DNA of 33,682 nucleotides. Source: a virus. This document shows, in pieces, positions 1 to 33,682 of the stretch (its first letter is position 1; each line of letters opens with the position of its first letter). The translations under genes were made by a program, and so were the position numbers. Below the pieces are notes generated by a model. That model did not search any database, had not been told where the DNA came from, and saw only the letters and a list, made by a program, of their open reading frames with translations. The DNA lies in the IMG/VR virus record IMGVR_UViG_3300036768_001194, positions 1 through 33,682 of that record, one strand, 5' to 3'.

Positions 1-1
1 A

Positions 2-115
2 GCGTGGATTGACGCGATAACGGAAGACCCGGGCATTTGCGTATTCGTGTGGCAGCCTGGTGAGCTGAGCCACATTCGCGCAATGCTGAAGACACACCAA
101 CCCACGAGGAGATGA
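2..115 (+). CDS. VRR-NUC nuclease, C-terminal fragment (cut by window edge)
   Basis: An open frame enters from the left edge and stops at 113-115. Its 37 residues read AWIDAITEDPGICVFVWQPG followed by a short helical tail. This matches the end of VRR-NUC proteins, where a W-x-D/T-x-L strand is followed by a V-W-x-P segment and a terminal helix. The intact VRR-NUC protein at 444-803 has the equivalent stretch [20 protein letters not shown], so the two look like paralogues. VRR-NUC domains are PD-(D/E)XK-type nucleases, but the catalytic part of this copy lies outside the window. Its stop is followed within a few bases by the next gene, which suggests one operon. Identification rests on about 30 residues. 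Confidence 0.55.
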   Translation, partial: AWIDAITEDPGICVFVWQPGELSHIRAMLKTHQPTRR

Positions 116-118
116 CCT

Positions 119-469
119 ATGGCAACGGTGAGTCGTGTGTACTGTGCAGCGGGATGGGAATGTGCTGCGGGCAGGAAGTGCCTTGTCCGCGGCCCACATG
201 GTCTGAGCGCGAAAGACGCGAAACTCAGGGCTTTCGCTGCTGGATGGATTCCGTTGTTTTACGGGGGCCGCGATGTGTGGATTTGTCCGCAGCACGTGAA
301 GTCGCATCCGGCGCTGCACGATTGGGCTGAGCAATACCTCGACGTGCTTGACCAAGTGCGGTTGCTGGATGCGAAGAAGGACGAAGAACTGCAAAAAAGG
401 TTGTTCGACGAAACGGAGCGAGTTGGTGCGAAGGAGCGAAGCGATGGCGGGAAAGTTACGGCTGGCTAG
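119..469 (+). CDS. Small cysteine-containing phage protein, unknown function
   Basis: This 116-residue protein is not one I recognise. The start is chosen for the GAGGAG ribosome-binding site seven bases upstream. The first half holds Cys9, Cys15, Cys21 and a later I-C-P-Q-H element, which could form a small zinc-binding fold (YCAAGWECAAGRKC, then WICPQH). The second half is charged and probably helical (LDAKKDEELQKRLFDETERV). Its end overlaps the start of the VRR-NUC gene by 26 bp, so the two are probably translationally coupled. A role in DNA metabolism is only suggested by the neighbours. Confidence 0.6.
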   Translation: MATVSRVYCAAGWECAAGRKCLVRGPHGLSAKDAKLRAFAAGWIPLFYGGRDVWICPQHVKSHPALHDWAEQYLDVLDQVRLLDAKKDEELQKRLFDETERVGAKERSDGGKVTAG

Positions 470-803
470 TGCCGCGGAACTACGCGGGATGAACGAAAAA
501 GCGTTCCTGAAACAGGTGGTGGCTCTGGCCAGGCACCTGGGCTGGCGGTGGTATCACACGTTCATCTCCAAAGGTTCTGACCCCGGCTTTCCCGACCTGG
601 TGCTGGTGCGGCAGGGATTTCCTGTCGTTTTCGCTGAGCTGAAGTCTGAGCGTGGCAAGTTGACTGAGTCGCAGGCGGAGTGGATTACGCTGCTCAGCCA
701 GAGTTGCCTGCATCGGGCGTTTGTGTGGCGGCCAAGCGACTGGGATGAAGTCAAGGAAGTGCTCATGGGGTGTGGTCAGAGCGATGACGAATGTCATGGG
801 TAG
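444..803 (+). CDS. VRR-NUC domain endonuclease
   Basis: A 119-residue single-domain VRR-NUC protein, a PD-(D/E)XK nuclease family found in phages, often next to replication or methylation genes, and in the eukaryotic repair nuclease FAN1. The diagnostic core is visible: [10 protein letters not shown] (Asp of the active site), then [20 protein letters not shown] (the E-x-K pair), then a final [10 protein letters not shown] segment. The ATG at 444 is preferred because AAGGAG lies eight bases before it. A longer frame upstream would run through the preceding gene. It overlaps the methyltransferase gene by 20 bp. The likely role is cleavage of branched or flap DNA during phage replication or packaging. 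The family is clear, the substrate is not. Confidence 0.85.
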
Positions 804-1662
804 GGCAGAACTCGCTGGCGGCATCCTGGGGCGCATTCACGTCGGTGATTGCGTGTCGCTCATGGAGCGTTTTGCAGGCCAGGTTTACGCCGACATGATA
901 ATCGCTGACCCGCCGTACAACATCGGCTATGAGTACGATGTGTACCAGGACAAAAAAGCGGACGATGACTATCTCCAATGGTCGGAGCTGTGGATACGCC
1001 TGGCCGCGGAGATGCTCGCCCCTGGCGGCGCGCTCTGGATCGCAATCGGTGACGAATACGCGGCGGAACTGAAGTGCATCGCTCACCGCAAAGTCGGGTT
1101 GCACCTGCGAAACTGGGTTATCTGGTACTACACGTTCGGGGTTCACTGCGAACGCAAGTTCAGTCGCTCGCATACGCACTTACTTTACTTCGTGAAGGAT
1201 TTGCGCCACTACAAGTTCAATGCTGATGCCATTCGTGTTCCGTCTGCCAGGCTTTCTGTCTATCGAGACAAGCGAGCGAACCCAACTGGCCGCGTTCCGG
1301 ACAACACTTGGATTCTGCGGCCACAGGACGCACCATTCAGTTTTCAACCGAGCGAGGACACTTGGCACGTACCGCGAGTTTGTGGAACGTTCAGGGAACG
1401 GGCCGGGTTTATCAAGTGCCAGCTGCCCGAAGCGTTGCTCAGTCGCATTATCCTGGCTTGCACAGATGAAGGCGATGTTGTGTTCGACCCGTTCGCTGGT
1501 TCAGGCAGCACGCTCGTGGTTGCAAAAAAACTAGGCAGGCGCTTCTTCGGATGCGAGCTATCGACGCGATATGCTGAGCTAGCCACCAAACGTCTGGAAG
1601 CGGCAATCACTGCTAGTTGCGCGTTGTGGCCTGGGCTTGCGCAGACCGCGGCTGGGGGATAG
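784..1662 (+). CDS. DNA adenine/cytosine-N4 methyltransferase, beta class
   Basis: This 292-residue protein is an amino-methylating DNA methyltransferase using S-adenosylmethionine. The catalytic motif IV, ADPPYN, lies at about residues 41-46 and the SAM-binding motif [10 protein letters not shown] at about 234-243. Catalytic motif first and SAM motif last defines the beta class. The C-terminal [20 protein letters not shown] segment is the usual motif II/III ending. The start is uncertain between 784 and 796, and neither has a strong ribosome-binding site. No restriction endonuclease gene is adjacent, so it most likely works as a solitary methylase protecting phage DNA from host restriction. 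Target sequence cannot be read from the protein. Confidence 0.88.
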
Positions 1663-1766
1663 GGGCCAAAATTTTACCGCTTGCCCGCCGTGTAACGTGG
1701 GCGGCCCCGCGCGCGAATTTTTGCGAAATTGGCGAATCAATGGGTCACTGAAACGGGAGGAGGACG

Positions 1767-2477
1767 ATGGACAACGGTACGGTGGAACTGAACGGCGAAG
1801 TACGCAAAAGACCGCTTCGCTGGGTTCTCGAAGACATCTACACGCACGTCAAATGGGCAAAATCGCAGGGCTTTTGTCTCACGCAGTTGTGCTCGCGGCT
1901 TGCGATTCCGCTTGGTGTGCTGCGGCAACTGCGACACGAAAACCTGCGAGAGCTGCGCACTAAACTGCGGCCCGCGTTGCTGCGGATTCTCTGCGATGAC
2001 TTGGCGGCGTTTCGGCAGCGTTACGCCAACTTGCCTGCGTTTTCGCCAGAGCGGCTGCGGCTGTGGAGGCGACGTGCGGGGTTGACGATAAAGGAGCTGG
2101 AAGCGTGCGTGTCGCGGGCAATTGGTCGAGCTGTGCGGCTGCGTTTCTATGAGATTACAGGCGGCAGACGGCGACGCATTGACCCGGCACTCTGGGACAA
2201 GGTCAGCGAGGTGCTGGTGATGCATTGCAACCCGTCTGGCAACACGGCGCGAATGTACGTTGACAAGCTGCTTGCAAAGGGCTGGAGTTTCTCGGCAATC
2301 GCTGATGCGGTTGGAGTGATGCCTGGCACGCTGGCCAAATTTGCGAGGCGGCAATGTGAGCTGCGCGCTGAGGTGGTGGACAGGATTATTGACCTGGCAC
2401 TCGACGTAATGGGTAACAGCGGAGAGGCAACCACTAACGCGGGGGAGACGCCATGCCCGACCAAATGCTCACTGTAA
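1767..2477 (+). CDS. Multi-helix-turn-helix DNA-binding protein
   Basis: This 236-residue basic protein follows a strong GGAGGAGG ribosome-binding site. At least two helix-turn-helix-like segments can be read: around residues 93-130 (SPERLRLWRRRAGLTIKELE, XRE-like), and around residues 170-205 (GWSFSAIADAVGVMPGTLAK). An N-terminal stretch, GFCLTQLCSRLAIPLGVLRQ, may be a third. I do not recognise a named family. The gene overlaps the TnpB/Cas12-like gene by 25 bp, so the two are almost certainly co-transcribed and coupled. That makes it a candidate regulator or DNA-binding partner of that system. This is inferred from position only. Confidence 0.65.
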   Translation: MDNGTVELNGEVRKRPLRWVLEDIYTHVKWAKSQGFCLTQLCSRLAIPLGVLRQLRHENLRELRTKLRPALLRILCDDLAAFRQRYANLPAFSPERLRLWRRRAGLTIKELEACVSRAIGRAVRLRFYEITGGRRRRIDPALWDKVSEVLVMHCNPSGNTARMYVDKLLAKGWSFSAIADAVGVMPGTLAKFARRQCELRAEVVDRIIDLALDVMGNSGEATTNAGETPCPTKCSL

Positions 2478-3751
2478 CTTTCCGCATCCCGAAGACGACC
2501 ATCTGGCAGCAGAAAACTTTGGAAAAGTTCGGCGATGTGTACGCGGAGACGGTAGTGCGGATGTGCCGCTGGGCACTGTCGCACATTGATTTCGGTGAGA
2601 TGGACGGCGAGGTGGACGCGCGGCGAGTGCTGAAGCTGCTGCCTAAGTGCGAGGAAGTCAATGGCGAATCACGCATCCTGCATGGTTGTCTGCGTGAAGA
2701 CCTGCGCAATGATGTTGCCGCGAAACTTGCGTCATACGTTCAGCTGATGAAGATGCACGAAAACCGGCAGCTGCGGTTCCGTCCTGGCTTTTGGGCAAGC
2801 CGCGTCAAGGAGCCGCGTCCATACGAGCAGCTGCTGAAGGAAGCGATCTTCCGGGAGTTCGAGACAAACGATGACTTCCTGGATTGGCAGGGCAATCTGC
2901 TCTCGCACGGATGGCTCTCGAAAGCGACGCGACCGCAACTCGGCGAGCAACTGCTTTTCCTGGGCACGTCCGGTGCGCGGCGGTGTCATGTGCTGGTGCG
3001 ACGCAAAGGTGGTGAGTTGCAGGCGGCAGCGGTTCTTTACATCGCTGCGAAAGGTGTGTTTCCAGGTGTCGTTATTCCGCCCGATGCAGGCTGGCTCGAT
3101 TTGTGCGATTGCAGACCCTACGCGATGCGCAGTCGGTCGGTGATGGTGCTGCCGCTTTTGACGCGAAGCGAATACGTTCGGAAATTTCTTGACGACGCGC
3201 TAGGTGGCATGGCGAGGCCTGCAGCTGCGAAACTCTATCGCAAACGGCGTAACGAGTACGAGAAGTGGACGTGGTTTCTCGCAGTGACGTTCCGCGTGCA
3301 GTGTCCGCAACCGTACGAAGCCGAGCAGTGGCTCGAAGTGGAGAGCACTTGGCTGCGTGGCAGTCCGCCGTCTGTTGCTCTGCGTTATCCCAACGGCGAG
3401 TGCATGGAAGTGTTCGCGCAGCTTTACGAAAATCACCTGAAACCTGCGATGTCCTGGCAGTTCGTGCACGCGCGGAACAAGCAGAAGCGAATGCGCGACA
3501 CGTTCGGTCTGCATCGTGTCGGCGCGGAATGGGAGCGGTGTTTGCACGTAACAGCGAGGTCAATTGTCGCAATTGCGCAGAGCAAACAGTGGGGCGTGCG
3601 GTGGGTTGGTGGCGCGCCGTTCCGGTTGAAACGACTGCCTGACTATGTGATGAGAAAAGCCAGACTTGCCGGGGTACCCGCCAGGTGGGTAAAAAAGACT
3701 AAGACGCGGGAGGTCAGTTGTGAGACGAACGGCGAACCGGCACCAGAGTAA
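2453..3751 (+). CDS. Nuclease-dead miniature TnpB/Cas12-like protein
   Basis: 432 residues. The layout matches TnpB and type V-U/Cas12 effectors. The N-terminus has a strand and a helix (LTVTFRIPKTTIWQQKTLEK, residues 6-25). At 229-280 there is a WED-like segment (SVMVLPLL, then DDALGGMARPAAAKLYRKRR and WTWFLAVTF). At 365-382 lies HVTARSIVAIAQSKQWGV, which resembles the helix before the RuvC-II Glu. At 390-423 comes FRLKRLPDYVMRKARLAGVP plus RWVKKTKTREVSC, the usual y-K-A-x-x-A-G-v-p segment leading to the zinc ribbon. The RuvC-I Asp is not in a recognisable G-I-D context, the RuvC-II Glu position reads RWVGG, and the chain stops after the first ribbon Cys, so RuvC-III is absent. It should bind guide RNA and DNA without cutting, like TldR or Cas12m proteins. 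The array starts about 240 bp downstream. Homology is by eye. Confidence 0.7.
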   Translation: MPDQMLTVTFRIPKTTIWQQKTLEKFGDVYAETVVRMCRWALSHIDFGEMDGEVDARRVLKLLPKCEEVNGESRILHGCLREDLRNDVAAKLASYVQLMKMHENRQLRFRPGFWASRVKEPRPYEQLLKEAIFREFETNDDFLDWQGNLLSHGWLSKATRPQLGEQLLFLGTSGARRCHVLVRRKGGELQAAAVLYIAAKGVFPGVVIPPDAGWLDLCDCRPYAMRSRSVMVLPLLTRSEYVRKFLDDALGGMARPAAAKLYRKRRNEYEKWTWFLAVTFRVQCPQPYEAEQWLEVESTWLRGSPPSVALRYPNGECMEVFAQLYENHLKPAMSWQFVHARNKQKRMRDTFGLHRVGAEWERCLHVTARSIVAIAQSKQWGVRWVGGAPFRLKRLPDYVMRKARLAGVPARWVKKTKTREVSCETNGEPAPE

Positions 3752-3960
3752 CGGCCTGGGTTGCAAACCTGTGCTGTCTATCCACAGGGGGCTGGGGGCT
3801 TCGTGTATGACCTCCGTGGCTTACGGGCCCTTGGCCCGAATCCCGGTAACGGGCCCACTAATCTCCCCACCAACGCGCCCAGGCCGTTACTCTGGTGCCG
3901 GAAGCTCTTGCGGCTCCTGTGTGCGGCCAGCGGCGTTCGTCTGTCCCCACCGTGACTGCG
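3737..3960 (+). ncRNA. Candidate tracrRNA-like structured RNA with anti-repeats
   Basis: Two perfect 24-bp inverted arms, at 3737-3760 and 3878-3901, enclose a 117-base loop. The left arm includes the stop codon of the TnpB/Cas12-like gene, recalling how omega RNAs overlap the end of tnpB. Three stretches are complementary to the conserved end of the downstream repeats. Bases 3776-3782 (GTCTATC) give 7 bp. Bases 3858-3872 give about 11 Watson-Crick pairs with one bulged C. Bases 3939-3960 can form about 16 pairs with the repeat, including three G-U wobbles and one bulged A. Position between effector and array fits a tracrRNA. No clear promoter was found, so it may be processed from the effector mRNA. 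Transcription is inferred. Confidence 0.5.
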
Positions 3961-3975
3961 TCGCTGGCCGTTTTT

Positions 3976-6062
3976 GTGCGCCTATTGCGGGAGTGGGAGA
4001 TAGACTTCTGCGAGCTTGTCCGCGAAACAGCGACTGCGATAGGTCACGGGCGAACTATGGTGGGAGATAGACCGATGGTTATGTCTTGAACGAGCAGTGG
4101 CCTTGCGAGTCTCAAGCGAACTGTGGTGGGAGATAGACCCGTATAGGCTTCCTGACATTTTGTCTATTAAAGAGGTCACGAGCGAACTATGGTGGGCGAT
4201 AGACTTGACGCAGAATTTAGACCCATCTGCGCGGCGCAATTGTGATAAACGAACTATGGTGGGAGATAGACCACTAGATAACTCAGTCACGGGCAAACTA
4301 TGGTGGGAGATAGACCCATAGTGCGTGGCCACAGCGAGCGCCCATCGCTCGGTCTCAAGTGAACCATGGTGGGAGATAGACTGACAGGTGTGCGTGATGC
4401 ACGTGTTCGCATGTTTGGTGACAAGCGAACTATGGTGGGAGATAGACGACTCGCCGATAATAACAGCCCAAAGCACCGATGCAGTCACAAGTGAACCATA
4501 GTGGGAGATAGACTTGCTGTTTGCATCGAGCCATGTGACCTTGAACGGGTCATAAGTCAACCACTGTGGGAGATAGGCCTCGGTGAGCATTTGCCATCCT
4601 TTTTGTGCGAATTGTGTGACAAACGAACTATGGTGGGAGATAGACTTCCCTTTCCCCTTGAACCCCTTTCCTTTCCGTCATAAGTGAACCATGGTGGGAG
4701 ATAGACACTCCAGTGCGGCCCAAAGCGCGGCGGTTTTCAGCGGTGATAAGGGAACTATGGTGGGAGATAGACCCAACCCGCCACTTGGCTCCTGATCACT
4801 GCCCAGATGCCACAAGCGAATCATAGTGGGAGATAGACCACGCGATAGTCGGAATGTAATTCCCAGCAGCGCTTCCGTCGCAGGTGAACCACGTGGCGGG
4901 CGATAGACGCTGGCAATGTCAATGGCTGCGGTGTGAGAGCCAGGATGGGATTTGTGCATGTGGGGATAAGGGAACTGTGGTGGGAGATAGACAACTAATC
5001 AAGATATTAAACCCAGTGGCAATCGCGGGTGACAAACAAATTATGGTGGGAGATAGACAGCGGGCGTTCAACGTGTTTTACCCCAAAATCATTGTGTGAC
5101 AAACAAACCATGGTGGGAGATAGACGACCGCTTGCAGGTGCCACCTCAAGCAAACTGTAAAAGCTACAAGCGCACTAAGGTGGGAGATAGGCAAAGGTAC
5201 ATCATAAAGGGAGCGTGCAGCTGAATTGCAACACTCACGTGGCGTCGCGGGCGATAGACATTGGCCTGCCTGCCTACACGATCGCCGCTGGACAGCATAG
5301 GTGGGAGATAGACCAGGCAGTTTTGACGGTCAGTGAAACAGCTGACTACGTCACAGGCCAAGCATGGTGGGAGATAGACTCACTGAAAATTGGCCGGCGC
5401 CGCGTAATCGTTTGGGAGTAACAAGCGAACTATGGTGGGGGATAGACCCGCTAGCAAAAACGCCCCGCGGCGGATGGCATATCGTAACAAGCGAACTATG
5501 GTGGGGGATAGACTGCTCGGTTGCGGGAATTCAACGTGGGAGATAGACGCTCCCGAAAACGCGGCTTGTTTTTGTGTGACTTGGTCACAAGCACACTGTA
5601 TTGGGAGATGGACGCGTGAGCGCTAGAATTGGGCACACACAATTGTCCCGTCGCAATCGAACTATGGTGGCAGATAGACAGCTAGAGCGTAAAAGCAGAC
5701 CAAGACGGGCGAGTTGTCACAGGTCAAGTATGGTGGGAGATAGACTTCGAGGCAGTTTGTGAGTTCGCGTCAGCAATTTCACGGTCACAAGCTAACCACG
5801 GTGGGAGATAGACCCAACGCCCCAACCGAGCCTGGGAGCGCAGCCGAGCGGTCATAAGTGAACCATAGTGGGAGATAGACGCTAACTAGCCAGCCCGGCC
5901 GTTCAGGCAACTCGCTGGTCACAATCGAACTATACTGGGCGATAGACGATGCCCCACTCGGACTGTGGTGGCAACCATCTATGCCTGCGGTGGACTGCAG
6001 TGGGAGATAGACAGGATGCGCTGATACGGTTCCTGGCAGGAAACCTGACGTGGGAGATAGAC
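3976..6062 (+). CRISPR. Degenerate CRISPR-like array, about 33 repeats
   Basis: Thirty-three copies end in a nearly invariant 13-base core, GTGGGAGATAGAC. Core ends are at 4005, 4072, 4138, 4204 and so on to 6012 and 6062. Full repeats are 30 bases, starting typically GTCACAAGCGAACTATG and joined to the core. Most spacings are 65-68 bp, which gives unique spacers of 35-38 bases and classic CRISPR geometry. Repeats 1, 20, 21, 25, 32 and 33 keep only the core. The upstream half of the repeat varies far more than in ordinary host arrays. Short spacers of about 14 bases follow repeats 5 and 24, and one spacer is 54 bases. If the transcript runs rightward, the invariant core would supply the crRNA 5' handle. 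No cas1 or cas2 is present. Spacer targets are unknown. Confidence 0.82.
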
Positions 6063-6085
6063 GCCACATCGTAATCGCTAACAGC

Positions 6086-6469
6086 TCACAGCCACACGTC
6101 CACGTTGGCGGTGCAACTGTAGATGTCGCTCTCATGTTCTTCCAATTGCGGGCCGCGTGCGCCTGACTGAAACCAGATGCCCTCGTTTGCTGCCGCCTCG
6201 CTTGTTATTCGCAGCAGCACTTTGTCGCACACAGCAACCGTTGCAGGTCTGCCCTGTCCCCACACTGCTATGAGCACTGACACGTGTCTGACAACAGCGG
6301 GGTTGCTCAGCGATTGTTCCACCTGCATGTCGCTGCTTTGGATTGCAATCGCGGGCAATTGAACACCAGCGCGCAGCTCACCGACTGCGATGCGACCACC
6401 AACTGCCGCGTTCACTTCAGCATCAGCCAGCAGGAAATCTCGCACTCGCTGTTCTGCGTCGCGTATCAT
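6086..6469 (-). CDS. Tail completion/neck protein (DUF3168-like)
   Basis: This 127-residue protein sits at the end of the leftward head-connector operon. The pattern fits small neck or tail-terminator proteins of HK97-like phages: an N-terminal helix and V-G-G-R-I (RDFLLADAEVNAAVGGRIAV), then a LPAIAIQSSD strand, then an R-H-V-S-V-L-I-A-V-W strand and a helix. Such proteins close the tail tube where it meets the head. Its start overlaps the stop of the HK97 gp10-like gene by four bases (ATGA), which indicates translational coupling. It is the last gene before the repeat array, whose final core ends 23 bp from this stop. Family assignment is by fold pattern and gene order. Confidence 0.65.
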   Translation of the reverse strand: MIRDAEQRVRDFLLADAEVNAAVGGRIAVGELRAGVQLPAIAIQSSDMQVEQSLSNPAVVRHVSVLIAVWGQGRPATVAVCDKVLLRITSEAAANEGIWFQSGARGPQLEEHESDIYSCTANVDVWL

Positions 6470-6996
6470 CGTGCACCCTTGCCGTACTTGTACTTCATCA
6501 GCTGCTTGTCCAGAATTTCGCGTGCGATGTTCGGCAACATCGGTTGCACCGCTTCTGCTGCGGCCTGGCTCGCGTGAACGGGCCTGCGAATGCCGGGATG
6601 GTGAACCACGATTTCACGGCGAATCCCGTGGATTACTGGGCGGATGATGAACGTGTGCGGTTTCACGCCCAGCTCGACAAGGTGGAAATACTTGACGGGC
6701 CGGTGAATCCTGGCCACGCCGAACCCTGACCACCAGCCCTTGCGGAAGTCTTTGTCTGGATACACCATCACCGCTTCGTATCCGGGCCTGCGGCGGAATC
6801 GCTGCGGTTTGCGAACTTTGATACTGCGTTTGAGTGCGCCCGACAGCACTGGCACGCGGGCTTTCAGCTCTCTCGCAACTGCACGACCGACCGCGCGGAC
6901 GATTTTCTGAACGGTTTGCACAGCAACTTTGCTTCCCAGTGTTCGCAGCTCCGCGAGAGCTGTCGCTGCCTCAACTCGCACAATCGGACGAATCAT
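6466..6996 (-). CDS. HK97 gp10-like head-tail/tail component
   Basis: At 176 residues it is a little longer than the usual HK97 gp10 family. Typical features are an N-terminal alpha-helical stretch (ALAELRTLGSKVAVQTVQKI), then ARELKARVPVLSGALKRSIK, which is the family's A-P-v-x-t-G-x-L-x-x-S-I signature, then beta-strands and the YFHLVELGVKPH segment near a second conserved region. These proteins connect neck and tail during assembly. It overlaps both neighbours by four bases (ATGA junctions), so it belongs to one tightly coupled leftward operon. The C-terminus is strongly basic. Confidence 0.75.
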   Translation of the reverse strand: MIRPIVRVEAATALAELRTLGSKVAVQTVQKIVRAVGRAVARELKARVPVLSGALKRSIKVRKPQRFRRRPGYEAVMVYPDKDFRKGWWSGFGVARIHRPVKYFHLVELGVKPHTFIIRPVIHGIRREIVVHHPGIRRPVHASQAAAEAVQPMLPNIAREILDKQLMKYKYGKGAR

Positions 6997-7337
6997 ATCT
7001 GCGTCTCGCTGACGGTCATCACGATGTACCCATCCGCGTCGGGCGGTGGCACCGTTCCAGGGTACCAGGTGCGACCGTCCTGCAGCGAGACGAACCGGAC
7101 GCGGCCAGGCGGCAATGCGATGCGTGGGTCGCGAATCGTCAGCTTCGCAGAAACGCCGTACATCTCTTTTGTGCCCGTCAACTGATCGCGCACGCTGAGC
7201 GGTTCGAGCGCACCGAAGATGACGCTGACAGCGACTTGCCAGTTGGGCGAAGTTTCGCCGCTGGTGTTGGGGCTGGCGCTCTGGTCTATTTCGAGTCGGA
7301 ACGGATGTCGCAGTTTGCCGGGAAATCGTGGGCGCAT
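6993..7337 (-). CDS. Head-tail adaptor (head closure) protein
   Basis: A 114-residue protein resembling the phage head-tail joining family (SPP1 gp16 / HK97 gp7-like). It opens with G-K-L-R-H-P-F-R-L-E-I, continues with NTSGETSPNWQ and a VFGALEPLSV-like segment, and ends with a DGRTWYPGTVPPPDADGYIV strand pair. These match the usual G-x-L-x-x-R-I, G-E-x-x-x-x-W, x-P-L-S-G and terminal strand order. Such adaptors plug the connector channel after packaging. Position between the gp6-like connector and gp10-like gene is the canonical order and supports the call. Confidence 0.7.
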   Translation of the reverse strand: MRPRFPGKLRHPFRLEIDQSASPNTSGETSPNWQVAVSVIFGALEPLSVRDQLTGTKEMYGVSAKLTIRDPRIALPPGRVRFVSLQDGRTWYPGTVPPPDADGYIVMTVSETQI

Positions 7338-7338
7338 C

Positions 7339-7995
7339 TCAGATGATTCGTGTGATGTACGGCGTCAGCAGTTGCGTTACACCGAGCGTGATTTCCTGCG
7401 TTGTCTGCACCTCAGTTGCCGAGCGATTCTCGTAAAAGTGGCCGACCAGGAGCAGGATTGCCTGTTGAACCGGATAGGGCACAACGCCCGCATCGGGCCA
7501 GCCGCATCGCATTTCGATTTTGACGGGCAGCGGCCTGGTTGGGTCAGAAGGCGGCCAGAACACCGCGCGAGCATAACCCTGGGGCATGTCGCTGCTGAAC
7601 CACGGGCGAACTTTGCGGCTTATGAGATAGGGCGGATTTGTTCCGAGTGCCAGCGAGTAATCGTCAGGCGGCAACGTGGTCAGAGTTCCTGACGTGTCAA
7701 AGTATTCGACTTTGATTATTTCCGCGACAGGATAGAACGGAAGAATCAGTTGCGGCGCGTCGCGCCATGTGGTCTCCCAGCGATAACGCGAGTTGACGAC
7801 GACTAAACCGTGCATGTCTAGGAGCCACTTCGTCGCGGTGCGGACGAGCGATTCGAGATATGCGTCTTCTGTGTTCGTGTAAACGCGGCATTGCTGACGT
7901 GCGCGTTCAACCGAGACAGGCAACCAGGTGCCCTCTTCGAGCAGCGTGAACGTTCCGCCCTGCAACAGCTCGTTCAGTGCCGTTACTGTGTGCAT
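7339..7995 (-). CDS. Head-tail connector protein, HK97 gp6-like
   Basis: A 218-residue protein of the phage gp6/gp15 connector family, which forms a ring below the portal. The segment AYLESLVRTATKWLLDMHG gives the characteristic helical start, followed by RWETTWRDAPQLILPFYPVA and the IKVEYFDTSGTLTTLPPDDY strand pair. Near the end, PVKIEMRCGWPDAGVVPYPV leads into QQAILLLVGHFYENRSA, which matches the family signature of a C-G-W/Y-x-x-x-x-x-v-P x x i x x A i l l l v x h w Y x x R. The order MCP, small protein, gp6, adaptor, gp10, neck is standard. It begins 49 bp after the preceding small gene. Confidence 0.82.
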   Translation of the reverse strand: MHTVTALNELLQGGTFTLLEEGTWLPVSVERARQQCRVYTNTEDAYLESLVRTATKWLLDMHGLVVVNSRYRWETTWRDAPQLILPFYPVAEIIKVEYFDTSGTLTTLPPDDYSLALGTNPPYLISRKVRPWFSSDMPQGYARAVFWPPSDPTRPLPVKIEMRCGWPDAGVVPYPVQQAILLLVGHFYENRSATEVQTTQEITLGVTQLLTPYITRII

Positions 7996-8043
7996 CGCCG
8001 ACCTCGTGAAGGCGGGGCCGGGCAGCCAGTGAAGGCTGCCCGG

Positions 8044-8262
8044 CTACGCGGGAGGAGGACGCAACCGTCTGCGGTGTGGCGAGCGGTGCGATGTGTCAAG
8101 TGAATGTGTCTCGACTTCGCGTTGCACAGGCTCAGCTTGTCCAGTTGCAATCAGCCTCTGTGCAACGGTAGCTGGCAGCGTTACCTCCTGGCCAGGCTCA
8201 GCATAGATGCCGTGCCCGGACAAGTAAGTCGTCAGCCGCACTGTCATCGTGGTGTCAGTCAT
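8044..8262 (-). CDS. Small head-region protein, unknown function
   Basis: This 72-residue protein is encoded just downstream of the major capsid gene (5 bp gap). The first half, VRLTTYLSGHGIYAEPGQEV then LPATVAQRLIATGQAEPV, resembles the short proteins often found between capsid and connector genes in HK97-like phages, where a strand, a P-G-x-x-v-x-L-P turn and an A-x-x-L-i-x-x-G-x-A helix recur. The tail is basic and probably disordered. It could be a minor capsid or connector accessory protein. No catalytic motif is visible. Confidence 0.6.
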   Translation of the reverse strand: MTDTTMTVRLTTYLSGHGIYAEPGQEVTLPATVAQRLIATGQAEPVQREVETHSLDTSHRSPHRRRLRPPPA

Positions 8263-8267
8263 TAGTA

Positions 8268-9548
8268 TTATGCGGCCGTCTTGAGTGCCACAATCGGATG
8301 GCTGCCGGCATCGAGCAGTCGTGAGTCGTGTCGGCTGAACAGGATGAACGCGACCTGGTCGCTGACAGCGTACAGTTCAGCCGCCTGAATCAAACGCATT
8401 TCAGCGACGTCGCGGATAACAAAACGGGACCAATCACCGAAGAGCACGACCTTCTTATCGGCGGCAAGCTCAGGGAACCAGCGGTTGATGACGACGGGAT
8501 ACCCGAACAATGTGTCGGGAAACTCAGTGTTCATCGCGCGCTGCTGCTCAATGAGATAGCGACCAGTGCTGTCTTTGAGTTTGCGAATCGCCACAAGCGT
8601 TGATTCGTGCATCATAAAGACAGCGTTACGGCGATAAATCGGATCGAGCTTGTGGATCAAGTCCAGCAGTTCGTCTGCCGTAATCGCGTTCTGCGCAGCT
8701 GCTGTTACTGCAACGTACGCGGCCGTTACAGCACCTTCGGGCTGATTGACACCGCTGCCGATCGCGAAGTGTTCCTCAGTTCCGCGGGCCAGGCGTTCAG
8801 CCAGGATTCGCGGCAGCTCGCGGTCAAGTCCGACTGCGTTGTCTTCCAGCAACTCACTCGTGATGCGAACAGCTGTCCCGTACTTGTATGCGTTGAAAAC
8901 CTTGTGCGCAAAACCGACTCCCGTGAAACTTACATCCGTTGCTTCGCCGACGATTGCCGCCTTGCTGGCAGTGTCGTCAGCGAGCGGCCAGCGCAACTCA
9001 GCGCCTGTATCGGTGCGGATGACACGTGCCACGCGGCGGATGTTTGAGTTCTGAATGAGAGCGCGTTCCAGCTCGCCCGAGAAATCCACGGGCACAGTGT
9101 AACCGCCAGCAGTCGCTGGACTGACTTGGAGTTGACGCAGTTCAGCTGACGTGAGCAGCGAGAAGCTCAATTCACGTGCATCCAGACGCACACCGTACTG
9201 CTCGCAGAGTTCGTGCTCTTCGTCGCTGATTGCCCGACCAGAGCGGAACTTGATCCATGCAGCGAGAGCTTGAGTGGGCAACACGCGATGGAACGGAAGC
9301 GGAGCGCCTTTCATCACGGGCGGTTTCGGGGCGGGAGCTGCCGGTTCAAAAAGCTCTCTTTCGAGTTTTGCGAGATGTTGCTGTCGTGCAATCAACTCGC
9401 CGAGACGGTCGTATTCGCGGTTCAGATGTTCCCACTGCGCGTTCTCTTCAGCGGTGAAATCGCGGTACTCTTTCTCAACACGCTCGCAGAGTTCGCGCAT
9501 ACGCTTAGCGAGTTTCAGACGTTCCTCACGCAGTGCCTGCAGGTTCAT
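8268..9548 (-). CDS. Major capsid protein, HK97 fold, with delta scaffold domain
   Basis: From the ATG at 9548 the protein has 426 residues. The first hundred or so are a charged coiled coil (LREERLKLAKRMRELCERVE and on), typical of the fused delta or scaffold domain removed by the prohead protease. The mature part begins around the ISDEEHELCEQYGVRLDARE region. Family hallmarks include GGYTVPVDFSGELERALIQN, VGEATDVSFTGVGFAHKVFN, AVRITSELLEDNAVGLDREL, GSGVNQPEGAV and FGYPVVINRWFPEL. The frame extends upstream to a TTG at 9596, but ATG 9548 fits the family start better. It lies directly after the protease gene, as expected. Confidence 0.93.
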   Translation of the reverse strand: MNLQALREERLKLAKRMRELCERVEKEYRDFTAEENAQWEHLNREYDRLGELIARQQHLAKLERELFEPAAPAPKPPVMKGAPLPFHRVLPTQALAAWIKFRSGRAISDEEHELCEQYGVRLDARELSFSLLTSAELRQLQVSPATAGGYTVPVDFSGELERALIQNSNIRRVARVIRTDTGAELRWPLADDTASKAAIVGEATDVSFTGVGFAHKVFNAYKYGTAVRITSELLEDNAVGLDRELPRILAERLARGTEEHFAIGSGVNQPEGAVTAAYVAVTAAAQNAITADELLDLIHKLDPIYRRNAVFMMHESTLVAIRKLKDSTGRYLIEQQRAMNTEFPDTLFGYPVVINRWFPELAADKKVVLFGDWSRFVIRDVAEMRLIQAAELYAVSDQVAFILFSRHDSRLLDAGSHPIVALKTAA

Positions 9549-9638
9549 GCGATGTCTCACACTGACCTTTCGCGCTACGGCGCGAATTGAACGCAAGTCT
9601 AAAGCGTGCGAAACGAAGGTTACGCGGTTGTTCGCTTG

Positions 9639-10721
9639 CTACACATCCGCAGCAGCCAGTCGCAGTTTCGCTTCAGCAACTCGCAGTCGCGCGGTTACAA
9701 GCGATGTCGGCCGCGAGTGGAATTCAGGTGGCTCCATGTCGAACTGGGCGTAGTGCTTGGCCAGGTGTTCGTACACGCCCTTGCGGTCTGACTCAGGAAT
9801 GTCAACGCCGCCACGGGCGCCCAGTAGCGCCTGCATCGCCGCAATCACACCAGCACGCGAAACGACCAGCTCGCCGTCGCGTATGTCGTGATGTGGCAGC
9901 TTGTACGCTCCGAACGTTTCAGCGTTTTCCGAATCGTACCAAGCGAACGCACGGCGATACTTAGCCCAGTCCATGTTGTCTTCGCCACCCGCCCAGGCAC
10001 GCACACGAGCAAGCGCTGCTTCCGCGTCCCAGCTGTCGCTGTCAAGTGTGGGTGTTGCTTCGTAGGGCACAACGCCTCGGTGTTCGGCCTGCTGAAAAAA
10101 GACGCGGCTGCGAGTGATGACGTGCTCGCGCCAGCTGGCGAGTTCTGCAGTTGTTGCCGGGAAAGCTGGAATCGCAACCGGACCGAGTTCGACCAGGTCA
10201 ACTTCGTCCAGCCACCGAATGAGTGTCTCGCCGTCCTGTTCAAATGTCTCTTTGCGCACAAAGAACGCAATCGAGCTGCCACGCACATCGCCGCGGGCAA
10301 TCAGATGCAACAGGTCGGACGCCAGTTCTGTCGGCGGCATGTCAATCTCATACCACAGACCGCGTGCATCCTTACCAATTCGCAGTGTGCCACTGGAACG
10401 GCGGCCAAGCAGGTTGTTCAGGTCGTGATTGAACGACGCGACGACGTCGTGGTTCGAGTCTGCGAGAATTGCGTCGAACGCGGTTGGCCGCACTCTTTCA
10501 GCTACGCCACCCCACGCGAACTCGGTGTTGGGAGAGCCATCATAAAAGACGGCGGCGTAACCGCGGACGCGCGGCATCTCCTGGTCGTCTCGCGTGATGA
10601 CCAGCTCAGAGGGCCACTCACGTTTTTCGAGGTCACGGGCAGTATTTCTCGCAGAGCTGGCGGACAACGCGGTCGGCGAAGTAATCGGTCGGCTCTTTGT
10701 GGAATCTAATCGCTTCTGCAT
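9639..10721 (-). CDS. HK97-type prohead protease with C-terminal extension
   Basis: A U35-family serine protease that matures the capsid. The core is clear: VRGYAAVFYDGS at 52-63, SFNHDLNNLLGR with the catalytic His at about 99, and DVRGSSIAFFV with the catalytic Ser at about 149-150. After about residue 215 comes an extension (WDAEAALARVRAWAGG, then KLPHHDIRDGELVVSRAGVI and GGVDIPESDRKGVYEHLAKH) of a kind often fused to phage proheads and self-cleaved. The start is unsettled. ATG 10721 has a good GAGGAG site but would overlap the upstream gene by 89 bp and gives an atypical Ser/Thr-rich leader. ATG 10577 gives a normal N-terminus but has GGAG right against it. Confidence 0.9.
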   Translation of the reverse strand: MQKRLDSTKSRPITSPTALSASSARNTARDLEKREWPSELVITRDDQEMPRVRGYAAVFYDGSPNTEFAWGGVAERVRPTAFDAILADSNHDVVASFNHDLNNLLGRRSSGTLRIGKDARGLWYEIDMPPTELASDLLHLIARGDVRGSSIAFFVRKETFEQDGETLIRWLDEVDLVELGPVAIPAFPATTAELASWREHVITRSRVFFQQAEHRGVVPYEATPTLDSDSWDAEAALARVRAWAGGEDNMDWAKYRRAFAWYDSENAETFGAYKLPHHDIRDGELVVSRAGVIAAMQALLGARGGVDIPESDRKGVYEHLAKHYAQFDMEPPEFHSRPTSLVTARLRVAEAKLRLAAADV

Positions 10722-10935
10722 AGGTCATCTCCTCTACCTGGTCGGCGTCGCAATCAAGCACTTCGCAGTACGCTCGGAAGTACCTGCCAACGACGGCGTG
10801 GTTTTTCTCACGCAGCACTTCAGTCGTCAGCTTTGTTCGCTTGACGAGGCGTTCTGCGCACTTTTTGATTCGCCACACCGCGTGGCGGATAAGCTCCGTG
10901 GTTGCTTGTCGGATGCTTTCAGGAGTGAGTGGCAT
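10633..10935 (-). CDS. Small protein between portal and protease genes, unknown
   Basis: A 100-residue protein from ATG 10935 (a longer start at 10983 would overlap the portal gene by 65 bp). It is mostly helical and charged (PESIRQATTELIRHAVWRIK, RAYCEVLDCDADQVEEMTYA, DYFADRVVRQLCEKYC). I do not recognise the family. Its start overlaps the portal stop by 17 bp and its end runs into the protease reading frame, so it belongs to the head operon. The long overlap with the longest protease frame means that either this protein's tail or the protease's first 48 residues is the real coding reading. Confidence 0.55.
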   Translation of the reverse strand: MPLTPESIRQATTELIRHAVWRIKKCAERLVKRTKLTTEVLREKNHAVVGRYFRAYCEVLDCDADQVEEMTYAEAIRFHKEPTDYFADRVVRQLCEKYCP

Positions 10936-12256
10936 CTTGGTCGTCCGGCTCTTCGGCATCGGACACAGCGTCGGCAGTGTCATCGCTAGTGTCTCCGTTG
11001 TCCCCCTGCGAACTTGGCTGCTGCGGCTGTTGTGTCATTCCACTGTCAACGGGCGGAGTCAGCGTAACGTTCAGTGGCACGAAGGCGCGGTCTCCGTCGG
11101 GCAGCGGGTTCAGCGACTCTTTCGCACGCACTTCGTTTCGCGTCAGGAAGCCAGCCTGAATGCCCTGCGTGTAGGCGCGGTAACGCGATTCCAGGTCGGT
11201 GCGCACTAACGCCCCGCGCTCAAACTCGATGTACATGTTCTCCTGCTCGTCTTCGCTGAGCAACTTCACCATCATCTCCTGTTCAATTGCGACAAGAATC
11301 GGGTCGAGAGATTCGGACAGATACGATGTCATTTCCGCTTCGAGTGAGGCGTAGCTGGTGCGGCTTGGATCGCCGACTTTGGAACTGGGCACGTTGCCGA
11401 ACGCGGCGATGTTGCGCAAGGACGCGAGCAACGTCGCGGTCATCTCCGCTTCACGTGAGTTGATCTGAAACGTCTTGATGTCAACATCGCCGTCCAGCAC
11501 CGCGACACGATGCGCGTTCTCGGCGGTGTACATTCTCTCGAACGCTTCGCGTATCGCACGCCTCGCCTGGTCGTTGAGCTGACGGCGATACACAAGAGCC
11601 ATGCTGGGACGCGCGTAGTTTCTGAACAGTGCGCCCACGAAACGCCGAATCGCAATCCATGCTGCGATGTCTTCACGCGCAACTTTCCACAAAGGCACGC
11701 CAGCCAAGCCGTCAGCGGTGACGATGCGAACGTGAATCATGTCGTCGGCAGCAACGTCCATTACGTTCGCGCCGTCGGTCATGGGATGTGGTGGCGATGT
11801 GTACTGGTCGAGACCGCTCGAACGGGGCAGCGTTACTCGGTAGTAGAGAGTTCCATCACTGTCGCGCTGAATCGCAACATTCGGAGCTTCGATTGGCCAC
11901 AACTCGATTGGCGTTCCTGCCCGGTTGCGGCGCACGTACACATAACCGTTACCATGCAGCACCGCGTTCCACACAAGTGCGTTTTTGAGTGCGTACGCAG
12001 TCATCTCCGGGTTGGGTTTTAGCCTGAGCAACTTCGCAACGGGATGGTTTCTTACAAGTTGACGCGAACCGTCATCTGCGACGCGGTACAACTTGAGCGG
12101 CACTTTCGCTACATCGCGCGCGAGCATCGAAACAACGCGGTAAAAAGGCGCGACCGTCAGCGCTGCTTTCGGGGTAACACGAATACCCGGCGCAGTGCGC
12201 GCGTCAAAAAAGTCCAGAAGTTCAAGACCCACTAGCGGATTGCTGTTGCTGCTCAT
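10919..12256 (-). CDS. Portal protein, HK97 family
   Basis: This 445-residue protein forms the dodecameric channel through which DNA enters the head. Recognisable family blocks are VAPFYRVVSMLARDVAKVPL near the start, HPVAKLLRLKPNPEMTAYAL, HGNGYVYVRRNRAGTPIELW, VPLWKVAREDIAAWIAIRRF, and NVPSSKVGDPSRTSYASLEA in the C-terminal third, which is the usual L-g-V-P-x-x-l-x-g..t-y-s-n-x-E motif. The C-terminal 35 residues are acidic and low-complexity. It is the first gene of the leftward head operon. A 94-bp divergent gap separates it from the rightward tail operon, so that gap should hold promoters for both directions, though I could not pick a convincing one. Confidence 0.93.
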   Translation of the reverse strand: MSSNSNPLVGLELLDFFDARTAPGIRVTPKAALTVAPFYRVVSMLARDVAKVPLKLYRVADDGSRQLVRNHPVAKLLRLKPNPEMTAYALKNALVWNAVLHGNGYVYVRRNRAGTPIELWPIEAPNVAIQRDSDGTLYYRVTLPRSSGLDQYTSPPHPMTDGANVMDVAADDMIHVRIVTADGLAGVPLWKVAREDIAAWIAIRRFVGALFRNYARPSMALVYRRQLNDQARRAIREAFERMYTAENAHRVAVLDGDVDIKTFQINSREAEMTATLLASLRNIAAFGNVPSSKVGDPSRTSYASLEAEMTSYLSESLDPILVAIEQEMMVKLLSEDEQENMYIEFERGALVRTDLESRYRAYTQGIQAGFLTRNEVRAKESLNPLPDGDRAFVPLNVTLTPPVDSGMTQQPQQPSSQGDNGDTSDDTADAVSDAEEPDDQDATHS

Positions 12257-12350
12257 GCACGCGAGCTTACGACGTGCGAACGCCTAAATCGCACGCAATA
12301 ACATCGCAACTGCGGGTCGCTTTCGATCTGCGCGAAATGGGAGCGCAATT

Positions 12351-12686
12351 ATGCCTCTACCTTGGGATGGCATTACCTTCTCCGGCCCCGGCATCAGCGG
12401 CAAGGTGCGACGCATTAGCGGCACGGCCGGGTCGGCTCAGCGCGTTGACGTAACGGCCTTGGCAGACGCAAAACGCGTTTACCTGCCTGGACTTCCTGAA
12501 GATGGCGAGTTGACGTTCGAGATCATCTCCCCCGGCGCCCTCTCTCCACCCAGCGCTGGCACCACTGGAACGTGCACAGTCGGCTCTGTTAGCTGGTCAT
12601 GCATGATTACCGGCGTGGATGTAAACGTCAGTGTCGGTGAGGCCCCTGTCATTACTGTGAAGGTGGCGGCAGTTGAAACATCATAA
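12351..12686 (+). CDS. Probable major tail tube protein
   Basis: This 111-residue beta-rich protein opens the rightward tail operon. Gly, Thr and Val content is high, with alternating strands (GITFSGPGISGKVRRISGTA, VDVTALADAKRVYLPGLPED, ELTFEIISPG, VGEAPVITVKVAAVETS). The v-D-v-T-x-x-x-D and P-G-x-x-d-x-g-e-l-x-f-e-i pattern is common in small siphophage tail tube proteins. Its place immediately before the tail assembly chaperones and tape measure is the standard position for the tube gene. GGGAG precedes the ATG by eight bases. Assignment is from pattern and gene order. Confidence 0.65.
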   Translation: MPLPWDGITFSGPGISGKVRRISGTAGSAQRVDVTALADAKRVYLPGLPEDGELTFEIISPGALSPPSAGTTGTCTVGSVSWSCMITGVDVNVSVGEAPVITVKVAAVETS

Positions 12687-12753
12687 CAGGGGTGAGCTGC
12701 GCCGAAGGTGACGGCGCAATTCGCCAAGGTCCGCTTCGTGTGATGCCACAGCC

Positions 12754-13092
12754 ATGACACTGCACCCTGACCCGATTGCAGTCGAATACCGCGGCAACAC
12801 CGTCTGGGTACACGCCCCGACGCCACGCGACTTTTTCGAGGTGAACGTGTACCTTGCTAACGACCCGCGCACGTCCGCGGTGAGCGAGCAAGACCGCACG
12901 ACGCGTCTAGGACTTCTGCTTGGGCTGCAATGTGCCCGTAAGGGCCAGGAGCGCACCAGCGAGCGGTTGTTTCCCGACCTGGCGACAGCAGAGGAATCGT
13001 GCCCGTTCGATTTAGCAACGCAGTTAGCGGTGGCAGTCGGCAAGTTTCTGCGCGGAGTTGAAGACCAAAAAAAATTCTCCGACACGACCTGA
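12754..13092 (+). CDS. Tail assembly chaperone, gpG-like
   Basis: This 112-residue protein precedes a DUF4035-type gene and the tape measure gene, the place of lambda gpG-like chaperones, which coat the tape measure protein while the tail is built. The sequence is a strand pair (PIAVEYRGNTVWVHAPTPRD) followed by helices (DLATQLAVAVGKFLRGVEDQ). A run of eight A residues at 13067-13074 near its 3' end sits in the correct phase for -1 slippage into the next gene, as in lambda G/GT. Its stop TGA overlaps the next ATG by one base. Confidence 0.68.
   Translation: MTLHPDPIAVEYRGNTVWVHAPTPRDFFEVNVYLANDPRTSAVSEQDRTTRLGLLLGLQCARKGQERTSERLFPDLATAEESCPFDLATQLAVAVGKFLRGVEDQKKFSDTT
13067..13074 (+). other. 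Slippery A8 site for -1 frameshift (G to GT)
   Basis: The run of eight A residues includes an A-AAA-AAA heptamer whose two AAA codons lie in the frame of the upstream chaperone gene. Slipping back one base enters the frame of the downstream DUF4035 gene. That frame has no stop between 13074 and its ATG at 13092, so a fusion of about 227 residues would result. Programmed -1 slippage at this point is conserved in many long-tailed phages. The event itself is inferred. Confidence 0.65.
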
Positions 13093-13415
13093 TGTTGCGG
13101 TTCGTGCTGCGCCTCGCGCTCCGGCTCGGCAAGACATTAGCGGAGATAGCGGACATGAGCTGGAGCGAATTGCAACTGTGGGCAGCATATTATCAGCTCG
13201 AACCCTGGGGCGAAGAACGCAGCGACTTGCGTGCCGGCATCATTGCGAGCACAATCGCAAACGTTTACCGCGACGCATCACGTGAACCGTTCAGCCCACT
13301 TGATTTCATGCCCGACTTCGCCGAAGACCGCGGCCCGCAACCGGGTAGGTTCTACGAGCCTAAGACCGTCCAAGAGGCCGAAGCCCTTGTGCGATTTTTC
13401 CTGGGGATTAAGTAA
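13092..13415 (+). CDS. Tail assembly chaperone T domain (DUF4035-like)
   Basis: This 107-residue protein carries the DUF4035/minor tail T pattern: LRLGKTLAEIADMSWSELQL followed by AAYYQLEPWGEERSDLRAGI and then IASTIANVYRD with a SPLDFMPDF segment. In the family these blocks read l-g-x-t-l-a-E-l, s-x-x-E-l-x-x-w-x-a-y-x-x-l-e-P-w-G-x-x-r-x-D, and d-F-m-p. It is probably made mainly as the C-terminal part of a frameshifted fusion with the upstream chaperone, which would recruit the tape measure to the tube. The TAATG junction at 13412-13416 couples it to the tape measure gene. Confidence 0.78.
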   Translation: MLRFVLRLALRLGKTLAEIADMSWSELQLWAAYYQLEPWGEERSDLRAGIIASTIANVYRDASREPFSPLDFMPDFAEDRGPQPGRFYEPKTVQEAEALVRFFLGIK

Positions 13416-15730
13416 TGCCCGAAATCGGTGTACGTATCAGTGCTGACGCAATCGAGTTTATCAACGCTATCAAGCGCGTTGAGAAACAGACCGAAGACTT
13501 TCGCAAGTCGTTTGAGACGAAGATGGAAAGTGTCAGCTCGCTGGCAAAGAAAGCGCTCGGCGCATTCGTCGCGTTCCAGGGTCTCGCGGGGCTGAAGGAG
13601 TTTACCAACTCGGTGGACGCAATTATCAAAAGCTCGCGAGCGCTGGGAGAGTCTGCAGAAGCGTTCGCCAACATCGCTGGCAAAGCGAGCCTAGCAGGCG
13701 TCAGCACAGAGGCGCTGCAGACGGGACTACACCGGCTCCAGCGGGCGCTGGCTGAGGCACAGTCAGGAAGCGGTGAAGCAGCTGACGCTCTGGCGCAACT
13801 GGGTCTGAGTGCGGACGAGCTGGTCGGACTGCCGCTCGAAGAGAAGTTGAAAAAGATTGTTACCGCCATGCAATCGTTGAACCAGGAGTCACGCGAGGCT
13901 GTGGCGCACGCCCTGTTTGGTCGAGGTGGGCACGAGTTTCTCAAGTTGCGACCGCAAGACCTGGAAGGCGGGCCCGGCCTGATGTCGCGTGCGTTCGGTG
14001 CTATCGGCAAAGAAGGTCAAAACCAAATCGAGGAACTGAACAACTCGTTTGCCAAAATGGGCGGGGTTGCGAAATCCATCAGCACTCTCATCGTTGCCAG
14101 CCTGGCTCCCGCAATCAACTCTGTCGCTGCGGCAGTGGTCAACTTCACGAAGTTTCTGCTCGACAACGCTGCCACTGTGATGACACTGATTCGCACAGCG
14201 TTAGCAGTCGCAGGCGCGTTTCTCGCGTGGCGTGCGGTGATTATGGCGGTAACAGCGGCGATGGCTGTGTACCGCGCAGCGCTACTTGCCGTGGCCGCGG
14301 TGAAGGCGTTTCTGGTTGCGTTGACCGGGCCAGTCGGCATCGCGCTTGTCGCAACGGCGGTAGCTGCGTCGAGTCTCGCAGTCGCGGCTGCGTCGCAGAT
14401 GGGTTTGTTCAGCGACAAAGCCCAGGAGTCTGCCGACAACGCTAAAGAGCTTGCGGTAGCAGCACGCCAAGTTGCTGATGGCGCCAAAGGTTTTGCCACC
14501 ATTGCTCAGGTTGCTGTGGGCACCACGCAGGCGGCAAAGGAAGCTGCGGAGGCGGTGAAAAAACTCGACGACGAGATGAGCAAAGCCTTCGCAGAGCGGC
14601 AGAAGTCAGCGGTCCTGGCGGTCAATCTCGACGTTCCGAAATTCGCCGTTGATATCACGCAGCAGTTTGACGATGCGCATGCAAAAGCGACAGAAAAGCT
14701 CCGCCAAATCCGCGAAGCGATTGCGCAGGTTGAGGCTGAGTTTCGCCGGTTGGAGCCAGCTGGTCAGGCGGCGATGCGAGCGATGGCCGGAGCCGCAGAG
14801 CCAGACGAACAAACCAAAGCTGTCCTGAACGCATGGACTCAGGTTGGCGGTTTGCTCGCAAAACTGCGTGAACAAGAGCGACAGGCTGTCGCTGAGCTGG
14901 CTCAGTTGGAGCAGAAGCGTGCCCAGCAACTTCGCGTTGTCGCTGAGACCGAAGCGAACAAACGCATCCGCGAATTGAACGAAGAAGTTGATAAGCTCCT
15001 GGGCCACGACTGGGACAGGTTCCTATCGCAACTCCAGAAAGCAGGTGCACCGCAAGGCGCGATTGAACAACTCCAGTTCGCAAAGCAGGCGGCGGAAATC
15101 GCACAAGTAGCTAAGTCCGCCCGCGAGCTCGGTGAGGAACTCAATCGTGCGGCACTCGAAAACGAGCTACTCGCTCGCGGTTTCACACAGCAGGAAGCGA
15201 GACTGGAAATCCTGCGTCGTCAGATCGGCGAGGTGCGGCAAGGCGGTTTCCTCGACAAAGAGCGAGTTGATGCAATCAATAAAGCGTTCGCTGATGCAGC
15301 TGAAGCGGCGAGACGGCTAGGTGAAGCGACGCTATTGAAAGATGCTGCTGATGCGGTCAACCGCATGCGCGAGGCTGCGAGCGGCATTCCGCCCGCGTTT
15401 GCGGACGCGGCGCGAAATGCGGCACTGCTCGACATCGCACTGCAAAAGGGTCTGATTGGCGCGCAGGAGCACGCGCAGTTGCTGGAACAACTGTTTGCCC
15501 AGGTCGGTCAGAACATCATGCAGAACTTCTCGCAGATGCGACCCATCGTGAAGGGCAGCGTCGAAGAAGCGAGACTCTTGCTGCAACGTGAGGCGCAGGG
15601 ACAGGCGCGAGACATCGCACGTGAGATATTGCCACAGTTGGCCCAGCTGGCTCGTCAGCAGCTGGAAGCGCAGCACCGCATCGCGCGCGCTGTTGAACGA
15701 CAAGACGCGCCGCGAGTGGTCGGGCCGTAG
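13415..15730 (+). CDS. Tape measure protein
   Basis: At 771 residues this is one of the longest genes in the window. It is nearly all helical and Ala/Gln/Glu-rich, as expected of a protein that sets tail length. A hydrophobic region at about residues 258-326 (VAGAFLAWRAVIMAVTAAMA, then LVALTGPVGIALVATAVAAS) fits the membrane-active segments of tape measures. The N-terminus, ISADAIEFINAIKRVEKQTE, resembles the usual start of the family. From about 380 onward long coiled-coil stretches dominate. A length of 771 residues predicts a moderately short siphophage tail. No peptidase or lysozyme domain was recognised. Confidence 0.88.
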   Translation: MPEIGVRISADAIEFINAIKRVEKQTEDFRKSFETKMESVSSLAKKALGAFVAFQGLAGLKEFTNSVDAIIKSSRALGESAEAFANIAGKASLAGVSTEALQTGLHRLQRALAEAQSGSGEAADALAQLGLSADELVGLPLEEKLKKIVTAMQSLNQESREAVAHALFGRGGHEFLKLRPQDLEGGPGLMSRAFGAIGKEGQNQIEELNNSFAKMGGVAKSISTLIVASLAPAINSVAAAVVNFTKFLLDNAATVMTLIRTALAVAGAFLAWRAVIMAVTAAMAVYRAALLAVAAVKAFLVALTGPVGIALVATAVAASSLAVAAASQMGLFSDKAQESADNAKELAVAARQVADGAKGFATIAQVAVGTTQAAKEAAEAVKKLDDEMSKAFAERQKSAVLAVNLDVPKFAVDITQQFDDAHAKATEKLRQIREAIAQVEAEFRRLEPAGQAAMRAMAGAAEPDEQTKAVLNAWTQVGGLLAKLREQERQAVAELAQLEQKRAQQLRVVAETEANKRIRELNEEVDKLLGHDWDRFLSQLQKAGAPQGAIEQLQFAKQAAEIAQVAKSARELGEELNRAALENELLARGFTQQEARLEILRRQIGEVRQGGFLDKERVDAINKAFADAAEAARRLGEATLLKDAADAVNRMREAASGIPPAFADAARNAALLDIALQKGLIGAQEHAQLLEQLFAQVGQNIMQNFSQMRPIVKGSVEEARLLLQREAQGQARDIAREILPQLAQLARQQLEAQHRIARAVERQDAPRVVGP

Positions 15731-15738
15731 GGTGAACT

Positions 15739-16611
15739 GTGGAAGTCAAACTGCTGAGTAGATCAGGAACTGGCTCACTCACAGGGCGAAGCGAGATTGT
15801 CGAGACGTATCTCGTTATTGCCGATAAAGACGACGGCGTTCCCGACGTAGCTGCTGCGCCTGGGATTGTTCTTGGCACGCCGCATCCCGACGCGCCGGCC
15901 CTGTTCCTAGAAGAAATCCGCCCGCGTCTGCAAGAGGTTGGCAAAGACAAAAACGTCTGGCACGTCGAACTCGTTTATCGCATGCCGGAACCGGCGCAGG
16001 TAGGTTCGCATGACAGAACCGCTCCGCCAACTGGCGGACACACGGGCATGACCGGCGACCCGACGACGTGGCCGATAGAAATCAGCATCTCTGCGCGGAA
16101 GCAGGAAGTTGCAGCGACGAAAGACCTTGACGGCAGGCCGTTGGTGAACTCAGCTGGCGGCGTGTTTACAGAACCGATGATGACAACACGGGTTCTAGGT
16201 GTTGTTTCGTTCACTAAGTATTACGCGCCCGGATACCCTGTGCTGAACCTAGTGCTGGCCATGACCAATCGCGTGAACGACAGTGACTATCGCGGTTTCG
16301 CCAAGCACAGTTTACTGTGCGAGTCCGTTGATGCGACGTTCACGAAAGTCAACAGCTTTTGGGTCTGGCAGTGCCGATTTGTCGTGGTGTACAACCCGTC
16401 CAAGTGGATACCGACCGAGATTCTGGATGCAGGCTATTTCTACCTTGATGCAGAGGGTCGCAAGAAACTTGCAGTTGACGACCGCGGCAATCCGCTAGGG
16501 CAACCGGTTTTACTTGACGGCCGCGGACATCTTTTGCCGCAAGGCGCTCAGCCCGTCTATCTGACGTTCAGGTTCTACGATGTAGCAAACTTCTCGATGT
16601 GGATCGGATAA
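15739..16611 (+). CDS. Tail protein downstream of tape measure, unknown family
   Basis: This 290-residue protein starts with GTG, nine bases after the tape measure stop. It is beta-rich with a Gly/Thr-rich middle (APPTGGHTGMTGDPTTWPIE) and aromatic strands near the end (NSFWVWQCRFVVVYNPSKWI, YLTFRFYDVANFSMWIG). I do not recognise a named family. Its position suggests a tip or distal tail structural protein. The C-terminal half has a pattern seen in large planctomycete phage proteins only in the loose sense of alternating hydrophobic strands, so no function is assigned. Confidence 0.65.
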   Translation: MEVKLLSRSGTGSLTGRSEIVETYLVIADKDDGVPDVAAAPGIVLGTPHPDAPALFLEEIRPRLQEVGKDKNVWHVELVYRMPEPAQVGSHDRTAPPTGGHTGMTGDPTTWPIEISISARKQEVAATKDLDGRPLVNSAGGVFTEPMMTTRVLGVVSFTKYYAPGYPVLNLVLAMTNRVNDSDYRGFAKHSLLCESVDATFTKVNSFWVWQCRFVVVYNPSKWIPTEILDAGYFYLDAEGRKKLAVDDRGNPLGQPVLLDGRGHLLPQGAQPVYLTFRFYDVANFSMWIG

Positions 16612-16612
16612 C

Positions 16613-18358
16613 ATGGACATTTTCGTACTCGGCAAACGCGCAGCGCAATGGCTTAGCGAGCAACTTCTGGGGCCGCGGGGAACAAAAGCGGAACCGGTGG
16701 CGCCGAGATTGTGGCGCGGGCCGGGTGGTGTGCAGTGCGACGATGCGCAGTGTCAGTGGCAGTGCGTTCTGAATCAGGCGGGCAGTTACGAGTGGCAGAT
16801 TGTCACAGCATGTCCGAACAGCTGTATCTGTCCGCAGCCCGCAAGTGCGTGCGACAATACAGTACTTGGGTCAATGCTGCTGACATTCTGCGACTACTCA
16901 ACGACGACGTCAGAGTCATCCACAACTGGCTCTACGTCCACGTCGGATACCACCACGTCGATTCCTTGCGAGAACGTTTGGTGCCAGCGTGAGGGGTGCA
17001 TATACCAGTGCGCGCTGATTGATGGGACATGGAAGTTAGTGTTGGTGCAAAACTTATGCCAGCCGAGCCACTGTTGCTTCTGTGAACAGGAAATCATGGA
17101 CACAGACGAGTACACTGCCAGGATATGCAGGTGCGACCCTTCACATACGTACAAGGTGGACTGTAGCAGCGTGTGTTCGCATTCCTGCGCGTGGCATTGC
17201 GAAGGGGACAGAGACACATGTACGTTCATGTGGGTAAAAATTCGTGATTGCGAGTGTCCCCAGCACACGTGCCTCCCGCCTGTTGTTCCATGTGATATTC
17301 ACACCTATGACAGTGTGTCGGACGGTAAATGCACGGAATTCGCTTCCACCACCACGACACAGCCTGGTGCGTGCTTGTGGCTTTGTCAATTCGGTGTCTA
17401 CACACTCGTAAACAACACCTGCGGACAACCTGAATGTTGCTGTACACCTCCAGAGCAGCCCTGCCCCCCGCAAACGTCGTACATGCTTGTGCAGGTTCCG
17501 TGTAATTGCCCAAGACCGCCACCGCCGCCGAGTTGTTCAGATAACTGTACCTGGGCATGCGCGTGGTCAGAGGAAGCGTCGGCCTTAGTGTGGACTCTGG
17601 CAGATAACAGATGCAACGCGGCAGCTGGATGTGTTTGCGACCCGCCCTCGCCGGTTACTTGTTCGCTTCTCGGTGACAGCACAATGACAGCATGTTACAA
17701 TCCGGGGCAAACATCAAGCACCACTACGAGCGGCAGCAGCACTACGACGACGGCGGAGCCGTGTTCGCAGCACGTGTGCAAGTGGAAGTGTACGAATCAA
17801 GATGGACGTTTCTTTTGGCAGAGAATTGAGAGTTGTCCGCAAGAGTGCGTGTGCAACGAAGGTGTTCCGCCGCCCGAAGGAGATTGCGTGTGTGCCACCG
17901 TGGGCCAGGTGCGAGCGTTTACGTGCCAACCACCGACAACCACGACGACTGAAACCACGACAACGTCAGCGAGCTGTCTCGATTACTTCTGCAACTACTA
18001 CTGTGCCAACGGCGTTTGGACTCTCGTTAGCCACAACTGTCCGATAGGTTGTGATTGTGTAGAGCCACCGACCGGGCCTTGTCCGGGTGGCGATGGGTAC
18101 TATTCGCGCGCGTGTCAGCAGACAACCACCACGACCACGTCCAGCACCACGACCACGTCCAGTACCACGACCGACACCACGACAAGCGGGGATTGCACCT
18201 CGTGGTACTGCTCGGCGGCATGTCAAACTGACGGTTATGGCAACTTCTTCTGGTTGGTAATCTACCCCTGCCCGGACGGCTGCCAATGCAGACCTGATAT
18301 GTACATGATTTGCGATGAAACCAATTTAGGCACGCACAGCTTCTTATGCACCACATGA
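16613..18358 (+). CDS. Cysteine-rich modular virion protein with Thr-rich linkers
   Basis: This 581-residue protein contains about 70 cysteines (12%), which is extreme for a phage protein. About seven related modules can be read, each with a C-x-x-x-x-C-x-W-x-C start, an aromatic strand (often W-x-L-V or W-x-x-I) and a C-x-C-x-x-P end. Examples begin near residues 41, 115, 255, 310, 385, 455 and 527. Linkers are runs of Thr and Ser (around 95-112, 370-384, 440-452 and 503-524), which resemble mucin-like glycosylation stretches. The first 40 residues are not a signal peptide. It lies between tail genes and a glycosyltransferase, so it may be a surface or receptor-binding fibre stabilised by disulphides. 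Function is inferred from context. Confidence 0.72.
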   Translation: MDIFVLGKRAAQWLSEQLLGPRGTKAEPVAPRLWRGPGGVQCDDAQCQWQCVLNQAGSYEWQIVTACPNSCICPQPASACDNTVLGSMLLTFCDYSTTTSESSTTGSTSTSDTTTSIPCENVWCQREGCIYQCALIDGTWKLVLVQNLCQPSHCCFCEQEIMDTDEYTARICRCDPSHTYKVDCSSVCSHSCAWHCEGDRDTCTFMWVKIRDCECPQHTCLPPVVPCDIHTYDSVSDGKCTEFASTTTTQPGACLWLCQFGVYTLVNNTCGQPECCCTPPEQPCPPQTSYMLVQVPCNCPRPPPPPSCSDNCTWACAWSEEASALVWTLADNRCNAAAGCVCDPPSPVTCSLLGDSTMTACYNPGQTSSTTTSGSSTTTTAEPCSQHVCKWKCTNQDGRFFWQRIESCPQECVCNEGVPPPEGDCVCATVGQVRAFTCQPPTTTTTETTTTSASCLDYFCNYYCANGVWTLVSHNCPIGCDCVEPPTGPCPGGDGYYSRACQQTTTTTTSSTTTTSSTTTDTTTSGDCTSWYCSAACQTDGYGNFFWLVIYPCPDGCQCRPDMYMICDETNLGTHSFLCTT

Positions 18359-18379
18359 GCCCCATCAGTTGACATCGCT

Positions 18380-20446
18380 ATGACACTTCTGACCGTCGTA
18401 TCAGCAACCTACCGTGATGATGAAGGAATCTGGTTCACCTTCACGCAGCTGCGCAACGCCATCGCCGAACTGCGCGCTCTGGTTCCTGAATGGAACGGCG
18501 AAATCGAGCTGCTTGTCGCCGACAATGACCCGCAGGCGCAGACTAACTCTCGGTGGTTGCGGGCATTCTGCGCGGCGTCGGGCATTCGCTATTTGCTCGC
18601 CAACGAGGCGGTAGGAACGGCATATCCGAGAGACAAAGCGATACGCGAAGCCCGTGGCGATTTTGTGCTGATGCTCGACAGTCATGTCTATGTCACTGCA
18701 AAGTCGCTCGCGGCGCTGGTGCGTTATCTCGCCGACAATCCCCTGACACACGACCTGCTTCACGGCCCACTGATTTACGACTCCGATCCAATTGCTGGCG
18801 TTGGGGAACGGATTGCCTATGACGACTGTTATGTCCCGAAGTGGCGTAACGAAATGCTGGGCATCAGCTCGCGCGTGTGGGTCTGCAAGTGCGGCAAGTT
18901 CTACTTCTGCCCCTGGCCCGATCCCGTCCTGGTGACTGAACGTTCAATCCTGCGATTCTGGGATGCGACAGTGAGCGACCCGTTTTTGCAGGGCAAAGAC
19001 GGCGACGTGGAACAATGCCCAGTATGTAGTGAGCGGCTTCCAACCGGCATGCAGTTCTACGGACACGAACGCCGACTACGCGAACTCGGTTACCGCCCCG
19101 CAATCGAGACGGATGTCGAGAGCTATCCAGCGCCCATGTTGGGGTTGGGCCTGTTCTGTGTGCGCCGCGAATCCTGGCTTGGGTTTGCACCTGACGGCGT
19201 CCAGGGATTTGGCGGCGAAGAGGGGTTGGTTCACGGACTCTACAGACACGTTGGACGCGACGTGCGCATCGTGCGTGGTCTGGAATGGCGGCACTATTTC
19301 GGGCAGCGACACGTGCGAGCGCCGGTTCGGAAAATTGATAAAGCTCGCAACTTCGTGCTTATGTCGAGGTACGCATGCAATCGCAGCGTGCAAGATATCT
19401 ACGAGCACTTCGTCCTGGGCAAAGACAACGCGCTAACAACACGGCTTACAGAACAGGAATGGCAGCAAATCATGTCTGAAGCGGAACAAAGAAAGGAGCA
19501 ATGCGTGGCATGCGCAGGTGCTAATCCTCAGAACGCGGCTCGACCGCAGATAACAGCTACCGCACCGACGGGCCAGGGGCAAAGCGTGCACATTCAGGTG
19601 CGCTTGCCGCCCGATGTGCCACAGCCCATGCGCACATGGCTCGAACAGCTCGCAAGAGACACGCAGTCGGAAAAGTATCGCGCACTCACCGACATGCTGA
19701 TGCACGTGCCCACAATCGCCGAAGCTGTGCGTGAGCGGCGCGTGTGGGTCGCAGGTCGCTACGCTGACATGCTGGCGGCAATCCTCGCGTACAGCGAACC
19801 CAAGCCAGCGCAGGTCTTTCTGCTACCTGGCGGCGAGATGGCAGGCATTCCACTCGCGGGAAGCGAAGCGCGAATTGCGAAGCGCGACAGCGTGAGCACT
19901 GACGAAATCAGCGACAAAGACGACCTGGTTCTGGTGCGTCATCACATATACCCGCCGCTACAAAGTCTCGTTGCTGACATCGCGCCGCGCTATGCTCGCA
20001 TCATCGCGTTGCAGCCTGAAATCACATACTTGCCGCAAGGAAGCTCCGAACCCAAAACCGACTTCGCGTTCGACCTGCAAAAACTGTTGAACGAGCACAC
20101 AGAGTTCACGCGGTCGTATTACGTCAAGCGGAATGGCGGCATGGCGATACTCACACGCATCGAGTCAGAGAAAAAGAAACCGCCGCCCGTGTGGAAGCTG
20201 GTGCATCGCTACCTAGCGTTCAAGCTCTGGTTCTGGTTCCGCTCACTGTTTGCTGGCAAAGGTTATCTCTCTCCGGCCGAAGCGCGCAAGCGATGGCAAG
20301 TGTGTCTTCTCTGCGAAGCGCGGTTCGGTGAGCGATGCGGCGAGTGCGGTTGTTACCTGCGTCAGTTCCCGAACGGCGCGCTCGGTCGCACCTGGTACCG
20401 CGACCAGGACTGTCCGCTGAAGAAATGGCCGAAGCCCGCCGAGTAG
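18380..20446 (+). CDS. GT2-family glycosyltransferase with zinc-binding insertions
   Basis: This 688-residue protein has a GT-A fold at its N-terminus: VVSATYRDDEG, ELLVADNDPQ at 44-52, and a metal-binding D-S-H at 100-102 (FVLMLDSHVYV). A later P-A-P-M-L-G-L-G-L-F and F-G-G-E-E-G segment fits the acceptor-binding helix. Cys169, 171 and 177, then Cys213 and 216 form a probable zinc insertion. The last 50 residues form a second Cys-rich ribbon (QVCLLCEARFGERCGECGCY). The middle region, with SVHIQVRLPPDVPQPMRTWL, is of unknown role. It lies directly after the Cys-rich Thr-linker protein, a plausible substrate. Alternatively it modifies capsid, tail or host surface sugars. Confidence 0.8.
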   Translation: MTLLTVVSATYRDDEGIWFTFTQLRNAIAELRALVPEWNGEIELLVADNDPQAQTNSRWLRAFCAASGIRYLLANEAVGTAYPRDKAIREARGDFVLMLDSHVYVTAKSLAALVRYLADNPLTHDLLHGPLIYDSDPIAGVGERIAYDDCYVPKWRNEMLGISSRVWVCKCGKFYFCPWPDPVLVTERSILRFWDATVSDPFLQGKDGDVEQCPVCSERLPTGMQFYGHERRLRELGYRPAIETDVESYPAPMLGLGLFCVRRESWLGFAPDGVQGFGGEEGLVHGLYRHVGRDVRIVRGLEWRHYFGQRHVRAPVRKIDKARNFVLMSRYACNRSVQDIYEHFVLGKDNALTTRLTEQEWQQIMSEAEQRKEQCVACAGANPQNAARPQITATAPTGQGQSVHIQVRLPPDVPQPMRTWLEQLARDTQSEKYRALTDMLMHVPTIAEAVRERRVWVAGRYADMLAAILAYSEPKPAQVFLLPGGEMAGIPLAGSEARIAKRDSVSTDEISDKDDLVLVRHHIYPPLQSLVADIAPRYARIIALQPEITYLPQGSSEPKTDFAFDLQKLLNEHTEFTRSYYVKRNGGMAILTRIESEKKKPPPVWKLVHRYLAFKLWFWFRSLFAGKGYLSPAEARKRWQVCLLCEARFGERCGECGCYLRQFPNGALGRTWYRDQDCPLKKWPKPAE

Positions 20447-20504
20447 TCGCACGCTGTAAGTTAGCTTCGCAATAGCCGTCGCGTTGCTGAACGCGGCTTT
20501 CCTT

Positions 20505-20960
20505 ATGCGTGGCAGGAAACCGAAAGAGATTCAGCAAGTTGACACTAACCTGCCGCCCGTTGGCGATCCACCTGACCACCTGCCGGACGAAGCCAAAAAA
20601 CTATGGCGACGCGTGGTCGAGTTGTGGGGCAGGCATCTACGCGAACTCGACAGATTGCTGCTCGAACGCTACTGCCATGCGTACATGCTCATGCGACGCG
20701 CGGCGGAGTACTTGCTCTATCGTCGCGGTGACAAGGACATGACATATAACAAAGCCGTCTCGCTGTGGCGTGCGACAAGCGAGGAGATGCGGAAAGCTGA
20801 AGAGCAAATGGGATTGTCGCCGCAGTCGCGGGCCAGGTTGTTCAGGACGATGCCGCAACAAGCGAAAATCACTGGCAACGCACTGATGGAGTTCCTCAAA
20901 AACACAACGTCCGTTGGCGGAGGCAAAACAAAGGAGCGTAAGAATGTTGCTCGCAAGTGA
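20505..20960 (+). CDS. Small terminase subunit (P27 family)
   Basis: A 151-residue protein from ATG 20505 (an upstream TTG at 20484 is less likely). RGRKPKEIQQVDTNLPPVGD, then PDHLPDEAKKLWRRVVELWG and DRLLLERYCHAYMLMRRAAE reproduce the P27 small terminase pattern of a G-R-x-P-K start, a P-x-x-L-x-x-x-A-x-x-x-W helix and the L-t-x-x-D-x-x-x-L-x-x-y-c-x-x-y pattern. The small terminase recognises packaging sites and regulates the large subunit. It is separated from the large terminase by about 3 kb of lysis-like genes, which is unusual. It overlaps the next gene by 17 bp. Confidence 0.8.
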   Translation: MRGRKPKEIQQVDTNLPPVGDPPDHLPDEAKKLWRRVVELWGRHLRELDRLLLERYCHAYMLMRRAAEYLLYRRGDKDMTYNKAVSLWRATSEEMRKAEEQMGLSPQSRARLFRTMPQQAKITGNALMEFLKNTTSVGGGKTKERKNVARK

Positions 20961-21180
20961 GACGATTCGACCGCAGCCGCCTGCGCCGGATAGCGTGGAT
21001 TCGCTGGCGAAAGTCTGCGACCTGCTTGAACGGTTGCTCGCCATCCTCAAAGAGTTCCCGCCGATTGCAAAACTCATTGAGGCTGCCTACTGGCGCGGCT
21101 TCGCTGACGGTGCTATGGCAGCGGGCGCGGTCGCGGTCGGGCTGCTGGTGGTGTGGTATCTCTTTTTGCGAAAAGGCTAA
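20944..21180 (+). CDS. Small membrane protein, holin-like candidate
   Basis: A 78-residue protein from ATG 20944 with an AAGGAG site nine bases upstream. The first fifty residues are helical and soluble (ASETIRPQPPAPDSVDSLAK, LLERLLAILKEFPPIAKLIE). The last twenty-two form a single transmembrane helix (MAAGAVAVGLLVVWYLFLRK). Single-span membrane proteins of this size beside lysis genes are often holins, spanins or holin antagonists, but no family motif was recognised. It overlaps the small terminase by 17 bp. Confidence 0.55.
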   Translation: MLLASETIRPQPPAPDSVDSLAKVCDLLERLLAILKEFPPIAKLIEAAYWRGFADGAMAAGAVAVGLLVVWYLFLRKG

Positions 21181-21183
21181 GCG

Positions 21184-21273
21184 ATGCTGGCGTACTTCTA
21201 CGTCATGTTTATCACACCGGAAGCATGGTCTGCACCTTGCCTGCATCCAGGCGCTCGAACAACAGAAAGGTGA
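21184..21273 (+). CDS. Possible 29-residue membrane microprotein
   Basis: An ATG three bases after the previous stop opens a 29-residue frame (MLAYFYVMFITPEAWSAPCL and nine more residues). Its hydrophobic start could lie in a membrane. It fills most of the gap between the holin-like protein and the peptidase gene, and its tail carries an AGAAAGG stretch that may serve as ribosome-binding site for the peptidase. Its reality is doubtful because no family match can be read. Confidence 0.25.
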   Translation: MLAYFYVMFITPEAWSAPCLHPGARTTER

Positions 21274-21279
21274 GCGCCC

Positions 21280-21924
21280 ATGTTGCGGTTCGGCTCGCTG
21301 ATTATTTTCGCGTTGTCACTGTCCGCTGCCGTTGCTGCAATCTCCGCTTCTGTGAGTGGTCTGAACGGCCCCACGGGTGAACGCGCCATCTGCGACTTGC
21401 CGGAGTCGCAACATCTTCGTAACGCCGCGGGCCGCGACGGTTCCGGTTTGTGCGTGTTCACCTCGCTGGATCACAGCGGCCGATGGCACAATAACGACGT
21501 GCTTATCGGCATGCGCGATTACATGAAACAGTTTCCAGGCGGCGGCTGGCCAGAAAAGGTGGACGAATACGTGCAACGCCGCGCAAAACAGCTCGGCAAA
21601 CCAGTGCCGAAATACATCCACATTCAGACCACGCGAGACATTGATTTGGTCGAGCGCGCGGTCAAAGCTGGGTTCCTGGTCTGCGTTACCTACTATCGCT
21701 CGCCTTCGGGCCGTTACAATGGTCGCACTATTTACCATATGGTCAACCTGATTAGCGCCGGCGCCCCAGAAAAAGAGACGTACGCCATCCTCGATAACAA
21801 CTATCCGCGCTCCATCGAGTGGCTGACGCGCGAGGAGTTCTTGAAAGCCTGGACGTTGCACGGACAGCAAGCCTGGGCGATTATCATCCTCGAACCCCCG
21901 CCACCGCCGAGGTTGCGATCATGA
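21280..21924 (+). CDS. Secreted C39-like cysteine peptidase
   Basis: This 214-residue protein begins with a signal peptide-like helix (SLIIFALSLSAAVAAISASV). Three blocks match papain-like peptidases of the C39 type: GLCVFTSLDHSGRWHN with the nucleophile Cys at about residue 58, YHMVNLISAG with the His at about 153, and AILDNNYPRSIEWLTREEF with an Asn/Asp. Phages use such enzymes for cell-wall or surface-protein cleavage. Given its place between membrane proteins and a lipoprotein, it may be the endolysin-like lytic enzyme. Alternatively it could be a host-type secreted protease. Its stop overlaps the next ATG by four bases. Confidence 0.6.
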   Translation: MLRFGSLIIFALSLSAAVAAISASVSGLNGPTGERAICDLPESQHLRNAAGRDGSGLCVFTSLDHSGRWHNNDVLIGMRDYMKQFPGGGWPEKVDEYVQRRAKQLGKPVPKYIHIQTTRDIDLVERAVKAGFLVCVTYYRSPSGRYNGRTIYHMVNLISAGAPEKETYAILDNNYPRSIEWLTREEFLKAWTLHGQQAWAIIILEPPPPPRLRS

Positions 21925-22751
21925 TTGCACCTGTCCTATCCGCTGCGTTACTGTGGGCTTCTGGTTGGGGGCTTGGTGGCTGTGCCACGGTCGTGGCCCC
22001 TGCGATTTACAGTCCGCCAGCAACACAAGCCAGCCAGCATCTGAACACCACGCTCGAAATTCACTGCCAGCCGGATGACATTATCCTGGTTGAGGGCCAC
22101 CAGCTGCAAAGCAGCGGGCCGGTTCGTCGTGTCGGTTGGCGGCTTGCACCTGGCCATTACGAGGTAACCATCACCCGCATCCGGCCCGACGGTGAACGTG
22201 AAACGCGGGCTGTTCAGTTCGCTGCGGGCACAAACACGTCTGTGCGATTCGACCAGCCAGCGGTTGGCGACGATGCGAGAAACTTCGGGCTTGACCCGTC
22301 CAAACTATCGCAGTCCGAAGACAAACCCATCAGCGGAACGCTCACGCGCGAGGACGTGGAACGCTACATCGCTGCAACGCAGAGTAAACTCCGTGTTACC
22401 ATCATCGTGCCGGAATCACAGCTCGAACAGGTGAAGACGGGCGCGAGATCACTCGAAGATATCGCTGTCGTGCAGGTGTACCCGCCGGGCCACTGGGCAC
22501 TCGAACGGGCTGGTATCAAAGTCGAAAATAATCAGCCCACCGTCGTGCTGCAAAAGCCCGATGGTACATTGGTAGCTCAAGCGAGATACGACAACATCGA
22601 GCAGGTGCGTCAACTGATTGAGCGTGCCAACACGCCGTCACCACCAAGCGGGCCGAGTCTGGTCGAACGCATCCCGTGGTGGGGCTGGCTGATTATCGCC
22701 TACATCGCATATCGCGTGCTGACGAACCGTAAACAAGGAGACGGCAAATGA
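21921..22751 (+). CDS. Lipoprotein with TIGR03000-like domain and C-terminal membrane anchor
   Basis: This 276-residue protein starts with a lipobox signal (LSAALLWASGWGLGGCATVV, Cys at about residue 21). Residues 47-115 carry IHCQPDDIILVEGHQLQSSG, RRVGWRLAPGHYEVTITRI, and RAVQFAAGTNTSVRF, which match TIGR03000, a domain known mainly from planctomycetes. The middle contains a THREEDVERYIAATQSK-like helical part, and the end has a transmembrane helix (PWWGWLIIAYIAYRVL). It overlaps the previous gene by four bases (ATGA) and the next by four. A role at the cell envelope during lysis or as a superinfection-exclusion factor is possible. The domain call comes from family knowledge. Confidence 0.62.
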   Translation: MIAPVLSAALLWASGWGLGGCATVVAPAIYSPPATQASQHLNTTLEIHCQPDDIILVEGHQLQSSGPVRRVGWRLAPGHYEVTITRIRPDGERETRAVQFAAGTNTSVRFDQPAVGDDARNFGLDPSKLSQSEDKPISGTLTREDVERYIAATQSKLRVTIIVPESQLEQVKTGARSLEDIAVVQVYPPGHWALERAGIKVENNQPTVVLQKPDGTLVAQARYDNIEQVRQLIERANTPSPPSGPSLVERIPWWGWLIIAYIAYRVLTNRKQGDGK

Positions 22752-22996
22752 ACCTCAGCTGGGAAGTTGGTAACCGCACATTTCTGACGTCGCTGCTCGC
22801 TGCGGGTCTGCTGGGCTTCGCAGCGTTCAACACGTACTACCACGTGGTGCCACCGCAGTGGGAAGCGATTATTCTGAAAGCGGGCACAGCATTGCTGGGT
22901 CTGATGGGCTATTACCTGCGCGATGCAATCAAACGAGTGGAAGATAAACTGAACAGCATTCAAGCAGCTCTGCCGTCTGCGGAGCAGAAGAATTAG
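22748..22996 (+). CDS. Holin-like membrane protein
   Basis: An 82-residue protein with two probable transmembrane helices (RTFLTSLLAAGLLGFAAFNT and ILKAGTALLGLMGYYLRDAI), then a charged helix (RVEDKLNSIQAALPSAEQKN). Two spans with a charged cytoplasmic tail fit class II holins. It overlaps the lipoprotein gene by four bases and follows an AAGGAG site. Its neighbours, a peptidase and a lipoprotein, make a lysis cassette likely, though no holin family motif was recognised. Confidence 0.6.
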   Translation: MNLSWEVGNRTFLTSLLAAGLLGFAAFNTYYHVVPPQWEAIILKAGTALLGLMGYYLRDAIKRVEDKLNSIQAALPSAEQKN

Positions 22997-23008
22997 CGGG
23001 ACACGGAT

Positions 23009-23722
23009 GTGCAACTTGCGCTTCTGCAAGTCGCGTTTATCTTCGCAATTGTTGACGGCCTGAACGCCCCGGACTGGCGTACCCGCGAGCGTGCCCAGGT
23101 GATGCTGGAACGTTGCGGCATCGCAGGTGCCCAGTGGGCGAAGTTGCTGGCTGGCATGGACGGTTTGCCCGCTGAAGCGCGCCGCCGCTGCGCCTACATT
23201 TTCCGACTCAATCGAGCCACCTGGCTCGACGCAGTTCTTAGCGACGACCTGGCACTCATCGAGTTTCTGCCATGGCTGGACGGCATGTGTGATGACTGCA
23301 ACCTGCGCGCGTGGTATCTGAGCTGCGCCAACGTCGTTTGCATCGAACACCAGCTCAATATGGGCTACCCGGACTGGTTGCAGTATCGCCTCGCTTCCCG
23401 CTATTACCTGCGCGATGTGCTTGTTCTGTACGGCTCGGCTGTTGCCGAAATTCTCGTACAATTAGGATGGGCAAACGAGCATTTATGGTGGCTGAAGCGG
23501 CTCGTGTGGAGTTTGTTGGACACGAAGTTTACGCGGGAGATTTGGCGTGCTCCGCGTGCACTGACATTGCGATGTCGTTTCCCTTTGACGACCCGCTTGA
23601 GTTCCGCGGCGCTTGCATCGATACGCTCCGTGAAGCGTACATTGCGCGAGACACTAAGCGAACAAAAGCACACTTATACGCCGTCGTCTTTGAGCAGGAT
23701 GTTGACACTGACATTGACATGA
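23009..23722 (+). CDS. Unknown protein, 3' end overlapped by next gene
   Basis: A GTG at 23009 opens a 237-residue frame. The first 150 residues look coding (FIFAIVDGLNAPDWRTRERA, LAGMDGLPAEARRRCAYIFR, LPWLDGMCDDCNLRAWYLSC) with well-spaced hydrophobics. After about residue 153 the composition shifts to Ser/Thr/Arg-rich (LTLRCRFPLTTRLSSAALAS), which looks like a shadow of the next gene, which begins at 23467 in the -1 frame. So the real end may lie near 23467, or the two are one gene split by a frameshift. I do not recognise a family. Confidence 0.5.
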   Translation: MQLALLQVAFIFAIVDGLNAPDWRTRERAQVMLERCGIAGAQWAKLLAGMDGLPAEARRRCAYIFRLNRATWLDAVLSDDLALIEFLPWLDGMCDDCNLRAWYLSCANVVCIEHQLNMGYPDWLQYRLASRYYLRDVLVLYGSAVAEILVQLGWANEHLWWLKRLVWSLLDTKFTREIWRAPRALTLRCRFPLTTRLSSAALASIRSVKRTLRETLSEQKHTYTPSSLSRMLTLTLT

Positions 23723-23817
23723 TAACCTGGCGGGCCTTCGTCCGCGCCTACACCTGGCCCGAAGGTCATGCCAGAAAAAGCCCGAAAATTCAGGCACGTC
23801 GTAAAACGCGAAAGTAA
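23467..23817 (+). CDS. Unknown acidic protein before HNH gene
   Basis: A 116-residue protein (GKRAFMVAEAARVEFVGHEV, SFPFDDPLEFRGACIDTLRE, YAVVFEQDVDTDIDMITWRA) ending in a basic tail. Composition is convincing and acidic over most of its length. It overlaps the unknown 23009 gene by 256 bp, which is too long for two ordinary genes. It overlaps the HNH gene by 50 bp. No known domain is recognised. The pair could be a fused protein with a -1 frameshift between them, natural or a sequencing error. Confidence 0.5.
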   Translation: MGKRAFMVAEAARVEFVGHEVYAGDLACSACTDIAMSFPFDDPLEFRGACIDTLREAYIARDTKRTKAHLYAVVFEQDVDTDIDMITWRAFVRAYTWPEGHARKSPKIQARRKTRK

Positions 23818-24076
23818 GCCGCGACAGTTCCAGCAACAGAAAAAACCAAGCCCGTCCCGCCAGGGTTACGACCGTCGGTGGCAGCGCTATCGCGTCGGCT
23901 GGCTGGCCACGCATCCGCTCTGCGAAGACTGCCTTGCTCGCGGTATCGTGCGTCTTGCGAACGAAGTGCACCATAAGGTGAAGCATCGCGGCAATCCTGA
24001 ACTGCTTTACGACGAAAACAACTTGATGAGCCTTTGCACCAGTTGCCATTCACGGAGAACGGCACGTGGCGAGTAG
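23768..24076 (+). CDS. HNH endonuclease next to large terminase
   Basis: This 102-residue protein has the HNH signature: HPLCEDCLARG with a zinc CxxC, NEVHHKVKHRGN with the tandem His, and NLMSLCTSCHSRRTARGE with the second CxxC and final His. HNH proteins of this type, like HK97 gp74, are encoded beside terminases and assist DNA cutting in packaging. Its stop overlaps the start of the large terminase by 11 bp, which indicates tight coupling. Confidence 0.9.
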   Translation: MPEKARKFRHVVKRESKPRQFQQQKKPSPSRQGYDRRWQRYRVGWLATHPLCEDCLARGIVRLANEVHHKVKHRGNPELLYDENNLMSLCTSCHSRRTARGE

Positions 24077-25703
24077 GCGTCGCAAAAAGCAGTCGTCAGA
24101 GCTGGAACGACTGGTCAAGACCAAAAGCGACCAGGAAGCGCTGCGTGAGGGCTGTTATTTCGACCTCGCCGCTGCTGAACGGTTCCGCGAGTTTGCACGC
24201 CGCTTCCTGCGCCACTCGAAAGGCCAGTGGGCTGGACAGCCGTTTGAGCTGTTGGAATGGCAGTGGGAAGACGTAATCAAGCCGCTTTTCGGTTGGCGAC
24301 GCCCCGATGGCACACGGCGGTTTCGACGCGCGTACATCGAAATCCCGAAGAAGAACGGCAAGTCCACACTCGCGGCCGCAATTGGTTTGTACATGCTCTG
24401 CGGCGACGGTGAACAGGGCGCGGAAGTGTACAGTTTCGGCAGCGACCGTGACCAGGCCCGCATCGTCCACAACGAAGCAATCCAAATGGTGCGTGCATCG
24501 CCCGACCTGTCGGAGCTGCTGCGTATTCACGGGACGACGCACACAATCTTTTTCGACGCGACAAACTCGAAGTACGCAGCGCTCGCAAGCGATCCGCGGG
24601 GCGTGGAAGGTATCAACGCACACGCGATTATCGCTGATGAATTGCACGCCTGGAAAGACCGGCAAATGTACTCCGCGTTGCAATACGCGGGCCGCGCTCG
24701 GGCACAACCGCTTCTGCTGATGATCACCACTGCCGGTGATGACAGTTCGACACTGTGCCGCGAGATTCACGACTACGCGGAAGGCGTGCTGAAAGGCGAC
24801 ATTGTAGATACGCGATTTTTCACTTACATCCGCGCCGCATCACCTGATGACGACCCAGCATCACCAGCCACGTGGCGCAAAGCGAACCCGTCTTTGGGTG
24901 TAACGCTGCGTGAAGATGACATCGCTGCTGATTACCGTGAAGCTACTCGCTCGCCGAGGGCGATGATTGCGTTTCTGCGATACACGCTCAATGTTTGGGT
25001 CACCGCTGAAACAAGTTGGATTTCGCCAACCGCGTGGGATGCGTGCAAAGCAACGTACACCGAAGACGACCTTGCCGGTGAGGAATGCTGGCTCGGTCTT
25101 GACCTGGCCAGGACGACGGCGCTCACTGCGGCTACGCTGGTGTTTCCGGTGGGAAATGGCGAGGGCTACTATCGTGTGCTGGCGAAAGCCTGGTTGCCTG
25201 AACGTTACCTCGAACTCGCCGAGTGCCGCGATGAAGTGCGTGATTTTGCACGGCAGGGGTTGATCACCATCACGCGCGGCGATGTTGTGGACTACGAGAA
25301 AGTGCTCGCAGACATCAGCTCGCTAGCGGAGAAGTTTCGCATCGCTGAGGTTGTGTATGACCCCTGGAACGCCGAGGCGTTCACGCAGCGACTGGAAACT
25401 GAGTTAGGAATTCCGCGACTGGAATTTCGCCAAACAATTCGCAACTACGCGCCGATATGCCGAGAGTTCGAACGGTTGGTGTTAGCGAAACAAATCCAAC
25501 ACGACGGCAACCCTATGTTGTCGTGGCAGGTCAAACACTGCACCGTCAAACAGGATGCGAGCGGCAACTTACGACCGGTTCGCCCAGGCGGCGACCGGTC
25601 GGGCCTCCTGATTGACAACGTGGTGGCAATGCTCATGGCCCTGGCGCGGGCCACACAGGTGATGGTAGAGCGTGGTCAGGGCACAACGGTGGAATTTGTG
25701 TGA
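24066..25703 (+). CDS. Large terminase subunit
   Basis: This 545-residue ATPase/nuclease packages phage DNA. Walker A is IPKKNGKST at 93-101 and Walker B is AIIADE at 187-192. A coupling motif follows in LLLMITTAGDDSS. The C-terminal RNase H-like nuclease begins at about 345 with LGLDLARTTALTAATLVFPV, which carries the first acidic metal ligand, and the later KQDASGNLRPVRPGGDRSGL, then IDNVVAMLMALA, contains the last conserved acidic region. The start is GTG at 24066. It is the last gene of the rightward late operon, and its stop abuts the convergent stop of the DUF1874 gene with no intergenic base. Confidence 0.93.
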   Translation: MASRRRKKQSSELERLVKTKSDQEALREGCYFDLAAAERFREFARRFLRHSKGQWAGQPFELLEWQWEDVIKPLFGWRRPDGTRRFRRAYIEIPKKNGKSTLAAAIGLYMLCGDGEQGAEVYSFGSDRDQARIVHNEAIQMVRASPDLSELLRIHGTTHTIFFDATNSKYAALASDPRGVEGINAHAIIADELHAWKDRQMYSALQYAGRARAQPLLLMITTAGDDSSTLCREIHDYAEGVLKGDIVDTRFFTYIRAASPDDDPASPATWRKANPSLGVTLREDDIAADYREATRSPRAMIAFLRYTLNVWVTAETSWISPTAWDACKATYTEDDLAGEECWLGLDLARTTALTAATLVFPVGNGEGYYRVLAKAWLPERYLELAECRDEVRDFARQGLITITRGDVVDYEKVLADISSLAEKFRIAEVVYDPWNAEAFTQRLETELGIPRLEFRQTIRNYAPICREFERLVLAKQIQHDGNPMLSWQVKHCTVKQDASGNLRPVRPGGDRSGLLIDNVVAMLMALARATQVMVERGQGTTVEFV

Positions 25704-26039
25704 TTACGCTATGCGTTTGAGCAGGCCGAGTTCCCAGAAACCAGCCTGGATAACGTTGCGAATCTGCCCCTTGTCCTTCGGGTCAATCCTGGGATGACCA
25801 GGGGGCAAAACAAGCCGGAACACGAGCGCCTCGTCGCCGGGCTGCATTTTGATTGTGATGCGGTTCACGGCGACTGGTTCGCCGAGCAGCTCAGTCAGGG
25901 CATCGGCGGTTTCCTGGTAACCGATAGTGCTCGTTACGGGCCCGGCTGCGTACCAGGCTCTCGCTTGTTCAGGAGTCATCCGTTCGTAGGTGTAGGTTCC
26001 AAAGTCTGTGATGACCGCGGAGTTAAGGATGAATCGCAT
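25704..26039 (-). CDS. DUF1874/AcrIII-1-like protein with catalytic His replaced
   Basis: A 111-residue protein of the DUF1874 (STIV B116/AcrIII-1) family, viral ring nucleases that destroy cyclic tetra-adenylate and so block type III CRISPR defence. The family pattern is complete: FILNSAVITDFGTYTYERMT, TSTIGYQETADALTELLGEP, VAVNRITIKMQPGDEALVFR, and a final GFWELGLLKRI. The catalytic His lies in the S-x-I-G-H-x-x-T-A block, but here that position is Tyr41 (IGYQETA). The encoded codon at 25917-25919 on the plus strand reads GTA, which is TAC on the coding strand. It could be inactive, bind without cutting, or act on another ligand. AAAAGGAG precedes the start. It is preceded by an unknown gene in one leftward operon. 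Confidence 0.8.
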   Translation of the reverse strand: MRFILNSAVITDFGTYTYERMTPEQARAWYAAGPVTSTIGYQETADALTELLGEPVAVNRITIKMQPGDEALVFRLVLPPGHPRIDPKDKGQIRNVIQAGFWELGLLKRIA

Positions 26040-26052
26040 AGCAAATCTCCTT

Positions 26053-26829
26053 TTAGTCCACGCCTCGGCTCACGCTAGGGATTGGGTGTCGGGCTACGCA
26101 GATTTGCATTGGTTTGATACAAATTGGTTCGTCTTCATGGTCTTCAGAGGTAATGTAGACTGCGTCGTTAGATGCGACGAACACGGCGTAAGCAACGCCG
26201 TCAACAACGCGCCAGGCGAACTTGGATACGGGATAGATGTAGTGATTGTACAGTGCCCGGAACCCACTACCGGCGTCTGGCAACGCTTGGATCAACTCAC
26301 GCCAGAGCGGATTGTCGTCGCCAAGCACGAAGTTAATTACCTCTAAGTGGCCCTGGCGGTATGTTTCGTGCCAGAGCGGCGAGACGTGTTCCACCAGTTT
26401 CGCGAACGTCTCGCGCAACGGGTCTGGCATGGGAGCGACAACGTACGCAAACCAGTTGATGACCGCCGTCCCGCCCTGGATAACGTAGTTCCCGTGATTG
26501 GCGGACTCCAACTCCTCTTGAGAAGGATAGTCGTAATAAAACAGGCGGCGGTTGTCCTTGCTGGCGGGGGGTTTCCACTCAAACACGGTTACATATGCGC
26601 GTAACATCGGGTTGTATCGCGCCTCGTTCAACGCCCTTGAGGCGTTGCTGCCGCACAACCACCACGCGGCTTTGCCAGCGCGCGTGGACTCCAAACGCAC
26701 CGTCAACTCCGCCGGGCAATCGTGAAACTGGTAACGACGGCCTGGAACGAGGATCGTCGACCTCGTTCCGTTGGCGCCTGTTTCAGTCAGTTCAACACGC
26801 CAGTTCTCGATGTGGATCACTCGCCTCAT
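26053..26829 (-). CDS. Unknown protein upstream of the AcrIII-1-like gene
   Basis: A 258-residue protein from ATG 26829, which has an AGGAGG site seven bases upstream. It is beta-rich at the start (RRVIHIENWRVELTETGANG, STILVPGRRYQFHDCPAELT, AYVTVFEWKPP) and helical in the second half (VINWFAYVVAPMPDPLRETF, GFRALYNHYIYPVSKFAWRV). I do not recognise a family. It ends 13 bp before the AcrIII-1-like start, so the two share an operon. That makes it a candidate partner in defence evasion, by position only. Confidence 0.6.
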   Translation of the reverse strand: MRRVIHIENWRVELTETGANGTRSTILVPGRRYQFHDCPAELTVRLESTRAGKAAWWLCGSNASRALNEARYNPMLRAYVTVFEWKPPASKDNRRLFYYDYPSQEELESANHGNYVIQGGTAVINWFAYVVAPMPDPLRETFAKLVEHVSPLWHETYRQGHLEVINFVLGDDNPLWRELIQALPDAGSGFRALYNHYIYPVSKFAWRVVDGVAYAVFVASNDAVYITSEDHEDEPICIKPMQICVARHPIPSVSRGVD

Positions 26830-26898
26830 GGTCCGTCCTCCTCTTGTTTCCGCGTCCACGTATGATTACGCAGACGCGTGCTAATTCGTGACAGCTTT

Positions 26899-27249
26899 AT
26901 GCCAAAATTTTCCCGTCAGATTGAGTTGCTCTTGAAGCGTGCCCGCAGACTTGCCCGCCAGGGCGAGTCGGGCGTTCATGTTGCCCTTGTCGGCGACCCG
27001 CCGACGTTGCATCTCGCCCTTGACTCCGAAATCCATGAGCATCCCTTGCGGGCGCTCGAGTCGCTCGCAATCAGAGCCGCCAAGCTCGCGGGGCACACGC
27101 GAAAGTTGCGGAAGTTCTTCGTACCCTGCTTGGATTGCGGTACTTCAATCCGCCGCTCCCAGGTTATCCTGGCCCGCGATCAGCGATGTCGGGCCTGCCG
27201 GGCTAGGTTGCAACGGGAGCGGCGGCGCAGGAATCGTGGTAAGAAGTAA
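26899..27249 (+). CDS. Small basic zinc-finger protein
   Basis: A 116-residue basic protein read rightward within a leftward cluster. From ATG 26899 it reads PKFSRQIELLLKRARRLARQ, then VHVALVGDPPTLHLALDSEI, and ends with a zinc ribbon: VPCLDCGTSIRRSQV, then RCRACRARLQRER. Two CxxC pairs and a strongly basic tail suggest nucleic-acid binding. No named family is recognised. The gene starts divergently from the 26829 start, with 69 bp between them. Confidence 0.55.
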   Translation: MPKFSRQIELLLKRARRLARQGESGVHVALVGDPPTLHLALDSEIHEHPLRALESLAIRAAKLAGHTRKLRKFFVPCLDCGTSIRRSQVILARDQRCRACRARLQRERRRRNRGKK

Positions 27250-27272
27250 TGTTCTCGCTAGCCGTTATTCCG

Positions 27273-27491
27273 TTATTCGTCTTCGTCTACGTTGAAAGCA
27301 ACAACTTCGACACTGCCATCAGCCATCACTTCCCATTCGGCATCGTCAAGGTGGTTGCACAGGTTCTCCGCGAGCGGAACCACGTCCGTCCCGTATTCAT
27401 TGCGAACCTCTTCCAGCTCATATGTCGCCTCGCGCCCGCAGAATGGGCACACGACCTTCCCGCCTTGACCTCGCACAAGCTTGCTAGCCAT
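27273..27491 (-). CDS. Short zinc-ribbon protein
   Basis: A 72-residue protein from ATG 27491 with an AGGAG site just upstream (an upstream extension to 27644 runs into the next gene and looks spurious). A CPFCGREATYELEEV knuckle and a later LCNHLDDAEWEVMADGSVEV segment give a possible four-ligand zinc site. The C-terminus is acidic (VVAFNVDEDE). It belongs to the leftward small-gene cluster and shares the leader element described below. Confidence 0.6.
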   Translation of the reverse strand: MASKLVRGQGGKVVCPFCGREATYELEEVRNEYGTDVVPLAENLCNHLDDAEWEVMADGSVEVVAFNVDEDE

Positions 27492-27579
27492 AGCACTACT
27501 CCTTTTTTGTTTCGCCTGGCGACCGATCCCGCCCAGCCCCAGCTGGGCCGGGCGGCAGCGGTCGGTGTAGGCGACGGGG

Positions 27580-27957
27580 TTAGTTGCTTGCGTTGAGAAG
27601 GATTTCTTTGAACTGCTCGTTCGTGACGTCCAAGTCATACGCATACTTCAGCACCGTCAGAACCGTGTTGAGCCAACGCGGAATCTTCACTTGCACTTGT
27701 ATCCTTTTCCCTGCGTCGTCCTTCCAGATGTACGTCGCGACCTCGTCGCATCCGTCTGTAATCATTGCATCCGCCTCACCCTGTACCCGCATCCAATCCA
27801 GTACGAGCTGCCGCCAGTCCCGGCCTTTCCAGACTTTATCGAGGGGTCTGAACAGGCACCAGCTCAGCAATAAACCAGCTTTACTGCTCAGTTTTGCACG
27901 CAGTTCCACATCTGCCTGCCCTTTCCTGATGACGCCGTTAAGCAGATCGTTCCGCAT
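27580..27957 (-). CDS. Unknown early-region protein
   Basis: A 125-residue protein with AAAGGAG upstream. It reads NDLLNGVIRKGQADVELRAK, GLLLSWCLFRPLDKVWKGRD, WMRVQGEADAMITDGCDEVA and YIWKDDAGKRIQVQVKIPRW, a mix of helices and strands. I do not recognise a family. A promoter lies 54 bp upstream of its start (28011-28039), the best sigma-70-like promoter in this cluster, so it is probably expressed early and strongly. Confidence 0.6.
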   Translation of the reverse strand: MRNDLLNGVIRKGQADVELRAKLSSKAGLLLSWCLFRPLDKVWKGRDWRQLVLDWMRVQGEADAMITDGCDEVATYIWKDDAGKRIQVQVKIPRWLNTVLTVLKYAYDLDVTNEQFKEILLNASN

Positions 27958-27976
27958 CGCATCGCTCCTTTTGTTT

Positions 27977-27993
27977 GCCCGGCGACCGGTCCC
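27977..27993 (-). promoter_or_regulatory. Conserved leader element, one of three
   Basis: A GGTCGCCGGGC-type element (minus strand) lies between promoter and ribosome-binding site of the 27957 gene. Close copies lie at 27514-27530 and 29335-29350, each just upstream of a leftward gene's ribosome-binding site. CCGG-TCG-CCGG can fold into a short hairpin in two of the three copies. It may be a regulator or RNA-protein binding site shared by the three genes. Confidence 0.45.
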
Positions 27994-28010
27994 ATTTCCT
28001 TGCTGCCTGC

Positions 28011-28039
28011 ATTCTACATATATATACGTTCAACGTCAA
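28011..28039 (-). promoter_or_regulatory. Sigma-70-like promoter with AT palindrome
   Basis: On the minus strand TTGACG (28034-28039) and TAGAAT (28011-28016) are 17 bp apart. Between them lies a TATATATA stretch. The 20-base segment at 28012-28031 recurs with one mismatch at 29359-29378, where it is palindromic around ACATATATATATGT. It drives the 27957 gene and probably those after it. The repeated segment is probably an operator for a phage regulator. Confidence 0.6.
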
Positions 28040-28091
28040 GCCCTGGTTCCATAAAAATTGCTAATAGTATGAACCCGTTTTTGCCAACCCC

Positions 28092-28523
28092 CTACCGGGG
28101 CCACCGGGCCTTGTACTTGCGAACCAGCTCGTCCAAATCCCACTTCTTTAGTCTGCTTTTAGGCTCGTTCCACAAACGCCGAACGGGGCTAAAATGGAGG
28201 TGAATAGTCAGCATATCTGCAATCTCCACAATCATCGTAGGCTTTCGCAGCAATGTCCAAACTCGCTGTCCACCGAATCCTGGCTCTTTTTCTTCGCTCA
28301 CGACGCCAGCCTTCTGCAGTTGACTGAGCCACTTCTTTATGCGCGCTGCGAGCTGTGCCAGGTTCCCGTAGTTGCGGCGCGGATAAAACTCACGCAGGAA
28401 CGGCATGATGCCGACGCGCTTGCCCAGGACGCTGGTCGCGTAGAGATAGCCGAGTAGCGCCAGCGGGCCTGGCCCCCAGCGCTGAAATCGTTGCCTGCGT
28501 TGCGATGTTGTTTTTGACACCAT
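28092..28523 (-). CDS. Winged-helix-like DNA-binding protein
   Basis: A 143-residue basic protein with an AAAGGAG site. Residues 20-95 (GPLALLGYLYATSVLGKRVG, NLAQLAARIKKWLSQLQKAG, VVSEEKEPGFGGQRVWTLLR) resemble a winged helix: two helices, a recognition helix with K-K-W-L-S-Q-L, and a wing with G-G-Q-R-V-W. The C-terminus is a basic helical tail (LDELVRKYKARWP). It could be a replication or transcription regulator. The next gene upstream encodes a sliding-clamp-like protein. Confidence 0.55.
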   Translation of the reverse strand: MVSKTTSQRRQRFQRWGPGPLALLGYLYATSVLGKRVGIMPFLREFYPRRNYGNLAQLAARIKKWLSQLQKAGVVSEEKEPGFGGQRVWTLLRKPTMIVEIADMLTIHLHFSPVRRLWNEPKSRLKKWDLDELVRKYKARWPR

Positions 28524-28536
28524 GCCGACACTCCTT

Positions 28537-29316
28537 TCATGCCTGTTGCTCGCGCATCTTCCACACGAACCGGACTTCGTCCAAGTCCATCGGCATCAGA
28601 AACGCGACGCCACCGGAAAAGTCAAACGCGAGCGGCTCTCGCCAACCTTTACCAATTCGCACGCGCTCGCAGCCGACGCGCTGCAGCATAACGTACATGC
28701 GCTTGACGTCAACCGCGAACTCGAAGTTGTCCGTTCCCTTGACGAACACGTCGCAGTTGGCGTGCACCTGAAGTCGTTTACTTCGGGCTTCTATCTGAAG
28801 TTGGTCTTGAAGCAAGTCTGTTTTGCGTGTGTAGTTGCAGACGGCAATGTCGCAGTGTGCTGCCTTCAGACCTGCAAAAACGTCCCGCAACGCGCTCGCG
28901 GTAAACCACGCGGCATAACCGTCCGTCATTTCCACAATCGTGCGCCAGGGCGGCGGTGTGTGGGCATCTGTTTCCAGTGCGATAAAACGGTCTTCGACCT
29001 GACACTGCTTTGTTTGCCAGTTAAACACAACGTCTCCGTACTTGCGATACCTCACTCGATACCACAGCTGTCGCCACGATAGCGGCGTGAAGCGGACATG
29101 CCGTTCCGGTTTCCCCATGTCAAGGCCAGCAAGTTTCACGATCGCCAAGCTCACACCGTCGGTGGCAACCAACACCACATTATCTTCCCATACGTCAAAC
29201 ATCACCGCGCCGCGATACGGATCGTCAATTTTGCAAACAAGGCACTTGTAAATCGCATCTCTCAGGACGCTCACAGGCACTCGCGTCATTCCTGACTTCA
29301 CGGAAGTGTTTGACAT
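28537..29316 (-). CDS. DnaN-like sliding clamp, shortened
   Basis: This 259-residue protein resembles bacterial DNA polymerase III beta clamps, which normally have about 370 residues in three domains. Visible blocks are VVLVATDGVSLAIVKLAGLD, matching the clamp A-T-D-G-h-R-L-a motif, RVPVSVLRDAIYKCL at the start, a middle F-A-V-D-V-K-R-M-Y segment, and the ending PLAFDFSGGVAFLMPMDL, close to the clamp's final P-M-x-l. The clamp tethers the polymerase to DNA. Its length suggests the loss of roughly one domain. No phage DNA polymerase is encoded in this window, so it may recruit host polymerase. Confidence 0.65.
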   Translation of the reverse strand: MSNTSVKSGMTRVPVSVLRDAIYKCLVCKIDDPYRGAVMFDVWEDNVVLVATDGVSLAIVKLAGLDMGKPERHVRFTPLSWRQLWYRVRYRKYGDVVFNWQTKQCQVEDRFIALETDAHTPPPWRTIVEMTDGYAAWFTASALRDVFAGLKAAHCDIAVCNYTRKTDLLQDQLQIEARSKRLQVHANCDVFVKGTDNFEFAVDVKRMYVMLQRVGCERVRIGKGWREPLAFDFSGGVAFLMPMDLDEVRFVWKMREQQA

Positions 29317-29358
29317 ATCGCACCGCCTTTCTTAGCCCGGCGACCGGCTCAGTGCTAG

Positions 29359-29378
29359 TTCTACATATATATATGTTC
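29359..29378 (-). promoter_or_regulatory. Palindromic AT operator, second copy
   Basis: This 20-base segment differs by one base from 28012-28031 and contains a 14-base perfect palindrome, ACATATATATATGT. It lies 42 bp upstream of the DnaN-like start. On the minus strand TAGAAC at its end could be a -10 box, but no matching -35 at normal spacing is seen. A shared regulator site is the simplest reading. Confidence 0.45.
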
Positions 29379-29495
29379 TCTGCGGAATCAACGCCGCCTA
29401 CGACGGGGCACGCGGAACGCTACCAGTCTGGCCGCGGGGCGATGTCGTGCATCACGTTCAGCAATCGCCAGCCACGTGGTTGGCAGCGGTGTAAA

Positions 29496-29810
29496 ATGAA
29501 GGCGATGAGTGCGACCGTAGGTTCCAAACGTCCGATTCCCGTGTTCTCCCCACACGCGCGCGACCTGCCCGATGGCAGCGTTGTCGAGGATGGTGTGGTG
29601 TACATACCGCTGTCCAGGGCGGCGAAAATTATCGGGCACAAATCGGTTAGTGTTTTGCACCAAGCAATCACAGAAGGAAGAATCGCCCGAGCGCACCTAC
29701 GGCAGCGGCCACTACATGATGGATGCAGGGTTTATATCAGTGAGGCGGGCGTGCAAGAATACAAGGCCACAAGAGCATTTCGTTTCGGCAGGCCCAGGAA
29801 GTGCGGCTAG
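29496..29810 (+). CDS. Helix-turn-helix regulator, excisionase-like
   Basis: A 104-residue protein (from ATG 29496, or ATG 29505). Residues from about 35 read GVVYIPLSRAAKIIGHKSVS, VLHQAITEGRIARAHL, DGCRVYISEAGVQEYKA, the arrangement of MerR/excisionase-type winged helices: y-i-p-l-s-x-A-A-x-x-i-g, x-x-x-l-x-x-x-i-x-x-G-x-i and the final i-x-x-x-x-x-v-x-x-y. It lies divergently from the DnaN-like operon and upstream of the promoter serving the small array, so it is a candidate regulator of both. No integrase gene was seen. Confidence 0.6.
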   Translation: MKAMSATVGSKRPIPVFSPHARDLPDGSVVEDGVVYIPLSRAAKIIGHKSVSVLHQAITEGRIARAHLRQRPLHDGCRVYISEAGVQEYKATRAFRFGRPRKCG

Positions 29811-29843
29811 TTAGCGCCGCAGAAAAATTTTTGCCATTTCCTC

Positions 29844-29871
29844 TTGACGCTAATCACTGACCATGTACAAT
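29844..29871 (+). promoter_or_regulatory. Sigma-70-like promoter before small array
   Basis: TTGACG at 29844-29849 and TACAAT at 29866-29871 are 16 bp apart, close to the sigma-70 consensus. It points to the three-repeat array at 30023 and the genes that follow. No convincing ORF lies between, so a non-coding leader of about 150 bases is expected. Confidence 0.6.
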
Positions 29872-30022
29872 GGCGATAGGCTATAGGGATTATGACACAT
29901 GGCAGCGGCGTTAGCTGCTCGGAATTGTCGCACAACGCCGCGCACGCTCGCTGCAAAGAAACAGACTGTATCTGGGACATCTAGGCGACATCGCTGCAAC
30001 TGTCCCCCAAGACGGCCTCAGG

Positions 30023-30186
30023 GGCACAGGCCAAGCATAGTGGGAGATAGACGGAACAATGTGCAACTAAGCAGGGAACTTATGCGGCGGGCACGGGCCA
30101 AGCATAGTGGGAGATAGACTCGTCCTGTGTCAATTTTCGTAAAAACTCTCGCCCTGGGCACAGGCTAAGCATAGTGGGAGATAGAC
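30023..30186 (+). CRISPR. Three-repeat CRISPR-like mini-array
   Basis: Three near-identical 30-base repeats at 30023-30052, 30090-30119 and 30157-30186 flank two 37-base spacers. All end in the same GTGGGAGATAGAC core as the large array 24 kb away. The upstream half (GGCACAGGCCAAGCATA type, with one or two differences) belongs to the same variant as repeats at 5350 and 5716 of the large array. A promoter-like sequence stands 150 bp upstream. Protospacers were not identified. The following gene begins 76 bp after the last repeat. It may be an RNA decoy or supply guides to the same protein. Confidence 0.75.
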
Positions 30187-30262
30187 GTCAGGTGCGTCCG
30201 CTTGGGCGTGATAGCGAGCGCGCGGATGCCAGGTCGCGGCAGCATAACGCGAGGACATTGCA

Positions 30263-30658
30263 ATGGCAGCGGTAAATCCAGCCGAAATTGCCGAGTGCGT
30301 GCGGAAGGCGGTAGAAACAGCGATGCCCTTTTACGACTGGCTGAATTCGGAGCTTAAGAAAGCGTCTTTAGTTGGCAGAGTTGACGATTGTACACATTGC
30401 CCGGTAGCGGTTTTTTTGAAGGATTTTCTTAGGAAATCGGGGTACGAACTGCCGTTCGTGTGTGTTACCAGCGACATCATTAGCGTCCGCGTTGGTGAAA
30501 CGGTTTGCGAAGTCCCAACACCGCCCTGGGTTACGCGGTTCGAAACCATGTTGCTGGAGCAGTGTGAACGCGATCACAGGCAGTGGGCTAGACCACAGAC
30601 GGCGATTGACGTGCTGGAGCGAAGCCTACTACGGTGCGACTTTGCGGCGAGGGACTAG
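30263..30658 (+). CDS. CxxCP paralogue A, unknown function
   Basis: A 131-residue protein. Its central block, VDDCTHCPVAVFLKDFLRKS with GYELPFVCVTSDIISVRVGE, is followed by a P-P-W-V-T-R-F-E helix. The gene at 30681 encodes the same architecture: DCRYCPTSLFLTWFLKKQGY then IVIDDAIVLWVDG and PAWVWRFE. So these are tandem paralogues. The C-x-x-C-P plus F-L-x-x-F-L-x-K-x-G-Y signature is not one I know. They sit next to the mini-array, so they could be anti-defence or regulatory proteins. AGGA lies 11 bases upstream of the start. Confidence 0.6.
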   Translation: MAAVNPAEIAECVRKAVETAMPFYDWLNSELKKASLVGRVDDCTHCPVAVFLKDFLRKSGYELPFVCVTSDIISVRVGETVCEVPTPPWVTRFETMLLEQCERDHRQWARPQTAIDVLERSLLRCDFAARD

Positions 30659-30680
30659 GAATTATCAGCGAGGAAAATCT

Positions 30681-31082
30681 ATGGGCACCAGCGATGAGAA
30701 AGTGAGAGAGGCAGCCAAACTTGTGCTCGATGCTCTTAAGTCACCTGCGCCCTTACGTGCCTGGCTAAAGTCAGACGCCTTCAATGAAGGATGGTTACTG
30801 ACCCCAAGAGATTGTCGCTATTGTCCGACCTCACTTTTTCTTACTTGGTTTCTTAAGAAACAGGGATACGAATCGGCTAAGGCTATTGTAATAGACGACG
30901 CGATAGTTCTCTGGGTTGACGGCGTAAAGCAGCTACTAACAGCACCAGCGTGGGTTTGGAGGTTTGAGAAGCGCTTACAAAATCACCCTAATTGCACGAG
31001 CTACAGACCTATTATGCCGCTAACAGCAGTAAAGGAGCTCGAATTCGCCTGTTCGGAATGTGGCATCCGAATGAAGGAGTAG
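30681..31082 (+). CDS. CxxCP paralogue B, unknown function
   Basis: A 133-residue protein paralogous to the one at 30263. It adds an N-terminal helix (SDEKVREAAKLVLDALKSPA) and a C-terminal second Cys pair (LEFACSECGIRMKE). An ATG at 30681 with AGGAAA upstream is preferred over a longer frame that would overlap paralogue A. No domain of known function is recognised. It is followed after four bases by another Cys-containing gene. Confidence 0.6.
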   Translation: MGTSDEKVREAAKLVLDALKSPAPLRAWLKSDAFNEGWLLTPRDCRYCPTSLFLTWFLKKQGYESAKAIVIDDAIVLWVDGVKQLLTAPAWVWRFEKRLQNHPNCTSYRPIMPLTAVKELEFACSECGIRMKE

Positions 31083-31086
31083 TGTC

Positions 31087-31293
31087 ATGCGGCTAACGCG
31101 CAAAATGCGATGTATCGTCTGCCGATGCCGACCGCCGATTATGCCGGACGGTGGGCGCATCATTGACGGAACGCGAGTCGCAGACCAGCTCATTCCGAAG
31201 CGATGGCACGGCAAATGGGTCTGCTCTAAGGCGTGCTATCGCAAGCTGCTGCCCAGGTGGTACCTGGAAAACAAGCAGAATGTGCTGCCGTGA
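31087..31293 (+). CDS. Small zinc-finger protein
   Basis: A 68-residue basic protein with AAGGAG ten bases upstream. Metal ligands are MRCIVCRCRP near the start and KWVCSKACYRKLLPRWYLEN near the end, a four-Cys arrangement like a treble clef. It lies in the same rightward operon as the paralogues and the exonuclease. Its function is unknown. Confidence 0.6.
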   Translation: MRLTRKMRCIVCRCRPPIMPDGGRIIDGTRVADQLIPKRWHGKWVCSKACYRKLLPRWYLENKQNVLP

Positions 31294-31340
31294 TGCGTGG
31301 ACTAGGATGCACGTGCGCAACGGGATTTCAGGGAGTGAAC

Positions 31341-32285
31341 ATGTCGTCAGCGATTGAGGTGGCCAATAAACTCGGCGACCGTACAACCTACCTCGGTGCC
31401 AGCGAGGTGCCGATTGTCATGGGGAGTTTGTATCTGCCCCAGTTTTGCGTAACACGTTGGCATTTGTGGGCCAGCAAGGTCGGCCATCCCGACTATCAGC
31501 CCCGCGATGGCGGGTTGGAGGCGGCCCTGGGCAGCGCGCTCGAACGCGGGTTGGTTGAGTTCGCACGACAGAAGTGGACGGTTTACACTGACAGCTCGCT
31601 GACAGAGTTGAGAATCGCCGACACGCCCATCATCGCGCACCTGGACGCGGTTGGTCAGGAAGGCGACGAGCTGTTCCCGATTGAGTGCAAGACGAGCGGG
31701 CTGTTCGGGAATAAGGCAGTTGGCTGGTCTCCTGACGACCTGCCCTGGCACGTGTACCACCAGGTTCAGACGCAGATTGCAGCGTTGGGATCGAGGCGAG
31801 CCATTGTCGTTGCGCTCCTTGGTGGGTTTGGTGCGGTGTATCACGAGTACGAGGTGTACCGCGACGATGCGGTGATCGAAGAAATCCTTGCGAAATCACG
31901 GGAGTTTTGGAAACACGTTGAAACCAACACGCCGCCTGAAGAGCAGCCGTTTGACGTGAACCAGGCAGTGAGAGTCGAGCGGCGCGGGGCGATTGAATTG
32001 CCCGAAGATTTGCTGCCCGTTTTGCAAACGTATCAGCAAGCGAAGGAAGCCATATCGCAGTACGAAGAGCAAGCTGACCAGGCAAGGGTTGAGATACTGA
32101 AGGCGTTGGGTAACGCAGAGCGTGGCCACGTCCTTGGTTGGACGGTGGTTGCCAAGCGTGTTACTCAGCACCGCGTTGATACGAAGCGTTTGCAGGTGGA
32201 GTTTCCGCAGACGTATCAGAAGTGTCTCGAAGTGTCTGAATACCTGCGATTGCAAGTAAAACCGCCGCGGGAGGAGAAGCAATGA
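31341..32285 (+). CDS. YqaJ-like viral recombinase exonuclease
   Basis: A 314-residue protein of the YqaJ/lambda exonuclease (PD-(D/E)XK) group. The active site is Asp102 (PIIAHLDAVG), Glu115 and Lys117 (LFPIECKTSG), preceded by Glu69 (GSALERGLVEFA) and followed by VYHQVQTQIAALGSRR. Such enzymes resect 5' ends so an annealing protein can pair strands. The next gene, overlapping by four bases (ATGA), is the probable annealing partner. The start at 31341 has a GGGAG site. A C-terminal helical part after about 220 includes coiled-coil stretches (YQQAKEAISQYEEQADQARV). Confidence 0.88.
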   Translation: MSSAIEVANKLGDRTTYLGASEVPIVMGSLYLPQFCVTRWHLWASKVGHPDYQPRDGGLEAALGSALERGLVEFARQKWTVYTDSSLTELRIADTPIIAHLDAVGQEGDELFPIECKTSGLFGNKAVGWSPDDLPWHVYHQVQTQIAALGSRRAIVVALLGGFGAVYHEYEVYRDDAVIEEILAKSREFWKHVETNTPPEEQPFDVNQAVRVERRGAIELPEDLLPVLQTYQQAKEAISQYEEQADQARVEILKALGNAERGHVLGWTVVAKRVTQHRVDTKRLQVEFPQTYQKCLEVSEYLRLQVKPPREEKQ

Positions 32286-33169
32286 GCATCGTGCCAGCGG
32301 ATTTTTCTAGGCTATCGGTGGTCATCAGCGAAGCGAAAAGCACAGTGCCTCGTCGCCGAGACCCAGAGTGGGTCGTCAATGAGGTGCTAAAGTATCCAGA
32401 CAAAGACCTGAAATTCGCGGTTGGCTTCATCTACGCGGTTCCCAGGGCTGGCAAAATCATTCGCGGCCCAAGCGTAAGACTCGCGGAGTTGCTCCGATAT
32501 TTGTGGGGTGGCATCTGGTTAGAGGCAGTGGACGTGATCGAACATGGGGACTATGTCGTCGCGAAAGTGGTTGGCGTTGATCTTTTGAACGGGAACCTGA
32601 GCTGCGAGATTGTTCCTGAACGCATCGTTGATAGGCACGGTCGCAGGTACGACGTTGACGGCATACTGAACGCGAAACGGGCCGCGCTTGCGAAAGCAAA
32701 ACGCAATGTTGTGCTCGACCTTATTCCATCAAGCCTAGTTTCCGACCGAATTGAGGTGCAACTGCGGGCAAAACTGGTGTCGAAACGCCCCGAAATTGAG
32801 CGCGAGTACCGCGAAGCGTTGGACGTGCTCGCACGCAAGTTCAATAAGACGCACGCTGCAATCCAAAACGATATGGCAGAGAAGTTGAACATGCGTCCTT
32901 ATGAGGACGCGAACAACACCGTGCTCAGCACTGACTTCATGTTGACAGTGATTGAGTACAGGAACGCCCTGCAAGACCTGGTTGTCAGCGCTGAACCGCA
33001 CGAGCACGCGAGAGAGCAGCAACAGCCGCAACAGCAGCCCCAAATCCAGGCTCCAACCAGCAACGATAACCAGCTCAACACGGATGCTTTTATTCTGCAA
33101 CCGGAACCCGTACCGGAAGCGCAGCCGCACGCGGAACCAGCGAAAAAGGTGCGGCCAATCAGGAGGTAA
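32282..33169 (+). CDS. Putative annealing/recombination partner protein
   Basis: A 295-residue protein coupled to the YqaJ-like gene by an ATGA overlap. It contains IRGPSVRLAELLRYLWGGIW, GDYVVAKVVGVDLLNGNLSC, RYDVDGILNAKRAALAKAKR and LDLIPSSLVSDRIEVQLRAK, a pattern often seen in phage proteins paired with exonucleases in which a G-P-S-x-R-L-A-E block is followed by strands and a helix. I recall the block but cannot name the family with confidence. The last 60 residues are low-complexity, Gln/Pro-rich. The single-strand annealing role is inferred from context. Confidence 0.6.
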   Translation: MSIVPADFSRLSVVISEAKSTVPRRRDPEWVVNEVLKYPDKDLKFAVGFIYAVPRAGKIIRGPSVRLAELLRYLWGGIWLEAVDVIEHGDYVVAKVVGVDLLNGNLSCEIVPERIVDRHGRRYDVDGILNAKRAALAKAKRNVVLDLIPSSLVSDRIEVQLRAKLVSKRPEIEREYREALDVLARKFNKTHAAIQNDMAEKLNMRPYEDANNTVLSTDFMLTVIEYRNALQDLVVSAEPHEHAREQQQPQQQPQIQAPTSNDNQLNTDAFILQPEPVPEAQPHAEPAKKVRPIRR

Positions 33170-33171
33170 GC

Positions 33172-33393
33172 ATGGACGGCAACGGATGGCACAGACTTGT
33201 CCTGACATTATTTCCCCTCGAAAGCAAATACAAAAAGGACAACATCGCGGTGCTGGCGATAAACGGTGAGCCAGTGGCTCGCTTTGTCTTCATCGGACGC
33301 AGTAAGAGCCGAAGCCGCAAGGGCATCACCGTTGCCATTGAGGCACCCGAATCTGTAACGATTTGGCGAGAAGGAGCGACGGACAAGACCTAG
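33172..33393 (+). CDS. CsrA-like RNA-binding protein
   Basis: A 73-residue protein with a GGAGG site before ATG 33172. The start, WHRLVLTLFPLES, resembles the first strand of CsrA. The end, GITVAIEAPESVTIWREG, is close to CsrA's final strand and helix start (i-g-I-x-A-P-x-x-v-x-i-x-R-x-E), keeping the key Arg. The middle is about ten residues longer than usual. CsrA binds A-N-G-G-A motifs in mRNA. Phage-encoded copies and planctomycete hosts with several csrA genes are known. A GGA-rich repeat lies 150 bp downstream. Confidence 0.5.
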   Translation: MDGNGWHRLVLTLFPLESKYKKDNIAVLAINGEPVARFVFIGRSKSRSRKGITVAIEAPESVTIWREGATDKT

Positions 33394-33543
33394 ACCTCTT
33401 CGACACCTGACGTCCCCGCGGGTTAGCGAACGCACGTGCGTCTTTGTAAGCAGCGTCGAATTTCAGCGAAGCGACGCGAGCACGGTGATAGTGTGCCTTC
33501 GTGCGCAGCGAAACTCCCCCCTTCCTTAACTTTCCCCCCTTCA

Positions 33544-33671
33544 GAGGAAGAAGGATGAAGGAGGAAGGATGAAGGAGGAAGGATGAGGACGAAGGATGTC
33601 TTTGCTGCGCACCTAGAAGTGAAGAAATAACATCCTTCATCCTCGTCCTTCATCCTTCATCCTACATCCTT
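33544..33671. repeat. GGA-rich short repeats with inverted copy
   Basis: Bases 33544-33599 contain about ten GGA triplets in AAGGATGAAGGAGG-type units. From 33628 to 33671 the opposite-strand version (CATCCTTCATCCT units) appears, so the two can fold into an imperfect stem of about thirty base pairs around a 28-base loop. Such satellite repeats are common in bacterial intergenic DNA. They also resemble the GGA arrays of CsrB-type RNA sponges. The 150 bases between the CsrA-like stop and this repeat hold no gene that I can support. Confidence 0.6.
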
Positions 33672-33682
33672 TGGGGGTGGGG

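Follow-up and report, generated by a model that had tools for sequence, protein, structure and literature searches.

The closest described relatives of the gene analysed here are the viral AcrIII-1 proteins and the cellular Crn2 proteins, both of the DUF1874 family. The active-site His of AcrIII-1 is reported to act as the general acid (PMC7371418), and its replacement in SIRV1 gp29 (H47A) is described as giving a catalytically inactive protein that still binds cyclic tetra-adenylate (cA4) at about 25 nM (PMC7213978). Crn2 also occurs in the Csx1-Crn2 fusion of Marinitoga, in which it is joined to a Csx1 effector and keeps its His (H495); the H495A variant is reported not to degrade cA4 (PMC7293037). 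A further precedent is provided by the Csx15 sponge/ring nucleases, with a CARF fold and not that of DUF1874, some members of which are presented as non-enzymatic sponges that only bind cA4 (PMC13148439). What AcrIII-1 does in its native virus is a matter of dispute (PMC11065993), and two contributions bear on this dispute by their titles (Nature 2025 640:E8 and E15). Anti-CRISPR and Crn2 surveys detect the family by homology and presume the His chemistry.

The gene described here is present in a virus record that comprises 33,682 bases and is called the window below (Table 1). It is flanked by a terminase gene (TerL) on the opposite strand and, on the same strand, by a gene encoding a 268-aa protein without any match in Pfam, PHROGs, NCBIfam or PADLOC. 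The encoded protein matches the Pfam family PF08960 (STIV_B116-like, DUF1874) with 50.3 bits (E 2.8e-13, cut-off 26), as does the record searched as DNA (49.7 bits, E 1e-14), in agreement with the membership in the AcrIII-1 family proposed in the first-pass annotation, and it also matches PHROG 5063, a family of unknown function. The closest sequence is a gene of a second phage (L002), 92% identical and likewise encoding the Tyr discussed below. The comparison of these two genes (dN 0.056, dS 1.26) gives a dN/dS of about 0.04, with dS near saturation, which rules out a degenerate pseudogene in the window. No type III CRISPR locus accompanies the gene, which sits in a phage record adjacent to TerL: there was no cas match among the ten window proteins, and the DUF1874 protein alone matched anything in the PADLOC scan of these ten.

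Table 1. Positions of the Tyr-type gene, of its neighbours and of the repeat arrays in the window
Feature	Position	Strand	Observations
Tyr-type DUF1874 (AcrIII-1/Crn2-like) gene	25704..26039	-	ORF of 111 aa plus stop, ATG start; PF08960, fold, dN/dS
Tyr41 codon TAC	25917..25919	-	Catalytic-His position of the family by alignments; Tyr in 31/31 clade rows
Loop L78-G91 (LPPGHPRIDPKDKG)	25767..25808	-	In place of the R-L-P-E-G loop of the His type; residues 81-90 with mean pLDDT 67
Lys90 codon AAG	25770..25772	-	31/31 Tyr rows; gap in 25/25 thinned His rows
Ribosome-binding site AGGAGA (upstream stretch AAGGAGA)	26046..26051	-	Read from the upstream sequence
268-aa gene, directly upstream	26053..26859	-	Identical gene order in L002; possible operon partner
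CRISPR-like array, 31 units	3994-6062		Core TGGGAGATAGAC, counted with one mismatch allowed
CRISPR-like array, three units	30041-30186		Core TGGGAGATAGAC, one mismatch allowed

The active-site His of the S-x-[IV]-G-H motif is absent from the window protein. Its nearest solved relatives by sequence are AFV3-109 (2J6B, E 5e-8) and STIV B116 (2J85, E 0.0015), and the segment STIGYQETA aligns to TSAIGHQATA of AFV3-109, placing Tyr41 on the His, as noticed in the first-pass annotation. An AlphaFold2 monomer model, for which six clade sequences were used, has the AcrIII-1 fold (mean pLDDT 85.3). The model matches 2J6B with a Z score of 16.1 (105 residues, 1.9 Å), SIRV1 gp29 (6SCF) with 14.6 (106 residues, 2.2 Å) and the Crn2 domain of Csx1-Crn2 (8Y7G) with 14.0, the next unrelated structures after the DUF1874-fold matches being at 2.1. 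The likeness to AcrIII-1 (SIRV1 gp29, AFV3-109 and the THSA-485A phage protein) thus covers nearly the whole chain and extends to the N-terminal [LI]-N-S/T, S-x-[IV]-G, T-A and R motifs, as well as to the existence of a standalone viral gene of about 110 aa. The presence of another His in the active site, which had been named as a finding that would overturn this picture, was looked for. The sole His of the window protein is H82, which is found only in the window and in L002 and is replaced by Ser, Thr, Gln or Arg in close relatives, so that no conserved His substitutes for the one missing at position 41. A sequencing error does not account for the Tyr, since L002 carries it too, and a mutation of a single phage can be discarded as well, the Tyr being common to a clade of 31 members.

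This clade was delineated by searching with profiles in viral and genome contigs, in phage and plasmid records and in one draw of genomes. After removal of duplicates, a fragment and false matches, the alignment comprised 62 rows: 31 with Tyr, 30 with His and one with Asn at the catalytic position. Left aside were L050 (on the same contig as L039), L057 (a stop in frame, residue 41 unaligned), L028 (not extracted), repeats of the same contigs or genomes (L001, L012-L017, L019, L022, L062-L069, L071, L076, L090, L095), L078 and L079 (dropped as false, with scores below the cut-off) and L091-L094 (found after the alignment). Eighteen of the Tyr rows come from viral contigs, including the window, and 13 from MAGs labelled as Nitrososphaeria, Nitrospira, Latescibacterota, UBP16, Caldiserica, Desulfobacterales, Methanoperedens, Chloroflexi and others. 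Among INPHARED records, the window protein matched 25, the L048 protein 26 and the L054 protein none; nine of these matches were aligned and all nine have the His. The search of 400 genomes of the phylum of G009 yielded no further Tyr gene beyond the starting one, and that of 395 genomes of the phylum of G002 no further readable one, together with three His genes (L091-L093) and one partial match whose residue is unreadable (L094).

In an unrooted tree of 97 columns, from which position 41 and the loop had been excluded, one branch with a support of 98/98 (the bootstrap being not fully settled) places every His row on one side and every Tyr row, together with the Asn row, on the other. A Tyr subfamily, whose existence the first-pass annotation had left to an alignment of many homologues, is therefore real. 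As a single branch parts the two groups, one change underlies their difference, and this change is far older than the window phage; its direction is not given, the tree being unrooted. The protein with Asn (L060, 5035-5343) falls within the Tyr group. The Lys-Gly loop and further motif residues described below are lost in it as well, and it is possibly decayed or of different function. Two Tyr-type domains (L037, 7590-8000 and L049, 9614-10000) are preceded by N-terminal extensions of about 130 aa, for which we could detect neither a Pfam match nor mutual similarity; the long N-terminal extension of L034 is probably due to a wrong start.

The first-pass annotation had considered that only the His was changed and that the rest of the family pattern was intact, which the alignment contradicts. 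Of the 30 His rows, 27 contain the loop motif R-[LPFA]-x-E-G, which none of the 31 Tyr rows has; in all of the latter, aligned position 90 is occupied by Lys, with Gly as the next residue in 29. The loop of the Tyr rows exhibits an Arg in nearly all cases, then usually Asp-Pro or Asn-Pro, and then the invariant Lys; in the window it reads R84-I-D-P-K-D-K90-G91, the stretch PRIDPKDKG standing where R-L-P-E-G follows the GD-x-A-L strand. Moreover, Glu43 replaces Ser/Ala two residues past the His position in 21 of 27 thinned Tyr rows. Although the Tyr rows are divergent (mean pairwise identity 47%, lowest 26%), 11 of 111 positions are invariant among them (N6, S7, V9, G14, Y18, S37, Y41, D69, A71, K90 and E103), whereas S37, G40, H41 and R60 are invariant in the His rows, in which the loop Glu is found in 29 of 30. 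Positions of the pocket motifs (N6, S37, G40, T44 and R60) are conserved in both groups, and several positions (Y18, W29, Y41, K90 and E103) are fixed differently in the Tyr branch. These data point to the rebuilding of the site and not to the loss of one residue, because both Tyr41 and the new Lys are strictly conserved. The pairing of Tyr and Lys does not represent independent covariation, since the change occurred once, on one branch; the evidence for the two residues lies in their invariance after that single change.

The nearest His relatives on the tree are the cellular Crn2 rows of Tepidimonas, Tepidicella and G223, and the GDEA[LV]V core and C-terminal G-L-L of Crn2 are common to the Tyr rows. 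Crn2 proteins differ from the latter by their His and, in Tepidimonas and Tepidicella, by an RLPEG loop. The PADLOC model named 'Csx16' (PDLC01147), for which PADLOC gives no cut-off, scores best on His-type Crn2/DUF1874 proteins (Tepidimonas 128, L075 107 and Vibrio 97 bits; viral His rows 69-72) and lower on the Tyr type (window 63 bits, other Tyr rows 48-61), so that its name may mislead the annotation of the family.

The two groups also differ by their genomic context. Four of the six cellular or plasmid His rows (Tepidimonas, Tepidicella, G223 and a plasmid of Vibrio aerogenes) are encoded 3-5 kb from cas10; for the other two, only a weak Csm1 match was seen with L077 (G178), and L074 was viewed over a 4-kb stretch. 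In contrast, the Tyr gene shares a contig with a cas10 match in none of the 13 MAGs with a readable Tyr gene. Csm1 was detected above the cut-off in five of these 13 MAGs, compared with 67 among 297 genomes from one of the phyla involved, counts in which no clear enrichment of type III systems is apparent. Most Tyr genes are located in phages, proviruses or integrase-bearing elements. For instance, the MAG contigs L049 and L056 encode a terminase and L052 a tape-measure protein, while phage-type integrases are encoded by L047 and L058. BREX genes are present on L055, in which, within the region 623-10429, PglZ and BrxL (BREX-like) genes occur about 5 kb from the Tyr-type gene. On L046, the Tyr-type gene, which has a close relative on L051, is directly followed by a gene encoding a single-chain protein of 2138 aa with Rpb2 and Rpb1 RNA-polymerase domains (9530-15946) and then by a gene for a sigma54-activator-like protein. 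Inspection of 33 loci with a crude gene finder revealed no gene family that repeatedly neighbours the Tyr gene across many loci unrelated to one another.

One Tyr gene has a CRISPR context. It is carried by a 12-kb contig of a Nitrospira MAG (L044, 7764-8087) and is divergent from Cas1 (6416-7414, PF01867). A CARF-sigma54-AAA gene (PF09623, PF00158) starts 4 nt past its stop and is followed in the operon by a Card1-like CARF-endonuclease gene and by a second CARF gene (Card1-type). Altogether, the region 3332-11751 encodes Cas1, Cas6 and four CARF proteins, one of them a CARF-HEPN protein of the Csx1/Csm6 type. No cas10 was recognised on the 12-kb contig, and the first ORF, at the contig edge (1000 aa), matched nothing. 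The Tyr gene holds the same place beside cas1 as the His gene in the type III-B locus of the Vibrio plasmid, which is transcribed away from cas1 and lies at 3.3 kb from cas10, the cas10 operon coming next. Since the Nitrospira gene opens a CARF operon beside cas1 and cas6, a role of the Tyr branch linked to cyclic oligoadenylate is likely, at least in this locus.

The gene of the window thus belongs to a known family, in which it falls into a separate branch that probably handles the same kind of molecule differently. We favour, with a probability of roughly 0.45, the reading in which the Tyr-type proteins bind cyclic oligoadenylate, most likely cA4, and remove it, the cleavage being carried out by a rebuilt active site. 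In this site, Tyr41, Lys90 and the Arg of the loop would stand in for the His and for the Glu of RLPEG. Such a Tyr/Lys/Arg chemistry would resemble that of the metal-independent Lys/Tyr/Arg RNases more than that of the His enzyme. In the phage setting, the removal of the messenger would quench type III CRISPR signalling and the window protein would act in anti-defence, whereas in the Nitrospira locus the Tyr-type protein would fill the role of Crn2. The requirement for the His in SIRV1 gp29 and in Csx1-Crn2 counts against cleavage by the Tyr branch. Against the reading as a whole also stand the 13 MAGs, in which no Tyr gene shares a contig with a cas10 match and type III systems are not clearly enriched, and the dispute over the native role of AcrIII-1.

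The same requirement leads to the main alternative, that of a protein which binds cA4 tightly without cleaving it and lowers the signal by sequestration. We consider it rather unlikely for the branch as a whole, even though the conserved pocket motifs, the cA4 binding by the inactive SIRV1 gp29 and the Csx15 sponges all agree with it. Mere catalytic loss does not need a single fixed residue and a new invariant Lys at identities down to 26%, and the fixed replacement with its Lys fits a working site better. Moreover, the amounts of type III messenger would burden a sponge, to the point that the authors of the Csx15 study mention that sponging could be fruitless (PMC13148439). The first-pass annotation had suggested such a binding-only version, an idea that is conceivable but gained no support here; the strict conservation of Tyr41 and of the new Lys favours a rebuilt site.

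The set of positions fixed differently in the Tyr branch and the location of most Tyr genes outside of type III loci could also indicate a change of ligand, another cyclic nucleotide, different in ring size or base, being cleaved or sequestered. We regard this as improbable for the branch in general, because the only Tyr gene in a CRISPR context sits among CARF genes, one of them Card1-like. Card1/Can2 responds to cA4. For some members of the branch, the target may nevertheless be a cyclic oligonucleotide different from cA4. Finally, a function without relation to messengers, e.g., the binding of nucleic acids or proteins, recalls the label 'DNA binding protein' in older annotations of some viral relatives but is very improbable in view of the conserved pocket motifs and of the CARF genes in the Nitrospira operon.

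By extension of the cleavage reading, and a little more tentatively, DUF1874 may comprise two catalytic types, the second being a Tyr/Lys/Arg ring nuclease that occurs in phages and mobile elements across many phyla of bacteria and archaea and that replaces Crn2 in a type III effector operon of Nitrospira. A well-separated branch with a constant Tyr and a rebuilt loop would represent another catalytic solution or else a sponge of natural origin within the family. The role of the family in its own viruses is already disputed (PMC11065993). The Nitrospira operon offers a host context for the Tyr branch. Among the titles and abstract openings found in the literature, none deals with a Tyr-type DUF1874 protein, which is no proof of unpublished status.

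The first-pass annotation had also inferred an intimate conflict with a type III system from CRISPR-like arrays in the window. The arrays exist, and the Nitrospira locus, with its CARF genes, cas1 and cas6, agrees with a type III link; the arrays themselves bring no evidence for such a conflict, because nothing found indicates which CRISPR type would use them. They recall the mini-CRISPR arrays described in viruses (PMC6858448), by analogy. Their spacing is mostly of 66-67 nt with spacers mostly of 35-38 nt, and the repeats are unusually degenerate, strongly so in their 5′ part. Three contigs from one metagenome (L086, L087 and L089), 84-94% identical to the window in long matches, share the position of the array but differ from the window in most of the spacers, and a fourth contig (L088) is 100% identical to window positions 1623-11889. 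Among the 71 spacers of the window, L086, L087 and L089, one from L087 matches the window at positions 1707-1740 (30/34, E 3e-4) and also the homologous place in L089, outside of the array; in a control with shuffled spacers, 1 of 1,420 gave an E value ≤ 1e-3. Just ahead of the first array, the window contains a perfect 24-nt inverted repeat (3737-3760 and 3878-3901, arms 117 nt apart), a possible leader or regulatory element.

Follow-up and report, generated by a model that had tools for sequence, protein, structure and literature searches.

Two arrays with a common repeat core

The window, the whole stretch of DNA that we analyzed, is a 33.7-kb virus record from a phage that carries terminase, portal, capsid, protease, and tail genes and has a genome of ~35 kb. 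We compared it with three relatives from metagenome 3300035183 (L010, L011, and L012) and with L015 (IMG/VR 3300028761_000006), whose TerL is 97% identical. In L010, the window end is joined to the window start across ~1.1 kb, indicating a circular or permuted genome and a record that is ~1.1 kb short. Tandem repeats of 7 nt (AGGATGA, then CATCCTT) lie near the record end at 33545-33671 and possibly caused the assembly break. A TerL search of genome contigs found no host, and Rfam and tRNA scans were empty.

A mini-array occupies positions 30023-30186 on the + strand. It contains three 30-nt repeats that read GGCACAGGCCAAGCATAGTGGGAGATAGAC, with one or two differences between copies: R1 (30023-30052), R2 (30090-30119), and R3, the last (30157-30186). 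The start-to-start period is 67, and the repeats are separated by two unique 37-nt spacers, S1 (30053-30089) and S2 (30120-30156). The repeats are real. CRISPR arrays are recognized as direct repeats of ~23-47 nt with unique spacers of similar length, and the 30-nt repeats and 37-nt spacers of the mini-array have this layout. We considered the sequence 3′ of R3 as a third spacer and ruled this out, since this trailer (30187-30262, + strand) aligns with the conserved L015 flank from 17177 onwards.

Directly 3′ of the mini-array are two small genes (30263-30658 and 30681-31082) of similar size and apparently similar sequence, neither with a PHROG match. They are followed at 31233-32285 by a gene for a RecE-like recombination exonuclease (PHROG 434, E 2.5e-37), an enzyme with whose help phages could exchange arrays by recombination.

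A coding explanation of the repeats, which the preliminary description had named as a refutation, was rejected. A 72-amino acid ORF (29899-30117) crosses them but falls mostly within a stretch that is absent from L015, and no conserved ORF accounts for the repeats.

The main array (3993-6062, + strand) is CRISPR-like and comprises ~33 units, with a 30-nt repeat, GTCACAAGCGAACTATGGTGGGAGATAGAC, and spacers that are usually 36-37 nt. The repeats and 37-nt spacers of the mini-array are in register with it. We found no promoter for the main array itself. The distance of 24 kb first given between the arrays is correct for the linear record; on the circular map that follows from the L010 join, however, both arrays are on the same strand and the mini-array precedes the main array by ~8.6 kb.

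The two arrays have in common the last 13 nt at the 3′ end of the repeat, GTGGGAGATAGAC, as had been noted for the three near-identical mini-array repeats. With up to two mismatches, this core occurs 37 times in the window, versus 0.3 times expected from dinucleotide shuffles, and every occurrence except one chance-like site (22937) is within the two arrays. When 71 repeats from this phage and the relatives are compared, the 5′ half varies and the 3′ core is almost constant, although the repeats were chosen by core match. Some units combine the core with an unrelated 5′ half (L010:9128, L012:602, and window positions 3993, 5301, 5536, 6000, and 6050); that array units can retain only these 13 nt suggests that the core is the essential part. 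The proposed link between the mini-array and the GGCCAAGC variant stands in part. Five of the 71 repeats, all from main arrays of the phage and relatives, carry the variant and all three mini-array repeats resemble it, but the latter read ATAG where the main-array repeats have ATGG or similar.

A candidate tracrRNA and effector beside the main array

Upstream of the main array on the + strand are genes for P0002 (1767-2477; 236 amino acids), with a weakly HTH/repressor-like C-terminal part (best matches E 0.004-0.035), and for P0001 (2453-3751), a 432-amino acid orphan protein that is a candidate RNA-guided effector. P0001 is under purifying selection (pN/pS 0.04). Between the P0001 gene and the array is an intergenic region of ~240 nt (conserved at 3752-3980, + strand). 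Over the first 150 nt of this region, identity to L010 is 97%, versus a synonymous-site divergence of 31% in the adjoining P0001 gene. Together with the low pN/pS of P0001, this points to a functional non-coding sequence, a candidate tracrRNA, beside a functional protein.

Near its 3′ end, this region is predicted from sequence and folds to form a terminator-like hairpin (3924-3975, + strand), with a 12-bp stem (3924-3935 paired with 3959-3970) followed by U5. The loop contains GTCTGTCCCCAC (3939-3950, + strand), a candidate anti-repeat that is complementary to the 13-nt core of both arrays. Pairing extends over 12 of 13 positions in this phage and all 13 in L010 if G-U wobbles are counted. 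Outside the arrays, this is the strongest + strand site for the core, and when the region was dinucleotide-shuffled 400 times, only 0-1 of the shuffles matched its strength for the core. An anti-repeat RNA encoded near effector and array is the mark of tracrRNA-dependent class 2 systems and, at the level of sequence, 3939-3950 looks like such an anti-repeat. As the shared core is exactly the part of the repeat that pairs with the anti-repeat encoded beside the main array, the arrays appear to share a functional handle and probably cooperate, as the preliminary description had suggested.

A perfect 24-nt inverted repeat (3737-3760 and 3878-3901) also reaches from the end of P0001 into the intergenic RNA region. 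It surrounds two stretches that are partly complementary to the repeat, GTCTATCCAC near 3776 and ATCTCCCCACC near 3861.

The match between the mini-array and the phage's own components bears on whether a host CRISPR effector uses the mini-array. In that case, the two spacers would direct host Cas proteins at competing phages, as for the archaeal viruses SPV1 and SPV2, whose mini-arrays likewise have two spacers, a promoter-containing leader, and an intergenic position, and differ in spacers between related viruses (PMC6858448). The SPV mini-arrays, however, use host repeats and host Cas proteins (PMC6858448). In the present phage, the mini-array repeats correspond to its own long array and anti-repeat, and it encodes a tracr-like RNA and a candidate effector itself, so that no host system is needed. 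Moreover, no host with this repeat is known, and the scan, which covered plasmids, gave no meaningful match to the main array. We regard use by a host effector as unlikely.

P0001 had no significant match in Pfam, PHROGs, PADLOC, or PDB sequences. Its best NCBIfam match, Cas12f2, was not significant (E=0.12), and a TnpB profile built from 11 sequences scored it no better than shuffled sequence. An AlphaFold model made from two near-identical sequences was uninformative (pLDDT 36). By eye, the protein appears to have a Cas12-like layout, in which we did not see a complete RuvC catalytic motif set or a zinc ribbon. Genome contigs contained no relatives of P0001, and IMG/VR gave only copies from the same metagenome. 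Two weak hits were rejected: MW202665 (E=2), which is annotated as something else, and a Streptomyces plasmid (E=0.4), in which the match falls in a region with a 1645-codon open frame and no sign of a Cas protein. We also matched no Cas1 or Cas2 family, the adaptation proteins whose genes are linked to CRISPR arrays, among the ORFs scanned with Pfam, PHROGs, and PADLOC, which were part of the ORFs in a record that may be ~1.1 kb short. P0001 is a candidate effector by virtue of its adjacency to the array, its conservation, and the anti-repeat; adjacency is not proof of binding to these RNAs.

Among known systems, type V-F (Cas12f) and other tracrRNA-dependent class 2 systems also have a small effector and encode an anti-repeat RNA between effector gene and array; P0001 differs in its non-significant Cas12f2 profile match and in the lack, by eye, of complete RuvC motifs and a zinc ribbon. 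Cas12m (subtype V-M) resembles P0001 as a small single protein, carried by mobile elements and suspected of cleavage-free DNA binding (PMC10442227, PMC11013384, PMC11656645). Cas12m2 is reported to function with a single crRNA (PMC10442227, PMC11013384, PMC11656645), whereas here an anti-repeat is present and P0001 has no detectable sequence similarity to Cas12.

Promoter, ancestry, and spacers of the mini-array

The promoter first noted upstream of the mini-array is a sigma-70-like sequence, TTGACG-N16-TACAAT (29844-29871, + strand), with a 10/12 match. Its count alone is not significant (0.7 expected per shuffle); it is, however, kept in L015 as TTGACG-N16-TATAAT, in a segment that is ~93% identical to the window over 55 nt. 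The leader (29878-30022, + strand) extends from a predicted transcript start at ~29878 to R1 and has no detectable anti-repeat, its best duplex with the repeat ranking only ~800-2800 of 13462 sites. The mini-array would therefore depend in trans on the anti-repeat RNA encoded beside the main array. Complementarity of S1 and S2 to the leader was at control level.

At the site of the mini-array, L015 has one decayed repeat, AAGCCTAGCGGGTGATAGAC, which matches the mini-array repeat at 17 of 20 positions. None of 20000 shuffles reached this score; elsewhere in the locus, the best site scored 13/20. The core of the decayed repeat is degenerate (GCGGGTGATAGAC), and both S1 and S2 are absent from L015. 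As the same promoter and one decayed repeat are found at the same L015 site, comparison of the two sequences indicates that the mini-array locus predates the split from L015: the locus is old and its spacers are not common to L015. This disagrees with the earlier suggestion that the mini-array is a newer import.

The L015 site, with its promoter and single decayed repeat, resembles a solitary repeat unit. RNA anti-CRISPRs (Racrs) are phage-encoded repeat mimics with a promoter nearby (PMC10651486), and a Racr at this locus would mimic host crRNA repeats and titrate host Cas proteins. Yet a Racr is a solitary repeat, and the mini-array has three repeats with two full-length spacers; its repeats belong to an array, and match an anti-repeat, that the phage itself owns, and the L015 repeat is degenerate in the very core. 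These differences from the described Racrs (PMC10651486) make such a function less likely, and we assign it little probability.

L010, L011, and L012 keep the main array but differ in most of its spacers, with a few in common, these in the same order, and a conserved downstream end. Such turnover is typical of CRISPR arrays and was seen for the main array only; it occurs between relatives whose array flanks are ~92-94% identical. One of the 62 full-length spacers of the family, from L012 (L012:193-228), matches a related phage. Its match is to window positions 1705-1740 (+ strand), an intergenic site just upstream of P0002, at 30 of 36 positions; 248 shuffled spacers reached at most 25/37. The matched site is present in this phage and L010 and falls outside the L012 contig. 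An exact search for a better target of this spacer found only the spacer itself, and no other spacer of the set exceeded the control level. The match could reflect either an attack on the guide system of a rival or autoregulation in L012, and through this main-array spacer it makes an inter-virus function plausible.

Searches with S1 and S2, as the preliminary description had proposed, gave no recognizable target in phages or in 18-nt exact scans of IMG/VR. A candidate S1 target in L023 (IMG/VR) was rejected as chance, as only the queried 18 nt match.

The spacer data also weigh on a role in gene regulation, in which fixed guides, like those of TldR, would pair partially with a phage or host promoter and adjust its activity. 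The mini-array has its own promoter and a location separate from the main array, and the L012 spacer, with its 6 mismatches, matches a site immediately upstream of P0002-P0001. With TldR, too, a phage gene encodes a suspected nuclease-dead RNA-guided regulator, but one that regulates flagellin (PMC13418256), whereas the present phage has a multi-spacer array that shows turnover. Neither S1 nor S2 fits the window better than shuffled spacers do, and they are not kept in L015, though regulatory guides should be conserved. We therefore consider regulation by these spacers improbable.

Finally, the repeats might not be RNA-guided elements, but DNA sites (iterons, partition or packaging sites) to which a protein such as P0002 or P0001 binds. 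Near-regular spacing, the HTH-like P0002 beside the main array, and the lack of a recognized cas gene are consistent with binding sites of this kind. They do not readily explain why the 30-nt repeats are asymmetric and the 36-37-nt spacers non-conserved, or why spacers turn over between relatives with such similar flanks. Nor do they readily account for an anti-repeat conserved on a likely RNA or for the heterologous match of the L012 spacer. This explanation seems to us very improbable.

A possible second crRNA locus

On balance, we lean towards the view that the phage encodes a compact, class-2-like system for binding or silencing DNA and that the mini-array serves it as a second crRNA locus. 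The array anatomy, the conserved promoter and anti-repeat complementarity, purifying selection on P0001, spacer turnover, and one heterologous target match are supported by our analysis of the sequences. Under this model, the promoter at 29844 would drive independent expression of a leader-R1-S1-R2-S2-R3 transcript, in which every repeat would pair through its 13-nt core with the anti-repeat of a tracrRNA-like RNA from 3752-3980. The transcript would be processed, and P0001 might bind the core/anti-repeat duplex. S1 and S2 could then guide the P0001 complex to DNA. Since P0001 is small and shows neither a complete RuvC motif set nor a zinc ribbon by eye, DNA binding and transcriptional silencing seem to us more likely than cleavage. 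The likely targets would be rival related phages; alternatively, the system may regulate a gene of the phage itself or of its host.

A broader proposal, which we regard as possible but doubtful, is that P0001 is the founding member of a new family of very small, tracrRNA-dependent, nuclease-lacking RNA-guided effectors that are confined to small phages. The protein would serve two arrays that differ in role: a large, exchanging one directed against rivals, and the mini-array, which is expressed separately. Phages would exchange spacers by recombination rather than by Cas1-Cas2.

Fully phage-encoded CRISPR systems have mostly been described in jumbo phages (PMC11656645). If our model is correct, the ~33-unit array, the tracr-like RNA, the unrecognized candidate effector, and the second array with its own promoter would together make up an unusually small RNA-guided system in a phage of ~35 kb, and P0001 would be a candidate for a compact programmable DNA-binding protein. 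The family would also offer a testable case of phages that aim guide RNAs at each other, including at each other's guide system.
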